Source: Pyropia yezoensis (taxonomy: Eukaryota; Rhodophyta; Bangiophyceae; Bangiales; Bangiaceae). From it: DNA of 64,000 nt. Below are positions 1-64,000 of this stretch, in pieces. A model generated the notes under the pieces. It searched no databases, was not told where the DNA came from, and saw nothing but the letters and a program-made list of their open reading frames with translations. Every line of letters begins with the position of its first letter. Position 1 is the stretch's first letter. The stretch spans positions 4,084,299 to 4,148,298 of the forward strand of contig CM020620.1 in NCBI GenBank assembly GCA_009829735.1, in the 5' to 3' direction. Both the position numbers and the translations under genes were made by a program.

Positions 1-558
1 GATCCCGGAACGGGTTAGGAAGCGAACAGGTCGCAGGACCAAATTCGACGCCCGCCGGACGCACCCCATGGGCAACCTTGTCAGCCAACATGGCCAGATA
101 CTCCTCTAGCCCATGGTCCTCCGCGATAGGCACATCAAGCCGCTCGGCCAAGTCACGTGCCAAGAACACGGCCGAAGGCCACAGCCGGCGAAGACGGCCG
201 AAGTTGTTGGCCGCGACCACAAAGGTCTCAACTTGCCCGACACGAAAGGCAAGCGCCCAAGCGTACAGACGCCGATGATAAGGGTGAAGACCACCAGCCG
301 CCCCGTACCGCAGCAACTCGTTGGACAACGACAACACCTCGTACGCCTGCCGTTCCGGCCCTTGACGACCAAAGTCAGCATGACCATGGACGTCCGACAC
401 GGACTCGCCCTCGTAGAACCGCCCGTCGATTGACGCGTCCCGGAAGTTGGGCAACGACGCCCACCGCGCGTCGCGGATACGCTGTAGAGCCAATGACCGA
501 TTGGTCCGCGCCGCCTCCATCAACGGCGGGTCCGCCACGAACCCGACACCGTCAAACA
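1..558 (-). pseudogene. Antisense ORF of element A, N-terminal part, window-truncated copy
   Basis: Minus-strand sequence equivalent to the first ~186 codons of the antisense ORF core described at 6626-9325; its 3' part lies beyond the window start. The core ATG is at 558. This copy has a 1-bp deletion near 574 relative to the other two units, which disconnects the core from the upstream open frame that runs back to the LTR (about 1488). A protein starting at 558 would be unaffected. Confidence 0.6.
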
Positions 559-712
559 TATAGGTCGCCCTTGGCTCCGATACCAGCCCACCACCGGCCG
601 TGCGGCCCCCGCACATTCATCAAGCGATGCTTCCGCCTCACCACCGCCCACCACCGGGGCAACCTCGTCTGCCATACTGGCAATAGCCACAAGCAACTGA
701 CGCCAACCGGCA

Positions 713-1110
713 AGACGCGACGCCCTTGACCACTCGTGCCCCTTGGCCGACCGCGCCGCTTGGCCGCCCTTGCCGTTCGACGGCCGCACTTGGCCGCCCT
801 CGCCCCGACGCCCTTGGTCTCTCGTGCCGCCTAACCGCCCTTGCCGCAAGACGCGACGCCCTTGACCACTCGTGCCCCTTGGCCGACCGCGCCGCTTGGC
901 CGCCCTTGCCGTTCGACGGCCGCACTTGGCCGCCCTCGCGCCGACGCCCTTGGTCGCTCGTGCCGCGTGGCCGCCCTTGCCGCCCGGCCGACGCCCTTGG
1001 TCGACCGCGCCGCGTGGCCGCCCTTGCCGCCAGGCCGACGCCCCTGACCGCTCGCGCCGCGTGGCCGCCCTTGCCGTGCCGCCACGCCTGCCGCACGGCC
1101 GCACTGGCCC
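713..1110. repeat. GC-rich in-frame tandem repeat of element A, copy 1
   Basis: A ~135-bp unit occurs twice, itself built of ~45-bp subunits around the word TTGGCCGCCCTTGCCG. Unit length is a multiple of three. On the minus strand it reads as Gly/Arg/Lys-rich repeats (GRQGRPRGA, GGKGGHAAR type) in frame with the antisense ORF. It could be a basic domain of that protein or a GC-rich promoter or leader of the antisense transcript. Confidence 0.7.
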
Positions 1111-1480
1111 CTTAGCCGCACAGGCCGATCTCGGCCGCCAGCCAACGGCAGCCGCGTAGTGCCCCTCGGCGGGGCGTAACGAGCCAACTGGCCAGCCACC
1201 GGCCACGACCGACGGTCGAGCCGGCGCACCCGTCAAAAGACTTGCCGACCGACGGCCAAGTGCTCCGCGGCACCGACGTGCCAGACACTTATAGTGCCCT
1301 GCCAACGAGGCGTCCGGCCAGGCATGCAAGTCAGCGCCCGACGGCCATACGGCCCGGTGCTTCCAGAACGACGACGCGGACGCGACCCCTCCACCGCACG
1401 CTGGCAGGTAGCCACATCCGGCCGCCCGGCCGCACCGGATCGGACCTCGCCGGGACGGCTCGAAGCTCGCAACGGGGGTA

Positions 1481-1887
1481 TGTAGCATATCCGCCCCTTG
1501 TACCGAATTCCGGTATTTACTGGCTTGTAGCCCCCCTGACTGGTGGCCCCAGCCTTGTTGGCATGGGTCCGCTTGTGGCTCGCCCTTTGGGGGACTACTT
1601 TTGTTTTGTATTGTTTATCTGTCCTTGCCTTGGAGGGATCTTTTATATTGATTGCTATGCTCGTAGCGATCGGCCGTCCGGCCTCCGCTCGGTCGCTCGA
1701 CCGGCATATTGTTTTCGCCCTTATCTGCGACGTGGGGACTCGCCGCTGCCTTCGGCCGGCTTGCTCCCCATCGAACGTCCAGGAGCTAAAGGTCTGTCTT
1801 CTTTGCCTCTACGGTAATAGCTTCCTCTTTGCCTTCCGGGCGCCGGTCGGTCCCATATCCTTTATATTGGGTAACACATATTCCACA
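1481..1887 (+). mobile_element. LTR of element A, copy 1 (407 bp)
   Basis: Starts TGTAGCATAT just after a purine-rich stretch (cgggggta) and ends ATTCCACA, so it has TGT...ACA ends. The 3' edge is fixed by comparison with copy 3, where unrelated sequence begins right after ACA (17562). The 5' edge is inferred from the TG and the polypurine tract. It contains TATA-like words (TTTATATTG). No TGG-type primer-binding site follows; the next base already belongs to the truncated gag frame. Confidence 0.85.
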
Positions 1888-2118
1888 CCGCGACCGAACG
1901 ACATCTGTTACAACTGTAACGAGCGCGGACACTTTGCCTCTCGATGCCCTAAGCCCCGTCGTGAACGACGTCAGGCACGAGTGATGGCACTCATTGACGA
2001 CTCGGTCCGCAAGCAGATCAATGCGATCGTCGAGAACGAAGTCCTGCCGGACTCGGACGACGACGACGTCGAAAGCAACGACGCCGGCGACGGCAAGGCC
2101 GACTCGAAAAACGAGTAA
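1888..2118 (+). pseudogene. gag: Truncated gag of element A: zinc knuckle and acidic tail only
   Basis: The frame is open back through the LTR (to 1543), but only this part looks like Gag. It has one CCHC zinc knuckle (C-x2-C-x4-H-x4-C, 1906-1947), a basic stretch, then an acidic tail with a run of Asp. There is no capsid domain and no initiator ATG between the LTR and the knuckle, so matrix/capsid and the PBS have been deleted in all visible units. The stop codon (TAA, 2116-2118) follows a frameshift signal feeding pol in the -1 frame. Without capsid this unit would need Gag in trans to mobilise. Confidence 0.75.
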
Positions 2119-2147
2119 GTCGAGGACCACCGGGCAGTCTCCCCGAC
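2106..2147 (+). promoter_or_regulatory. Putative -1 ribosomal frameshift signal, gag to pol, element A
   Basis: Heptamer GAAAAAC (2106-2112) read as tcG AAA AAC one codon before the gag stop, a 6-nt spacer, then a stem with arms 2119-2126 and 2140-2147 (one A-C mismatch, 13-nt loop). The -1 frame is open from the heptamer into pol, and pol has no ATG before its protease motif. The first base is not the ideal A, so the site is near-canonical. The same layout occurs in element B. Confidence 0.6.
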
Positions 2148-2153
2148 GCACCC

Positions 2154-5100
2154 TTGCCTGCCCGACAAGATAGACCTAAGGTCACCAAGATACTGAGCAA
2201 AGCTCATCGACATTATGAAATCGCCGCCTGTATAGGCACGGAGCTCGCGAACACGCGGAGTATGAGACCCATCCTCGATACCGGAGCTGGCGTCAACCTC
2301 ATCCGGCCGGATGTTCTACCGCCACATGGGCGCGACTACGCCGACACGTTAACCAGTGCACCGCACATTGTTGATGCCAACGGGCAAACAATCAAGGCTC
2401 TCCAAGCCATCCACCTGTTCATCGACACCGGAGGGGCTCAAGCCTTTGAACGTTTTTACGTTACGCCCAACCTGTCGGTCAAGTGCATACTCGGGACCGA
2501 GTTCATCGATAAGCACATCGAGGCAATCCTGCCCGCCCGCAAACGTATCGTTTGGCAAGGTGCTGAAGACCATTCGATCGGCCACTCCCCAATCCTGAGC
2601 ATCCGTCAAGACGACGTCATGGAGCCCCAATGGGCCGGGGGGTCGACCAAGGTCCGTGCTTGCAAACAAACGCGCCTCAAGGGCAAGACCGAGGAATGGA
2701 TTATGGTCAGATGTGACACGCCGGGACTGGTTACTCTTCAACCAAACGCACGATTGTGCCGACACAAGACCATGGCAGTCGCCCGCGGACTCGCCACCAT
2801 CAAACCTGACGAACCATTTCTGGTTAAGGTATGCAACTTCGGGCCAGACACGGCCATCCTGCGAAAGGGCTGCGTCCTCGCGTTTGCCGAGCCCCACCTC
2901 GGGCAAGTCCTCGCCGCCCCGACGGAGGATACGGGGTCAACCGACCCAGAGACCGAACAGCCCAAACCGTCACTTGACGACATCAACCTCGACGGGGCTC
3001 CCCAACATTTGCACGCGCAAATTAAGTCGATGTTGGCCAAGCATGGCAAGATGTGGGACGGGACCCTCGGGGTCATACACGCTACAGAGCACGCCATCGT
3101 CACCCCACCTGGGGTTGCCCCTATAAGGGCGCAGCCCTATCGAACCGGTGCGTTCAAACGGGCGATCATCGTCGATCAAATCAACAAGATGTTGAAGCTC
3201 AAGGTTATTAAACCAAGTCACAGTGACTGGGCCAGTCCGGTCGTCATCGTACCGAAGAAAAATGGGAAGGCCCGGTTTTGTGTCGATTATCGACGGTTGA
3301 ACAGCATCACTAAGAAGGATGCGTACCCCCTCCCGCGTATGGAGGACTGTCTCGACTCCCTCGGAGACGCCAAAGTATTCACCTCTCTCGACTGTACCGC
3401 TGGGTACTGGCAAGTGCCATTGCGGCAGGAGGACCAAGAAAAAACGGCCTTCACAACGCACTATGGCATCTTCGACTGGACAACGATGCCATTCGGCTTG
3501 ACCAATGCCCCGGCGACGTTTCAACGTGCCCTGGATATTATACTCTCCGGACTCAAGTGGCAAGTCTGCCTCGTCTACTTAGACGACGTCATCATCTTCT
3601 TGGCAACCGCCAAACAACACATCCATGATGTAGACAAGGTCCTTACCCGACTACGGGAGGCCGGCGTGACTCTCAATCTTGAGAAGTGCAAGTGGTTTTC
3701 CAACGAGGTGGAGTACCTCGGCCACAGCATAACGCCTGGTAAACTCCACGTTCTTAACAAGAACACCGACGCCCTGCGTCAAGCAACGTTCCCCAAGACC
3801 AAGACCCAACTCAAGAGTTTTCTCGGCATGTGCAACGTCTATCGACGGTTCGTGGTAGACTTTACCAAGAGAGCCCGACCGCTAAACGCGTTGACCAAGA
3901 AAGACGTTCCACCGGACCTGTCCCCACCCTCGACCGAGGAGTTGGCGTCCTTTGAGGACCTCCGTGACGCCTTGGTGCACCCACCAATCTTGGCCTTGCC
4001 CAAGGCTGGGCGTGAGCTAACGCTCGATGTCGACGCAAGTGCGTATCAACTCGGCTGCACGTTACTCCAAACGGACGACGATGGAAAACCACAGCCACTC
4101 GGCTACTGGAGCCGCGCTCTTAACGCAGCGGAGCTCAACTACTCCACAACGGAGCGAGAATGCCTTGGCATTGTGTGGGCTGTCCTCAAGTTGAGGCACT
4201 TCCTAGAAGGACAACACTTCATAATCCGATCGGACCATCAAAGCCTTAGCTGGATATACAGCACTGCCGACTCTAGCGGTCGGTTGATGAGATGGCGTAT
4301 GCGTCTCGCAGAGTTCGACTTCGAACTGAAATACAAGCCAGGTGCTAGTCACCACCTGCCCGACTTCCTGTCCCGCGCGGACAATAACGCGATGAACGAA
4401 ACGATCAACGATGACATACCATGTCTAGCGGTGGCCCAGACGGCACACGGCGTCCAAACGGACAGGTACACAGGCACAACCGACCCCAAGCCTCTTGACT
4501 TCCATGAAGTCATTAACAAGCAACAATCGGATGATTTCTGCAAGTCGATCATCGACAGCGTCAACAACGGAGGACACAAGTCATTCTACCTTGACGACAA
4601 CAACGCACTGCGTCTCAAAACTGTGTATGGAGACCAACTGGTCATCCCCAAGTCGCAACAAGATGTCATCTTGAAGCTCCAACACATGGCCACCACGGCC
4701 GCCCACCCGGGCATGAACAAGATGTACTTCACTATGAGAACAAAGTTCTACTGGCCATCCATGATATCGGATATCCACAAGACCATCACCAATTGCACCA
4801 CTTGTGCACAGAACCGGCTAGCGTTGCGTAAGCATACGACGCCTCTGACCCTGTTCCCGGCGTCAGAACCACTGACGGAACTGTCGATCGACATCCTCGG
4901 CCCCTTGTCAGCAAGCAAAAGCGGAAATCGATTCATCTTGGTCATTACGGACCGCTTTGCAAAGCTTACAAAGTGCATCGCACTCAAGACCATCACGGCC
5001 ATCTCCGTCTCATCCGCTGTTATTGAACACTGGATAGCCTGCTATGGCCCACCGGACAAGATCTTGTCCGACCAAGGACCCCAGTTCATGTCAAACTTTT

Positions 5101-6584
5101 TCATCGCCGTGATGAAGGTACTCGGAGTCGAGACGGTGCGCACCACCGCGTACCACCCACAGACCAACGGTCAAGTAGAACGGTACAGTCGTACGATTGC
5201 TACACAACTGCGTCACTACGTGACCGAGGACCCCAAGCGCTGGGACGAGCTTCTGCCCGTCCTGACTATGGCTTACAACAGCCAACCACATCGGTCCACT
5301 GGACTAGCGCCATTCGAGCTTGTCATCCCACGACGTGTCCCTAACCTGTCGGTTCGTAACTTGCCACCAGGCACGTCCATATCCCAAAGAGGGACCCTCA
5401 ATGACGGATCGCCGCTCGCGAGAAAGCGCGAGTTCATGGCCCGACTGCGGCTGCAGATCCCGGCCGTCATCAAGGCCCTCGCCAAGACTCAACAACGTTA
5501 CAAACGTAACTTCGATGCCCACGTTGGGACGCGCAATCGTAAGATCAAGATCGGCGACTATGTCTATGCGACAAACCATCAACGAGCTAACAAGCTGCAG
5601 AGCAAGGCCGTCGGGCCATTCATGGTCGTCGACGCCGACGACTCTACCTTCGTCATTGACGTCGATGGTATCAAGAAGCGCATCAACAGCGATCATGCCA
5701 CTGCGGCACCCCGGCCGGACAACTCCAATGAGTCCACACCACACCCACTACTCGATGGGTTTGACAAACCACGGCCGGAGCCAACCGTCCACGACGAATA
5801 CGTCATCGAAAAACTCATGTCTCACCGACGGTCTGGAGATTCGCACGAATTCAAAGTCCGATGGTATGATTATACCCCCAAGGACGACACGTGGGAAGCA
5901 GTGGAAAACTTGCCACGTAACCTTGTCATTCGACATTTGCGATCCAAAAAGGTAGAAATACCTGGATACACGTGGCGGAAGCCACGAAAGCCAACCACCA
6001 AGGTTGCTCTGGCAACTGGACTTGTTGCGCTCACTGGCGCAGCCGCCGCTATTTGGCAACCGCACATACTCGCGGTCTACGTCGACCCATGGGGGGTGGT
6101 ACAGGCTAATGTCCAATGGGACAACGCAGACCGCTCGGTCCAGGAAAACATCCCTGTGTACTACATGAAGTCAACACTGCCAGAGGCATGCCGGAACTTC
6201 ACCTCCCCCACATGGGGACCACTCTGGGAACTCCCAGAACTCACCAAGCACTATGGCCAGTTGAGCTACCAGCCGGAGAGGCATGTCACTGCCTCGGAGC
6301 AGAACTCACAAGGCATCTGCCTAAGGGTACCCCCCACCCACACCCTTGACCAAGTGGTCACAGAGCTACAATCCAGTCCAAAGGACACCCTCCTGGTCAC
6401 CCCACGCTGGGAACATGCCTCATGGTTCTCAAAAGCCAAACGGCTCTGTCATGAGTCGAAGATACTCCGGCCAGTCCTAACATCGGACAAAAAGACAACA
6501 GAATGGGCCAGGGCTGCCTTCATGTTCAAACACGAACAAACAAACAACAAGCCAAAGGGCCAACACAAGTACAAACAAGACTAA
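2154..6584 (+). CDS. pol: Pol polyprotein of element A, unit 1 (1476 codons)
   Basis: Aspartic protease (DTGAG near residue 41), reverse transcriptase (YLDD at residues 475-478 after [10 protein letters not shown]), RNase H (DVDAS...), integrase zinc finger (H...H...C...C from about residue 850), integrase core with D913, D973 and E1009 (D-35-E), and a chromodomain at about 1214-1270, so a chromovirus. An extra ~200 residues follow, with a hydrophobic segment at about 1283-1301 and a Trp/Pro-rich region of unknown role. The frame opens without a nearby ATG, so expression by -1 frameshift from gag is likely. All catalytic residues I can see are intact. Confidence 0.93.
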   Translation: MPARQDRPKVTKILSKAHRHYEIAACIGTELANTRSMRPILDTGAGVNLIRPDVLPPHGRDYADTLTSAPHIVDANGQTIKALQAIHLFIDTGGAQAFERFYVTPNLSVKCILGTEFIDKHIEAILPARKRIVWQGAEDHSIGHSPILSIRQDDVMEPQWAGGSTKVRACKQTRLKGKTEEWIMVRCDTPGLVTLQPNARLCRHKTMAVARGLATIKPDEPFLVKVCNFGPDTAILRKGCVLAFAEPHLGQVLAAPTEDTGSTDPETEQPKPSLDDINLDGAPQHLHAQIKSMLAKHGKMWDGTLGVIHATEHAIVTPPGVAPIRAQPYRTGAFKRAIIVDQINKMLKLKVIKPSHSDWASPVVIVPKKNGKARFCVDYRRLNSITKKDAYPLPRMEDCLDSLGDAKVFTSLDCTAGYWQVPLRQEDQEKTAFTTHYGIFDWTTMPFGLTNAPATFQRALDIILSGLKWQVCLVYLDDVIIFLATAKQHIHDVDKVLTRLREAGVTLNLEKCKWFSNEVEYLGHSITPGKLHVLNKNTDALRQATFPKTKTQLKSFLGMCNVYRRFVVDFTKRARPLNALTKKDVPPDLSPPSTEELASFEDLRDALVHPPILALPKAGRELTLDVDASAYQLGCTLLQTDDDGKPQPLGYWSRALNAAELNYSTTERECLGIVWAVLKLRHFLEGQHFIIRSDHQSLSWIYSTADSSGRLMRWRMRLAEFDFELKYKPGASHHLPDFLSRADNNAMNETINDDIPCLAVAQTAHGVQTDRYTGTTDPKPLDFHEVINKQQSDDFCKSIIDSVNNGGHKSFYLDDNNALRLKTVYGDQLVIPKSQQDVILKLQHMATTAAHPGMNKMYFTMRTKFYWPSMISDIHKTITNCTTCAQNRLALRKHTTPLTLFPASEPLTELSIDILGPLSASKSGNRFILVITDRFAKLTKCIALKTITAISVSSAVIEHWIACYGPPDKILSDQGPQFMSNFFIAVMKVLGVETVRTTAYHPQTNGQVERYSRTIATQLRHYVTEDPKRWDELLPVLTMAYNSQPHRSTGLAPFELVIPRRVPNLSVRNLPPGTSISQRGTLNDGSPLARKREFMARLRLQIPAVIKALAKTQQRYKRNFDAHVGTRNRKIKIGDYVYATNHQRANKLQSKAVGPFMVVDADDSTFVIDVDGIKKRINSDHATAAPRPDNSNESTPHPLLDGFDKPRPEPTVHDEYVIEKLMSHRRSGDSHEFKVRWYDYTPKDDTWEAVENLPRNLVIRHLRSKKVEIPGYTWRKPRKPTTKVALATGLVALTGAAAAIWQPHILAVYVDPWGVVQANVQWDNADRSVQENIPVYYMKSTLPEACRNFTSPTWGPLWELPELTKHYGQLSYQPERHVTASEQNSQGICLRVPPTHTLDQVVTELQSSPKDTLLVTPRWEHASWFSKAKRLCHESKILRPVLTSDKKTTEWARAAFMFKHEQTNNKPKGQHKYKQD

Positions 6585-6625
6585 CACAAGCCGTACGGCA
6601 ACACCCTCACCTCCCAACCCCCCCC

Positions 6626-9325
6626 TCAACGGCGACGTCGCGAGCCCTCGTCAAAAGACGAACTGCGTGAGCGCACACGCCGAGCCGGCGCACGAGGCGC
6701 ATCCTCCTCCTCGTCATCCGACATCGGTCGACGACGAACGCCAAGAATGGCACCAACGTCAACACGACGAGGACTCGCAGCCCGAGCCTCCACCGAGGGC
6801 GCACGACGCAGCTCACTGAGCAAGCTATCGCGAATGCGAGACGGATCCGCCAAACGGGAGACCGTCAACACCAAAGCCTCAACGGCCTCCGACTCAGTCA
6901 TCCCACTGACCCGACGAAGAACGTCATCAATCTCCACGGTCTGACGAGACCAAGCAATGGCCAACGCCCCAGCCGTTGCGCCACGAGGCACCACTTGCCC
7001 AGCCAAGGCACCCACCCGGTCAGTACCCAACAGGGCAACAGCACCCACACGGGCCCACTCCGACGGCCAGATCGGCTCCGTGCCACCGGTCCCACCGGAC
7101 ACAGGGGCAACCACACCAGGGTTAACACGGTCACTTGACCCCGCACCGGCCACCGGCGACAACGACCGAGACGCGTCCCGCACCCGACGACCGGTCTCAC
7201 GACCACGACCGGGACCACGACCCGGTCCGGACGACTCGTCACCACCCTCCCACGAGGCGTCATACTTCCAATCAAACGCGCCGCACGGCTGACGAAGAAC
7301 GAAGCCATACTTGGCCGTCGCGTCCAACTTGACGTACACCTGGCGAGCCGCCTTGGTGCGCTCATCACGTCGGCGGACGTCGGCGACAATGGTTGTCCAC
7401 GGGAAGACGGCGTGTGCATCACGCATACGGTGGTACGTCGCAAGACGCTCCTCACCCCCGGGCCCATCGGCCAGCCGCGACACGTCCAACCCGTCGAACC
7501 ACTCGGTCACTTGGTCCGGCAACCAGCAAAAAAGTCCGTCATGGACGAGCCAATGCACCCAAGCCGCCAAGGCAAAGCAGAAAAACTCGTCGTACACGAC
7601 GCCCCAAGCCGCGTTATCTGCGTCCTTCAGCCCACTGGCGACGTACGACAATGCCGCCGGCGTCTCCATGTACGGTCCGTACTCAACCCACCGCGATGGG
7701 CGTGATGGAAGCCAACGCTTCAGGTCGAAGAACGGGCGTGCGCGCCCCAGGCTGGACGCCCAAGCCGGCGCCAAAAGGCCGCGACGCTCAAAGGCCGCCA
7801 GGTCCCACGACCTACGAAGACGAATCGACGTCGTCGGATCCCGGAACGGGTTAGGAAGCGAACAGGTCGCAGGACCAAATTCGACGCCCGCCGGACGCAC
7901 CCCATGGGCAACCTTGTCAGCCAACATGGCCAGATACTCCTCTAGCCCATGGTCCTCCGCGATAGGCACATCAAGCCGCTCGGCCAAGTCACGTGCCAAG
8001 AACACGGCCAAAGGCCACAGCCGGCGAAGACGGCCGAAGTTGTTGGCCGCGACCACAAAGGTCTCAACTTGCCCGACACGAAAGGCAAGCGCCCAAGCGT
8101 ACAGACGCCGATGATAAGGGTGAAGACCACCAGCCGCCCCGTACCGCAGCAACTCGTTGGACAACGACAACACCTCGTACGCCTGCCGTTCCGGCCCTTG
8201 ACGACCAAAGTCAGCATGACCATGGACGTCCGACACGGACTCGCCCTCGTAGAACCGCCCGTCGATTGACGCGTCCCGGAAGTTGGGCAACGACGCCCAC
8301 CGCGCGTCGCGGATACGCTGTAGAGCCAATGACCGATTGGTCCGCGCCGCCTCCATCAACGGCGGGTCCGCCACGAACCCGACACCGTCAAACATATAGG
8401 TCGCCCTTGAGCTCCGATACCAGCCCACCACCGGCCGTGCGGCCCCCGCACATTCATCAAGCGATTCTTTCGCCTCACCACCGCCCACCACCGGGGCAAC
8501 CTCGTCTGCCATACTGGCAATAGCCACAAGCAACTGACGCCAACCGGCAAGACGCGACGCCCTTGACCACTCGTGCCCCTTGGCCGACCGCGCCGCTTGG
8601 CCGCCCTTGCCGTTCGACGGCCGCACTTGGCCGCCCTCGCCCCGACGCCCTTGGTCTCTCGTGCCGCCTAACCGCCCTTGCCGCAAGACGCGACGCCCTT
8701 GACCACTCGTGCCCCTTGGCCGACCGCGCCGCTTGGCCGCCCTTGCCGTTCGACGGCCGCACTTGGCCGCCCTCGCGCCGACGCCCTTGGTCGCTCGTGC
8801 CGCGTGGCCGCCCTTGCCGCCCGGCCGACGCCCTTGGTCGACCGCGCCGCGTGGCCGCCCTTGCCGCCAGGCCGATGCCCCTGACCGCTCGCGCCGCGTG
8901 GCCGCCCTTGCCGTGCCGCCACGCCTGCCGCACGGCCGCACTGGCCCCTTAGCCGCACAGGCCGATCTCGGCCGCCAGCCAACGGCAGCCGCGTAGTGCC
9001 CCTCGGCGGGGCGTAACGAGCCAACTGGCCAGCCACCGGCCACGACCGACGGTCGAGCCGGCGCACCCGTCAAAAGACGTGCCGACCGACGGCCAAGTGC
9101 TCCGCGGCACCGACGTGCCAGACACTTATAGTGCCCTGCCAACGAGGCGTCCGGCCAGGCATGCAAGTCAGCGCCCGACGGCCATACGGCCCGGTGCTTC
9201 CAGAACGACGACGCGGACGCGACCCCTCCACCGCACGCTGGCAGGTAGCCACATCCGGCCGCCCGGCCGCACCGGATCGGACCTCGCCGGGACGGCTCGA
9301 AGTTCGCAACGGGGGTATGTAGCAT
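6626..9325 (-). CDS. Antisense ORF of element A, intact 899-codon copy
   Basis: Runs convergent to pol, 41 bp past its stop, and fills the region between pol and the 3' LTR. The longest frame starts at ATG 9325, inside the first bases of LTR 2. Order: ~280 residues of Gly/Arg/Lys-rich repeats, then a Trp-rich core (internal ATG at 8395, 590 codons), then an acidic stretch (DDEEED) and a basic Ser/Arg tail (RSRSSS...RRRR). The core shares spaced residues with the antisense ORF of element B (W-L-P, H, W..I, RR, ARQ). I recognise no known family. It may be nuclear and RNA- or DNA-binding, by its charge. Whether the repeat part is translated is uncertain. Confidence 0.65.
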   Translation of the reverse strand: MLHTPVANFEPSRRGPIRCGRAAGCGYLPACGGGVASASSFWKHRAVWPSGADLHAWPDASLAGHYKCLARRCRGALGRRSARLLTGAPARPSVVAGGWPVGSLRPAEGHYAAAVGWRPRSACAAKGPVRPCGRRGGTARAATRRERSGASAWRQGRPRGAVDQGRRPGGKGGHAARATKGVGARAAKCGRRTARAAKRRGRPRGTSGQGRRVLRQGRLGGTRDQGRRGEGGQVRPSNGKGGQAARSAKGHEWSRASRLAGWRQLLVAIASMADEVAPVVGGGEAKESLDECAGAARPVVGWYRSSRATYMFDGVGFVADPPLMEAARTNRSLALQRIRDARWASLPNFRDASIDGRFYEGESVSDVHGHADFGRQGPERQAYEVLSLSNELLRYGAAGGLHPYHRRLYAWALAFRVGQVETFVVAANNFGRLRRLWPLAVFLARDLAERLDVPIAEDHGLEEYLAMLADKVAHGVRPAGVEFGPATCSLPNPFRDPTTSIRLRRSWDLAAFERRGLLAPAWASSLGRARPFFDLKRWLPSRPSRWVEYGPYMETPAALSYVASGLKDADNAAWGVVYDEFFCFALAAWVHWLVHDGLFCWLPDQVTEWFDGLDVSRLADGPGGEERLATYHRMRDAHAVFPWTTIVADVRRRDERTKAARQVYVKLDATAKYGFVLRQPCGAFDWKYDASWEGGDESSGPGRGPGRGRETGRRVRDASRSLSPVAGAGSSDRVNPGVVAPVSGGTGGTEPIWPSEWARVGAVALLGTDRVGALAGQVVPRGATAGALAIAWSRQTVEIDDVLRRVSGMTESEAVEALVLTVSRLADPSRIRDSLLSELRRAPSVEARAASPRRVDVGAILGVRRRPMSDDEEEDAPRAPARRVRSRSSSFDEGSRRRR
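8550..8947. repeat. GC-rich in-frame tandem repeat of element A, copy 2
   Basis: Same repeat block as at 713-1110, displaced by 7837 bp. In this unit it is fully in frame with the antisense ORF. Confidence 0.7.
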
Positions 9326-9724
9326 ATCCGCCCCTTGTACCGAATTCCGGTATTTACTGGCTTGTAGCCCCCCTGACTGGTGGCCCCAGCCTTGTTGGCA
9401 TGGGTCCGCTTGTGGCTCGCCCTTTGGGGGACTACTTTTGTTTTGTATTGTTTATCTGTCCTTGCCTTGGAGGGATCTTTTATATTGATTGCTATGCTCG
9501 TAGCGATCGGCCGTCCGGCCTCCGCTCAGTCGCTCGACCGGCATATTGTTTTCGCCCTTATCTGCGACGTGGGGACTCGCCGCTGCCTTCGGCCGGCTTG
9601 CTCCCCATCGAACGTCCAGGAGCTAAAGGTCTGTCTTCTTTGCCTCTACGGTAATAGCTTCCTCTTTGCCTTCCGGGCGCCGGTCGGTCCCATATCCTTT
9701 ATATTGGGTAACACATATTCCACA
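9318..9724 (+). mobile_element. LTR of element A, copy 2 (407 bp)
   Basis: Shared LTR: 3' LTR of unit 1 and 5' LTR of unit 2. It differs from copy 1 by very few substitutions (for example G to A in the cctccgctcRgtcg stretch). Near identity implies recent amplification or conversion. Confidence 0.85.
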
Positions 9725-9955
9725 CCGCGACCGAACGACATCTGTTACAACTGTAACGAGCGCGGACACTTTGCCTCTCGATGCCCTAAGCCCCGTCGTG
9801 AACGACGTCAGGCACGAGTGATGGCACTCATTGACGACTCGGTCCGCAAGCAGATCAATGCGATCGTCGAGAACGAAGTCCTGCCGGACTCGGACGACGA
9901 CGACGTCGAAAGCAACGACGCCGGCGACGGCAAGGCCGACTCGAAAAACGAGTAA
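9725..9955 (+). pseudogene. gag: Truncated gag of element A, unit 2
   Basis: Same structure as unit 1: CCHC zinc knuckle directly after the LTR, acidic tail, TAA stop, and no capsid or PBS. The identical deletion shows that the units descend from one already-deleted parent. Confidence 0.75.
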
Positions 9956-9984
9956 GTCGAGGACCACCGGGCAGTCTCCCCGAC
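9943..9984 (+). promoter_or_regulatory. Putative -1 frameshift signal, element A unit 2
   Basis: Repeat of the arrangement at 2106-2147: GAAAAAC, 6-nt spacer, stem-loop, with no change visible between units. Confidence 0.58.
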
Positions 9985-9990
9985 GCACCC

Positions 9991-12900
9991 TTGCCTGCCC
10001 GACAAGATAGACCTAAGGTCACCAAGATACTGAGCAAAGCTCATCGACATTATGAAATCGCCGCCTGTATAGGCACGGAGCTCGCGAACACGCGGAGTAT
10101 GAGACCCATCCTCGATACCGGAGCTGGCGTCAACCTCATCCGGCCGGATGTTCTACCGCCACATTGGCGCGACTACGCCGACACGTTAACCAGTTCACCG
10201 CACATTGTTGATGCCAACGGGCAAACAATCAAGGCTCTCCAAGCCATCCACTTGTTCATCGACACCGGAGGGGCTCAAGCCTTTGAACGTTTTTACGTTA
10301 CGCCCAACCTGTCGGTCAAGTGCATACTCGGGACCGAGTTCATCGATAAGCTCATCGAGGCAATCCTGCCCGCCCGCAAACGTATCGTTTGGCAAGGTGC
10401 TGAAGACCATTCGATCGGCCACTCCCCAATCCTGAGCATCCGTCAAGACGACGTCATGGAGCCCCAATGGGCCGGGGGGTCGACCAAGGTCCGTGCTTGC
10501 AAACAAACGCGCCTCAAGGGCAAGACCGAGGAATGGATTATGGTCAGATGTGACACGCCGGGACTGGTTACTCTTCAACCAAACGCACGATTGTGCCGAC
10601 ACAAGACCATGGCAGTCGCCCGCGGACTCGCCACCATCAAACCTGACGAACCATTTCTGGTTAAGGTATGCAACTTCGGGCCAGACACGGCCATCCTGCG
10701 AAAGGGCTGCGTCCTCGCGTTTGCCGAGCCCCACCTCGGGCAAGTCCTCGCCGCCCCGACGGAGGATACGGGGTCAACCGACCCAGAGACCGAACAGCCC
10801 AAACCGTCACTTGACGACATCAACCTCGACGGGGCTCCACAACATTTGCACGCGCAAATTAAGTCGATGTTCGCCAAGCATGGCAAGATGTGGGACGGGA
10901 CCCTCGGGGTCATACACGCTACAGAGCACGCCATCGTCACGCCACCTGGGGTTGCCCCTATAAGGGCGCAGCCCTATCGAACCGGTGCGTTCAAACGGGC
11001 GATCATCGTCGATCAAATCAACAAGATGCTGAAGCTCAAGGTTACTAAACCAAATCACAGTGACTGGGCCAGTCCGGTCGTCATCGTACCGAAGAAAAAT
11101 GGGAAGGCCCGGTTTTGTGTCGATTATCGACGGTTGAACAGCATCACTAAGAAGGATGCGTACCCCCTCCCGCGTATGGAGGACTGTCTCGACTCCCTCG
11201 GAGACGCCAAAGTATTCACCTCTCTCGACTGTACCGCTGGGTACTGGCAAGTGCCATTGCGGCAGGAGGACCAAGAAAAAACGGCCTTCACAACGCACTA
11301 TGGCATCTTCGACTGGACAACGATGCCATTCGGCTTGACCAATGCCCCGGCGACGTTTCAACGTGCCCTGGATATTATACTCTCCGGACTCAAGTGGCAA
11401 GTCTGCCTCGTCTACTTAGACGACGTCATCATCTTCTTGGCAACCGCCAAACAACACATCCATGATGTAGACAAGGTCCTTACCCGACTACGGGAGGCCG
11501 GCGTGACTCTCAATCTTGAGAAGTGCAAGTGGTTTTCCAACGAGGTGGAGTACCTCGGCCACAGCATAACGCCTGGTAAACTCCACGTTCTTAACAAGAA
11601 CACCGACGCCCTGCGTCAAGCAACGTTCCCCAAGACCAAGACCCAACTCAAGAGTTTTCTCGGCATGTGCAACGTCTATCGACGGTTCGTGGTAGACTTT
11701 ACCAAGAGAGCCCGACCGCTAAACGCGTTGACCAAGAAAGACGTTCCACCGGACCTGTCCCCACCCTCGACCGAGGAGTTGGCGTCCTTTGAGGACCTCC
11801 GTGACGCCTTGGTGCACCCACCAATCTTGGCCTTGCCCAAGGCTGGGCGTGAGCTAACGCTCGATGTCGACGCAAGTGCGTATCAACTCGGCTGCACGTT
11901 ACTCCAAACGGACGACGACGGAAAACCACAGCCACTCGGCTACTGGAGCCGCGCTCTTAACGCAGCGGAGCTCAACTACTCCACAACGGAGCGAGAATGC
12001 CTTGGCATTGTGTGGGCTGTCCTCAAGTTGAGGCACTTCCTAGAAGGACAACACTTCATAATCCGATCGGACCATCAAAGCCTTAGCTGGATATACAGCA
12101 CTGCCGACTCTAGCGGTCGGTTGATGAGATGGCGTATGCGTCTCGCAGAGTTTGACTTCGAACTGAAATACAAGCCAGGTGCTAGTCACCACCTGCCCGA
12201 CTTCCTGTCCCGCGCGGACAATAACGCGATGAACGAAGCGATCAACGATGACATACCATGTCTAGCGGTGGCCCAGACGGCACACGGCGTCCAAACGGAC
12301 AGGTACACAGGCACAACCGACCCCAAGCCTCTTGACTTCCATGAAGTCATTAACAAGCAACAATCGGATGATTTCTGCAAGTCGATCATCGACAGCGTCA
12401 ACAATGGAGGACACAAGTCATTCTACCTTGACGACAACAACGCACTGCGTCTCAAAACTGTGTATGGAGACCAACTGGTCATCCCCAAGTCGCAACAAGA
12501 TGTCATCTTGAAGCTCCAACACATGGCCACCACGGCCGCCCACCCGGGCATGAACAAGATGTACTTCACTATGAGAACAAAGTTCTACTGGCCATCCATG
12601 ATATCGGATATCCACAAGACCATCACCAATTGCACCACTTGTGCACAGAACCGGCTAGCGTTGCGTAAGCATACGACGCCTCTGACCCTGTTCCCGGCGT
12701 CAGAACCACTGACGGAACTGTCGATCGACATCCTCGGCCCCTTGTCAGCAAGCAAAAGCGGAAATCGATTCATCTTGGTCATTACGGACCGCTTTGCAAA
12801 GCTTACAAAGTGCATCGCACTCAAGACCATCACGGCCATCTCCGTCTCATCCGCTGTTATTGAACACTGGATAGCCTGCTATGGCCCACCGGACAAGATC

Positions 12901-14421
12901 TTGTCCGACCAAGGACCCCAGTTCATGTCAAACTTTTTCATCGCCGTGATGAAGGTACTCGGAGTCGAGACGGTGCGCACCACCGCGTACCACCCACAGA
13001 CCAACGGTCAAGTCGAACGGTACAGTCGTACGATTGCTACACAACTGCGTCACTACGTGACCGAGGACCCCAAGCGCTGGGACGAGCTTCTGCCCGTCCT
13101 GACTATGGCTTACAACAGCCAACCACATCGGTCCACTGGACTAGCGCCATTCGAGCTTGTCATCCCACGACGTGTCCCTAACCTGTCGGTTCGTAACTTG
13201 CCACCAGGCACGTCCATATCCCAAAGAGGGACCCTCAATGACGGATCGCCGCTCGCGAGAAAGCGCGAGTTCATGGCCCGACTGCGGCTGCAGATCCCGG
13301 CCGTCATCAAGGCCCTCGCCAAGACTCAACAACGTTACAAACGTAACTTCGATGCCCACGTTGGGACGCGCAATCGTAAGATCAAGATCGGCGACTATGT
13401 CTATACGACAAACCATCAACGAGCTAACAAGCTGCAGAGCAAGGCCGTCGGGCCATTCATGGTCGTCGACGCCGACGACTCTACCTTCGTCATTGACGTC
13501 GATGGTATCAAGAAGCGCATCAACAGCGATCATGCCACTGCGGCACCCCGGCCGGACAACTCCAATGAGTCCACACCACACCCACTACTCGATGGGTTTG
13601 ACAAACCACGGCCGGAGCCAACCGTCCAAGACGAATACGTCATCGAAAAACTCATGTCTCACCGACGGTCTGGAGATTCGCACGAATTCAAAGTCCGATG
13701 GTATGATTATACCCCCAAGGACGACACGTGGGAAGCAGTGGAAAACTTGCCACGTAACCTTGTCATTCGACATTTGCGATCCAAAAAGGTAGAAATACCT
13801 GGATACACGTGGCGGAAGCCACGAAAGCCAACCACCAAGGTTGCTCTGGCAACTGGACTTGTTGCGCTCACTGGCGCAGCCGCCGCTATTTGGCAACCGC
13901 ACATACTCGCGGTCTACGTCGACCCATGGGGGGTGGTACAGGCTAATGTCCAATGGGACAACGCAGACCGCTCGGTCCAGGAAAACATCCCTGTGTACTA
14001 CATGAAGTCAACACTGCCAGAGGCATGCCGGAACTTCACCTCCCCCACATGGGGACCACTCTGGGAACTCCCAGAACTCACCAAGCACTATGGCCAGTTG
14101 AGCTACCAGCCGGAGAGGCATGTCACTGCCTCGGAGCAGAACTCACAAGGCATCTGCCTAAGGGTACCCCCCACCCACACCCTTGACCAAGTGGTCACAG
14201 AGCTACAATCCAGTCCAAAGGACACCCTCCTGGTCACCCCACGCTGGGAACATGCCTCATGGTTCTCAAAAGCCAAACGGCTCTGTCATGAGTCGAAGAT
14301 ACTCCGGCCAGTCCTAACATCGGACAAAAAGACAACAGAATGGGCCAGGGCTGCCTTCATGTTCAAACACGAACAAACAAACAACAAGCCAAAGGGCCAA
14401 CACAAGTACAAACAAGACTAA
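9991..14421 (+). CDS. pol: Pol polyprotein of element A, unit 2 (1476 codons)
   Basis: Same length and domain order as unit 1 (protease, RT, RNase H, integrase, chromodomain, hydrophobic/Trp-rich extension), fully open, with RT YLDD and integrase D-D-35-E retained. It differs by scattered single substitutions, for example Gly to Trp and Ala to Ser within the first 70 codons, with no indels. Intact reading in both units suggests the array formed recently. Confidence 0.92.
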   Translation: MPARQDRPKVTKILSKAHRHYEIAACIGTELANTRSMRPILDTGAGVNLIRPDVLPPHWRDYADTLTSSPHIVDANGQTIKALQAIHLFIDTGGAQAFERFYVTPNLSVKCILGTEFIDKLIEAILPARKRIVWQGAEDHSIGHSPILSIRQDDVMEPQWAGGSTKVRACKQTRLKGKTEEWIMVRCDTPGLVTLQPNARLCRHKTMAVARGLATIKPDEPFLVKVCNFGPDTAILRKGCVLAFAEPHLGQVLAAPTEDTGSTDPETEQPKPSLDDINLDGAPQHLHAQIKSMFAKHGKMWDGTLGVIHATEHAIVTPPGVAPIRAQPYRTGAFKRAIIVDQINKMLKLKVTKPNHSDWASPVVIVPKKNGKARFCVDYRRLNSITKKDAYPLPRMEDCLDSLGDAKVFTSLDCTAGYWQVPLRQEDQEKTAFTTHYGIFDWTTMPFGLTNAPATFQRALDIILSGLKWQVCLVYLDDVIIFLATAKQHIHDVDKVLTRLREAGVTLNLEKCKWFSNEVEYLGHSITPGKLHVLNKNTDALRQATFPKTKTQLKSFLGMCNVYRRFVVDFTKRARPLNALTKKDVPPDLSPPSTEELASFEDLRDALVHPPILALPKAGRELTLDVDASAYQLGCTLLQTDDDGKPQPLGYWSRALNAAELNYSTTERECLGIVWAVLKLRHFLEGQHFIIRSDHQSLSWIYSTADSSGRLMRWRMRLAEFDFELKYKPGASHHLPDFLSRADNNAMNEAINDDIPCLAVAQTAHGVQTDRYTGTTDPKPLDFHEVINKQQSDDFCKSIIDSVNNGGHKSFYLDDNNALRLKTVYGDQLVIPKSQQDVILKLQHMATTAAHPGMNKMYFTMRTKFYWPSMISDIHKTITNCTTCAQNRLALRKHTTPLTLFPASEPLTELSIDILGPLSASKSGNRFILVITDRFAKLTKCIALKTITAISVSSAVIEHWIACYGPPDKILSDQGPQFMSNFFIAVMKVLGVETVRTTAYHPQTNGQVERYSRTIATQLRHYVTEDPKRWDELLPVLTMAYNSQPHRSTGLAPFELVIPRRVPNLSVRNLPPGTSISQRGTLNDGSPLARKREFMARLRLQIPAVIKALAKTQQRYKRNFDAHVGTRNRKIKIGDYVYTTNHQRANKLQSKAVGPFMVVDADDSTFVIDVDGIKKRINSDHATAAPRPDNSNESTPHPLLDGFDKPRPEPTVQDEYVIEKLMSHRRSGDSHEFKVRWYDYTPKDDTWEAVENLPRNLVIRHLRSKKVEIPGYTWRKPRKPTTKVALATGLVALTGAAAAIWQPHILAVYVDPWGVVQANVQWDNADRSVQENIPVYYMKSTLPEACRNFTSPTWGPLWELPELTKHYGQLSYQPERHVTASEQNSQGICLRVPPTHTLDQVVTELQSSPKDTLLVTPRWEHASWFSKAKRLCHESKILRPVLTSDKKTTEWARAAFMFKHEQTNNKPKGQHKYKQD

Positions 14422-14462
14422 CACAAGCCGTACGGCAACACCCTCACCTCCCAACCCCCCCC

Positions 14463-16232
14463 TCAACGGCGACGTCGCGAGCCCTCGTCAAAAGACGAAC
14501 TGCGTGAGCGCACACGCCGAGCCGGCGCACGAGGCGCATCCTCCTCCTCGTCATCCGACATCGGTCGACGACGAACGCCAAGAATGGCACCAACGTCAAC
14601 ACGACGAGGACTCGCAGCCCGAGCCTCCACCGAGGGCGCACGACGCAGCTCACTGAGCAAGCTATCGCGAATGCGAGACGGATCCGCCAAACGGGAGACC
14701 GTCAACACCAAAGCCTCAACGGCCTCCGACTCAGTCATCCCACTGACCCGACGAAGAACGTCATCAATCTCCACGGTCTGACGAGACCAAGCAATGGCCA
14801 ACGCCCCAGCCGTTGCGCCACGAGGCACCACTTGCCCAGCCAAGGCACCCACCCGGTCAGTACCCAACAGGGCAACAGCACCCACACGGGCCCACTCCGA
14901 CGGCCAGATCGGCTCCGTGCCACCGGTCCCACCGGACACAGGGGCAACCACACCAGGGTTAACACGGTCACTTGACCCCGCACCGGCCACCGGCGACAAC
15001 GACCGAGACGCGTCCCGCACCCGACGACCGGTCTCACGACCACGACCGGGACCACGACCCGGTCCGGACGACTCGTCACCACCCTCCCACGAGGCGTCAT
15101 ACTTCCAATCAAACGCGCCGCACGGCTGACGAAGAACGAAGCCATACTTGGCCGTCGCGTCCAACTTGACGTACACCTGGCGAGCCGCCTTGGTGCGCTC
15201 ATCACGTCGGCGGACGTCGGCGACAATGGTTGTCCACAGGAAGACGGCGTGTGCATCACGCATACGGTGGTACGTCGCAAGACGCTCCTCACCCCCGGGC
15301 CCATCGGCCAGCCGCGACACGTCCAACCCGTCGAACCACTCGGTCACTTGGTCCGGCAACCAGCAAAAAAGTCCGTCATGGACGAGCCAATGCACCCAAG
15401 CCGCCAAGGCAAAGCAGAAAAACTCGTCGTACACGACGCCCCAAGCCGCGTTATCTGCGTCCTTAAGCCCACTGGCGACGTACGACAATGCCGCCGGCGT
15501 CTCCATGTACGGTCCGTACTCAACCCACCGCGATGGGCGTGATGGAAGCCAACGCTTCAGGTCGAAGAACGGGCGTGCGCGCCCCAGGCTGGACGCCCAA
15601 GCCGGCGCCAAAAGGCCGCGACGCTCAAAGGCCGCCAGGTCCCACGACCTACGAAGACGAATCGACGTCGTCGGATCCCGGAACGGGTTAGGAAGCGAAC
15701 AGGTCGCAGGACCAAATTCGACGCCCGCCGGACGCACCCCATGGGCAACCTTGTCAGCCAACATGGCCAGATACTCCTCTAGCCCATGGTCCTCCGCGAT
15801 AGGCACATCAAGCCGCTCGGCCAAGTCACGTGCCAAGAACACGGCCAAAGGCCACAGCCGGCGAAGACGGCCGAAGTTGTTGGCCGCGACCACAAAGGTC
15901 TCAACTTGCCCGACACGAAAGGCAAGCGCCCAAGCGTACAGACGCCGATGATAAGGGTGAAGACCACCAGCCGCCCCGTACCGCAGCAACTCGTTGGACA
16001 ACGACAACACCTCGTACGCCTGCCGTTCCGGCCCTCGACGACCAAAGTCAGCATGACCATGGACGTCCGACACGGACTCGCCCTCGTAGAACCGCCCGTC
16101 GATTGACGCGTCCCGGAAGTTGGGCAACGACGCCCACCGCGCGTCGCGGATACGCTGTAGAGCCAATGACCGATTGGTCCGCGCCGCCTCCATCAACGGC
16201 GGGTCCGCCACGAACCCGACACCGTCAAACAT
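14463..16232 (-). CDS. Antisense ORF core of element A, unit 2
   Basis: Core antisense protein from ATG at 16232 (590 codons), nearly identical to the unit-1 core, with substitutions such as Pro to Leu. The extended frame that reaches the LTR (ATG 17162) is broken here by an in-frame TAG at 16311-16313, so the long form exists intact in only one of the visible units while the core remains open. Confidence 0.62.
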   Translation of the reverse strand: MFDGVGFVADPPLMEAARTNRSLALQRIRDARWASLPNFRDASIDGRFYEGESVSDVHGHADFGRRGPERQAYEVLSLSNELLRYGAAGGLHPYHRRLYAWALAFRVGQVETFVVAANNFGRLRRLWPLAVFLARDLAERLDVPIAEDHGLEEYLAMLADKVAHGVRPAGVEFGPATCSLPNPFRDPTTSIRLRRSWDLAAFERRGLLAPAWASSLGRARPFFDLKRWLPSRPSRWVEYGPYMETPAALSYVASGLKDADNAAWGVVYDEFFCFALAAWVHWLVHDGLFCWLPDQVTEWFDGLDVSRLADGPGGEERLATYHRMRDAHAVFLWTTIVADVRRRDERTKAARQVYVKLDATAKYGFVLRQPCGAFDWKYDASWEGGDESSGPGRGPGRGRETGRRVRDASRSLSPVAGAGSSDRVNPGVVAPVSGGTGGTEPIWPSEWARVGAVALLGTDRVGALAGQVVPRGATAGALAIAWSRQTVEIDDVLRRVSGMTESEAVEALVLTVSRLADPSRIRDSLLSELRRAPSVEARAASPRRVDVGAILGVRRRPMSDDEEEDAPRAPARRVRSRSSSFDEGSRRRR

Positions 16233-16386
16233 ATAGGTCGCCCTTGGGCTCCGATACCAGCCCACCACCGGCCGTGCGGCCCCCGCACATTCATCAAGCG
16301 ATGCCTCCGCCTAACCACCGCCCACCACCGGGGCAACCTCGTCTGCCATACTGGCAATAGCCACAAGCAGCTGACGCCAACCGGCA

Positions 16387-16784
16387 AGACGCGACGCCCT
16401 TGACCACTCGTGCCCCTTGGCCGACCGCGCCGCTTGGCCGCCCTTGCCGTTCGACGGCCGCACTTGGCCGCCCTCGCCCCGACGCCCTTGGTCTCTCGTG
16501 CCGCCTAACCGCCCTTGCCGCAAGACGCGACGCCCTTGACCACTCGTGCCCCTTGGCCGACCGCGCCGCTTGGCCGCCCTTGCCGTTCGACGGCCGCACT
16601 TGGCCGCCCTCGCGCCGACGCCCTTGGTCGCTCGTGCCGCGTGGCCGCCCTTGCCGCCCGGCCGACGCCCTTGGTCGACCGCGCCGCGTGGCCGCCCTTG
16701 CCGCCAGGCCGATGCCCCTGACCGCTCGCGCCGCGTGGCCGCCCTTGCCGTGCCGCCACGCCTGCCGCACGGCCGCACTGGCCC
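16387..16784. repeat. GC-rich tandem repeat of element A, copy 3
   Basis: Third copy of the 135/45-bp repeat block. It is here separated from the antisense core by the TAG at 16311-16313. Confidence 0.7.
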
Positions 16785-17154
16785 CTTAGCCGCACAGGCC
16801 GATCTCGGCCGCCAGCCAACGGCAGCCGCGTAGTGCCTCTCGGCGGGGCGTAACGAGCCAACTGGCCAGCCACCGGCCACGACCGACGGTCGAGCCGGCG
16901 CACCCGTCAAAAGACGTGCCGACCGACGGCCAAGTGCTCCGCGGCACCGACGTGCCAGACACTTATAGTGCCCTGCCAACGAGGCGTCCGGCCAGGCATG
17001 CAAGTCAGCGCCCGACGGCCATACGGCCCGGTGCTTCCAGAACGACGACGCGGACGCGACCCCTCCACCGCACGCTGGCAGGTAGCCACATCCGGCCGCC
17101 CGGCCGCACCGGATCGGACCTCGCCGGGACGGCTCGAAGTTCGCAACGGGGGTA

Positions 17155-17561
17155 TGTAGCATATCCGCCCCTTGTACCGAATTCCGGTATTTACTGGCTT
17201 GTAGCCCCCCTGACTGGTGGCCCCAGCCTTGTTGGCATGGGTCCGCTTGTGGCTCGCCCTTTGGGGGACTACTTTTGTTTTGTATTGTTTATCTGTCCTT
17301 GCCTTGGAGGGATCTTTTATATTGATTGCTATGCTCGTAGCGATCGGCCGTCCGGCCTCCGCTCAGTCGCTCGACCGGCATATTGTTTTCGCCCTTATCT
17401 GCGACGTGGGGACTCGCCGCTGCCTTTGGCCGGCTTGCTCCCCATCGAACGTCCAGGAGCTAAAGGTCTGTCTTCTTTGCCTCTACGGTAATAGCTTCCT
17501 CTTTGCCTTCCGGGCGCCGGTCGGTCCCATATCCTTTATATTGGGTAACACATATTCCACA
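17155..17561 (+). mobile_element. LTR of element A, copy 3, right end of the array
   Basis: TGTAGC...TTCCACA, 407 bp. After 17561 the sequence departs from the element (AGCCGGACTC versus ACCGCGACCG in the other units), which defines the element boundary. Confidence 0.88.
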
Positions 17562-18128
17562 GCCGGACTCAAAAGTGCCAAGCCGACCACCTCGGTCCTT
17601 CCGCTCTTCCCTCTTGTGGGGGACAGTGACGAATGGAGAGAGATGCGCACCGGGCTGTTGGCGTACAAGGAGGAGAGGGGGGATTTGCGCGTGCCCGACC
17701 GGGGCACGCTGGGTCCCCGAATGCGGCAAGTGCGGCTTCAGCGCGGCCTTGGCGACACTGCGGAAGAGCAGTGGCTCACCAACCAAGGTTTTGAATGGGA
17801 GGCCGACAGAGCCAGCCGAGCAGAGCGGAATCTGCGTGCACGGCAATGGCCCCTGGTCATGACCATGATCGCGTGGCTGGAAGACAACGACGGCGAGTGG
17901 CCACGGAGCTTCCACGTGAAGGCGCCGGTGAAGAGGGGGACTGATGGTGTGGTGCGCGCGGCAAGGGCCAAGGAGAATGTATTGCGACAACGGTGGCTGA
18001 GAACGGTGAGCATCTACGGAGGAGTATCCCTCGACCACGCGAAGCGCATCCATGCCACCGCTTTGCGTGGTCGGAGGAGGGAGATGACGTCCCGCACGGG
18101 CCATCCACAGCCTGCCGGGCGGGGGTAA
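17562..18128 (+). pseudogene. Helicase-associated (HA) domain gene fragment
   Basis: Open in one frame across the whole stretch and fused at its left edge to the LTR. Residues from about 17610 match the HA-repeat pattern: W..M..GLLAYKEERGDLRVPD, then L....RQ.R....L....E..L...GFEWE, followed by a second, weaker W.....M..W unit. HA domains occur singly or repeated, often beside SNF2/DEAD helicases, in algae and bacteria. No helicase motifs, start codon or 5' exons are visible, so element A probably inserted in or truncated this gene. The frame stops at TAA 18126-18128. A continuing downstream exon cannot be excluded. Confidence 0.6.
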
Positions 18129-18399
18129 GGCCTCGGCGTCAAGGGCGGCCAGATACTTTCGGGGACAACAGAGTCTCCACGGGTAAGAGCTCAGTGCTCT
18201 TGACGCACGCCCCGCCCGCCCCCCCGACTGGCCGTAGCTTTGTATCGGACTGGGTACGAACTGTACCTGGTGTCTGACATCCGCGCCGCGTGGCACAAGG
18301 GCATCATTCAACGCGGGGAGTGGATGGACACCCCGATGCGTACGTTGGTGCTACACTGATGGTGTAGAACGCCAGAGTTGGGGACGGGGGGGTGTGTGC
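18129..18399. other. Spacer without recognised gene
   Basis: About 270 bp of ordinary composition with short open frames only. It may contain intron or 3' sequence of the HA-domain fragment. Confidence 0.5.
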
Positions 18400-18424
18400 G
18401 GGGGGGGGGGGGGGGGGGGGGGGG
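18400..18424 (+). repeat. Poly-G tract (25 G)
   Basis: Uninterrupted run of 25 G. It could form a quadruplex, and its length is unreliable in any assembly. It may hide a frameshift in the adjoining kelch-like frame. Confidence 0.8.
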
Positions 18425-18811
18425 AAGGACCTCCTCCGGCAGTTGGACGTCCTTCGCACGTCCAACGGCGCGTGGCGCTCCCTCTCCCGCGGGGGGCTGG
18501 CCAATGGCCGCGAGAGCGCCGTTGTGGGCTCCTTCCCGGAGTCGGGCCGGCTGGTGCTGGCGGGCAGGGAGGAGGAAGGCCAGGTTTGGGGCCTGGCAGA
18601 GGTGCTGGGCGTGAGGAACAAGCAGTGGAGGACGGCCGCCGGGGGGGGGGTGCCGGTGGCACGCTACGGGAGCGCGGCATTGGCGTTTGGGGGGGGGCTG
18701 CGAGTGGCGGGCGGTAGTGGCGCTCAGGGGGGGGACCCAGAGCTCACGTCCCTCGAGGTGTGGACGCCCGATGGGCGGGGCGTGCCGGCCGGGGCGTGCG
18801 CGCCCTACTGA
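18425..18811 (+). pseudogene. Kelch-repeat protein fragment (C-terminal)
   Basis: About 128 codons ending at TGA 18809-18811. Two kelch-like units are visible: W..L....LA.GRESAVV.......GRLVLAG, then W.......PVARYGSAALAFGGGLRVAGG with a following LEVW. Full kelch proteins have 5-7 such blades, so this is a partial gene. No reliable start is seen, since the frame begins at the poly-G tract. Function cannot be given beyond a likely protein-binding beta-propeller. It is convergent and overlapping by a few bases with the dynamin remnant on the other strand. Confidence 0.45.
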
Positions 18812-19808
18812 GCTCGCGAGCGGTGGTGGCGTGCGCCTGGGCCGGGGGGGTCGACGGCAAACGAGCAACCAAACAAGACAGAGGGCGTCACAGCGTGCCG
18901 TACCCTCTTCGGCTTCTTTGACTGCAGCAGCTTCAGCCAGACGTTTGGCGCCTCGATTTCGATCACCACCGTGTCGTATGAGAACACGCCGTCCCCGACC
19001 GCTGCCTCGGTCAGCCGCTCAATCTTGGACGCCACGTCCGCCTTGCACGCAAGGGGCCCGGCCGCGTCGGGCTGCGGCCGATCCCACCGGAGCTCTGCCT
19101 TGTCGCAGAACGAGATTTTAGGCACTCGCTTCATAGTCAGCCTGACAAGGGAGGAAGAGGAGGGGTGGGAGCCAAAGGGTACAAGCCACACCAATCCGCG
19201 CGAGATCATAGCACCCGTATCTCTTTTTGTTAGCATCAGCCCCGCTGGTCTTTCGGCGCACACCAGCTCCACTTCGAATCCTGAAACGAACAGTCGGGGC
19301 ATCAACTGAGAAGAACAATCCCTGACTGTACAGGAAAAGGAGCGATAGCGGCAAAGCACGGTGGGAAAGAAGCAGCGGTGGGGCATCAACGTACTGGGTA
19401 GCGCAGCGTGTCACCAGCCCTGTGCCGCGAGAGAACGGGACGCCGCTCACGAACTCAAAGACCGACGACTTGCCACTGCTCTGGTCCCCCAGCACAGACA
19501 GTCGGGGAATGGGCAAGTCCTGTGGCGCTTGCAACGACAGGGAGCGTGGGGCGCGTACACAGCGGGGAGAAGCCAAGGGGTGGGAGGACCACAAAAGATG
19601 GTAGAGAAGAGTATCGGAGGGGCTGCCAGGTCAGCGCCAAACTTGTATAAATCTGGCGAGAGAGGAGAGACACACCAGGCCAGGCACCCCCGACCCACTC
19701 ACCGCACCCGTGCCTTCTTCCCCTCCCTCTGTTTGAACGCACCATTTCAATCCCGAAAGACCGTAGGCTGTCAATCAGGTCAATCCACGGTCGCACGTCC
19801 CGGTCCAT
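18805..19808 (-). pseudogene. Dynamin-family GTPase, truncated, three visible exons
   Basis: Exon 1, 19743-19808 (ATG 19808; PWIDLIDSLRSFGIE matches the helix before the G domain). Intron 19520-19742 (GT...AG). Exon 2, 19395-19519, with P-loop GDQSSGKSS followed by [13 protein letters not shown], diagnostic of dynamins. Intron 19142-19394 (GT...AG). Exon 3 from 19141 downwards, continuing the switch region to NVWLKLL. The DLPG motif, the rest of the G domain, stalk and GED are absent: the frame runs to a stop at 18805 with unrelated residues. Dynamins remodel membranes; this copy cannot make a full GTPase. The open frame upstream of 19808 is Ala/Val/Gln-rich and might extend the N-terminus. 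Confidence 0.68.
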
Positions 19809-19869
19809 CGCTACCTCCACCGCTGACGCATCGGCGCTGTCCGGAGATGTCACGATAGACGTGGACACC

Positions 19870-21070
19870 CACGCCGCCAACCGCACCACGGCCAGGAGCT
19901 GCACCGCCACTTCAACCTCCGCCGGCGGCGGCGGCTGCCCCGCCAGCGGCGGCGGCCCCGCCGCCGCCTGCTGCACCGCCGCCACCTGCTGCACCGCCGC
20001 CAGCAGCTCCACCGCCGCCACCCGCAGCTCCATCATCCCCATCAAGTGCTGCACCGCCGCCTGCCCCTCTGCCGCCGCCGCCAGCTGCCCCGTCACCGCC
20101 GGCTGGCCCGCCACCGCCTGCTGGACCGCCGCCAGCAGCAGGTCCACCGCCGCCACCCGCAGTTCGACCACTCTCGCCGAGAGCAGCACCTCCAATTCCA
20201 CCTCCGCCGCCGGCAACAGCCGCCCTTCCAGCGCCGGCTGCCCCACCACCGCCTGCTTCACCGCCGCCAGCAGCTCCCCTGCCGCAATCCGCAGCTTCAC
20301 CACGCCCACCGAGAGCTGCACCTCCCCCTCCACCTCCGCCAGCGACAGCGGCTGCCCCTTCAGCGGCGTCTGTCTCGCCGTCTGCAGCTCCACCACCGCC
20401 ACCCGCCGCTCCAACAGCAACGACGGGAGCTGAACCGCGCCCGCAAACTCCGTTAACACGGGCGCCAGACCCACCGCAGCTGCCTGCATCAATGCCGGCG
20501 GCCGCACCACCGAAAGAGTTTGCGCAACCGCCACCGACAGCTGCACCATCAAATAGTTGCTCTTCACCGGCGGCAGCACAGCCGCCATCAATTCCATCGC
20601 CACCTGCAGCTGCCCCACCAACGGCAGCTCCACCGATGCCGCCCGCATTTGCATCACCCTCGTTGGAGCCTCCGGCGGCTGCGCCATCCTGATCGGTATC
20701 AGCACTGACGCGTCCGACAACGTCTTCGCCGGCAGGGCCCCCGCCACCCGCACCTGCTCCTCCTCCAACAGCTGCACCATTGCCGCCGGATGCACTGCCG
20801 CCGGGACTGCAGCCGGGTACACCGCCGCCGGGAGCTCCATCGCCGCTGATGCCCGCAACTCCTCCGTCTGCGGCGGCGGCAGCACCTCCGCCGCCGATTC
20901 CACCACCATCCGCAGCTGCACCATGGCCGGCTGCGCCAGCTCCGCCGCCAGCTGCCCCCTCGCCGGCAGCTCCAACTCCGCCGGCAGCTGCACCAGCTGC
21001 GGCGGCCGCACCAAGGACAGGAGCTGCGCCGACGCCGCCGGCTGCACCGCCCACGGCAGGAACACCACGT
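19870..21070. repeat. CCGCCG-rich low-complexity tract
   Basis: About 1.2 kb dominated by imperfect CCGCCG/CAGCTC words, open in several frames on both strands. On the minus strand one frame is Gly/Ala-rich (tail of the CxC-like ORF). Another is Val/Leu/Ala/Gln/Glu-rich with heptad-like spacing and runs into the dynamin exon. The second has the more protein-like composition. Confidence 0.6.
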
Positions 21071-22437
21071 GCTGCTAGGCTCGGCCCACTCCCACCTGCA
21101 TAATCTGGGTCTTCGCGTCGCAAAACAGCAGCCTTCCATTCTTGAATCTGGTCCATCGTCGTCTGATGCTGCAACCTCTGCTGGTCGTTCAAACAACACC
21201 GAGGGCCAAGAAGCTTCCGGATAAACACAAGGATACCGTCACACAATGACAAGCACGAGTGCGACAGCTGCCAGAACGGCATCAACAGCGAGCGCAGCCG
21301 GATAAGACCTGTTAATTGGCACGCCGACGCCGTGTCCTTTGCACCAGGCAGCGCAGCTGGGCACAAGAACGCCAATGCGCGTAGAGCAGAGTTCAGCTGC
21401 CCGGCCTTGATGACCACAGGTTTGGATGTCTGCTTCAGAGCCATGCGCACATACCGGCGCACCCACTCGGAGGGGTGCAAAGAGGCTGCATCCACCTTGG
21501 GCTTCAAAGACCCGCTCACCTCCGTGGGGATCACGTTCTTCTCGCTGGCCAGGCGGTTCAGGTACCCCGCCCAAATACCATCCGCCGTCATTACTCGGAA
21601 GCGCCCGGACTTGTCTTGGCAAGTAGAGCACTTGAAGTCCCACAGAGGCGGCTCCTTGCACATCAGCCGCAGTGCCAAAAAGAAGACGCTCGATACTGTC
21701 TGGCGCGACCGCGTCGACACAGTCCTCATTTTCGGGTACAAGTCCGAGTCACACAGATCCATGAAGGCGTTGAGCCAGCGCCGGTAGCACGCCCCAATCG
21801 TGGATCCACTCGTGGCCACCTCACGCGCCATGTCTCGCATGATTGCGACAGTCGAGGCTGTTGATGTCGACAAGATGACAATCCCAACGCTCCTTTCGTC
21901 GGGGTAGATCCTCCGAGCGCACGCCGGGCTGCTGCAGAAGAATGACTCAACCTTCATCCGACAGAAGCCCTTGCTGCACATCACCTCCTCAGTGGCCGTC
22001 TTGAGGGATGCCTCATCCCTCCTGTTCGAGCACGTTGGGCTGCTCGAGGGTGCCCGCACAGCAACAGCGTCGCCCGCCTCTATCAGCTTACAAACTTCTA
22101 CATCCACCCGCACGGTGTATGGACAGTTAAACATGGAAATGGGCAGAGTCGAACGTGCCGCGTCTTCATCTGCGCCAGGCTTCTTCTTGGAGGAAGAGTC
22201 TTCAGTGCCGCCAGCGCGGCAAATGCTGCGGCACCACAGCGCATGATCGCACGAGAATCCAGGGGCAGTGTCACAAAACGCGCATGACGTTGACTTGCGC
22301 GAGCATCGCACAGGTACCACCACCTTGCACGGTCCGAGGCCAGACACCACCGCGGCTACGACCGACTGCCCCGTCCGGACTGTCTGGATCGGGCCCTCCG
22401 CGTTCCAGTCCTCCGCATGTGGCTTTGTTGACGACAT
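19912..22437 (-). CDS. Cysteine-cluster (KDZ/CxC-like) protein with Gly/Ala-rich tail
   Basis: 841 codons from ATG 22437. The N-terminal ~440 residues hold three cysteine clusters: C-x2-C...C-x6-C (about 22200-22290), C-x4-C...C-x4-C (about 21900-21990, followed by IYPDE and SGST..ACYRRW), and C-x2-C before the motif TADGIW.GYL (about 21560-21650). This resembles the CxC clusters that accompany KDZ (Kyakuja-Dileera-Zisupton) transposases, recalled from family descriptions, not searched. No transposase catalytic core is present. The last ~400 residues are Gly/Ala low complexity and may be a shifted frame. Possibly a decayed KDZ passenger gene. Confidence 0.45.
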   Translation of the reverse strand: MSSTKPHAEDWNAEGPIQTVRTGQSVVAAVVSGLGPCKVVVPVRCSRKSTSCAFCDTAPGFSCDHALWCRSICRAGGTEDSSSKKKPGADEDAARSTLPISMFNCPYTVRVDVEVCKLIEAGDAVAVRAPSSSPTCSNRRDEASLKTATEEVMCSKGFCRMKVESFFCSSPACARRIYPDERSVGIVILSTSTASTVAIMRDMAREVATSGSTIGACYRRWLNAFMDLCDSDLYPKMRTVSTRSRQTVSSVFFLALRLMCKEPPLWDFKCSTCQDKSGRFRVMTADGIWAGYLNRLASEKNVIPTEVSGSLKPKVDAASLHPSEWVRRYVRMALKQTSKPVVIKAGQLNSALRALAFLCPAALPGAKDTASACQLTGLIRLRSLLMPFWQLSHSCLSLCDGILVFIRKLLGPRCCLNDQQRLQHQTTMDQIQEWKAAVLRREDPDYAGGSGPSLAARGVPAVGGAAGGVGAAPVLGAAAAAGAAAGGVGAAGEGAAGGGAGAAGHGAAADGGGIGGGGAAAAADGGVAGISGDGAPGGGVPGCSPGGSASGGNGAAVGGGAGAGGGGPAGEDVVGRVSADTDQDGAAAGGSNEGDANAGGIGGAAVGGAAAGGDGIDGGCAAAGEEQLFDGAAVGGGCANSFGGAAAGIDAGSCGGSGARVNGVCGRGSAPVVAVGAAGGGGGAADGETDAAEGAAAVAGGGGGGGAALGGRGEAADCGRGAAGGGEAGGGGAAGAGRAAVAGGGGGIGGAALGESGRTAGGGGGPAAGGGPAGGGGPAGGDGAAGGGGRGAGGGAALDGDDGAAGGGGGAAGGGAAGGGGAAGGGGAAAAGGAAAAAGGG

Positions 22438-22697
22438 GCTCCCGGTGGCGCGCCCCCCATGGTCTTAACCAGTGTACAGTGCAGGCACGCGGGACCGGAA
22501 GAGGGCAACAGAGACCCCAATCCGCTTGCAGAGACGCGTCACCGCGCGCAAGAACGTGACGGCATGCACGCATGGCGTGTCCTCGCCAGGCGAACTTCAA
22601 TGACGCGCTACGTGACCAGAACGTCCCACACAAGAGCAGCAAATCGTGCCAGTGTCGTTGAGCCACATCGTCACTACCGCCAGCGTCAGCTGCTTAC

Positions 22698-22960
22698 CTC
22701 CTCCGCCGGTGGGTTCGTCAATGAACCTGGACAGCGTGCCGTAGATGTGCTTCAGGAACCATATCTCCTTGCGGTAGAACTCTCCAGCACGCTGACGCAA
22801 TGAATGCAAGAGGTCGGCATAGATCGTCTCGGCAAAAAGTCTCGTTGAACAAGCTTCGCATGCAGGCCTCGAACCCGACGACCAAGACAGACTTACAACC
22901 GGCGCGCATCATACCCGTTTCCAAAGTTTTCCACGCGTCGCGCCTTGTGTCCCCAGGGCG
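22698..22960 (-). pseudogene. Unrecognised protein exon with a 1-bp frameshift
   Basis: Two adjacent minus-strand frames read as one protein if a single T in the run near 22833-22837 is extra: ...SVLVVGFEACMRSLFNETF, then AETIYADLLHSLRQRAGEF and KEIWFLKHIYGTLSRFIDE. The exon ends at a good donor (gag|GTAAGC; last exon base 22698). It lies just upstream of, and on the same strand as, the cysteine-cluster ORF and could be its 5' exon. No family recognised. Confidence 0.35.
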
Positions 22961-23317
22961 ACCACCCTTCCTCGATCGCCCGCCCAACCTGCCTTGAACA
23001 GACCGACCACCAGCGCCTTGAGCAGCGCCCACAGCCGAAGCGACACGAACGCCGGCTTTCTCGTACGTAGCCCGAGAGATGGCCGCCGGAGGATAACGGA
23101 CAGCAGCGCTGGGCGGCAGTCGCGCGACACGCCTCCACGGAGGCTGGATGGGAGTGGACCCACTCCCCTCCGCGCGCCCGGACACAAGAGAAAAAGGAAG
23201 GGAAAGGAGACGGACGGCACGGACAGGGCGGCTTACGCGTAGTGCCATGCGCAAGCGCTGAACGCGCGTACGAATGCCGTGCGTGACAGGGCCATCGCGG
23301 CTGGCAAGCGTTCATGC

Positions 23318-23460
23318 CGGCACGCCGGATGTCGTCACGCCCACGCCACCAGTACCAGCACTGACCGCCGGCACGTCAGACGCGGCGCCGGATGTCGTCA
23401 CACGCACCCCCCCAGTACCAGCACCTGCCGCCGGCACGTCAGACACTACAGCATCTGCCT
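23318..23460. repeat. Short tandem repeat, ~70-bp unit, two copies
   Basis: GCCGGATGTCGTCAC...CCAGTACCAGCA...GCCGGCACGTCAGAC recurs about twice. No gene recognised around it. Confidence 0.55.
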
Positions 23461-23879
23461 CCATGCGCCGAGAGTAATCCCCGTCCCGGTGCCCGTCCTC
23501 GTCCCCAGCAGGCAGGGCGTGCAGCTGGTCTGCCGATGCCGGTTCAGAGCAGACAGACATACAAGAACGGCAATCATTCAACAGCATGCGAGTGAAGCGA
23601 AGCAACTACGTCAGTCATCCGCTGACACATGGAAGCTAGCCCACGGCCCGTGCTCACGCCCATACAAAACACAATGATGCGATGGCGCTGTCCCGCGATG
23701 GTCTCTGGCGCGTACCGATGTTGAAGAAGCCTAGCAGCTCTGCAAGGCGTCCAGGGTCGAAGGAACAGGCCGCCTCCCCAACATCAGCAAGTGGTGTGAT
23801 TCCGGCACAGCTCGCGGGGGTGTGCCGGATGTGCGAGTGCCAGAGTGGTGGATGGCATGTGGGCGCGCACCACAGGCGC

Positions 23880-23970
23880 GCGCACGTGCCACGAGCACAC
23901 GACAGATCGGGGCACGCGGCAGGTCGGTGACGCGGCAGGTCGGCGACGCGGCAGGTCGGGGCACGCTTGT
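23880..23970. repeat. Short 15-17-bp tandem repeat
   Basis: GACGCGGCAGGTCGG-type words repeated about four times, followed by a sharp drop in GC (taatacttaagggata). Confidence 0.55.
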
Positions 23971-25055
23971 GTAAGGATTTCCCCCCTAATCCCATGCCTA
24001 ATACTTAAGGGATAATATCTGGGACCTCTCCTTACAGATCCTGCCGAATCAACTCCTGGCAACATGGATCAACTCCTTGTATTGTGGGGCATGATGCGGT
24101 GTACCTTCCAGACGCAAGATGAGTCAGCCGCTGTCTCACGGTGTCTGCCGGCCGCACGACAGCAGCCATCAACAGCCCATCATGGCCTGTCGAAAGGCGC
24201 CACCGTCAGCACCCATGACGAGCCACATCTGCCACAGCTGGCGAGTCCGTTAAAATGTCCTCGCTGCAGCATTGCAGCGATGTGACTGGCTAGCCGGCTG
24301 GCCGATTCGGCCGACTCGATCGAATCGTGCTTACACGCCTCTCGGACCTTCGGGCCGACTGGCGTCTGGAGCCGGCTGGGGCGGCGCCCTAGGCGCCGCA
24401 CGCCGGACCCCTTCGTTTGGGGCAAACTGGGGCTGCACTCCTTTAGTGCGCACGCCCGCCCATGCTTTGTTCTGAGAGCCATGCTTTGTTATTGGGCCGT
24501 TTTGTGCCTACCGGTGGAGCGACGGGGAAACGCATGCTTTGGGGCACCTCGGGTGCCCCGACGCGAGTATATTGTGCGTGAGTGTCGGCGCCACCGGGGG
24601 AGACCGGAAGGGCAACCACAGACACAGACCAAAGACGACCTTCACCCTTTGAACCCTCTCGATCCCCACCGACGTCGCGCCGTCCGCTTCCCCAGACCCA
24701 CCACCGTCACCACCTCCATCCTCTTCCCCGCACCCTGTCGCCCTATTGGCTGGCACGGGTCGCTGACACCATCACGAGTACGTTGAGGGCTACCCAAGTG
24801 TGGGTGGTTCCTCACATGTGGTAGCTTCAGATAGTTTGGCTTTTCTACCTGGCGGTGACTTGCGATTCCGTTTTTGATTTGGCTCTCCCTGCGATTGTGC
24901 AGTCGTGTTGCCCCCTACGTTCGGCTTGCCACGGGCATTGTAATACGAACGTAGCGGGTTCCACGAATCACACCGAACGAACAATTTCCTGACACAACCC
25001 TTGTGGTTTTTTTTTCACGGAATTTTTCTTTTGGTCAACCGATTGTTGAATCCCA
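23971..25055. other. Intergenic DNA without recognised gene
   Basis: Only short open frames. A 17-bp word around CATGCTTTGTT is directly repeated near 24460-24490. The T-rich stretch before 25056 ends in CAG and could be a splice acceptor for the zinc-finger ORF. Confidence 0.5.
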
Positions 25056-25835
25056 GTGAGATCCACATCAGATTCGGAATACTCTTCCTCAGCACTGGCG
25101 GCCGGTCCGACATCCTCGGCGGCCTCGGCGCTCAATACCGGGTCCACGTCCCGTGGCATCCCCCCGGTACGCACACCCCCGACGATCCGCGCACCCCCGA
25201 CGGTCCGCGCACCCCCGACGACCCGTGGCGCCTTCACGGCCCACGGTCCGTCGGCACGCGGCCCCCCGTCGGCACGCGGCTCCCCGTCGGCACGCGGCTC
25301 CCCGCAGGCACACGCCCGCCCGAGGGCACACAACCTACCGGCGGGCGCCCACTCGATTCCTACCCCGGCGGTCCCAGTCGGCCTCGCCTCGGCGGGCCGG
25401 GCCGCACCCAAGCCCCCCCTCTCGGGCAAGGGCAAGGGCCCTGCCACCAAGGACACGGCAGCCCGCGTCAACCGTCGCCTGTTACTGCCCCCCCAAGAAT
25501 CGGGGCGCCGTTACACCGCCCCGCCGCCACCGGTGATTGGTCACATCAAGCCAACCACCGCGCGCGCGGTTGAGCAGCGTGAGCAACGCCGAATTGCCAA
25601 GAGCCACCGTGGGGCGCAACGGAAATTCCTTTGCAATCCGTGCGGTGTGCGGTGCAACAGCCTCACTGTGCTGCGTGATCACCGCGGATCCCGTCGCCAC
25701 CGATACGTAATTAACCGCCCGGACACCCTTCCCCGTTGCGAACCCTGCGGTCGCGAATTTGAGTCGGTGGAACATTTCGAGCGGCACACACGTGGCAAGG
25801 ATCATCACCGCACGCTGGCGCGCCGCACCGATTGA
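25056..25835 (+). CDS. Two-zinc-finger (U1-type C2H2) protein with Pro/Arg-rich N-terminus
   Basis: About 259 codons to TGA 25833-25835. The first ~110 residues are low complexity with RTPPTIRAPPTVRAPP-type and SARGSP repeats. The C-terminus has two fingers: C-x2-C-x12-H-x5-H (FLCNPCGVRC...LRDHRGSRRH) and a second in the same spacing (CEPCGREF...FERHTRGKDH). The wide His spacing is that of U1/matrin-type fingers that bind double-stranded RNA or DNA. No ATG is available near the start and a stop lies at 25047, so an upstream exon (acceptor ..cccAG at 25056) or a GTG start is required. It ends about 350 bp before element C gag. It might belong to a mobile element. Confidence 0.55.
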   Translation: MRSTSDSEYSSSALAAGPTSSAASALNTGSTSRGIPPVRTPPTIRAPPTVRAPPTTRGAFTAHGPSARGPPSARGSPSARGSPQAHARPRAHNLPAGAHSIPTPAVPVGLASAGRAAPKPPLSGKGKGPATKDTAARVNRRLLLPPQESGRRYTAPPPPVIGHIKPTTARAVEQREQRRIAKSHRGAQRKFLCNPCGVRCNSLTVLRDHRGSRRHRYVINRPDTLPRCEPCGREFESVEHFERHTRGKDHHRTLARRTD

Positions 25836-26181
25836 CACCTGTTGACACGCCCCTGGATCTGGCCTAGGAGCCCGATTTTCCCCCATTGATCCCCCCGCTT
25901 GGAAATCCGACACGACCCGACTCGGGCCTGTGCACGGACGCTTCTGAATAATCCGTTTGTGTGATTTCAAACGAGTTTCTTGTGCTTCTCGATGTAGTGC
26001 TGTACATCATTTGGAACGTTGCAGCAACTAGCGCAGCACTTATCCAAATCGTGTACACCACTACTGCTGCAGACAAACTCCTATCCCACATCTCCGAGAT
26101 CTTCCTTGGGGTCCTCCCCAAGCAAGTCTTGTGAAATCTGGGTTGTAAGTTTGTTTGCCTCGGACTTGAACCCAAGACACC
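25836..26181 (+). other. Probable leader of element C; LTR not delimited
   Basis: No ORF. It precedes the gag ATG of element C (26182), so the 5' leader and possibly LTR end should be here. I could not find a matching repeat downstream of 45238, nor a clear TGG primer-binding site. Confidence 0.35.
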
Positions 26182-26475
26182 ATGGATGCACCAATCCCAG
26201 GGGGTGTCAACCCGGCCAATCCGGGCTCGGGCTCGAACGCACCGACCATGGATGCCTGGACCCAGCTTACAGCGTTTGTCGCGCAAATGAGCGAACAACT
26301 CGAGGCTCATAAGATGGAACTAGCCGACGCTAAGCAGCAACTGTCCGAAGCCAAGGCCAGGGCCACTACTAGTGGCATGAAATCCGCGAGGCCGAACAAA
26401 CCCGTGGCTTTCTCCGGTAAACCTGGGACGGTTGAAGCGTGGTGCTCGCATATGGATTTCTATGTGCGACTGAGT
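26182..26475 (+). pseudogene. gag: Gag of element C, N-terminal part
   Basis: 98 codons from ATG 26182: a Gly/Asn-rich start, a short amphipathic stretch (QMSEQLEAHKMELADAKQQL, likely coiled coil), then the capsid-like entry ARPNKPVAFSGKPGTVEAW. Cut at the B insertion. The remaining capsid and zinc knuckle are at 41073-41648. Confidence 0.8.
26471..26475. repeat. Target-site duplication TGAGT, left copy
   Basis: TGAGT immediately before the TG of element B LTR 1. The partner is at 41068-41072. Five base pairs is typical for Ty3/gypsy integrase. Confidence 0.9.
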
Positions 26476-26943
26476 TGTGGCAGTATTGACCCCCAGGTAG
26501 GGGGCAACACGTGCCATGCAAGGGGCGGCAGGCCACTAGCCTGATCCGTTCCTCCCCCTGCATTTGGGTCCATATTCCCTAAGTTCGGGATAGTTAGCTT
26601 AGTAGTAAATCCAACTTGGATTTGAGGGTTTTCTGCATTTATCGTCTTGAATTTTCGTGTGGCCCGGTGGGCAGGTGCTGGGGTGGGAGATTCTGAGTGG
26701 CGAGATTCTGAGTGGACCCTGGGGGGATAAGGGGAGGGACAGCGGGGCTTGGCCCTGCGTCCCCGTCCCGACCAAGAAACTGTTGGACCACACACCATCT
26801 TCTTGTTTGTCCGTGGGGGGATTGCCCCACAACAGGGATAGAGTGTGTGCGACTTGCACTTCTTCCGGTTCCCCCGACACGGGAGGCAGCCCTCGCACAC
26901 CGCCCCAACTTGGGTACTGTGTGTGCGAGTGGTTTTTGCCACA
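26476..26943 (+). mobile_element. LTR of element B, copy 1 (468 bp)
   Basis: TGTGGCAG...TTGCCACA. The first and last 8 bases are an imperfect inverted repeat (TGTGGCA/TGCCACA). Boundaries are proven by the flanking TGAGT duplication. Confidence 0.92.
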
Positions 26944-26945
26944 TT

Positions 26946-26962
26946 TGGTGGAGCAGCAGGGG
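26946..26962 (+). other. Primer-binding site of element B, unit 1
   Basis: TGGTGGAGCAGC starts 2 nt after the LTR; TGG pairs with a tRNA 3' CCA. The cognate tRNA was not identified. The same site is at 32160. Element A lacks any such site. Confidence 0.65.
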
Positions 26963-27062
26963 ACAGAGGTAAACTTTACCTCCGGGTGCACCCGGGTGTA
27001 GGGGGCCCTCTGTCTCAGAGGAACGGTGGACTTGGACCGTGTCATACGGATCGTTAGCCAAC

Positions 27063-29008
27063 ATGGCTAGCTCGGACCCCCCGTCGTCCGGGGAGTACAC
27101 GGGTGACGCACGTACTTCAGTGCCTTTGAATACTGGTGAGACACAGGTGGGTTTACCTGGGGTCGCAGAGGGACTAGAGGTCCCTCAAGCCAGCAGGACT
27201 GGAAGTGCGGGCGGGCAACAGGCCACCCCGACTCAGTCGGGAGTTCACTCGGGTGACACTTCTGACGTGGGTGGGCCGAAGTCTGGCCACCGCGTGGTAT
27301 ACTCAACGGGAACGTCCCAAGGGGTGAGGACTGTCCCCGCGAGTTCCACTCGGGTTGGAGCCAACTTTGGCATGGAGCCATCGCCAACTAGGCTTTCGGA
27401 GGACGGCGGACCTCCGTTGGTCGGCGATGGGCTCGCGCCCATGCCCCCGGTTGAGACCCCTGAGGAACGTGGTTACCCCTCAGGTGGACTCCCGGAGGTG
27501 GACCGAGACTCAACTGGAGTCGTCAATCCACTCCTCGCGGAAACTGTCCGTCGGGAGGCGACCACTGTGTTGCGGCAGACTTTGCCGGACCTGGTGGTCA
27601 CGATGACGAATACTATTCTGAATCAGATTGTGGCGAGTTTGCCAGATGGCCTTAATGTCCAGACCGGATTGGGGCCTTCGAGCCCGCAGGCGCAGGGGGT
27701 GCCCCCCCTGACACCTATCTCGGGTCGCCCTGAACAGGGGGCGACCCCTGTGACTCCCAACGAGGGAGCCACACCATACTCGGTGGGGCGTACGCCCTTC
27801 ATGGGGGAGTTCCCCCCGACAACACCGGCGGCTACACCAAGCGCGCCGCGCCGGACTACAGGCACTGTGGGTGAACTTACCCCAGTGCCACAGCGGCTGC
27901 TCCCTCAACGTGAGGTGCCGCCCAAGATCCAGGTAGCCAACCCGGTCTACCAGAGGATCTTTGACTGTGAGACCTACGCCCTCCACAACAAGTCGGTGGC
28001 GTATGGTCCTGACCAGGCCCGAGCCATGGGCCGTGCCAAGAAGAATGCACTTCACTCTTTTGGGCACAAAGCGGAGTGGGATGGAACTCCCCCCTCCGTG
28101 TCTTTGAGTTCCTACGTCGTTTCACAAAAGCCTGTGACGACAATGCCATAAGTGAAGGCATGGCTTTTTACATGCTACAGGAGTTTACGAAGGGAGACCT
28201 GCGGACAGAACTTATGTCCGTCATGCCCAGCTCCTCAAGTGGAGGCGCTGGGGAGGTGACGTCCTATTTGGAGCTCGTCAACTGGTTGTTGAGGGCCATG
28301 GTTGATGAAGCGGCGTTGGCTTCTCAAGTCGAGGAGTTTACGCAAGCCCATCAGGAAGAGGCGGAGGACGAGTTGTCCTTTGCGGAGCGAGTCCGTAAGC
28401 TCAACAATCTTTGTGGGTTTCTTCATCCACAAGCTGTGGTGAAGAGTCGGTTTGTGGAAGGACTCCACTGGTCAGTCCGGATGGAGACCCGGGAGCATAA
28501 CACTGCCCGGGCGACCCTGGCCGAGTTGGCTAGGTTCGCCTACCGCAGAGGCGAGGCCTACCGCAAGTTGCGGGAAGAACAACGCCAGGAGCGTCAGGCC
28601 GAGTTGGCCAAGGAACGGGAAGAGGCGCGCCAGGCCAGAGAGTTGCGAGAGGCACGCCGAATCCGCAAGGAGAGGGTGGTAGCTGCCGTGGGAACTTCCC
28701 AAGGTACCTCGTCGTCTTCCCCAGTTGGGAAGACCCCTCCGGGAACTGATCATCGGTGTTGGAACTGCAACTCCGATGGTCACTGGGCATATGATTGCCC
28801 CAAGTTGAGTAAACGCATCCAACAGCTTGTTAGGAATGCGAGTAAGAAGTCGGCTACGAACGAAGTGCGTTCACGCCGCGAGGGTGGGTCTCGACCAGTG
28901 GTGGCGGTCGCCACACCCTCGACGGAGGGGGCGGACACGTCGTCCTCGGACTCGTCGTCGTCCCCTTCGCCCTCAGATTCGGACGCCAAGTCGGCGGGAA
29001 ACGAATGA
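27063..29008 (+). pseudogene. gag: Gag of element B, unit 1, frameshifted
   Basis: Identical to the unit-2 gag over almost its whole length, but one C is missing in the C-run near 28087-28092, splitting the frame. The first part runs to about 28151 and the second resumes from 28076. The capsid region, CCHC knuckle and the GGGAAAC frameshift site (28996-29002) are present. A single homopolymer indel may be a sequencing error. Confidence 0.75.
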
Positions 29009-31164
29009 CCGTTGGAGCTGGTCGTCCGAAGCTCACAACGGCAGCCTCGGCCAAGTGGGCCAAGAGGACGAACCAACCGTGTCGGATACTGCGGCGACCT
29101 AAGGGAGTCCGCCCACCTCGGGTGGGACTTCCCAAGAACGTAAACCCACGTCGGGTCATCGCGGTGCTGACGGGTGAGAACTTCCAGGTGGCTGGACGGG
29201 TGCAACTTGCCCCCGGCCGCGCCTGTTGTGTCCGTATCGTACTTGATACCGGGTCAGGAGCCTCCTTGATACGCAAGTCGCTATTACCAAAGGGGATGAG
29301 GCTCCAACGCTGGAAGTCTAAAGCTGACCATCTGATCGATATCAATGGTGGGGTACTTCCCATCGTTGGTGCCGTGACCCTACCAACTCGGTTGGGGACC
29401 CATGAGGTCGACGTGACCTATGGTGTAGTTGAGAATATATCGGTACCCCTGCTTCTGGGTACCCCTTATGTCGTAACACAAGTGCCTTTGATTTGTGGCC
29501 CTGAGTACTGGGTCAAGTTGATGAATGGGGAGACTATCCCCATCCTTGGTAAGGGAAAGTCTGTGGCTCCTGTGACAGTTTCACAGTCGAAGCCTGTTTG
29601 TTCTGTGAGGGAAGGGTTTACTGCTACTCTGCGTTTAGCCCGTAAAGTCATGTTGCCCCCCAACTCGGTGGCGCACGTGGATGTTGTAACTGATTATGCG
29701 GGGAACGGGTTGGTGCACCCTAACCCCCGTCTTGCTCGCAAGCACCAAGTGCATGTTGCCCTTGGCACGATGGACTCCAAGCCGGAGTCCCGTGGAGGAT
29801 CCAGGTGATGAACCTGAGCTCGTCGCCCAAGTTCTTCAAGTCGGGGGCCAAGTTCGGCTATATCGACCAACACGAGGGACCGGTAGTAGCGGTCACCCTC
29901 AGCGCGGGCGCAAGTAGCGACCCGAAGTCCGGAAAGGAGAAGCATCAAGCCAAGTCGGCCGCCTCTCCTCGGCCCAGGTAAACATGGAGGGTGTTCCACC
30001 CAGGTTGAGGGTTCAAGTTGAACGCCTCTTGGACCAATATCACAAGTTGTGGGATGGTCAATTGGGACTCATGAGAGCTACCCAACACCGGATCGAGTTG
30101 AAACCCGGTGCGCCCCCTATACGCCAACAACCGTATAGGGGGGGACCCCGTTCAAGGGCCCTCGTTAAGGAGCAAGTTGCTCGCATGGAGGCCCTCGATG
30201 TGATCGAGGCCAGCAACGCCGAGTGGGCGAGTCCGGTGGTGATCGTCCCCAAAGTTGATGGGACCCCCCGGTTCTGTATCGACTACCGTAAGCTCAACGA
30301 GAGCACGGTGAAGGATAGTTATCCCCTACTCGGATGGATGACTGTCTGGACTCTCTGGGGGAGGCAAACGTGTTCTCTACCCTGGGACTGTAACGCGGGT
30401 ACTGGCAAATTCCCATTGCCCCGGAGGACAGGCATAAAACTACCTTTACCTGTCACTGTGGTACCTACCAGTGCAAGCGTCTACCGTTTGGCCTGTGTAA
30501 CGCGCCGGCAACTTTCCAGCGCGCTATGGACATGATTCTGGCCGGAGTACGTGGCAGATCTGTCTCGTGTACCTAGACGATATCATTGTGTTCTCCCGAA
30601 GTCCGGAGGAACACATTGGCCATCTTGGCCAGGTGTTCAAGCTACTTGCTGACGCCGGAGTGTCACTGAAGGCGAGTAAGTGCCACCTCTTCACTCAAGA
30701 GGGGAGTACTTGGGACATGTTGTCCGTCCGGGCGTCTCAGTGTCAACGAGAAAAACTTGAGGGCCATCCGCAAGGCTCAGTACCCCCGGACCCAGACCCA
30801 GATGAGGAGCTTCCTCGGGATGTGTAACGTGTACCGACGTTTCACTAAGGGCTTCGCCAAAGTGGCGAAAGCCGTTGAATGAGTTAGTGAGCTCAACGCT
30901 ACCGAAGAACCTGCCTCCCCCAAGTCGGGTGGAGCAGGAATCCTTTGAGACTCTTCGGGACCTTCTGCTGAAGCCCCCTATCCTGGCTATTCCCTGGTTG
31001 GGAGGCCACTACATCCTGGATGTGGACGCTAGCTACGACCAACTTGGTTGTGTGTTGCTTCAGCAACAGCCGGACAAGGAGTACTTGCCGGTGGGATACT
31101 ACAGCAAGGGGCTAAACTCGGCCGAGAAGAACTACGGAGTCACCGAGTTGGAAGGACTCGCAGT
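29005..31164 (+). pseudogene. pol: Pol of element B, unit 1, frameshifted and cut by gap
   Basis: Protease and the start of RT are open to about 29808. Beyond that, single-base indels near 29776, 29971, 30329, 30385, 30398, 30550, 30705 and 30735 break the frame relative to unit 2. The RT motif is YLDD here, whereas unit 2 has YLED. Substitutions and indels increase towards the N gap at 31165. Integrase and the antisense region are missing or in the gap. Confidence 0.75.
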
Positions 31165-31664
31165 NNNNNNNNNNNNNNNNNNNNNNNNNNNNNNNNNNNN
31201 NNNNNNNNNNNNNNNNNNNNNNNNNNNNNNNNNNNNNNNNNNNNNNNNNNNNNNNNNNNNNNNNNNNNNNNNNNNNNNNNNNNNNNNNNNNNNNNNNNNN
31301 NNNNNNNNNNNNNNNNNNNNNNNNNNNNNNNNNNNNNNNNNNNNNNNNNNNNNNNNNNNNNNNNNNNNNNNNNNNNNNNNNNNNNNNNNNNNNNNNNNNN
31401 NNNNNNNNNNNNNNNNNNNNNNNNNNNNNNNNNNNNNNNNNNNNNNNNNNNNNNNNNNNNNNNNNNNNNNNNNNNNNNNNNNNNNNNNNNNNNNNNNNNN
31501 NNNNNNNNNNNNNNNNNNNNNNNNNNNNNNNNNNNNNNNNNNNNNNNNNNNNNNNNNNNNNNNNNNNNNNNNNNNNNNNNNNNNNNNNNNNNNNNNNNNN
31601 NNNNNNNNNNNNNNNNNNNNNNNNNNNNNNNNNNNNNNNNNNNNNNNNNNNNNNNNNNNNNNNN
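31165..31664. other. Assembly gap, 500 N
   Basis: Exactly 500 N, a conventional scaffold gap of unknown true size. Flanks are two copies of element B. Confidence 0.99.
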
Positions 31665-31689
31665 GGAGCCGGTGGGAGAGGGGGGCAAG

Positions 31690-32157
31690 TGTGGCAGTAT
31701 TGACCCCCAGGTAGGGGGCAACACGTGCCATGCAAGGGGCGGCAGGCCACTAGCCTGATCCGTTCCTCCCCCTGCATTTGGGTCCATATTCCCTAAGTTC
31801 GGGATAGTTAGCTTAGTAGTAAATCCAACTTGGATTTGAGGGTTTTCTGCATTTATCGTCTTGAATTTTCGTGTGGCCCGGTGGGCAGGTGCTGGGGTGG
31901 GAGATTCTGAGTGGCGAGATTCTGAGTGGACCCTGGGGGGATAAGGGGAGGGACAGCGGGGCTTGGCCCTGCGTCCCCGTCCCGACCAAGAAACTGTTGG
32001 ACCACACACCATCTTCTTGTTTGTCCGTGGGGGGATTGCCCCACAACAGGGATAGAGTGTGTGCGACTTGCACTTCTTCCGGTTCCCCCGACACGGGAGG
32101 CAGCCCTCGCACACCGCCCCAACTTGGGTACTGTGTGTGCGAGTGGTTTTTGCCACA
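31690..32157 (+). mobile_element. LTR of element B, copy 2 (468 bp)
   Basis: Matches copy 1 over its length. It is preceded by 25 bp (31665-31689, purine-rich) that resemble, with edits, the polypurine end of the internal region before copy 3, so a B unit does seem to lie upstream of the gap's right edge. Confidence 0.88.
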
Positions 32158-32159
32158 TT

Positions 32160-32176
32160 TGGTGGAGCAGCAGGGG
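32160..32176 (+). other. Primer-binding site of element B, unit 2
   Basis: TGGTGGAGCAGC two nucleotides after LTR copy 2, same as at 26946. Confidence 0.65.
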
Positions 32177-32276
32177 ACAGAGGTAAACTTTACCTCCGGG
32201 TGCACCCGGGTGTAGGGGGCCCTCTGTCTCAGAGGAACGGTGGACTTGGACCGTGTCATACGGATCGTTAGCCAAC

Positions 32277-34223
32277 ATGGCTAGCTCGGACCCCCCGTCG
32301 TCCGGGGAGTACACGGGTGACGCACGTACTTCAGTGCCTTTGAATACTGGTGAGACACAGGTGGGTTTACCTGGGGTCGCAGAGGGACTAGAGGTCCCTC
32401 AAGCCAGCAGGACTGGAAGTGCGGGCGGGCAACAGGCCACCCCGACTCAGTCGGGAGTTCACTCGGGTGACACTTCTGACGTGGGTGGGCCGAAGTCTGG
32501 CCACCGCGTGGTATACTCAACGGGAACGTCCCAAGGGGTGAGGACTGTCCCCGCGAGTTCCACTCGGGTTGGAGCCAACTTTGGCATGGAGCCATCGCCA
32601 ACTAGGCTTTCGGAGGACGGCGGACCTCCGTTGGTCGGCGATGGGCTCGCGCCCATGCCCCCGGTTGAGACCCCTGAGGAACGTGGTTACCCCTCAGGTG
32701 GACTCCCGGAGGTGGACCGAGACTCAACTGGAGTCGTCAATCCACTCCTCGCGGAAACTGTCCGTCGGGAGGCGACCACTGTGTTGCGGCAGACTTTGCC
32801 GGACCTGGTGGTCACGATGACGAATACTATTCTGAATCAGATTGTGGCGAGTTTGCCAGATGGCCTTAATGTCCAGACCGGATTGGGGCCTTCGAGCCCG
32901 CAGGCGCAGGGGGTGCCCCCCCTGACACCTATCTCGGGTCGCCCTGAACAGGGGGCGACCCCTGTGACTCCCAACGAGGGAGCCACACCATACTCGGTGG
33001 GGCGTACGCCCTTCATGGGGGAGTTCCCCCCGACAACACCGGCGGCTACACCAAGCGCGCCGCGCCGGACTACAGGCACTGTGGGTGAACTTACCCCAGT
33101 GCCACAGCGGCTGCTCCCTCAACGTGAGGTGCCGCCCAAGATCCAGGTAGCCAACCCGGTCTACCAGAGGATCTTTGACTGTGAGACCTACGCCCTCCAC
33201 AACAAGTCGGTGGCGTATGGTCCTGACCAGGCCCGAGCCATGGGCCGTGCCAAGAAGAATGCACTTCACTCTTTTGGGCACAAAGCGGAGTGGGATGGAA
33301 CTCCCCCCCTCCGTGTCTTTGAGTTCCTACGTCGTTTCACAAAAGCCTGTGACGACAATGCCATAAGTGAAGGCATGGCTTTTTACATGCTACAGGAGTT
33401 TACGAAGGGAGACCTGCGGACAGAACTTATGTCCGTCATGCCCAGCTCCTCAAGTGGAGGCGCTGGGGAGGTGACGTCCTATTTGGAGCTCGTCAACTGG
33501 TTGTTGAGGGCCATGGTTGATGAAGCGGCGTTGGCTTCTCAAGTCGAGGAGTTTACGCAAGCCCATCAGGAAGAGGCGGAGGACGAGTTGTCCTTTGCGG
33601 AGCGAGTCCGTAAGCTCAACAATCTTTGTGGGTTTCTTCATCCACAAGCTGTGGTGAAGAGTCGGTTTGTGGAAGGACTCCACTGGTCAGTCCGGATGGA
33701 GACCCGGGAGCATAACACTGCCCGGGCGACCCTGGCCGAGTTGGCTAGGTTCGCCTACCGCAGAGGCGAGGCCTACCGCAAGTTGCGGGAAGAACAACGC
33801 CAGGAGCGTCAGGCCGAGTTGGCCAAGGAACGGGAAGAGGCGCGCCAGGCCAGAGAGTTGCGAGAGGCACGCCGAATCCGCAAGGAGAGGGTGGTAGCTG
33901 CCGTGGGAACTTCCCAAGGTACCTCGTCGTCTTCCCCAGTTGGGAAGACCCCTCCGGGAACTGATCATCGGTGTTGGAACTGCAACTCCGATGGTCACTG
34001 GGCATATGATTGCCCCAAGTTGAGTAAACGCATCCAACAGCTTGTTAGGAATGCGAGTAAGAAGTCGGCTACGAACGAAGTGCGTTCACGCCGCGAGGGT
34101 GGGTCTCGACCAGTGGTGGCGGTCGCCACACCCTCGACGGAGGGGGCGGACACGTCGTCCTCGGACTCGTCGTCGTCCCCTTCGCCCTCAGATTCGGACG
34201 CCAAGTCGGCGGGAAACGAATGA
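32277..34223 (+). CDS. gag: Gag of element B, unit 2
   Basis: 648 codons from ATG 32277 (context CCAACATGG). A Gly/Pro/Thr-rich N-terminal third, then a retrotransposon capsid-like helical region (about residues 340-500: EFLRRFTKACDDN, ELVNWLLRAM, ELSFAERVRKLNNL), a highly charged Arg/Glu helix (about 510-560), a CCHC zinc knuckle (33972-34013) and a Ser/Asp-rich acidic tail. The stop TGA (34221-34223) overlaps the pol ATG (ATGA) and lies one codon after a GGGAAAC slippery site. Confidence 0.9.
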   Translation: MASSDPPSSGEYTGDARTSVPLNTGETQVGLPGVAEGLEVPQASRTGSAGGQQATPTQSGVHSGDTSDVGGPKSGHRVVYSTGTSQGVRTVPASSTRVGANFGMEPSPTRLSEDGGPPLVGDGLAPMPPVETPEERGYPSGGLPEVDRDSTGVVNPLLAETVRREATTVLRQTLPDLVVTMTNTILNQIVASLPDGLNVQTGLGPSSPQAQGVPPLTPISGRPEQGATPVTPNEGATPYSVGRTPFMGEFPPTTPAATPSAPRRTTGTVGELTPVPQRLLPQREVPPKIQVANPVYQRIFDCETYALHNKSVAYGPDQARAMGRAKKNALHSFGHKAEWDGTPPLRVFEFLRRFTKACDDNAISEGMAFYMLQEFTKGDLRTELMSVMPSSSSGGAGEVTSYLELVNWLLRAMVDEAALASQVEEFTQAHQEEAEDELSFAERVRKLNNLCGFLHPQAVVKSRFVEGLHWSVRMETREHNTARATLAELARFAYRRGEAYRKLREEQRQERQAELAKEREEARQARELREARRIRKERVVAAVGTSQGTSSSSPVGKTPPGTDHRCWNCNSDGHWAYDCPKLSKRIQQLVRNASKKSATNEVRSRREGGSRPVVAVATPSTEGADTSSSDSSSSPSPSDSDAKSAGNE

Positions 34224-34256
34224 CCGTTGGAGCTGGTCGTCCGAAGCTCACAACGG
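34211..34256 (+). promoter_or_regulatory. Canonical -1 ribosomal frameshift signal, gag to pol, element B
   Basis: Slippery heptamer GGGAAAC (34211-34217) read gcG GGA AAC, fitting X XXY YYZ exactly. Then 6 nt of spacer (34218-34223, including the gag TGA), then an 11-bp stem with one bulged A: arms 34224-34234 and 34245-34256, 10-nt loop. Pol is in the -1 frame. Together these make frameshifting much more likely than reinitiation at the overlapping ATG, though both remain possible. Confidence 0.78.
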
Positions 34257-37200
34257 CAGCCTCGGCCAAGTGGGCCAAGAGGACGAACCAACCGTGTCGG
34301 ATACTGCGGCGACCTAAGGGAGTCCGCCCACCTCGGGTGGGACTTCCCAAGAACGTAAACCCACGTCGGGTCATCGCGGTGCTGACGGGTGAGAACTTCC
34401 AGGTGGCTGGACGGGTGCAACTTGCCCCCGGCCGCGCCTGTTGTGTCCGTATCGTACTTGATACCGGGTCAGGAGCCTCCTTGATACGCAAGTCGCTATT
34501 ACCAAAGGGGATGAGGCTCCAACGCTGGAAGTCTAAAGCTGACCATCTGATCGATATCAATGGTGGGGTACTTCCCATCGTTGGTGCCGTGACCCTACCA
34601 ACTCGGTTGGGGACCCATGAGGTCGACGTGACCTATGGTGTAGTTGAGAATATATCGGTACCCCTGCTTCTGGGTACCCCTTATGTCGTAACACAAGTGC
34701 CTTTGATTTGTGGCCCTGAGTACTGGGTCAAGTTGATGAATGGGGAGACTATCCCCATCCTTGGTAAGGGAAAGTCTGTGGCTCCTGTGACAGTTTCACA
34801 GTCGAAGCCTGTTTGTTCTGTGAGGGAAGGGTTTACTGCTACTCTGCGTTTAGCCCGTAAAGTCATGTTGCCCCCCAACTCGGTGGCGCACGTGGATGTT
34901 GTAACTGATTATGCGGGGAACGGGTTGGTGCACCCTAACCCCCGTCTTGCTCGCAAGCACCAAGTGCATGTTGCCCTTGGCACGATGGACTCCAAAGCCG
35001 GAGTCCCGTGGAGGATCCAGGTGATGAACCTGAGCTCGTCGCCCAAGTTCTTCAAGTCGGGGGCCAAGTTCGGCTATATCGACCAACACGAGGGACCGGT
35101 AGTAGCGGTCACCCTCAGCGCGGGCGCAAGTAGCGACCCGAAGTCCGGAAAGGAGAAGCATCAAGCCAAGTCGGCCGCCTCTCCTCGGCCCCAGGTAAAC
35201 ATGGAGGGTGTTCCACCCAGGTTGAGGGTTCAAGTTGAACGCCTCTTGGACCAATATCACAAGTTGTGGGATGGTCAATTGGGACTCATGAGAGCTACCC
35301 AACACCGGATCGAGTTGAAACCCGGTGCGCCCCCTATACGCCAACAACCGTATAGGGGGGGACCCCGTTCAAGGGCCCTCGTTAAGGAGCAAGTTGCTCG
35401 CATGGAGGCCCTCGATGTGATCGAGGCCAGCAACGCCGAGTGGGCGAGTCCGGTGGTGATCGTCCCCAAAGTTGATGGGACCCCCCGGTTCTGTATCGAC
35501 TACCGTAAGCTCAACGAGAGCACGGTGAAGGATAGTTATCCCCTACCTCGGATGGATGACTGTCTGGACTCTCTGGGGGAGGCAAACGTGTTCTCTACCC
35601 TGGACTGTAACGCGGGGTACTGGCAAATTCCCATTGCCCCGGAGGACAGGCATAAAACTACCTTTACCTGTCACTGTGGTACCTACCAGTGCAAGCGTCT
35701 ACCGTTTGGCCTGTGTAACGCGCCGGCAACTTTCCAGCGCGCTATGGACATGATTCTGGCCGGAGTACGGTGGCAGATCTGTCTCGTGTACCTAGAAGAT
35801 ATCATTGTGTTCTCCCGAAGTCCGGAGGAACACATTGGCCATCTTGGCCAGGTGTTCAAGCTACTTGCTGACGCCGGTGTGTCAATTAAGGCGAGTAAGT
35901 GCCACCTCTTCACTCAAGAGGTGGAATACTTGGGACATGTTGTCCGTCCGGGGCGTCTCAGTGTCAACGAGAAAAACTTGAGGGCCATCCGTAAGGCTCA
36001 GTACCCCCGGACCCAGACCCCGATGAGGAGCTTCCTCGGGATGTGTAACGTGTACCGACGTTTCACCAAGGGCTTCGCCAACGTGGCGAAACCGTTGAAT
36101 GAGTTAGTGAGCTCAACGCTACCGAAGAACCTGCCTCCCCCAAGTCGGGTGGAGCAGGAATCCTTTGAGACTCTTCGGGACCTTCTGCTGAAGCCCCCTA
36201 TCCTGGCTATTCCCAGGTTGGGAGGCCACTACATCCTGGATGTGGACGCTAGCTACGACCAACTTGGTTGTGTGTTGCTTCAGCAACAGCCGGACAAGGA
36301 GTACTTGCCGGTGGGATACTTCAGCGAGGGGCTAAACTCGGCCGAGAAGAACTACGGAGTCACCGAGTTGGAAGGACTCGCAGTGGTATGGGCGGTGACG
36401 TCACTTCGTCACTACCTAGAGGGTGAGAAGTTCCTCATCCGCTGTGACCACCGCGCGTTGCAGTTCATCTTCAAGACGGACTGTACGAACACTCGTCTCA
36501 ACCGGTGGAGGGTGCGACTTGCACCCTTCAACTTTGATATTGAGTACCGACCTGGCAGGCAACATGCCCTTGCCGACGGCCTCTCTCGGGTACCTACCGA
36601 GGGACTGGACACCACCCCAGTCGATGAGGACATCCCCATCGTGGGGGTAGTCACGCGCTCGGGTCAGGCGTTGAATCCCGAGGCGCCAGGGAACAAGAAG
36701 TACTTGCCCCTGTCCCTGGACGAAGTAGTGAAGGCCCAGGCCGAGGATCCCTTCTGCAAGTCGCAGAGGGATACCCTGGATACAGTGGCGGAGACGCGGT
36801 TCTTCCTGGGAGACGATGGCCTCCTCATGAGGAGGGGGGTATTCCAGGGGACCGAACAACTTGTCGTCCCCGCATCCCTCAAGGACAGTATCCTTGAGAG
36901 GGAGCATAACGCTCCCACGGGTGGACACCTGGGGTCTAGTAAACTGTACCAGACCCTGAGGACCAGGTACTACTGGCCGTCCATGGTGGTGGACATCTAC
37001 AGTTGGGTGGCTGCCTGCACAAGTTGTGCACAGAACCGTCTGATGGAACGGCGGCCTACTACGGCTATGCTATTGTTCCCGGCCAAGGAGCCCTTCGCCG
37101 CGTTGGCGATGGACATCCTTGGGCCACTGCCAGTGACCGAGGAGGGCAACCAGTACCTCCTGGTCATCTGTGACCGCTTCACGAAACTTACGCGAGCGAT

Positions 37201-38203
37201 CCCACTGGCAGAGATCACGGCCATGTCGGTCGTGTCAGCCTTCCTAGATCACTGGGTTGCCGCGTATGGCATTCCGGATAGTACACTATCGGACAATGGA
37301 CCGCAATTTGCGTCTGTACTGTTTCAAGGAGTGCTGGATATGTTGGGGGTTAAGGCAAACTATGCCACCCCCTACCACCCACAAACTAATGGGCAGGTGG
37401 AGCGCTTCAACAAAACTATTGTTAGGCAGCTGCGCCATTATGTGAGTGAGCACGTGAAGACGTGGGACCAATACATTTCTATTCTGACCACTGCCTACAA
37501 TTCGCAGGTTCACTCATCTACCGGGGAAGTACCCCTCGCTTTTGTGACCCCCCGTCGCGTGCGGTCTATTGCCGTGCGGCGGCCGCTCCCAACTAGGGAG
37601 GATGGTGGCAGTACGCCCACTCCTACTGAGAGTAAGGCGGAGTTCGCTGCTAGGCTTGAAAACCTCATCCCTAAAGTCAGGGCTGAGATGGACAAAGCAC
37701 AAAAGCGCTACAAGCGTACCTTTGACAAAAAGGTGCGCAACGCCAAGCATGTCCCCGAGCAGGGTGACTGGGTATTGGTCCACTCACACACCCCAACTGG
37801 GGGTAAGTTGGTGTTCCAGACGAAGGGGCCGTACCAGGTCCTTCGTACTGATGGGCGGCGCTTCACCATCGAAAGTGACGATGGGGTCCGCACAGTGAAC
37901 GGACAGGACGTGGTCAAAGTTGCACCACCGCCTGCAGGCGACCCAGCTTGGGCGCGTGCTTTGAAAACGTGGCGCCTGCCCTCGCTGCCTGCAGCCAAAC
38001 AGGGCCCGCAGGAGTACGTGTTCGACAAGTTCATCGACCACGGCTGGGATGAGGATACTGACCGCCTCATGTTGAGGGTGCGTTGGTTTGGCTACAAAGC
38101 CAAGGATGATACGTGGGAGTATGTGGAGGACCTTCCTGCTGAGAAGGTCCGGGCGTACTGTGCCCGGAACGAGATAGACCCTAACAGTCCTCCCTCAACG
38201 TGA
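34220..38203 (+). CDS. pol: Pol polyprotein of element B, unit 2 (1327 codons)
   Basis: Protease (DTGSG near residue 81), RT ([10 protein letters not shown], then YLED at residues 524-527), RNase H (DVDAS, TELEGLA, SDH-type), integrase zinc finger from H896, catalytic D965, D1025 and E1061 (D-35-E), a GPY-like region, and a C-terminal chromodomain at about 1263-1315 (EYVFDKFID, RVRWFGY, DTWEYVEDL). The RT active site has Glu for the first Asp of YxDD, which should abolish or cripple polymerase activity. Unit 1 and element A have YLDD. Otherwise the frame is intact. It ends at the chromodomain, with no extension as in A. Confidence 0.93.
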   Translation: MTVGAGRPKLTTAASAKWAKRTNQPCRILRRPKGVRPPRVGLPKNVNPRRVIAVLTGENFQVAGRVQLAPGRACCVRIVLDTGSGASLIRKSLLPKGMRLQRWKSKADHLIDINGGVLPIVGAVTLPTRLGTHEVDVTYGVVENISVPLLLGTPYVVTQVPLICGPEYWVKLMNGETIPILGKGKSVAPVTVSQSKPVCSVREGFTATLRLARKVMLPPNSVAHVDVVTDYAGNGLVHPNPRLARKHQVHVALGTMDSKAGVPWRIQVMNLSSSPKFFKSGAKFGYIDQHEGPVVAVTLSAGASSDPKSGKEKHQAKSAASPRPQVNMEGVPPRLRVQVERLLDQYHKLWDGQLGLMRATQHRIELKPGAPPIRQQPYRGGPRSRALVKEQVARMEALDVIEASNAEWASPVVIVPKVDGTPRFCIDYRKLNESTVKDSYPLPRMDDCLDSLGEANVFSTLDCNAGYWQIPIAPEDRHKTTFTCHCGTYQCKRLPFGLCNAPATFQRAMDMILAGVRWQICLVYLEDIIVFSRSPEEHIGHLGQVFKLLADAGVSIKASKCHLFTQEVEYLGHVVRPGRLSVNEKNLRAIRKAQYPRTQTPMRSFLGMCNVYRRFTKGFANVAKPLNELVSSTLPKNLPPPSRVEQESFETLRDLLLKPPILAIPRLGGHYILDVDASYDQLGCVLLQQQPDKEYLPVGYFSEGLNSAEKNYGVTELEGLAVVWAVTSLRHYLEGEKFLIRCDHRALQFIFKTDCTNTRLNRWRVRLAPFNFDIEYRPGRQHALADGLSRVPTEGLDTTPVDEDIPIVGVVTRSGQALNPEAPGNKKYLPLSLDEVVKAQAEDPFCKSQRDTLDTVAETRFFLGDDGLLMRRGVFQGTEQLVVPASLKDSILEREHNAPTGGHLGSSKLYQTLRTRYYWPSMVVDIYSWVAACTSCAQNRLMERRPTTAMLLFPAKEPFAALAMDILGPLPVTEEGNQYLLVICDRFTKLTRAIPLAEITAMSVVSAFLDHWVAAYGIPDSTLSDNGPQFASVLFQGVLDMLGVKANYATPYHPQTNGQVERFNKTIVRQLRHYVSEHVKTWDQYISILTTAYNSQVHSSTGEVPLAFVTPRRVRSIAVRRPLPTREDGGSTPTPTESKAEFAARLENLIPKVRAEMDKAQKRYKRTFDKKVRNAKHVPEQGDWVLVHSHTPTGGKLVFQTKGPYQVLRTDGRRFTIESDDGVRTVNGQDVVKVAPPPAGDPAWARALKTWRLPSLPAAKQGPQEYVFDKFIDHGWDEDTDRLMLRVRWFGYKAKDDTWEYVEDLPAEKVRAYCARNEIDPNSPPST

Positions 38204-38314
38204 GGGAAGGCCGAGCAACAGTGCCAAGAGAGTGCTTCAAGTCGAAGTGGTACGCAGAGTGGCTTTAAACTACAGCCCTAACCCTCACACTCTCACAACA
38301 AAGGCAGCTGCCAA

Positions 38315-40429
38315 CTAGGCACGCATGCTAGACTCTCCCACTCCACGGCCCTCGCCCTCACGTGGAGGCGAGCGGCGAGACCCACGCCGATAACGGTCTC
38401 CACTCGTTGGAAGGGGCGGCGGCTCCAAGTCGGAACCGTCGCGCCCCTCACGGTCGCGCAAGTGGCGCCGACCGTGGCTACTCTTCTGCCTGGTCTTGCG
38501 CGCAAGTTTGCGACGCAGACGCTGGACAGACTCCGTCTCCGATGGGGTAGAGGACTCCGAGACGGAGTAAGACAACTCGTCTTCCGACACGGAGGGAGAG
38601 CGCCGCGAGTGACGGCGACGACGGCGAGGAGGCGAGTATGCCCGGCTCGCACGACGCTTGCCACGCCCAAGTGGGGTTGGCTGGGGCATAATAGCCCCAA
38701 TGCGAGCCAACTCGGCCGTCATAAACTCCGCCACCGACTCGCAACTCGCGGTCGCCACTGCAGTACGAACGCGCTCCTCAAGTTGAGGAGTCTCGGAACT
38801 TTGGAGGGTTGCGGTCGACGCGGCCAACCAGGAAATGGTGCGCACCAACGTGGTGATCATCATCTCTGAGGTTAGAGGCGTGGGCGGTAACACCAACTTG
38901 GGGTATACCGTCAGGAGGGTGGCCCCCAAGTTGGGAGACACCGGTGTGGATGACTCCACGGCCACGCTGATCGGGATGTTCCCGTGAGGCTGGAAAGGAA
39001 CAGGAGGAAGCGGAGGGGCACGCCGAGGTGGCGGTACCCGGGTGTAACTGCGACCCCGACTTGGGGCCCCCGCAGTAGGTTGAGTCATATGGTCATCATA
39101 TGAGGGCACAGCCATAACTATGGGCTTATCCGGGGGTGGCGCAGTGTGACGATCCACCCCCGGGGCATACGGGTAGTCCCCGATGCCCAACCCCTCTCGT
39201 AGGACCACACGGCCGTCGTGAAGTTCACGAGCGACCCACACGAACTGGCGAAGTGCGCCATCGTCCTTGGGCCCCCGAGTGGGGCGGCGCAACTTGTGCT
39301 CAATGCTCTCCCACTCGATAAACTTGTGGAGGCGGAGCATCTCCTCAAGTAGAGTGAGTTGTCCTGACGAGCACCCCTCAGCAACTAGCTGAGGGGTGAG
39401 CTGTTCCAAACCCTGGATGAGCCGGAGGGGGAGATGCCAGAGCATCCCCCGCCGCTGAACACATGACACCCAGGTCGACATGACCTCGAGGAGCCACTGG
39501 GTGGCCAACATGGCCCACACCAGATGATCAGGGCCAGCCGTCAACATGACGGAGCCGAAGTGGTCAAGCAACCGTGGCAACAATGCCGGGAACCCGTAGG
39601 GGACCTCAACTTGAGGCCACCACTCGGGCTTCTTCGGGTAGTATTGCTCCTTACTGGCAGCAGACTGCTGAGGAAACTCAAGTTGAGCCGAGGTCACCAA
39701 GTAGGGACCTCGCCGGAAGTCCTTCTCCATCCGCACATCAAAGTGATGAGTGTGCGGATCGGCCTCGTGAAGGTACGGGGGGCGAGTTGCCACCGCGTCC
39801 CAAGTGAAGGTCGGCAAGTCGCCGGGACCCGGGATAGTTCCCCCGCGGTCCACCATGGCCTTGGCCCGCTGCACGTCCTCGACCTCCTCGTCGTCCAGGA
39901 AGGCAAACTCGTCCGTCCTGAAGCCGGCAGGGAACCCGACCCTACGGGGATACTTCTCCCGTAGGCGGTCCCATACCCGACCCATCGCTGCGCCGAGTCG
40001 GCCACAGCGAAGAACAGTCAACCCCTCCTCATACAGAGGCCAAGCGGGGTAAAACCACCGCCCCAAGGCCTCACGCGGGACAACTTGTCCCGCCTCCGGG
40101 GGAGATCCTGCCGTCAACCCAAAGCCGGGTGACGCGGGAGTCCCACCCCCCGGAGCGATCGCGGAGCCCCCGCCGGAAGTCCCGGCAGGCGCTGCACCGT
40201 AGGAGGTGTCCTCCATACGCTCATCGAGAGAGTCCGTCTCCACTCCCGGAGTCGCCATGGCTCTCCCCAAGTTGGGGAGAGACGTCCTGGCTATCGCGGC
40301 ACGAGACCCGCCTCGAGTTGAGGGGGACTCGGATCGTGGGTAAACGGGTGGCCTCCCCAGCGTGGGGTGGCCCCGTGTAAGGTGAAGGAGAAGTGGTGGT
40401 GGTGGTGAGGTGTGAACCGAGGAGAGCAA
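38315..40429 (-). CDS. Antisense ORF of element B (up to 704 codons)
   Basis: Between pol (stop 38203) and LTR 3, on the opposite strand, convergent with pol. The frame opens at 40429; the ATG at 40258 has a strong context (GCCATGG) and gives ~648 codons. Gly/Pro/Ala-rich N-terminus, Trp-rich core (about 39200-40050), proline-rich linker, then a basic Ser/Arg tail (RRRRRHSRRS, RRKLARKTRQK). By eye the core aligns with the antisense protein of element A: YG...P..L, W.......A...W, LW.LP, A.G, R...H....W..I...RR, RQ.V. No known family recognised; not a transposase or envelope I can identify. Confidence 0.68.
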   Translation of the reverse strand: MLSSVHTSPPPPLLLHLTRGHPTLGRPPVYPRSESPSTRGGSRAAIARTSLPNLGRAMATPGVETDSLDERMEDTSYGAAPAGTSGGGSAIAPGGGTPASPGFGLTAGSPPEAGQVVPREALGRWFYPAWPLYEEGLTVLRCGRLGAAMGRVWDRLREKYPRRVGFPAGFRTDEFAFLDDEEVEDVQRAKAMVDRGGTIPGPGDLPTFTWDAVATRPPYLHEADPHTHHFDVRMEKDFRRGPYLVTSAQLEFPQQSAASKEQYYPKKPEWWPQVEVPYGFPALLPRLLDHFGSVMLTAGPDHLVWAMLATQWLLEVMSTWVSCVQRRGMLWHLPLRLIQGLEQLTPQLVAEGCSSGQLTLLEEMLRLHKFIEWESIEHKLRRPTRGPKDDGALRQFVWVARELHDGRVVLREGLGIGDYPYAPGVDRHTAPPPDKPIVMAVPSYDDHMTQPTAGAPSRGRSYTRVPPPRRAPPLPPVPFQPHGNIPISVAVESSTPVSPNLGATLLTVYPKLVLPPTPLTSEMMITTLVRTISWLAASTATLQSSETPQLEERVRTAVATASCESVAEFMTAELARIGAIMPQPTPLGRGKRRASRAYSPPRRRRRHSRRSPSVSEDELSYSVSESSTPSETESVQRLRRKLARKTRQKSSHGRRHLRDREGRDGSDLEPPPLPTSGDRYRRGSRRSPPREGEGRGVGESSMRA

Positions 40430-40586
40430 GCTGCCAAGTGGGCAAGCTTGAGGAGAGGGGCGGCCAACGTGACCGCCTCCACATCCGCGTTACGTACTCA
40501 AGGGGGGACAGCAAGTCGCGTCCCCCCCAACGCCGAGACGTGCGTTTGCGCACCCCCTCACAGGGCCGACCGGGTCGGTCGGAACT

Positions 40587-40599
40587 GAGGAGAGGGGAG
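40587..40599 (+). other. Polypurine tract of element B
   Basis: GAGGAGAGGGGAG directly before the TG of LTR copy 3; the usual plus-strand primer position. Confidence 0.7.
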
Positions 40600-41067
40600 T
40601 GTGGCAGTATTGACCCCCAGGTAGGGGGCAACACGTGCCATGCAAGGGGCGGCAGGCCACTAGCCTGATCCGTTCCTCCCCCTGCATTTGGGTCCATATT
40701 CCCTAAGTTCGGGATAGTTAGCTTGGTAGTAAATCCAACTTGGATTTGAGGGTTTTCTGCATTTATCGTCTTGAATTTTCGTGTGGCCCGGTGGGCAGGT
40801 GCTGGGGTGGGAGATTCTGAGTGGCGAGATTCTGAGTGGACCCTGGGGGGATAAGGGGAGGGACAGCGGGGCTTGGCCCTGCGTCCCCGTCCCGACCAAG
40901 AAACTGTTGGACCACACACCATCTTCTTGTTTGTCCGTGGGGGGATTGCCCCACAACAGGGATAGAGTGTGTGCGACTTGCACTTCTTCCGGTTCCCCCG
41001 ACACGGGAGGCAGCCCTCGCACACCGCCCCAACTTGGGTACTGTGTGTGCGAGTGGTTTTTGCCACA
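40600..41067 (+). mobile_element. LTR of element B, copy 3, right end
   Basis: 468 bp, one visible substitution from copies 1 and 2 (gcttGgtag for gcttAgtag). Followed directly by the TGAGT duplication and element C gag. Confidence 0.92.
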
Positions 41068-41072
41068 TGAGT
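41068..41072. repeat. Target-site duplication TGAGT, right copy
   Basis: Partner of 26471-26475. Confidence 0.9.
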
Positions 41073-41648
41073 GACCCCGACGATGCGTGCAGTATTGCTT
41101 GCACCTTCCTCGACGGCGAAGCGTTCGACTGGTGGAAGGTCTGCAGTCAGACTACAGCTGTCCCGAACTGGGAATCCTTCCGTTCTGCTCTAATTCGCCG
41201 CTTCAGTCCACTGAACAAGACACAAGCGGCACGAGACAAGCTGCACTCGTGGCGCCAAATCAAAGACGTCGGAACGTTCAACAGGACGTTTCTGAGCCTC
41301 CTCTTGGACATCCCTGACATCACGGAAGCCGAGAAGATTGACCGCTACACCCGAGGCTTGAAGCGGGACATCTGGCAGGCTCTTTGTCTCAAGACCTACT
41401 CGGATCTTGAATCTGTCATGACTGACGCTCTGCGCGTGGAGGCTGCCAAGGCTGGTGCCTCGACGCACCTCGGCGGCACATCTGCGAGGCCATCCACGAC
41501 GGGTGTCATTCCCATGGAAATCTCCAGCATCAAAGTCGAGAAACTCACGCCTGAAGAGCGTCAGCGCTGCATGCGTGAAGGCCTCTGCCTCCGCTGCCGT
41601 GAGAAAGGACATATGGCCAAGGACTGCCCAAAAGGCCAGCGGAACTGA
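41068..41648 (+). pseudogene. gag: Gag of element C, C-terminal part
   Basis: Resumes in the same frame as the left fragment (codon start 41073). Typical gypsy capsid wording: FLDGEAFDWW, W..F..AL..RF, A...L..W.Q...V..FN..F, RYTRGLKRDIW, followed by KLTPEERQRCMREGLCLRC and a CCHC knuckle ([14 protein letters not shown]). Stop TGA at 41646-41648, 23 bp before the pol frame. Confidence 0.85.
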
Positions 41649-41671
41649 AGCAGCAACCGTCATCAAAACCG

Positions 41672-44600
41672 GTGCCAGACGCTTCTTCGGTTCCTGAAAA
41701 CATGTCGTCACCATTTGAAGGCCCGCGTCTCGGGCTTCTGCTTTCTACTGCCTCTGTCAATGGACATCTTGTTAAGGTGCTGTTTGACGACGGATCTCCC
41801 ATTAACGTCGTATCAAGGCGCCTCGTGAATACCCTGAATGTGACCACGAAAGAAACGGACTTCGCGGCTAACATGCCCGATGGTCGCTCCCACGTCCTCG
41901 CAGAGACCATTGAACCCTTAGAGATTCACATCGGCCCATACCAAGAACGTCTTCGGTTTGCTGTATGCGACCTAAGTGCGTACGACATCATCCTCGGAAA
42001 GAAATGGCGTGACGACAAGGACGCCAAAATCAACAACAAGAAGAACAAGATCTCCTTCAAGTTTAACCAAAAGAACATCTCCATCACTGCCTCCCTCAAG
42101 AAACCCCATGGCCTGATTAGTAGGCAACGCCTCGCCAAGGACCTTATTCAAAAAGTTCCTGTCTTCGCCATTTACCTGCAATCCGAAGATCCTTCCAGCA
42201 CCTTTGACATCAATGCGATCAAAATGGGAGAAGTTGAAGACAAGAATGACGTCCAAGAGATTCTCAACGAGTACGCCGACGTCTTCCCGGAAGAGCTTCC
42301 CGATGGACTTCCGCCTGAACGCAGTCACAAGTTTAGCGTCAAGCTTACGGAGGACGCTCAACCACGTCGCAGTGGCATTTATCGCCTATCTGAATGGGAA
42401 CTCGATGAACTCAAGACACAACTTGCAACCCTCATACGAAAGGGGTTCATCCAACCAAGTGCCTCACCGTGGGGCTCTTCTGTACTCTTTGCCGCAAAGA
42501 AGGACGGTGGCTGGCGAATGTGCATCGATTATCGAGCATTGAACAAAGCCACTATCAAGAACGCATATCCCTTACCAAGAATTGACGACATCGTCGACAA
42601 ACTGCGAAAGGCCAAGTACTTCACGAAGATCGACCTCCGATCAGGTTACCACCAGATCCGGCTTGACCCTGATACTATCCCACTGACGGCGTTCCGAACA
42701 AAATACGGGTTCTACGAATTTACCGTGCTACCCTTTGGGCTAACAAATGCCCCCGCGGTCTTCATGAACCTAATGAATGACGTCTTCCGACCCTATGTCT
42801 ACGAGTTTATCTGCGTCTACCTCGACGACATCCTGGTCTACAGTGAAGCTTAGGAAGATCATCTAAAGCACCTAAGGCAAGCCCTGGACAAGCTGCGAGA
42901 GCATAAGCTCTACGCCAAACTCAGCAAATGCCAATTTGCGCGAACAACTGTGGACTACCTCGGCCATGTCATTTCCAACGAAGGCTTCTCTATGGAGGAC
43001 TACAAGGTCCAAGCCATTCGATCATGGGCAACGCCACAGAGCAAAAAAGATGTGCAATCTTTCCTCGGCATGGTCAACTTCTATCGTCGATTTATTAAGG
43101 GAATGGCATCCGTGGCTGCACCCCTCACAAGGCTTACTGGAAACGTCGACTTCGAATGGAACTCTGACGCCCAGAAGGCTTTTGAGCATTTACAAACCCT
43201 GACGACAAGTGCACCAGTACTGAGGCCATTCGACAAGAGGTACCCAATCTTCGTCTCCACAGATGCCAGTGGGTATGCTGTTGGCGCTGTCCTTGAACAA
43301 GATGACGGAAAAGGACGACGCCCAGTGGCCTACTTCTCATTGACGCTGAACATCCACGAACAGCGCTACAGTATCCGTGAGCGCAAACTGCTCGCAGTTG
43401 TACAAGCCATTCGACACTGGCGCTGCTACCTCCATGGAAGGTCGTTCGAGGTGCACACCGACCATGAGTCCCTAAGGTACTTGAAAACCCAAGAGAAGCT
43501 CAACGACCGCCAAGTCAAGTGGCTAGAGCTGTTGGAGCAATTCGATTTGAAGATCATCCCCATCAAGGGCACTTCCAACCCCGTAGCTGATGCTCTTTCA
43601 AGGCAACCACAAGACGCCCCCGATAAGCACGCTCCCAATCAAGATCTCCTTAGTCGCGTGCTAACCAAGACCATCGAAAGCCTACCCAAGAAAACTGAAA
43701 TCAACAACCTCATGACCATAAGCCAAAGTGATCAAGACCTTGCCACCCTAGACCAAGAGTACAACGCGGATCCCGAGTTTGCCGACCTAGTCAAAGACCC
43801 GGTATCTCCCTACCGGCTTCACATGAGGTTGTTGAAACGAGGTGACCGTACGTGCATCCCCGTTGGTACTCTACGCCAAAGACTACTCCATGACTACCAC
43901 GACATCCCAAGCCAAGGACATATGGGAGTTAAGAAAACCACCAACGCTATTGCTTCTAAATACTACTGGAAGACAATGCGGAAGGACATCCAAAGATACG
44001 TACAATCATGTGATTTGTGCCAGCGGAACAAAGCTGGCACCCATTCACCTCTGGGTCACCTCAAACCACTAGATCCACCGAACCAACGATGGGCAAGTGT
44101 CTCCATGGACTTTATCACCCCTCTTCCACTGACCCAAAGGGGCCACAATGGCATTTACGTCATTGTGGACAGACTGTCGAAGATGATTCGACTAGCACCA
44201 ATGAAGCCCGACTGTACTGCACCAGTCGTAGCGCAACTCTACCATGATCACGTCTACCGTCATCACGGTCTACCATCCGACGTCGTCTGCGACCGAGACC
44301 GTATCTTCTTCTCCAACTTCTGGCAGTCGCTCACCGAAATTCTCAAGGTCAAGATCAAGGCATCTTCAGCCTATCATCCCCAGACGGACGGACAAACCGA
44401 GATCATGAACAAGAAGATTGAAGAAATCCAGCGAAACTTCGTGAACCATCATTAGGGTGATTGGGACCTCTTCCTTGTTGCTGCAGAAGTAGCTTACAAC
44501 CGGTCACCCAATGCGGTCACGACGTACTCCCCATTCTTCCTGAACAACGGCTTTGAACCAAGGACAGTACCTGTCGACATCGTCGAGAGCAAGGAATCGA

Positions 44601-45238
44601 AACTACCAGCAGTCTCAGATTGGCTAAGCAGTCTGCAAAAAGCTCAGGAGACTGCCATTACCGCTATCAAGAAGGCCAATGAGACGCGCTCGGCGTACGC
44701 TAACCGTCGACGCCGACCATGTACGATCGCTGTCGACGACCTCGTGCTCCTGAGCACCAAGAACCTTATGCCGGACGCCTTCCAGGGCGCTCGCAAGTTG
44801 ATGCCCAAGTTTTCGGGACCATACCGAGTCACTGAAAACATCAATGATGTTACGTTCCGTCTGGATCTGCCTCAAGCAGTCCTTGATCGAAAGGTGCACA
44901 ACGCCTTTCACGCCAGTCTACTCAAGCCGTACAACGCTGATCCGTATGGTCGACTTCCTCCCGCTCCAGCTCCGGTAGCATTTCCGGACGGATCGGTTGA
45001 GTACGAAGTGGACTCCATTATTCGGTCACGCTCGGCACGCGGAGCACGTGGCGAGTCGGGGCACCGCACCAAGTCGGTACACGGCACCAAGTCGGGGCAC
45101 CAAGGTGGGGCACCAAACACAGTCGCGGCACCAAGTCACGGCGTGCCCCCCGACCACGAAGTCGGTGATTGCACCCCAGCCGGCGGCGCGCCAAAAGCCG
45201 CGGGGGCATCAGGTCACTGTCAGGAGGGTACCCCATAG
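41672..45238 (+). pseudogene. pol: Pol of element C with two in-frame TAG stops
   Basis: Protease-like ([11 protein letters not shown]), RT ([14 protein letters not shown] near 42815-42830), RNase H, integrase zinc finger (HMG...CDLCQRNK), integrase core (MDF, CDRD, DGQTE) and a GPY/F module (FSGPYRV). A single frame is interrupted by TAG at 42851-42853, just after YLDD, and TAG at 44453-44455 in the integrase. A chromodomain seems to begin (EYEVDSII) but dissolves into Gly/His/Lys-rich repeats. A non-functional, older copy of a family distinct from A and B, and without an antisense ORF. Confidence 0.88.
45045..45150 (+). repeat. Short tandem repeat at the end of element C pol
   Basis: GGCACCAAGTCGG-type words of 15-17 bp repeated about five times, in frame with pol. 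They replace the expected chromodomain body. Confidence 0.6.
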
Positions 45239-46020
45239 CCCCCCGCTAATCGTGCATACTACCCCCCCTAATCGATCTCCTTCCCCCTTAGCCAGAATCC
45301 TACCCCCTTAGTCAAGAATCCTACCCTGGTATTATCGACACTCAGCGTCTCGGTCGCAGCGGGAACACGGTGGGCGGCTGGCGCCGCCCCCGGCCAGCGG
45401 GGACCGCCGGCGGTCTTGTGGCGGCGGCAGGCACGCTGGCGACTCTTCCCCCTGGGGGTCCCCCACCAGCCCGCTCACTCCTCCCCCGCCCTTGCCTGCA
45501 GGTACCAACCACCGCGGCGGGCCATTGCGGAGCGGCACGCTGTCGCCGCGGTCCCTGGCGAGGGCGGTTTTTGGGGGCACGGGGAACGATCCCCGCCGAC
45601 GCTCTGGGGGGGCAAGGGGGGCGACAGCCTGTCGCGGGGTCCCCCCCCGCTGCCAACGCACCCCCCGCGCGCCGGGGACGCGCTCGCCCGGTAGGCGCGC
45701 CCGTTGGGTGGCTGGCCGCGGTTGCTGGCCGCCACGGCCGTGGGTGTCGGTCGTCGCGCGCCGCCCATCGCTGCGCGCGGCGTCGTCGTAGCGACGCGAC
45801 GGCGACCATCGGTGGCAGCCGGCAGCAGCGGCAGTGGCAGCGGCAGCGGCAGCGGCAGCGGCAGGGGCAGCGGCAGCAGCAGCGGCTGCGGCTGCGGCGG
45901 CAGCGTCGGCGGCAGTGGCAACGGCCATGATGGCGGCGGCCGCCGCCGGCGGGTGTAACGGTGGCTGCCGCGGCGGCTGCCGCGGCGGCGGGGCGCGAGG
46001 TGTTCTTTTTTCCACATCCG

Positions 46021-46068
<48 letters not shown>

Positions 46069-46311
46069 CGCGTCTGTGCCCCGCTGCCAGGGGGGGGGTT
46101 GGGGGGGGGGCAAAGGGGGGGGGGGGGGGGGGGTCAAGGTGGGAGGGGAGCGGGCATGCGCGTGCGGAGGGCACGGTAGCGGGTAACGGCGGGAGGCGGG
46201 GGGCGGCAAGGGTGCGTGCGGTTACGGCAGCCAGCCAGCCGGGGAGTCACGTACAGGGCAAGGGGAGTGAGCGGGAAGGGACAATCGCGCCCCGCGCCGA
46301 CGTTCACCCCC
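45239..46311. repeat. GC-rich low-complexity region
   Basis: C-rich AT-poor junction sequence, then ~1 kb of very GC-rich DNA with long but unrecognisable open frames on both strands. Contains a GGCAGC microsatellite (about 45821-45915), a 47-C run (46021-46067) and G runs near 46090-46132. No gene supported. Confidence 0.6.
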
Positions 46312-46581
46312 TAAAGTCGATTCCATATAGCTAGACTCGACATCAGTGTGAGAGTTCAGGGGGGCTACTAATATTTGAATTGAGGGGGTCCACATCTTTG
46401 GAATCCCTGGATCTCCTGTTGCATTGCCCGCCTTTCTTCTCCTGATCCCCTCCCCCCCTGCCGTTGCATTGCCCGCCCCTTCTGACCCGCCTGATCCATT
46501 CGGGTGGGACGCAGCGTCCGGACAGTCCGCCTGTGCGGGCGACGCTTCCGACTGTTGGGTGCGGCACACTTTCGAGGCGCC

Positions 46582-48015
46582 ATGACCAGCCCCCGTTCGG
46601 TTGCTGTCGGCGGGCGCAAGCGGGACCGCGCGCTTTACAGCGTCACGCGGGAGGCGGCCGTCATTGTGTCCAACGTGCGGCGCTTTTTCGAGCGTGAGTG
46701 CCGTCGAGGTCGGTCCATCGCGTTAGGCAGGCTGATCGAAAGGACGCGCCTCGCCACTGGGCTGAGTGAGTCGACCGTCCAGCGCGTGAACGACGAGGCG
46801 TACGCAAGCTCGCGGCGGAGGGGGGGAGATCCAGAGCGACGCCAGTCGAGCCGCCGCGTGCCGAGCGAGGAGCTGGCGAGAGTGCGCGAAGCGGTCTACA
46901 AGCAGTACGAGAACAGATCGATTCCTACGCTAAGCTCGACGCTTCTGTACCTGACAGCTGAGCGGGCCGCTGGCCAGTCAAATGGCACGTACAAGTGGAC
47001 TCGAACAACGCTGTTTCGGTGCATGCAAGACTTGGGCTTTACGTTTTCTCGTGGCCCAAACCACTACGATGTTGCCCGCGAAAAGCCGTCAATCGTGGCT
47101 CAGCGGAACGAGTTCCTGAGGCGTATCCAGGAGTACCGAGAAGCTGGGCGGACTATTTTCTACACGGACGAGACGTGGGCAAACAAAAACATGACGCCGT
47201 CTCGAACGTGGAATGACGGCAACCTCCGGGCATGACTGAATGTTCCATCGGGCAAGGGCGGGCGGATCAACATCGCGCACGTCGGATCCCGGAGCACAGG
47301 ACTGGTGAAGGACGCGGCCCTTGTCTTTATCGGCAAGAAGAAGACTGGCGACTACCATGGGGAAATGAACTCCCATGTGTGGCTGAAGTGGTTGGAGGAC
47401 AGCGTGCTACCGAAAATGAAGGGCGGCGTTTTGGTAGTGGACCTGGCCCCGTACCATATGGTTCTGACGGACGACACCCGCCCGGCGTCGAGCAAGCTGA
47501 GGAAGGCGGAGCTGGCGGACTGGCTGGAAGCGCATGATGCTGTTCCCAGAGGATGGGAGGCGGACTGGCGGCAGAATCGGACACGGGCATAAATGAAGGA
47601 GCAGGCGGACAAGCACCGCCCAGCGCCGCGGTTCTTGGTGCAGGACCTGGCGGCGCAGTTTGATGTCACCATCCTGATATCTCCTGTAGCACATCCCGAG
47701 CTCAACCCTATTGAGATGGTCTGGGGAACCGTGAAGGCGGCATTGCGGCGCGCCAACATTGACTTCTCGCTGAAGCGGCTGAAAGAGCTGGTAGAAGTGG
47801 AATTTGAGCGCATCACGCCGGAAGCATGGGGCCGATACGAAGATCACGCGGTCAAAATGGAGGATTACTACTGGACTGTGGCTTCGGCAAACGAGACTGG
47901 GGAAGCGGCTACCGACAACGAGATTGAAGAGTTCGAGCCGAACGACGTTGGGGGATCCGGCAGCAGTGAGGATAGCGGTTCCGAGAGTGGGAGTGAAATG
48001 GAGGATGACGATTGA
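46582..48015 (+). pseudogene. Tc1/mariner (DDE_3) transposase with two in-frame stops, copy 1
   Basis: One frame of 478 codons. The N-terminus is helix-turn-helix-like (TGLSESTVQRV). DDE motifs: YTDETW, then VVDLAPYHM, then PELNPIEMVWGTVK; the VPSGKGGR loop and GDYHGEMN are also typical. TGA (47233-47235) lies just before VPSGKG, and TAA (47590-47592) between the second D and the E. No GT-AG intron obviously removes either. An acidic Ser/Glu/Asp tail ends the frame. Both catalytic halves are otherwise conserved, so inactivation is recent, or the stops reflect an unusual decoding. The second copy has the same two stops. Confidence 0.85.
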
Positions 48016-48965
48016 TTGCGGCGATTTGGTGCAGTGCTCCATATTGTGATTGTTACTCGCTGTGATTGCTAATAGTTGCTCAAGTGTACGGAAGACCTGA
48101 GGGGTGGTGAATATTTCGCAGTGCGGGGGGCGGAAAGGAGCCCCCAGAACAGGGGGGGGGGGCGGAGCTCTGTCACGAGTCGGCTGAGTCGGATGGAAGG
48201 TCCCGGGAGGGGCGTGGGGGACAGCACTGAGGAGGCTCACCTTGGAGAGTCACGTGCCGAAGGTTGGAAAGGAGTTCGGGAGGAGCAGGGCAGCTGGCGA
48301 GTGCTACACGCTGGGAGGCGGAGTTTCAGGGGGACAGATACTCCCCTTGCGGCGCGAGATGGCTGGCAGCGGGGGAGCGGAGAACGGCATAGGCGCAACA
48401 GGGATACGAAGAGGTGGTGGGGGCGCTGTTGGGTGGGTGGGAGCGCGGTGGGGGGGAGGCGGGCATGTGACTGGGAGCAGGTTGGCCGGGCAAAGTGAGG
48501 AACTGCGGGCGGCGCGGCGGGTGTGGGGCGGCACCGGGGCGGGCGGGCCGTTGGGGAGGGGGCGCAGGGCGGGGGCGAGGGCGGGCGTGGGGAAGGGAAG
48601 GCAAGCGATTGAGGAGTGGTTGGGGGGAGGGGGGAGCCTATGGAGGGGGGGACTCGTCCACGTGGAGGGGGCCGGGCAACGTGGCAGCAGCCATCCAATG
48701 CTCAGAATTTGACAAAAAAAAGTAGTCCCCTTTTCTTGCAGGTGAGGATCTCTCGGGTGCGGCGTTCGGAGGAAGAGGCACCAGATGAGACAAGGCTCAG
48801 GGTGTCCCCGGAAAAATATGGACGTACGAGACGCCAGCACACCACCTCCATACCAATGTCACAAAGCGTGCAAGAGAGGTGTGCCGCAGGGCACTCTCTC
48901 GTCTACCTGCAAAGTTTGGACCTGAAAGCTGCAGTCTGCTTGCTGCACGGGGCACTTTCTCATCC
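48016..48965. other. Non-coding 3' half of the transposon
   Basis: GC-rich, with open frames only from composition. Near the right end an 18-bp word (GGGCACTCTCTCGTCT-like) is repeated imperfectly at about 48889 and 48950, perhaps a subterminal transposase-binding repeat. Confidence 0.5.
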
Positions 48966-48990
48966 GTCTAGCTATATGGAATCGACTTTA

Positions 48991-49682
48991 AGTACCTACC
49001 CACCCTTCTCCTTCTCCCGCCCGCGGTCGGCCGCCGCACCACCATTGGCGGGTGCTGTGAGCAGGCCTGCTCCCTCCGTCCCTCTCATCACGCCCCGGTG
49101 CGCAGCCATTGGGGGTGGCCCGGTGGGCACCGAGTGGGAGTGCCGTGACAACCGCCGAGGGGCACCCCCCCCACGACGTGGACGCAACCGCCGCGCTCGC
49201 CGCCAACCCCCCCTCCCTCCCGCCGCCGCCGCCGCGGTCGCCGCCGCGGCCGCCGCCGCCGGCCCCCCTGCCCCGTGCGTCTTGGCGGGTGCCGAAATGG
49301 GGGCGGGGCCGCGACGGCCGACGGCGCGGCGGGGGCACGCCGCGGCGACCGCGACGCAGCAGCTTGCGCGGCGGCGACTGGGGGGCACGCTTTGGGCAGC
49401 GCGTTGCAGCAGGGGCGCGGCGCGACCGCGACCGCGGCAGCCACCGCCACGGGCGGTGGCCACTGCCCCCGCCACTGTGGGCGTCTCCCTGAATAGGCGT
49501 CCCCTGTAGCGTGACGGCGCTGGCCCCATGGGCGGCGCTCGACTGCGTCTGGCGCAGCCGCGGCCGTGGCGGCGGCGGTGTCCAGCCCCACGGGGGTCGG
49601 CAGAAGCATACAACAAGAACAACGACACAGGGGGGCTGCGCTGCCGTCTCTTCCCCTCCCCCTTTCCCCGTGCCAGCCGCCG
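48991..49682. other. GC-rich spacer
   Basis: No gene recognised. Open frames on both strands are Gly/Arg/Pro/Ala-rich and explained by composition. Confidence 0.5.
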
Positions 49683-52092
49683 CTACTGGCACCATCCCCC
49701 CCCCCCCCCCCCCCCACGCCCCTCTCTTCTCTCACGCGGCCTCCTCCGCCCCCTCGGGCACCCAAACCGCCGCCGCAGACGCAATGGCGGTCGGGGACCC
49801 CCCCCCCCCCCCGCGCCCTGGAGCTTTTCGCCCACCGCCACGAGCCCCCCCCCGACGCCGCGGGTGACGGCGGCGACCCCCCCCACGACCCCCCCCACTG
49901 CCTTGGACACCCCCCCGACGGTCACGCCCACGACGGCCGTGACGCCCGCGGCGGCGGCGGCGAGTGCGCGCCCCCCCCCCCCACGCCCCCCCGCCCCCCC
50001 AACGCCCGCCACCAGCAGCGCCGCGGGGAGCACCCCAAACGCCACGGGCGTGGTGCCCGCCGCCTCCCCGTCGACCACCACCCGCTGCGGGGGGCTCGCG
50101 TCGACGGTCAGCGCCACGACGCGGGCGGTGTGGACGTGCTTGGGGGGGGGGCCCCCGCAGACGCCGCCAGCCCCAGCCCCACCACCGCCGCGGCCGTGGC
50201 GGGCGCGCCGCCGGCCGACGCAGTAAAGGCGGTGGCGTCGAGGGCGCCATCGTCAGGCACCCCGCCGCCGATGCAGACCGCCGTCCCTCCGTCGGCGTCG
50301 GCGCCGTCGGCGGCGGCGGCGGTGGTGACGTCGTCTTGCCCCGAGGGCACGGCGGGCCGCGCTTCGGCGGCGGCCATCACCGACGTCCACGGCGCCGTGT
50401 TGGCCACCGTCACCGCGGTGGCGGCGCGCACCGCCCCGGCGGCGGTGGTGCCATCCGCGGCGGTGACGGAGTAGGTGAGCGCCCAGGGGGTGTGGGACAG
50501 CCCCCGTGACAGCGACGACGCCACGTACGCGAGGGTGCCCAGCCGCGCCTTGAGGCTCCGCCGCGCCCCATTGACAACGTCCGCCTCGAGGCCAATGCCG
50601 GTGAGGAGCAGGAAGGGGCGGCCGTTGGCGGTGCCGACGTCCAGCGCGCGCACCCCGCCGGGGACGGTGGTGGGGGGGGCGTGGCGGCCCCCGCCGCCGC
50701 CGCCGCCGCCGCCCCCGCCGCTGCCATCGTTGCCGGTGGGCGTGTCGGCTGCGGCGGCCGCCTGAGCGGCGGCGACGTCGACCATGCCCGTCGACGTGAC
50801 GGCGGCTGCCGCCGCCGCGGCCGCGGCGACCCCTTGCACGCTCGTCGGCAAGCACAGGGCGGCAGCAAGGGCGTTGGCAGTGCCCCGCGGCAGCACCGCC
50901 AGCGGGATGCGTGGCCTCGGCAGCGGCGGCGGCGCCCGCCGCCCGTCGCCGTTGCGGACACCCCCCCGGCGGCGGCGGCGGCGGCGGTGGGGGTCCCCCT
51001 TGCCCATCACCGCGTCCGCGGCGGCGCCCGTCCACGCGCCCGTGTAGGCAAGCAGCCCCGCGGCGACGGCCGAGACGGTGCCGTCCCCCCCCGAGGCGAC
51101 CACCACCCCAAACGGCCCACGGGTGGAGAGGGCGGCGGCAGTCGCGGCGGCTGTGTCGCCGTCGGGCGTGGTTGGCACCGCCACGACGCCGCTGAGGCCG
51201 GCGGCGGTCAGGGCGGTGAGCGTCTCCTCCAGGCCCACCCCGCCTTCCAGGCCCGACGCGGGGTTGAAGACGAGCAGCGCAGGCAGGGTGGGGGGAGAGG
51301 GCGGCGGCGGGGCGGCGGCGGCCGCCACAGGCAGCGGACAGCGCGCCGCCGCCCCGCTGGAGCGCCGCCGGCTGCGCCGCAGGGGGCTCCCGGAGCCCAA
51401 ACTCCACGTCGCTCACAATTGGCGCGCCGACGGCTCCGTGGCGCCGCTGCTGCCGCCGCCGCCGGCGGCCGCGTCGGGTGGGCAGCAGCCGCCCCCTCCC
51501 GTTTCCCCGCCGGTGGGACGCCCGCCGCCGGCCGCCCCGTCGCCGTCATCAGCCGCCGCGGCCGCCGCCGCTGCCGCCGGCCCTGGCGGCCAGCGACCGG
51601 CGGCGGCGTCGAGGAGGGAGCTGGTGCTGCTCGCCGCCGACGGCGGGGAGGCGACCGTCGTGTCGGCCGACGAGGACGCCCCAAACGACACGCACGTGAG
51701 GTAGCCAGAGGAGGCGGCGGAGTCGCCCCAGCTGTCGCCGCCATCGCCGCCACCGCCGCCACAGCCGCCACCACCACCCCCACCGCCGCCGCCGCTGCCG
51801 CCGCCGTCAACGACGGCGGCAGCGACGGTGGGTGGCTGCTGCGCCGCCGAGGCAGAGGGTGATGCGGATGCGGGATGGCATCCAGGCTGTCGGTAGAGGG
51901 CCGCACCGCGAGCATCGCGGGGCCGGTGCCCCCCGCCCCCAGCAGCGGGGCGCCCCCTACCGCCGCCACCACTCGAGGCGCCCACCACCCGCCCCACCGC
52001 CGCGGCGGCGGGCGCCACGTCGACACTGGCCGTTGCGCTCGGCGGTGGGCGGGGCGGCGGCGGCAACGGGGGGGGGTCGGCGGGGCGGCCAT
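49683..52092 (-). pseudogene. Diacylglycerol-kinase-type lipid kinase, copy 1, broken frame
   Basis: Equivalent to the intact gene at 57218-59392. The catalytic part is open at 50108-51400, but indels in G/C runs (near 50143-50152 and 51320-51430) split the N-terminal and C-terminal parts into other frames. Since the breaks are in homopolymers next to an assembly gap, they are more likely sequence error than gene decay. Confidence 0.7.
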
Positions 52093-52566
52093 GGCCAGCC
52101 GGCCCGTACTCTCCTCTATCCGCCTGCGGTGGGCCCCGGCAGCAAGGGGGGGCGGGGGGGGGTGTGCGGGGGAGGCTGCGGGCGCTACGAGGGGCACGCG
52201 ACCAGCTGCAGTCGTGGAGGTCCCCCCTTTCCCCCCCCCCGCTCTTGTAGGGGAACCGCCGCCGCCGCCGCCGCCGCCGCAGCCGCCGCCGCCGCTGCTG
52301 CTGCTGCAAGCGCGGCGCCCGCACGTGACGCCGCTGCTGTCGGCCGAGGGCGGGGGGGGGGGGGGTGGGAGGCGCACGTGCGCCCTCTCGCCTTGAGCGG
52401 GAAGGGGGTGCGCGTCGTTTGCGACGCGTGCCCCCTCCGTCCCCCTCTTTCGCGGCCGCCGTTCCCGCACAGGGGCGGCCCAGAGGCTGGGGGGGGGGGG
52501 GGCGGGAGGGCGCGAAGAGGACAAACGTTGAGGACAACCCCCTCCCCCCCCCCCCCCCCCCCCCCC

Positions 52567-53066
52567 NNNNNNNNNNNNNNNNNNNNNNNNNNNNNNNNNN
52601 NNNNNNNNNNNNNNNNNNNNNNNNNNNNNNNNNNNNNNNNNNNNNNNNNNNNNNNNNNNNNNNNNNNNNNNNNNNNNNNNNNNNNNNNNNNNNNNNNNNN
52701 NNNNNNNNNNNNNNNNNNNNNNNNNNNNNNNNNNNNNNNNNNNNNNNNNNNNNNNNNNNNNNNNNNNNNNNNNNNNNNNNNNNNNNNNNNNNNNNNNNNN
52801 NNNNNNNNNNNNNNNNNNNNNNNNNNNNNNNNNNNNNNNNNNNNNNNNNNNNNNNNNNNNNNNNNNNNNNNNNNNNNNNNNNNNNNNNNNNNNNNNNNNN
52901 NNNNNNNNNNNNNNNNNNNNNNNNNNNNNNNNNNNNNNNNNNNNNNNNNNNNNNNNNNNNNNNNNNNNNNNNNNNNNNNNNNNNNNNNNNNNNNNNNNNN
53001 NNNNNNNNNNNNNNNNNNNNNNNNNNNNNNNNNNNNNNNNNNNNNNNNNNNNNNNNNNNNNNNNNN
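52567..53066. other. Assembly gap, 500 N
   Basis: Exactly 500 N. Left edge is a poly-C run; right edge restarts inside sequence already seen at 45783. Confidence 0.99.
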
Positions 53067-53308
53067 TCGTCGTAGCGACGCGACGGCGACCATTCGGTGG
53101 CAGCCGGCAGCAGCGGCAGTGGCAGCGGCAGCGGCAGCGGCAGCGGCAGGGGCAGCGGCAGCAGCAGCGGCTGCGGCTGCGGCGGCAGCGTCGGCGGCAG
53201 TGGCAACGGCCATGATGGCGGCGGCCGCCGCCGGCGGGTGTAAACGGTGGCTGCCGCGGGCGGCTGCCGCGGCGGCGGGGGCGCGAGGTGTTCTTTTTTC
53301 CACATCCG

Positions 53309-53341
<33 letters not shown>

Positions 53342-53609
53342 ATTCCACCCCGCCTCCCCCCGTGAGTCTGTGCCCCGCTGCCAGGCGATGCGTTGGTGGG
53401 TGTGCAAAGGCGGGGGGGGGGGGGGGGGTCAAGGTGGGAGGGGAGCGGGCATGCGCGTGGCGGAGGGCACGGGTAGCGGGTACGGCGGGAGGCGGGGGGC
53501 GGCAAGGGTGCGTGCGGTTACGGCAGCCAGCCAGCCGGGGAGTCACGTACAGGGCAAGGGGAGTGAGCGGGAAGGGACAATCGCGCCCCGCGCCGACGTT
53601 CACCCCCTA

Positions 53610-56285
53610 AAGTCGATTCCATATAGCTAGACTCGACATTCAGTGTGAGAGTTCAGGGGGGCTACTAATATTTGAATTGAGGGGGTCCACATCTTTGGAA
53701 TCCCTGGATCTCCTGTTGCATTGCCCGCCTTTCTTCTCCTGATCCCCTCCCCCCCTGCCGTTGCATTGCCCGCCCCTTCTGACCCGCCTGATCCATTCGG
53801 GTGGGACGCAGCGTCCGGACAGTCCGCCTGTGCGGGCGACGCTTCCGACTGTTGGGTGCGGCACACTTTCGAGGCGCCATGACCAGCCCCCGTTCGGTTG
53901 CTGTCGGCGGGCGCAAGCGGGACCGCGCGCTTTACAGCGTCACGCGGGAGGCGGCCGTCATTGTGTCCAACGTGCGGCGCTTTTTCGAGCGTGAGTGCCG
54001 TCGAGGTCGGTCCATCGCGTTAGGCAGGCTGATCGAAAGGACGCGCCTCGCCACTGGGCTGAGTGAGTCGACCGTCCAGCGCGTGAACGACGAGGCGTAC
54101 GCAAGCTCGCGGCGGAGGGGGGGAGATCCAGAGCGACGCCAGTCGAGCCGCCGCGTGCCGAGCGAGGAGCTGGCGAGAGTGCGCGAAGCGGTCTACAAGC
54201 AGTACGAGAACAGATCGATTCCTACGCTAAGCTCGACGCTTCTGTACCTGACAGCTGAGCGGGCCGCTGGCCAGTCAAATGGCACGTACAAGTGGACTCG
54301 AACAACGCTGTTTCGGTGCATGCAAGACTTGGGCTTTACGTTTTCTCGTGGCCCAAACCACTACGATGTTGCCCGCGAAAAGCCGTCAATCGTGGCTCAG
54401 CGGAACGAGTTCCTGAGGCGTATCCAGGAGTACCGAGAAGCTGGGCGGACTATTTTCTACACGGACGAGACGTGGGCAAACAAAAACATGACGCCGTCTC
54501 GAACGTGGAATGACGGCAACCTCCGGGCATGACTGAATGTTCCATCGGGCAAGGGCGGGCGGATCAACATCGCGCACGTCGGATCCCGGAGCACAGGACT
54601 GGTGAAGGACGCGGCCCTTGTCTTTATCGGCAAGAAGAAGACTGGCGACTACCATGGGGAAATGAACTCCCATGTGTGGCTGAAGTGGTTGGAGGACAGC
54701 GTGCTACCGAAAATGAAGGGCGGCGTTTTGGTAGTGGACCTGGCCCCGTACCATATGGTTCTGACGGACGACACCCGCCCGGCGTCGAGCAAGCTGAGGA
54801 AGGCGGAGCTGGCGGACTGGCTGGAAGCGCATGATGCTGTTCCCAGAGGATGGGAGGCGGACTGGCGGCAGAATCGGACACGGGCATAAATGAAGGAGCA
54901 GGCGGACAAGCACCGCCCAGCGCCGCGGTTCTTGGTGCAGGACCTGGCGGCGCAGTTTGATGTCACCATCCTGATATCTCCTGTAGCACATCCCGAGCTC
55001 AACCCTATTGAGATGGTCTGGGGAACCGTGAAGGCGGCATTGCGGCGCGCCAACATTGACTTCTCGCTGAAGCGGCTGAAAGAGCTGGTAGAAGTGGAAT
55101 TTGAGCGCATCACGCCGGAAGCATGGGGCCGATACGAAGATCACGCGGTCAAAATGGAGGATTACTACTGGACTGTGGCTTCGGCAAACGAGACTGGGGA
55201 AGCGGCTACCGACAACGAGATTGAAGAGTTCGAGCCGAACGACGTTGGGGGATCCGGCAGCAGTGAGGATAGCGGTTCCGAGAGTGGGAGTGAAATGGAG
55301 GATGACGATTGATTGCGGCGATTTGGTGCAGTGCTCCATATTGTGATTGTTACTCGCTGTGATTGCTAATAGTTGCTCAAGTGTACGGAAGACCTGAGGG
55401 GTGGTGAATATTTCGCAGTGCGGGGGGCGGAAAGGAGCCCCCAGAACAGGGGGGGGGGGCGGAGCTCTGTCACGAGTCGGCTGAGTCGGATGGAAGGTCC
55501 CGGGAGGGGCGTGGGGGACAGCACTGAGGAGGCTCACCTTGGAGAGTCACGTGCCGAAGGTTGGAAAGGAGTTCGGGAGGAGCAGGGCAGCTGGCGAGTG
55601 CTACACGCTGGGAGGCGGAGTTTCAGGGGGACAGATACTCCCCTTGCGGCGCGAGATGGCTGGCAGCGGGGGAGCGGAGAACGGCATAGGCGCAACAGGG
55701 ATACGAAGAGGTGGTGGGGGCGCTGTTGGGTGGGTGGGAGCGCGGTGGGGGGGAGGCGGGCATGTGACTGGGAGCAGGTTGGCCGGGCAAAGTGAGGAAC
55801 TGCGGGCGGCGCGGCGGGTGTGGGGCGGCACCGGGGCGGGCGGGCCGTTGGGGAGGGGGCGCAGGGCGGGGGCGAGGGCGGGCGTGGGGAAGGGAAGGCA
55901 AGCGATTGAGGAGTGGTTGGGGGGAGGGGGGAGCCTATGGAGGGGGGGACTCGTCCACGTGGAGGGGGCCGGGCAACGTGGCAGCAGCCATCCAATGCTC
56001 AGAATTTGACAAAAAAAAGTAGTCCCCTTTTCTTGCAGGTGAGGATCTCTCGGGTGCGGCGTTCGGAGGAAGAGGCACCAGATGAGACAAGGCTCAGGGT
56101 GTCCCCGGAAAAATATGGACGTACGAGACGCCAGCACACCACCTCCATACCAATGTCACAAAGCGTGCAAGAGAGGTGTGCCGCAGGGCACTCTCTCGTC
56201 TACCTGCAAAGTTTGGACCTGAAAGCTGCAGTCTGCTTGCTGCACGGGGCACTTTCTCATCCGTCTAGCTATATGGAATCGACTT
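53610..56285 (+). mobile_element. Tc1/mariner-like DNA transposon, copy 2 (2676 bp)
   Basis: Inverted repeats 53610-53632 and 56263-56285, TA at 53608-53609 and 56286-56287. One base longer than copy 1 (an extra T near 53639), otherwise matching. Confidence 0.86.
53879..55312 (+). pseudogene. Tc1/mariner transposase, copy 2, same two stops
   Basis: Same frame and motifs as copy 1, with TGA at 54530-54532 and TAA at 54887-54889. Sharing both lesions and flanking DNA means it is the same insertion, not an independent one. Confidence 0.85.
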
Positions 56286-57217
56286 TAAGTACCTACCCAC
56301 CCTTCTCCTTCTCCCGCCCGCGGTCGGCCGCCGCACCACCATTGGCGGGTGCTGTGAGCAGGCCTGCTCCCTCCGTCCCTCTCATCACGCCCCGGTGCGC
56401 AGCCATTGGGGGTGGCCCGGTGGGCACCGAGTGGGAGTGCCGTGACAACCGCCGAGGGGCACCCCCCCCACGACGTGGACGCAACCGCCGCGCTCGCCGC
56501 CAACCCCCCCTCCCTCCCGCCGCCGCCGCCGCGGTCGCCGCCGCGGCCGCCGCCGCCGGCCCCCCTGCCCCGTGCGTCTTGGCGGGTGCCGAAATGGGGG
56601 CGGGGCCGCGACGGCCGACGGCGCGGCGGGGGCACGCCGCGGCGACCGCGACGCAGCAGCTTGCGCGGCGGCGACTGGGGGGCACGCTTTGGGCAGCGCG
56701 TTGCAGCAGGGGCGCGGCGCGACCGCGACCGCGGCAGCCACCGCCACGGGCGGTGGCCACTGCCCCCGCCACTGTGGGCGTCTCCCTGAATAGGCGTCCC
56801 CTGTAGCGTGACGGCGCTGGCCCCATGGGCGGCGCTCGACTGCGTCTGGCGCAGCCGCGGCCGTGGCGGCGGCGGTGTCCAGCCCCACGGGGGTCGGCAG
56901 AAGCATACAACAAGAACAACGACACAGGGGGGCTGCGCTGCCGTCTCTTCCCCTCCCCCTTTCCCCGTGCCAGCCGCCGCTACTGGCACCATCCCCCCCC
57001 CCCCCCCCCCACGCCCCTCTCTTCTCTCACGCGGCCTCCTCCGCCCCCTCGGGCACCCAAACCGCCGCCGCAGACGCAATGGCGGTCGGGGACCCCCCCC
57101 CCCCCCCCGCGCCCTGGAGCTTTTCGCCCACCGCCACGAGCCCCCCCCCGACGCCGCGGGTGACGGCGGCGACCCCCCCCACGACCCCCCCCACTGCCTT
57201 GGACACCCCCCCGACGG

Positions 57218-59392
57218 TCACGCCCACGACGGCCGTGACGCCCGCGGCGGCGGCGGCGAGTGCGCGCCCCCCCCCCCACGCCCCCCCGCCCCCCCAACGC
57301 CCGCCACCAGCAGCGCCGCGGGGAGCACCCCAAACGCCACGGGCGTGGTGCCCGCCGCCTCCCCGTCGACCACCACCCGCTGCGGGGGGCTCGCGTCGAC
57401 GGTCAGCGCCACGACGCGGGCGGTGTGGACGTGCTTGGGGGGGGGGGCCCCCGCAGACGCCGCCAGCCCCAGCCCCACCACCGCCGCGGCCGTGGCGGGC
57501 GCGCCGCCGGCCGACGCAGTAAAGGCGGTGGCGTCGAGGGCGCCATCGTCAGGCACCCCGCCGCCGATGCAGACCGCCGTCCCTCCGTCGGCGTCGGCGC
57601 CGTCGGCGGCGGCGGCGGTGGTGACGTCGTCTTGCCCCGAGGGCACGGCGGGCCGCGCTTCGGCGGCGGCCATCACCGACGTCCACGGCGCCGTGTTGGC
57701 CACCGTCACCGCGGTGGCGGCGCGCACCGCCCCGGCGGCGGTGGTGCCATCCGCGGCGGTGACGGAGTAGGTGAGCGCCCAGGGGGTGTGGGACAGCCCC
57801 CGTGACAGCGACGACGCCACGTACGCGAGGGTGCCCAGCCGCGCCTTGAGGCTCCGCCGCGCCCCATTGACAACGTCCGCCTCGAGGCCAATGCCGGTGA
57901 GGAGCAGGAAGGGGCGGCCGTTGGCGGTGCCGACGTCCAGCGCGCGCACCCCGCCGGGGACGGTGGTGGGGGGGGCGTGGCGGCCCCCGCCGCCGCCGCC
58001 GCCGCCGCCCCCGCCGCTGCCATCGTTGCCGGTGGGCGTGTCGGCTGCGGCGGCCGCCTGAGCGGCGGCGACGTCGACCATGCCCGTCGACGTGACGGCG
58101 GCTGCCGCCGCCGCGGCCGCGGCGACCCCTTGCACGCTCGTCGGCAAGCACAGGGCGGCAGCAAGGGCGTTGGCAGTGCCCCGCGGCAGCACCGCCAGCG
58201 GGATGCGTGGCCTCGGCAGCGGCGGCGGCGCCCGCCGCCCGTCGCCGTTGCGGACACCCCCCCCGGCGGCGGCGGCGGCGGCGGTGGGGTCCCCCTTGCC
58301 CATCACCGCGTCCGCGGCGGCGCCCGTCCACGCGCCCGTGTAGGCAAGCAGCCCCGCGGCGACGGCCGAGACGGTGCCGTCCCCCCCCGAGGCGACCACC
58401 ACCCCAAACGGCCCACGGGTGGAGAGGGCGGCGGCAGTCGCGGCGGCTGTGTCGCCGTCGGGCGTGGTTGGCACCGCCACGACGCCGCTGAGGCCGGCGG
58501 CGGTCAGGGCGGTGAGCGTCTCCTCCAGGCCCACCCCGCCTTCCAGGCCCGACGCGGGGTTGAAGACGAGCAGCGCAGGCAGGGTGGGGGGAGAGGGCGG
58601 CGGCGGGGCGGCGGCGGCCGCCACAGGCAGCGACAGCGCGCCGCCGCCCCGCTGGAGCGCCGCCGGCTGCGCCGCAGGGGGCTCCCGGAGCCCAAACTCC
58701 ACGTCGCTCACAATTGGCGGCGCCGACGGCTCCGTGGCGCCGCTGCTGCCGCCGCCGCCGGCGGCCGCGTCGGGTGGGCAGCAGCCGCCCCCTCCCGTTT
58801 CCCCGCCGGTGGGACGCCCGCCGCCGGCCGCCCCGTCGCCGTCATCAGCCGCCGCGGCCGCCGCCGCTGCCGCCGGCCCTGGCGGCCAGCGACCGGCGGC
58901 GGCGTCGAGGAGGGAGCTGGTGCTGCTCGCCGCCGACGGCGGGGAGGCGACCGTCGTGTCGGCCGACGAGGACGCCCCAAACGACACGCACGTGAGGTAG
59001 CCAGAGGAGGCGGCGGAGTCGCCCCAGCTGTCGCCGCCATCGCCGCCACCGCCGCCACAGCCGCCACCACCACCCCCACCGCCGCCGCCGCTGCCGCCGC
59101 CGTCAACGACGGCGGCAGCGACGGTGGGTGGCTGCTGCGCCGCCCGAGGCAGAGGGTGATGCGGATGCGGGATGGCATCCAGGCTGTCGGTAGAGGGCCG
59201 CACCGCGAGCATCGCGGGCCGGTGCCCCCCGCCCCCCAGCAGCGGGGCGCCCCCTACCGCCGCCACCACCTCGAGGCGCCCCACCACCCGCCCCACCGCC
59301 GCGGCGGCGGGCGCCACGTCGACACTGGCCGTTGCGCTCGGCGGTGGGCGGGGCGGCGGCGGCAACGGGGGGGGGGTCGGCGGGGCGGCCAT
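57218..59392 (-). CDS. Diacylglycerol/sphingosine-kinase-like (YegS-type) lipid kinase
   Basis: About 724 codons if ATG 59392 is used; the frame is open a further 149 codons upstream without ATG. The first ~260 residues are Pro/Gly/Ala/Ser low complexity. The catalytic domain follows: LLVFNPASG (about 276), ASGGDGT nucleotide-binding motif (about 335), LPRGTANALA (about 403), then a beta-sandwich part ending in VDGE. This is the DAGK_cat fold, which phosphorylates lipid hydroxyls with ATP. The layout lacks C1 or PH domains and resembles bacterial/plastid-type enzymes. Runs of Ala and Gly interrupt the domain. The last ~25 residues follow a C-run and may be in the wrong frame; the other frame continues with a hydrophobic Gly/Val-rich tail. 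Confidence 0.72.
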   Translation of the reverse strand: MAAPPTPPPLPPPPRPPPSATASVDVAPAAAAVGRVVGRLEVVAAVGGAPLLGGGGHRPAMLAVRPSTDSLDAIPHPHHPLPRAAQQPPTVAAAVVDGGGSGGGGGGGGGGCGGGGGDGGDSWGDSAASSGYLTCVSFGASSSADTTVASPPSAASSTSSLLDAAAGRWPPGPAAAAAAAAADDGDGAAGGGRPTGGETGGGGCCPPDAAAGGGGSSGATEPSAPPIVSDVEFGLREPPAAQPAALQRGGGALSLPVAAAAAPPPPSPPTLPALLVFNPASGLEGGVGLEETLTALTAAGLSGVVAVPTTPDGDTAAATAAALSTRGPFGVVVASGGDGTVSAVAAGLLAYTGAWTGAAADAVMGKGDPTAAAAAAGGGVRNGDGRRAPPPLPRPRIPLAVLPRGTANALAAALCLPTSVQGVAAAAAAAAAVTSTGMVDVAAAQAAAAADTPTGNDGSGGGGGGGGGGGRHAPPTTVPGGVRALDVGTANGRPFLLLTGIGLEADVVNGARRSLKARLGTLAYVASSLSRGLSHTPWALTYSVTAADGTTAAGAVRAATAVTVANTAPWTSVMAAAEARPAVPSGQDDVTTAAAADGADADGGTAVCIGGGVPDDGALDATAFTASAGGAPATAAAVVGLGLAASAGAPPPKHVHTARVVALTVDASPPQRVVVDGEAAGTTPVAFGVLPAALLVAGVGGAGGRGGGGAHSPPPPRASRPSWA

Positions 59393-59837
59393 GGCCAGCC
59401 GGCCCGTACTCTCCTCTATCCGCCTGCGGTGGGCCCCGGCAGCAAGGGGGGGCGGGGGGGGGTGTGCGGGGGAGGCTGCGGGCGCTACGAGGGGCACGCG
59501 ACCAGCTGCAGTCGTGGAGGTCCCCCCCTTTCCCCCCCCCCGCTCTTGTAGGGGAACCGCCGCCGCCGCCGCCGCCGCCGCAGCCGCCGCCGCCGCTGCT
59601 GCTGCTGCAAGCGCGGCGCCCGCACGTGACGCCGCTGCTGTCGGCCGAGGGCGGGGGGGGGGGGGGTGGGAGGCGCACGTGCGCCCTCTCGCCTTGAGCG
59701 GGAAGGGGGTGCGCGTCGTTTGCGACGCGTGCCCCCTCCGTCCCCCTCTTTCGCGGCCGCCGTTCCCGCACAGGGGCGGCCCAGAGGCTGGGGGGGGGGG
59801 GGGGGGGGGGGGCGCGAAGGGGAAAAACGTTGAGGAC

Positions 59838-59839
<2 letters not shown>
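59393..59839. other. 5' region of the lipid-kinase gene
   Basis: CpG- and G/C-run-rich. The kinase frame stays open here (poly-Ala, Pro-rich) without ATG. Likely 5' UTR or an N-terminal exon. Confidence 0.4.

Positions 59840-59887
<48 letters not shown>
59840..59887 (+). repeat. Poly-C tract (48 C)
   Basis: Uninterrupted C run. The equivalent run in copy 1 is where the assembly breaks (52566). Candidate i-motif/quadruplex. Confidence 0.85.
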
Positions 59888-61017
59888 TTCTTTCTGCGGC
59901 AGGGGCGGCAGGGGGGGGGGGGGGGAGGGAGGTGTGTAACGGTGAGGTGGGGGAGGGGGCGCACGGCAGCTGCCCGCGGGCAGGTGCTGTCCACGACCGG
60001 GAGGACCAGCGGGCGGGACAGCAAACAGCCGCGGGGGCGCGGGTGCTGGTGGTGGCTGTCGTGTCCCCTTCCCTCCCCCACCGCCCCCACCTCTTCATTC
60101 CAATGTTCATTCCCGCCGCTGTCGCGACGCGGCCGCGGCCGCGGGGGCGGCCGCGGCAGTTTTGCATCCCCGTCCAGCGGAGGGGAGCGGGAAGAGCTGC
60201 TGCTACGTGCCTCAATGAGGGGCGGCGGGAAGGGGCCGGCTGGGGGGAAAGGGGGGGCGGGCGGGACAACCGCGCGCCCCCCCCACCCCCTCCTCCTTCC
60301 CCTGCCTACCGCCAGGGGCGGCCGGGCGTGGCAGGAAGCGAAGAGGGTGGTGGGCGGCGGTAAAGGGGTCGGGAGGGGGGAGCAGGGGCGGGCGGGAGGC
60401 GTGCGGGGGCAAATCTTTGGCGGAGTGGAACGGACGACAGAGGGGAGGGTGGGGAAAAGCGGCGGGTGCATCCAAGGGGGAGAGCAGGGGGGAGGGAGAG
60501 CAGCGGGGAGGGTGTTGGAGGTGGTGGCTGGGGGCTCGACGAGGTGGAAGGGGCGGACGTGGGGGAGAACGCGGGCGTGGGCGAAGACAGTGGCGGACAG
60601 GGCATCATGACGTGGGGAGGGCTGGGCTGGGCGTGGGAGGAAATCATTTCCGCCACCGCCCCCACCGTCCCACCGCGCGGGGGGGGGGGGGGCGTCTGGC
60701 CGGCGGTGAGATGAGGCGGCGGGGAGGGGAGGGGCGGAAGGGACAGCACCAGCGGCGCCGCCACGCTGCGCAAAGCAGCTGCTGGCAGCAACAAGGCGGG
60801 CCGTCCAGCACCGCGGCCGCACGCTGCAACGAGGGCGCTCAAGACCCGCCCGGGTCTGATGAACCGGGAGCGTAGGGGAGGGGGGGCGGCGCAACGGTGG
60901 CGGGGAGACCTTGTTGGGCCAGCGGGGAACACTGGGACAGCGATGGTGGTGTCCGCTGCTAGCATCATGATGGAGCGGGCGTGGAGGGGGTGCCGCGTTG
61001 GCTGCGGACGTCGTGCG
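59888..61017. other. GC-rich intergenic DNA without recognised gene
   Basis: Open frames on both strands are Pro/Arg/Gly-rich and show no domain. G runs throughout. Confidence 0.5.
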
Positions 61018-61260
61018 TGTCTTGGTCTTGACAACCTAGTGTACGCAGTACAAACTGTACAGGATGAACAGTACTGTACAGTACAGAGGCTGTGACGACG
61101 TGGTCGGCGGGTGGGGCTCCCGCAGAAGCCGTGCTGGATGACCCTGACTTGAATATGTACTAAGTACATAGATACATACAGACGTGTTTATACATGTCCA
61201 TTGGCCGTGACGGTGCAGCAGGGTTTGTTTAGATACCTACAGTACATAAATACCTATGAG
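61018..61260. repeat. Island of GTAC/TAC palindromes in lower-GC DNA
   Basis: Clustered short palindromes (TGTACAG, CAGTACTGTACAG, ATGTACTAAGTACAT, TATACAT) in about 240 bp, unlike the surrounding GC-rich DNA. No ORF. Confidence 0.55.
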
Positions 61261-61534
61261 CGTAGGTTGCGGTTGGTAGGGTGAACGTCGTAGTCACCCG
61301 TCCACTTCCATTGGTTACAGTGTGCTGGGTCGCCAACTGCTTCTAGAAGAGCAGCTCCTGAGGTCCTTCTGCGGGATGCAATCCAGCAGCCACTTGTCAT
61401 GGAAGCTAGGCACCGAGTCCTTGTCAATGCAACGTGACAGGGCTGGCCCGTATACTTAGCTGGTCGCCGCCAGACGGAGGGGGCCAGACGAACCAAAACC
61501 TTGTCATGGCAGGCCAGCGTGCGCGCGGCCCTGC

Positions 61535-61683
61535 GCAGTGGGTCTAAAACCGTGTACCTTACGTTCTCTGCAGAACGGCCCTCACGGGGTCGTGAGGGCC
61601 TGCTTACAGAAACCGACCCCCCCACAGAGGCCGTAAACGCCGCTTTGCACGGATTGTAAGGTACACGGTATTAGTCCCACTGC
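61535..61683. repeat. MITE-like inverted repeat with a nested perfect hairpin
   Basis: About 149 bp with terminal inverted repeats of ~28 bp, two mismatches (left starts GCAGTGGGTCTAAAACC; right complement GCAGTGGGACTAATACC), both continuing CGTGTACCTTAC. Inside is a perfect 10-bp hairpin with a GGGT loop (61577-61600, GGCCCTCACG/CGTGAGGGCC). No coding capacity. No target duplication was found at the edges. Confidence 0.65.
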
Positions 61684-62237
61684 AGCTGCAGTCGTCGGAC
61701 ATGTGCGCCCACATGCCAACTCTGCGACTTGCTGCGGCGGCAGAGGCACCCTGTGCGCGTGGTCGTGACGCGCCGCGGTCGAGCTTGCCCGCCACGCGCA
61801 CTGCTCTGCCCGCGCCGAGATCCTTGCCGCCCTCGCTACCACCCCTCGCATCGCAGCCCCCCCCCGTCGACATTGCTTTCTTGGTGACCGCGGCCCTTCC
61901 GTATCCTCTTGACCTTGTCAGGGGGACCCTTGCTACCGCCTGCTGTCGCTGTTGTCGCCGCCACCGCCCGGTGCTGATCCGCGGGTTCGTCAGTCGCTGC
62001 CGCCAAGACGGCTCCCCTGCCCTTCCACGCCGCCTTGTCCGGCCCGCGGCTTGCACGCTTGCCGCATAGCAGTGCCGGCCTGGCCTCGCCCGTCCCGTCG
62101 AGGACCCCCCGCCAGCCGGATTAAAGTGGGGTGTGCCACCTGCAAGGGGCTTTGTCGGCTGTCCCCTTCCTCCTCAAGCACCCGTCGCTCTGAACCCCGC
62201 CTGTTTTTTTTCTCGCGGCCGCTGCAGCTCGGTCGTC
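61684..62237 (+). promoter_or_regulatory. Upstream region of the kinase gene
   Basis: No recognised ORF product. Probable promoter and 5' UTR by position, with pyrimidine-rich stretches and no clear TATA box. Confidence 0.35.
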
Positions 62238-64000
62238 ATGGCGGCAACGGAGGCACGGGATAGACCATACGCGCGCATGCTCGATGGCCGGTACCAGCTC
62301 ATCCGGTCGCTTTCCCAAATGCATGGTACGTGAACGGCCCCTTTAACTTCTCTCTTGTTGCGCTCCCCGGGTGTTCGCGCGGGCCCCACTCGGCCGGACG
62401 CGTCCTGCTTGCCGTGGAGGTGGTCGGGTCTACAAGGGGGGGGGGGGTCATTGGGTCGTTATTGGGCGACCGGGAGTTTTAGTGGGGGCTCCTGCTGCGC
62501 ACGGCCGTGAGGGCTGATGGGCGATCCAACTAGAGGCGTGTGGGGTGAGTGACGTTGGTGCTGGTATTAGCACCGTCTGGGTCATTCGTGGTTCTCTGCT
62601 GCCACCGCGCGCTTGCTGTTTGCGCGTGCCCTTGCTTGTGTGCGCCGCCGCTGACATGCTCCCTCTTTGTGTGCTATGACTGGACACCGGTGAGCCACGA
62701 CGTGCGCGTTCTCCCCCCTTCCGCGACCACTGTTTGATCTTTCGTATCTGTAGAAAACATGCAGGCCCCGGTGTTGCTCGCCTACGACCACCTGGGGAAG
62801 GACGGTACGGGGATGTACGTGGCTATCAAGGGCATTGTCGACTTGTTTGCGAGCCTTGCCAAGGCCAAGCGCATTCTGCGCGAGCTGAAGTTTTCTGTGC
62901 GGCTGTCTGGTCACCCCGACCTGATGTATCTTGAGAACCTGCTGGTCCCGTGGGATGAGAGTACCTTTACGGGCATCTTCATGGTCTTCAAGTTGATGCG
63001 GTGTGACCTGTCGACCCGGCTTGCGGAAGGTGTGGCTGTGGCCCAGGCAGAGGCCTATGGGATTGCGCAGCAGAAAGGGAAGGGCTGCGGCCAGAAGGTG
63101 GGCAAGCCCATTACGGGGCGCCTCGTCAAGCGCTGGATGTTTGAGCTCCTCACAGGCCTGGCATTCATGCACGGCTCGGGCGTACTGCACCGGGATATCA
63201 AGCCGGCCAACCTGCTGGTGGATGAGGAGGACCGCCTGCGTATCTCTGACATGGGGTACGTTTCGGTATTCTGTTCTTGGGTTGATGAGGGTGGGAGGGT
63301 GCCGTTGATAGTTTGGCCGCGTCGTCGTGTGGTTACAAGTGGCTCTGCTGAGCGTTGCGCTGTGCTTCTGGCTTGATTCTGACTTGTGTGCGATCATGTG
63401 TGAGTTGTGTTCCCCTGGTATCGTTTCTTCTTGCTCTTCTCCTTTCATCGACGCACAGGCTCGCACGGGCGGACATCCGCCGGGAGGAAGATTTTGCGTA
63501 CATGTGGACATCACACGTGGTTTCGCGTTCCTATCGCGCGCCAGAGCTCTTTCTCCGCCGCGATCTGGCGCCGGAGGCTTCGGACCATGTATCGCCACCC
63601 TCATCTCCGCGGCCGGCCGTATCGGATGCGTCGCCCTCGTCGGTAGTCCCCGATGTGCCCCCTCGGCCTGGGGCTGCCCCGTCCGCGTACCCTCCCTTCT
63701 CGAGCTACTCGCCGGCCATTGACGTGTGGTCCGCTGGCGCTGTCTTCGCTGAGACGCTCACCGGCCGGGTGCTCATCCCCGCCGGTCTACCTGTCAAGGA
63801 GCAGTTGCGGGCTGTGCTGAGCTTCTCGGGTACTCCAAAGCGGCCTGACTGGTGCGAAGGTGGCGGCCTGTCGTCCCCGACGATGAAACGCTATCTGGAG
63901 AGCCTTCCTTATTACCATGGCATGGACAAGCAGGGGTGCTTCCCGGGTGTGTCTGTCGAAGGCACCGACCTGCTGGACCAGCTGCTTGCATTTGATCCAC
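62238..64000 (+). CDS. Atypical CMGC/MAPK-like protein kinase, three exons, 3' truncated by window
   Basis: Exons 62238-62325, 62754-63255 and 63459-64000; introns 62326-62753 and 63256-63458 both GT...AG, and the spliced frame is open to the window end (~377 codons). VAIK lysine (about K55), HRD..P.N (H175-R176-D177), APE (224-226), DVWSAGAVFAE (D285), and the MAPK-like RYLESLPYY give the family. Oddities: no Gly-rich loop (SLSQMHENMQA in its place), DFG is DMG (195-197), the activation lip has T-S-H (214-216) where MAPKs have TxY, a ~25-residue hinge insert, and a ~55-residue Pro/Ser insert after APE. Probably an active but non-classical kinase; activation by a MEK-type enzyme is doubtful. 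Confidence 0.85.

Follow-up and report, generated by a model that had tools for sequence, protein, structure and literature searches.

Organization of the locus

The window analysed here, a stretch of 64,000 nucleotides of Pyropia yezoensis (nori), contains Ty3/gypsy elements of two families, A and B, each carrying a long gene on the strand opposite to gag-pol (Table 1). The antisense gene and pol converge, their ends being separated by 41 bp in A and 111 bp in B, and the start of the antisense gene faces the 3′ LTR. A first-pass annotation of this DNA had described long antisense ORFs filling the space from pol to the 3′ LTR in both families, and this description held. For each of the two genes, none of 2000 base shuffles stayed open, with about 16-17 stops expected, which excludes chance frames.

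Self-BLAST showed that the three A copies of the window are arranged in tandem with a unit length of 7837 bp, and most of gag is absent from this array; inspection of the sequence showed the LTR joined straight to the end part of gag. The leftmost antisense copy extends left beyond the window (genome search), and the open stretch of the second one spans 14466-16310. Elsewhere in the genome, the A copy L009 has both LTRs, 99.3% alike, a 5-bp target duplication read from its ends and a gag frame with a CCHC knuckle at its end, but ~2.2 kb of its pol is missing, as judged from the spacing of the pol ends. Self-comparison of L009-L028 detected an A LTR pair in L009 only; L022 carries another long repeat.

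Both families had initially been called chromoviruses. The end of A pol matches the chromodomain PF00385 in Pfam with 34.4 bits against a cut-off of 25.1; the corresponding match in B, 19.5 bits (E 0.00096), falls below the same cut-off. In the excerpts of PMC12477816, chromodomain Gypsy elements unrelated to chromoviruses are described in Ectocarpus. The A and B pols are 41% identical over 1272 columns, and each is 30-32% identical to the pol of a third Ty3/gypsy family, C. In four family C regions, the pol frame ends at ~1350-1400 (locus coordinates) and the presumed LTR, recognized as a stretch common to the copies, begins some 370-500 bases further on, a space too short for such an antisense gene. 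The best matches of an A/B profile in these four regions had E values of 0.01 and 0.085, and the antisense ORF is absent from them; the match at E 0.01, in L037, lies on the sense strand, well past the presumed LTR. Since the family C copies examined are devoid of it, the antisense gene is not general to the Ty3/gypsy elements found here.

Table 1. Features of the A and B elements in the window (positions are those of the window).
Feature	Position	Strand	Basis or remark
A antisense gene, third copy (leftmost), truncated at the window boundary	1..675	-	tblastn; frame broken at ~574-589
A-family LTR	1481-1887		BLASTN with the L009 LTR
A-family pol	2154..6584	+	Pfam: RT, RNase H, IN, chromodomain; weak protease match
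A-family antisense gene, array copy 1, 628 codons	6626..8512	-	dN/dS; sole conserved frame; relatives
A core matching B	7262..7720	-	22.8% identity in tblastn with B as query
Upstream extension of the A ORF, open, non-conserved	8513..9325	-	Tandem repeats and first 8 LTR bases
A-family LTR, 3′ of copy 1, 407 bp, TG...CA	9318..9724	+	BLASTN with the L009 LTR
A-family pol, second array copy	9991..14421	+	Pfam: RT, RNase H, IN, chromodomain; weak protease match
Second A antisense gene of the array	14463..16349	-	99% match; one TAG near the 5′ end (~residue 13)
A-family LTR	17155-17561		BLASTN with the L009 LTR
B-family gag, zinc knuckle	32253..34223	+	Pfam PF00098
B-family pol	34220..38203	+	Pfam; chromodomain match below cut-off
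B-family antisense gene, 647 codons	38315..40258	-	ORF; P0006 start; codon usage; open copies
B core matching A	39167..39649	-	tblastn of A against the window
B-family 3′ LTR (TGTGGC...GCCACA), purine tract before it	40600..41067	+	Self-BLAST and sequence inspection

Extent and copies of the antisense genes

Read mechanically, the A ORF comprises 899 codons and starts at 9325, the position retained by the first-pass annotation, inside an LTR that begins at 9318. Its codons 1-271 cover 136-bp and related tandem repeats (8547-8925) and reach 8 bases into the LTR. Compared with the A copies L024-L027, the first 268 codons align poorly (91-118 codons), with dN of 0.30-0.59 and dN/dS of 0.40-0.76, and the Pyropia vietnamensis relative P0004 begins at a methionine matching position 8512. 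Hence, we place the start of the A gene near codon 272, at the methionine at 8512; the non-conserved extension upstream of it may serve the gene as 5′ leader or promoter. The B start, first read at 40429, was likewise moved to 40258, the methionine at which the homolog P0006 also begins, and no tandem repeats of note were detected between this start and the LTR. When frames were scored by codon usage, the B antisense frame was the highest of the six; with the usage of A pol, the A antisense frame obtained -0.196 per codon versus -0.061 for the best frame.

Copies in the genome were listed from searches seeded, for A and B alike, with the antisense protein, so that copies without an antisense gene would escape listing. 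The A list, with 51 of 14,990 candidates scored, is a lower bound; with a query devoid of ~50 N-terminal residues (76 of 195 candidates scored), 19 of the 20 best matches are stop-free. In 17 of the 18 fetched A regions carrying the gene, pol adjoins it in the opposite sense, the exception being L027, which has no matching pol end. The ORF had been expected in other intact copies, and L016, L017, L018, L020 and L021, in which pol is open over all 1476 codons without a stop, each carry a stop-free antisense gene as well. All 63 listed B copies (63 of 13,349 candidates scored) are open and ~100% identical in protein; at least 63 open copies with a near-identical protein suggest a recent burst of this family.

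Selection on the A antisense frame

Between A subfamilies, the whole-gene dN/dS of the antisense frame is 0.13-0.26 and that of pol 0.10-0.15 (0.10-0.11 against L024-L026 and 0.15 against L028, the dS of L027 being not computable). Divided into codons 269-480, 481-700 and 701-899, the ORF gave dN/dS of 0.13-0.14, 0.09-0.12 and 0.19-0.25 against L024-L027, and of 0.15, 0.19 and 0.30 against L028. We then considered all six frames in DNA alignments of 6626-8512 with the five copies L024-L028. The antisense frame has dN/dS of 0.13-0.20, with 0, 1, 0, 0 and 3 stops in L024 to L028 respectively; the mirror frame has 0.28-0.37, with 14-20 stops, and the remaining four have 1.4-3.2, each of the five other frames containing at least 8 stops. 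Divergence at codon positions 1, 2 and 3 amounts to 0.088-0.099, 0.064-0.073 and 0.291-0.302 in L024-L027, and to 0.187, 0.157 and 0.447 in L028. A chance open frame in G+C-rich DNA is ruled out by this control together with the base shuffles. The A antisense frame is under purifying selection at the protein level between subfamilies, a conclusion that concerns A only; dN/dS across copies, proposed at the outset as a measure of whether the frame evolves neutrally, is thus far from neutral between the subfamilies of A.

The picture differs among closely related copies. When seven older copies (L029-L035) are added, dN/dS is 0.15-0.26 between subfamilies and 0.31-1.22 within them; in 14 recent A copies pooled, it reaches 0.76 for the antisense frame, and pol is weakly constrained too, with values mostly of 0.4-1.1. 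Low dN/dS between subfamilies combined with near-neutral values in recent copies indicates that the A gene is selected during transposition and decays after insertion.

A core shared by the A and B proteins

The A and B antisense proteins had been reported to share the same order of spaced residues over ~250 positions. Their likeness was recovered by BLASTP and Smith-Waterman alignment, over a shorter extent of about 125-160 columns. Firstly, BLASTP of A against B gave 41.2 bits (E 2e-7 for one comparison), with 37/162 residues identical. Secondly, the Smith-Waterman score of A against B is 94; full shuffling yielded at most 67 and local shuffling at most 78 (1000 shuffles each). The A-type relatives P0003, P0004, P0005 and P0009 score 88, 80, 70 and 97 against B; for P0003 and P0004, none of the 1000 full or 1000 local shuffles attained the observed score, nor did any of 2000 full shuffles for P0009, while that of P0005 was reached by 1/1000 of each kind. 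Thirdly, the window holds 286 open stretches of 100 aa or more, and among these B comes next after the three A genes for all three A-type queries, with 94 versus 62 for the next best stretch with A, 97 versus 55 with P0009 and 80 versus 73, a small margin, with P0004. Fourthly, the profile comparison that had been called for returned a moderate match: hhalign of the A profile with B gave probabilities of 77.6% (E 1.9e-5) and 81.1% (E 1.2e-5), and hmmsearch of the A profile against B gave an E value of 0.0029, which one out of 999 shuffles of B also attained. For the N- and C-terminal parts of A, nothing clearly above shuffles was found against B, and no homology is detectable outside the core.

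Judged from this likeness in sequence, the A and B cores are likely to share a common origin, and we hold this with high confidence. The confinement of the likeness to about 125-160 residues at 23%, the moderate outcome of the profile tests and the single shuffles of each kind that equal P0005 would suit two antisense genes of independent origin, alike by chance or convergence; we consider this improbable, given that no full or local shuffle reached the score of A, nor any of 2000 that of P0009, and that B ranks directly after the three A genes in the window, even if the P0004 margin is small. Common ancestry of the cores, together with the same place and strand of the two genes, the selection on A and the closer kinship of the A and B pols to each other than to that of family C, supports the view, proposed at first, that an accessory gene was present in an ancestor and passed to both families.

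Relatives and domain content

Protein searches, in each of which scoring covered the 8000 candidates with the most common words, returned the A-type relatives P0003-P0005 and P0007-P0013, making 11 A-type rows with the A protein of the window. These are P. vietnamensis proteins and metagenome or EukProt sequences; the P. vietnamensis relatives, annotated as hypothetical proteins, match A at 43-47%. A single, near-identical relative of B (P0006) was found. Viral contigs, prokaryote genomes and plasmids yielded no relatives and solved structures no match, and Rfam gave nothing. Neither Pfam nor NCBIfam has a family over cut-off for the antisense proteins, and no PHROG match is convincing (one at E 0.051). 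Specifically, Pfam showed no match to a chromodomain, a PHD finger or bZIP, and no DNA-binding or chromatin domain over cut-off; the weak Pfam matches, far below cut-offs, are to a helicase-associated domain (0.066), phage attachment (0.071) and, in P0003, a glycosyltransferase (0.026). PF04195 (Transposase_28) has no match in the 13 proteins A, B and P0003-P0013, and a genome search extended to E 10 was likewise negative, the latter being a weak test in that control genomes gave one faint match below cut-off. The nori antisense proteins could at most be very remote relatives of Transposase_28 proteins.

The A-type proteins contain a Ser/Arg/Pro-rich low-complexity linker. Both antisense proteins had been said to end in an acidic patch plus a Ser/Arg-rich tail. 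Of six A-type proteins with a complete C-terminus, window A, P0005, P0009 and P0013 have this ending, and P0003 and P0004 lack it; B has basic, acidic and basic stretches in a different order, with no detectable homology to the A tail. The highest 19-residue hydropathy is 1.44 in A, 1.23 in B, 1.53 in P0004 and a borderline 1.65 in P0009, the usual threshold being 1.6. By a simple pattern, A has one basic cluster and B has three, and P0004 and P0009 are devoid of them. An origin as a displaced or inverted Gag was considered and rejected: Smith-Waterman scores against B gag are not clearly above shuffles, which score as high in 9/300 cases for A (score 52), 8/300 for P0005, 49/300 for P0004 and 145/300 for B.

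Possible role of the antisense proteins

The A antisense protein probably helps the elements to copy themselves. By analogy with the antisense genes of Grande and Retand, it may be a nuclear accessory protein that aids the replication of its own element via LTR expression or via nucleic acid handling or integration, a reading to which we give about an even chance. In maize Grande, GENE23 has its own antisense promoter and encodes a nuclear protein (excerpts of PMC7264820). In the nori elements, an ancestral accessory gene, placed opposite gag-pol and tail to tail with pol in both families, would give rise to an antisense mRNA from a putative promoter located between the 3′ LTR and the ORF, or within the LTR. 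The predicted product, of ~630-650 residues with no clear membrane segment, would comprise the conserved core, the Ser/Arg/Pro linker and, in the four A-type proteins named above, the acidic patch with its Ser/Arg tail; it would enter the nucleus, where it could regulate LTR expression or else handle or integrate the nucleic acid of the element.

Instead of regulating expression, the protein could be a structural or particle cofactor, such as a chaperone, a protein that associates with the capsid or a factor assisting nuclear import of the integration complex. Its good size without a clear membrane segment and the conservation of its middle part (codons 481-700), as strong as that of pol, would fit such a cofactor, which would have to be lineage-specific, since family C without the gene still has pol. 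However, being encoded antisense, it is not translated from the genomic RNA that yields Gag and Pol, and it bears no clear likeness to Gag; we regard this role as rather unlikely. A factor counteracting host small-RNA or chromatin silencing is a more doubtful candidate. Overlapping sense and antisense RNAs could feed RNA interference, so that a counter-measure would pay, and the listed open B copies, with their near-identical protein, suggest a recent burst; nothing in the sequence points to such an activity, however, and the low dN/dS carries no arms-race signal over whole segments. It is very improbable that the antisense RNA alone matters, through double-stranded RNA control, with the open frame incidental: antisense non-coding transcripts are described for other retroelements in the excerpts of PMC7264820, but in A the third codon positions diverge ~3-4 times more than the first and second in L024-L027, and the near absence of stops from L024-L028 contradicts this explanation for A. 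An env-like gene, as the position between pol and the 3′ LTR and the 1.65 stretch of P0009 might suggest, is hardly credible in view of the antisense orientation and the absence of such a hydrophobic stretch from A, B and P0004.

Relation to known antisense genes

HBZ of HTLV-1, an antisense protein with a bZIP domain encoded by a gene near the 3′ LTR, had been invoked as a parallel; as the nori proteins have no bZIP match in Pfam, it serves as an analogy only. CrREM1 of Chlamydomonas reinhardtii, which Perez-Alegre et al. are said to have presented in 2005, reportedly has a PHD finger in its reverse frame. Like the nori elements, this Ty3/gypsy element of a green alga has a reading frame on the reverse strand next to pol. 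In the excerpts of PMC2774666, GPY/F and a chromodomain are assigned to the reverse frame of Chlamydomonas REM1; in contrast, the chromodomain of nori A is in the sense pol, and the nori antisense proteins have no match to these domains in Pfam.

A close likeness is that to the aORF-3R class of plant Ty3/gypsy elements (Grande GENE23, RIRE2, Retand ORF4 and PvRetro13), whose members are antisense and lie between pol and the 3′ LTR, as in nori A and B. Members of this class are kept in most copies and conserved like other element proteins, as we found for A. The antisense proteins had first been taken to belong to no named family. This holds for the protein in Pfam, NCBIfam and PHROG but not for the arrangement, since antisense ORFs are a described class in plants and a fungus in the excerpts of PMC7264820 and PMC11963269. 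Hence, the antisense proteins are an unnamed family within a known class of antisense accessory ORFs. The fungal case, Boty of Botrytis cinerea, has an antisense ORF in an LTR element and is likened here by its description in the excerpts of PMC7264820. In Retand, according to the excerpts of PMC11963269, all clusters have antisense coding regions, 97% of them with Transposase_28, and about half have tandem repeats, which nori A also has at that place. Retand differs from the nori elements in being a non-chromovirus with Transposase_28 (PF04195) in its antisense ORF, to which the nori proteins have no match, and A has a chromodomain. In the titles and abstract openings of the open-licence literature, we found no red-algal LTR element reported to carry an antisense gene of this kind; for DNA transposons of red algae, the excerpts of PMC12477816 cite the Bostrychia genome paper (2025) on accessory genes.

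Antisense accessory genes of LTR retrotransposons are recurrent but unexplained, and nori adds an independent red-algal case, with protein-level selection across several A subfamilies and a clear chromodomain in one of the element families. It offers a test of whether the antisense proteins of unrelated families share a function. As a speculation that we consider doubtful, the gene might be an old regulatory module of red-algal Ty3/gypsy elements that predates the A/B split and was kept by selection, its core being either novel in both fold and nuclear activity or a diverged relative of the plant Retand antisense proteins; if the latter were true, antisense regulators would be ancestral to the Ty3/gypsy elements of the plant-algal lineage. 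The B family, with its near-identical copies, may be recently active and would then be suited to expression studies.

Possible module exchange and recent amplification in elements carrying the antisense gene

L028, an A-type copy of another subfamily located elsewhere in the genome, is a mosaic when compared with family A. The end of gag and most of pol are mostly 88–95% alike in the two elements; from about window position 13631 onward the likeness is mostly 67–76%, and it is back to 94% in the LTR. This drop and subsequent rise suggest that a 3′ module including the antisense gene was swapped between subfamilies. For family B, 63 genome copies of the antisense gene (window copy, 38315–40258) were found among the matches listed, and since all of them are open and ~100% identical in protein, a very recent burst of this family is suggested. 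Family C has at least 86 genome matches (the best 86 of 4821 candidates scored), many of them open; an antisense gene of the A/B kind was not found behind pol in any of the four copies looked at.

Conserved ending of the A-type proteins

The window A protein and its relatives P0005, P0009 and P0013 have in common a conserved C-terminal ending, in which a short Ser/Arg-rich motif comes after an acidic patch; the ending might serve as a site of phosphorylation or docking. Among the A-type proteins compared, this ending is absent in P0003 and P0004.

Organization of the window

Gag is cut in the array units of family A, its zinc-knuckle end directly abutting the LTR; this looks like the result of one element landing within the gag of another, with later repetition of the unit. 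The stretches 50000–52000 and 56000–60000 have a G+C content of ~75–80%, with overlapping long open frames on both strands; the single ORF compared at the edge of such a stretch (51832–53610) gave no Pfam match. In both long direct repeats the copies are separated by N (1000 N in the whole window), and both are possibly duplications made by the assembly around gaps.

Coordinates of the elements and repeats
Feature	Position	Description
Family A tandem array	1-17568	unit 7837 bp; LTRs common to neighbouring units
Long direct repeat 1	26472-36384	26476-31164 vs 31690-36384, identity >99%
Family C	41672-44869	third Ty3/gypsy family; pol split into two frames in the window
Long direct repeat 2	45783-59868	45783-52566 vs 53067-59868, identity >99%
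L028	G000:C1:20405200-20415100 (contig handle G000:C1)	mosaic element
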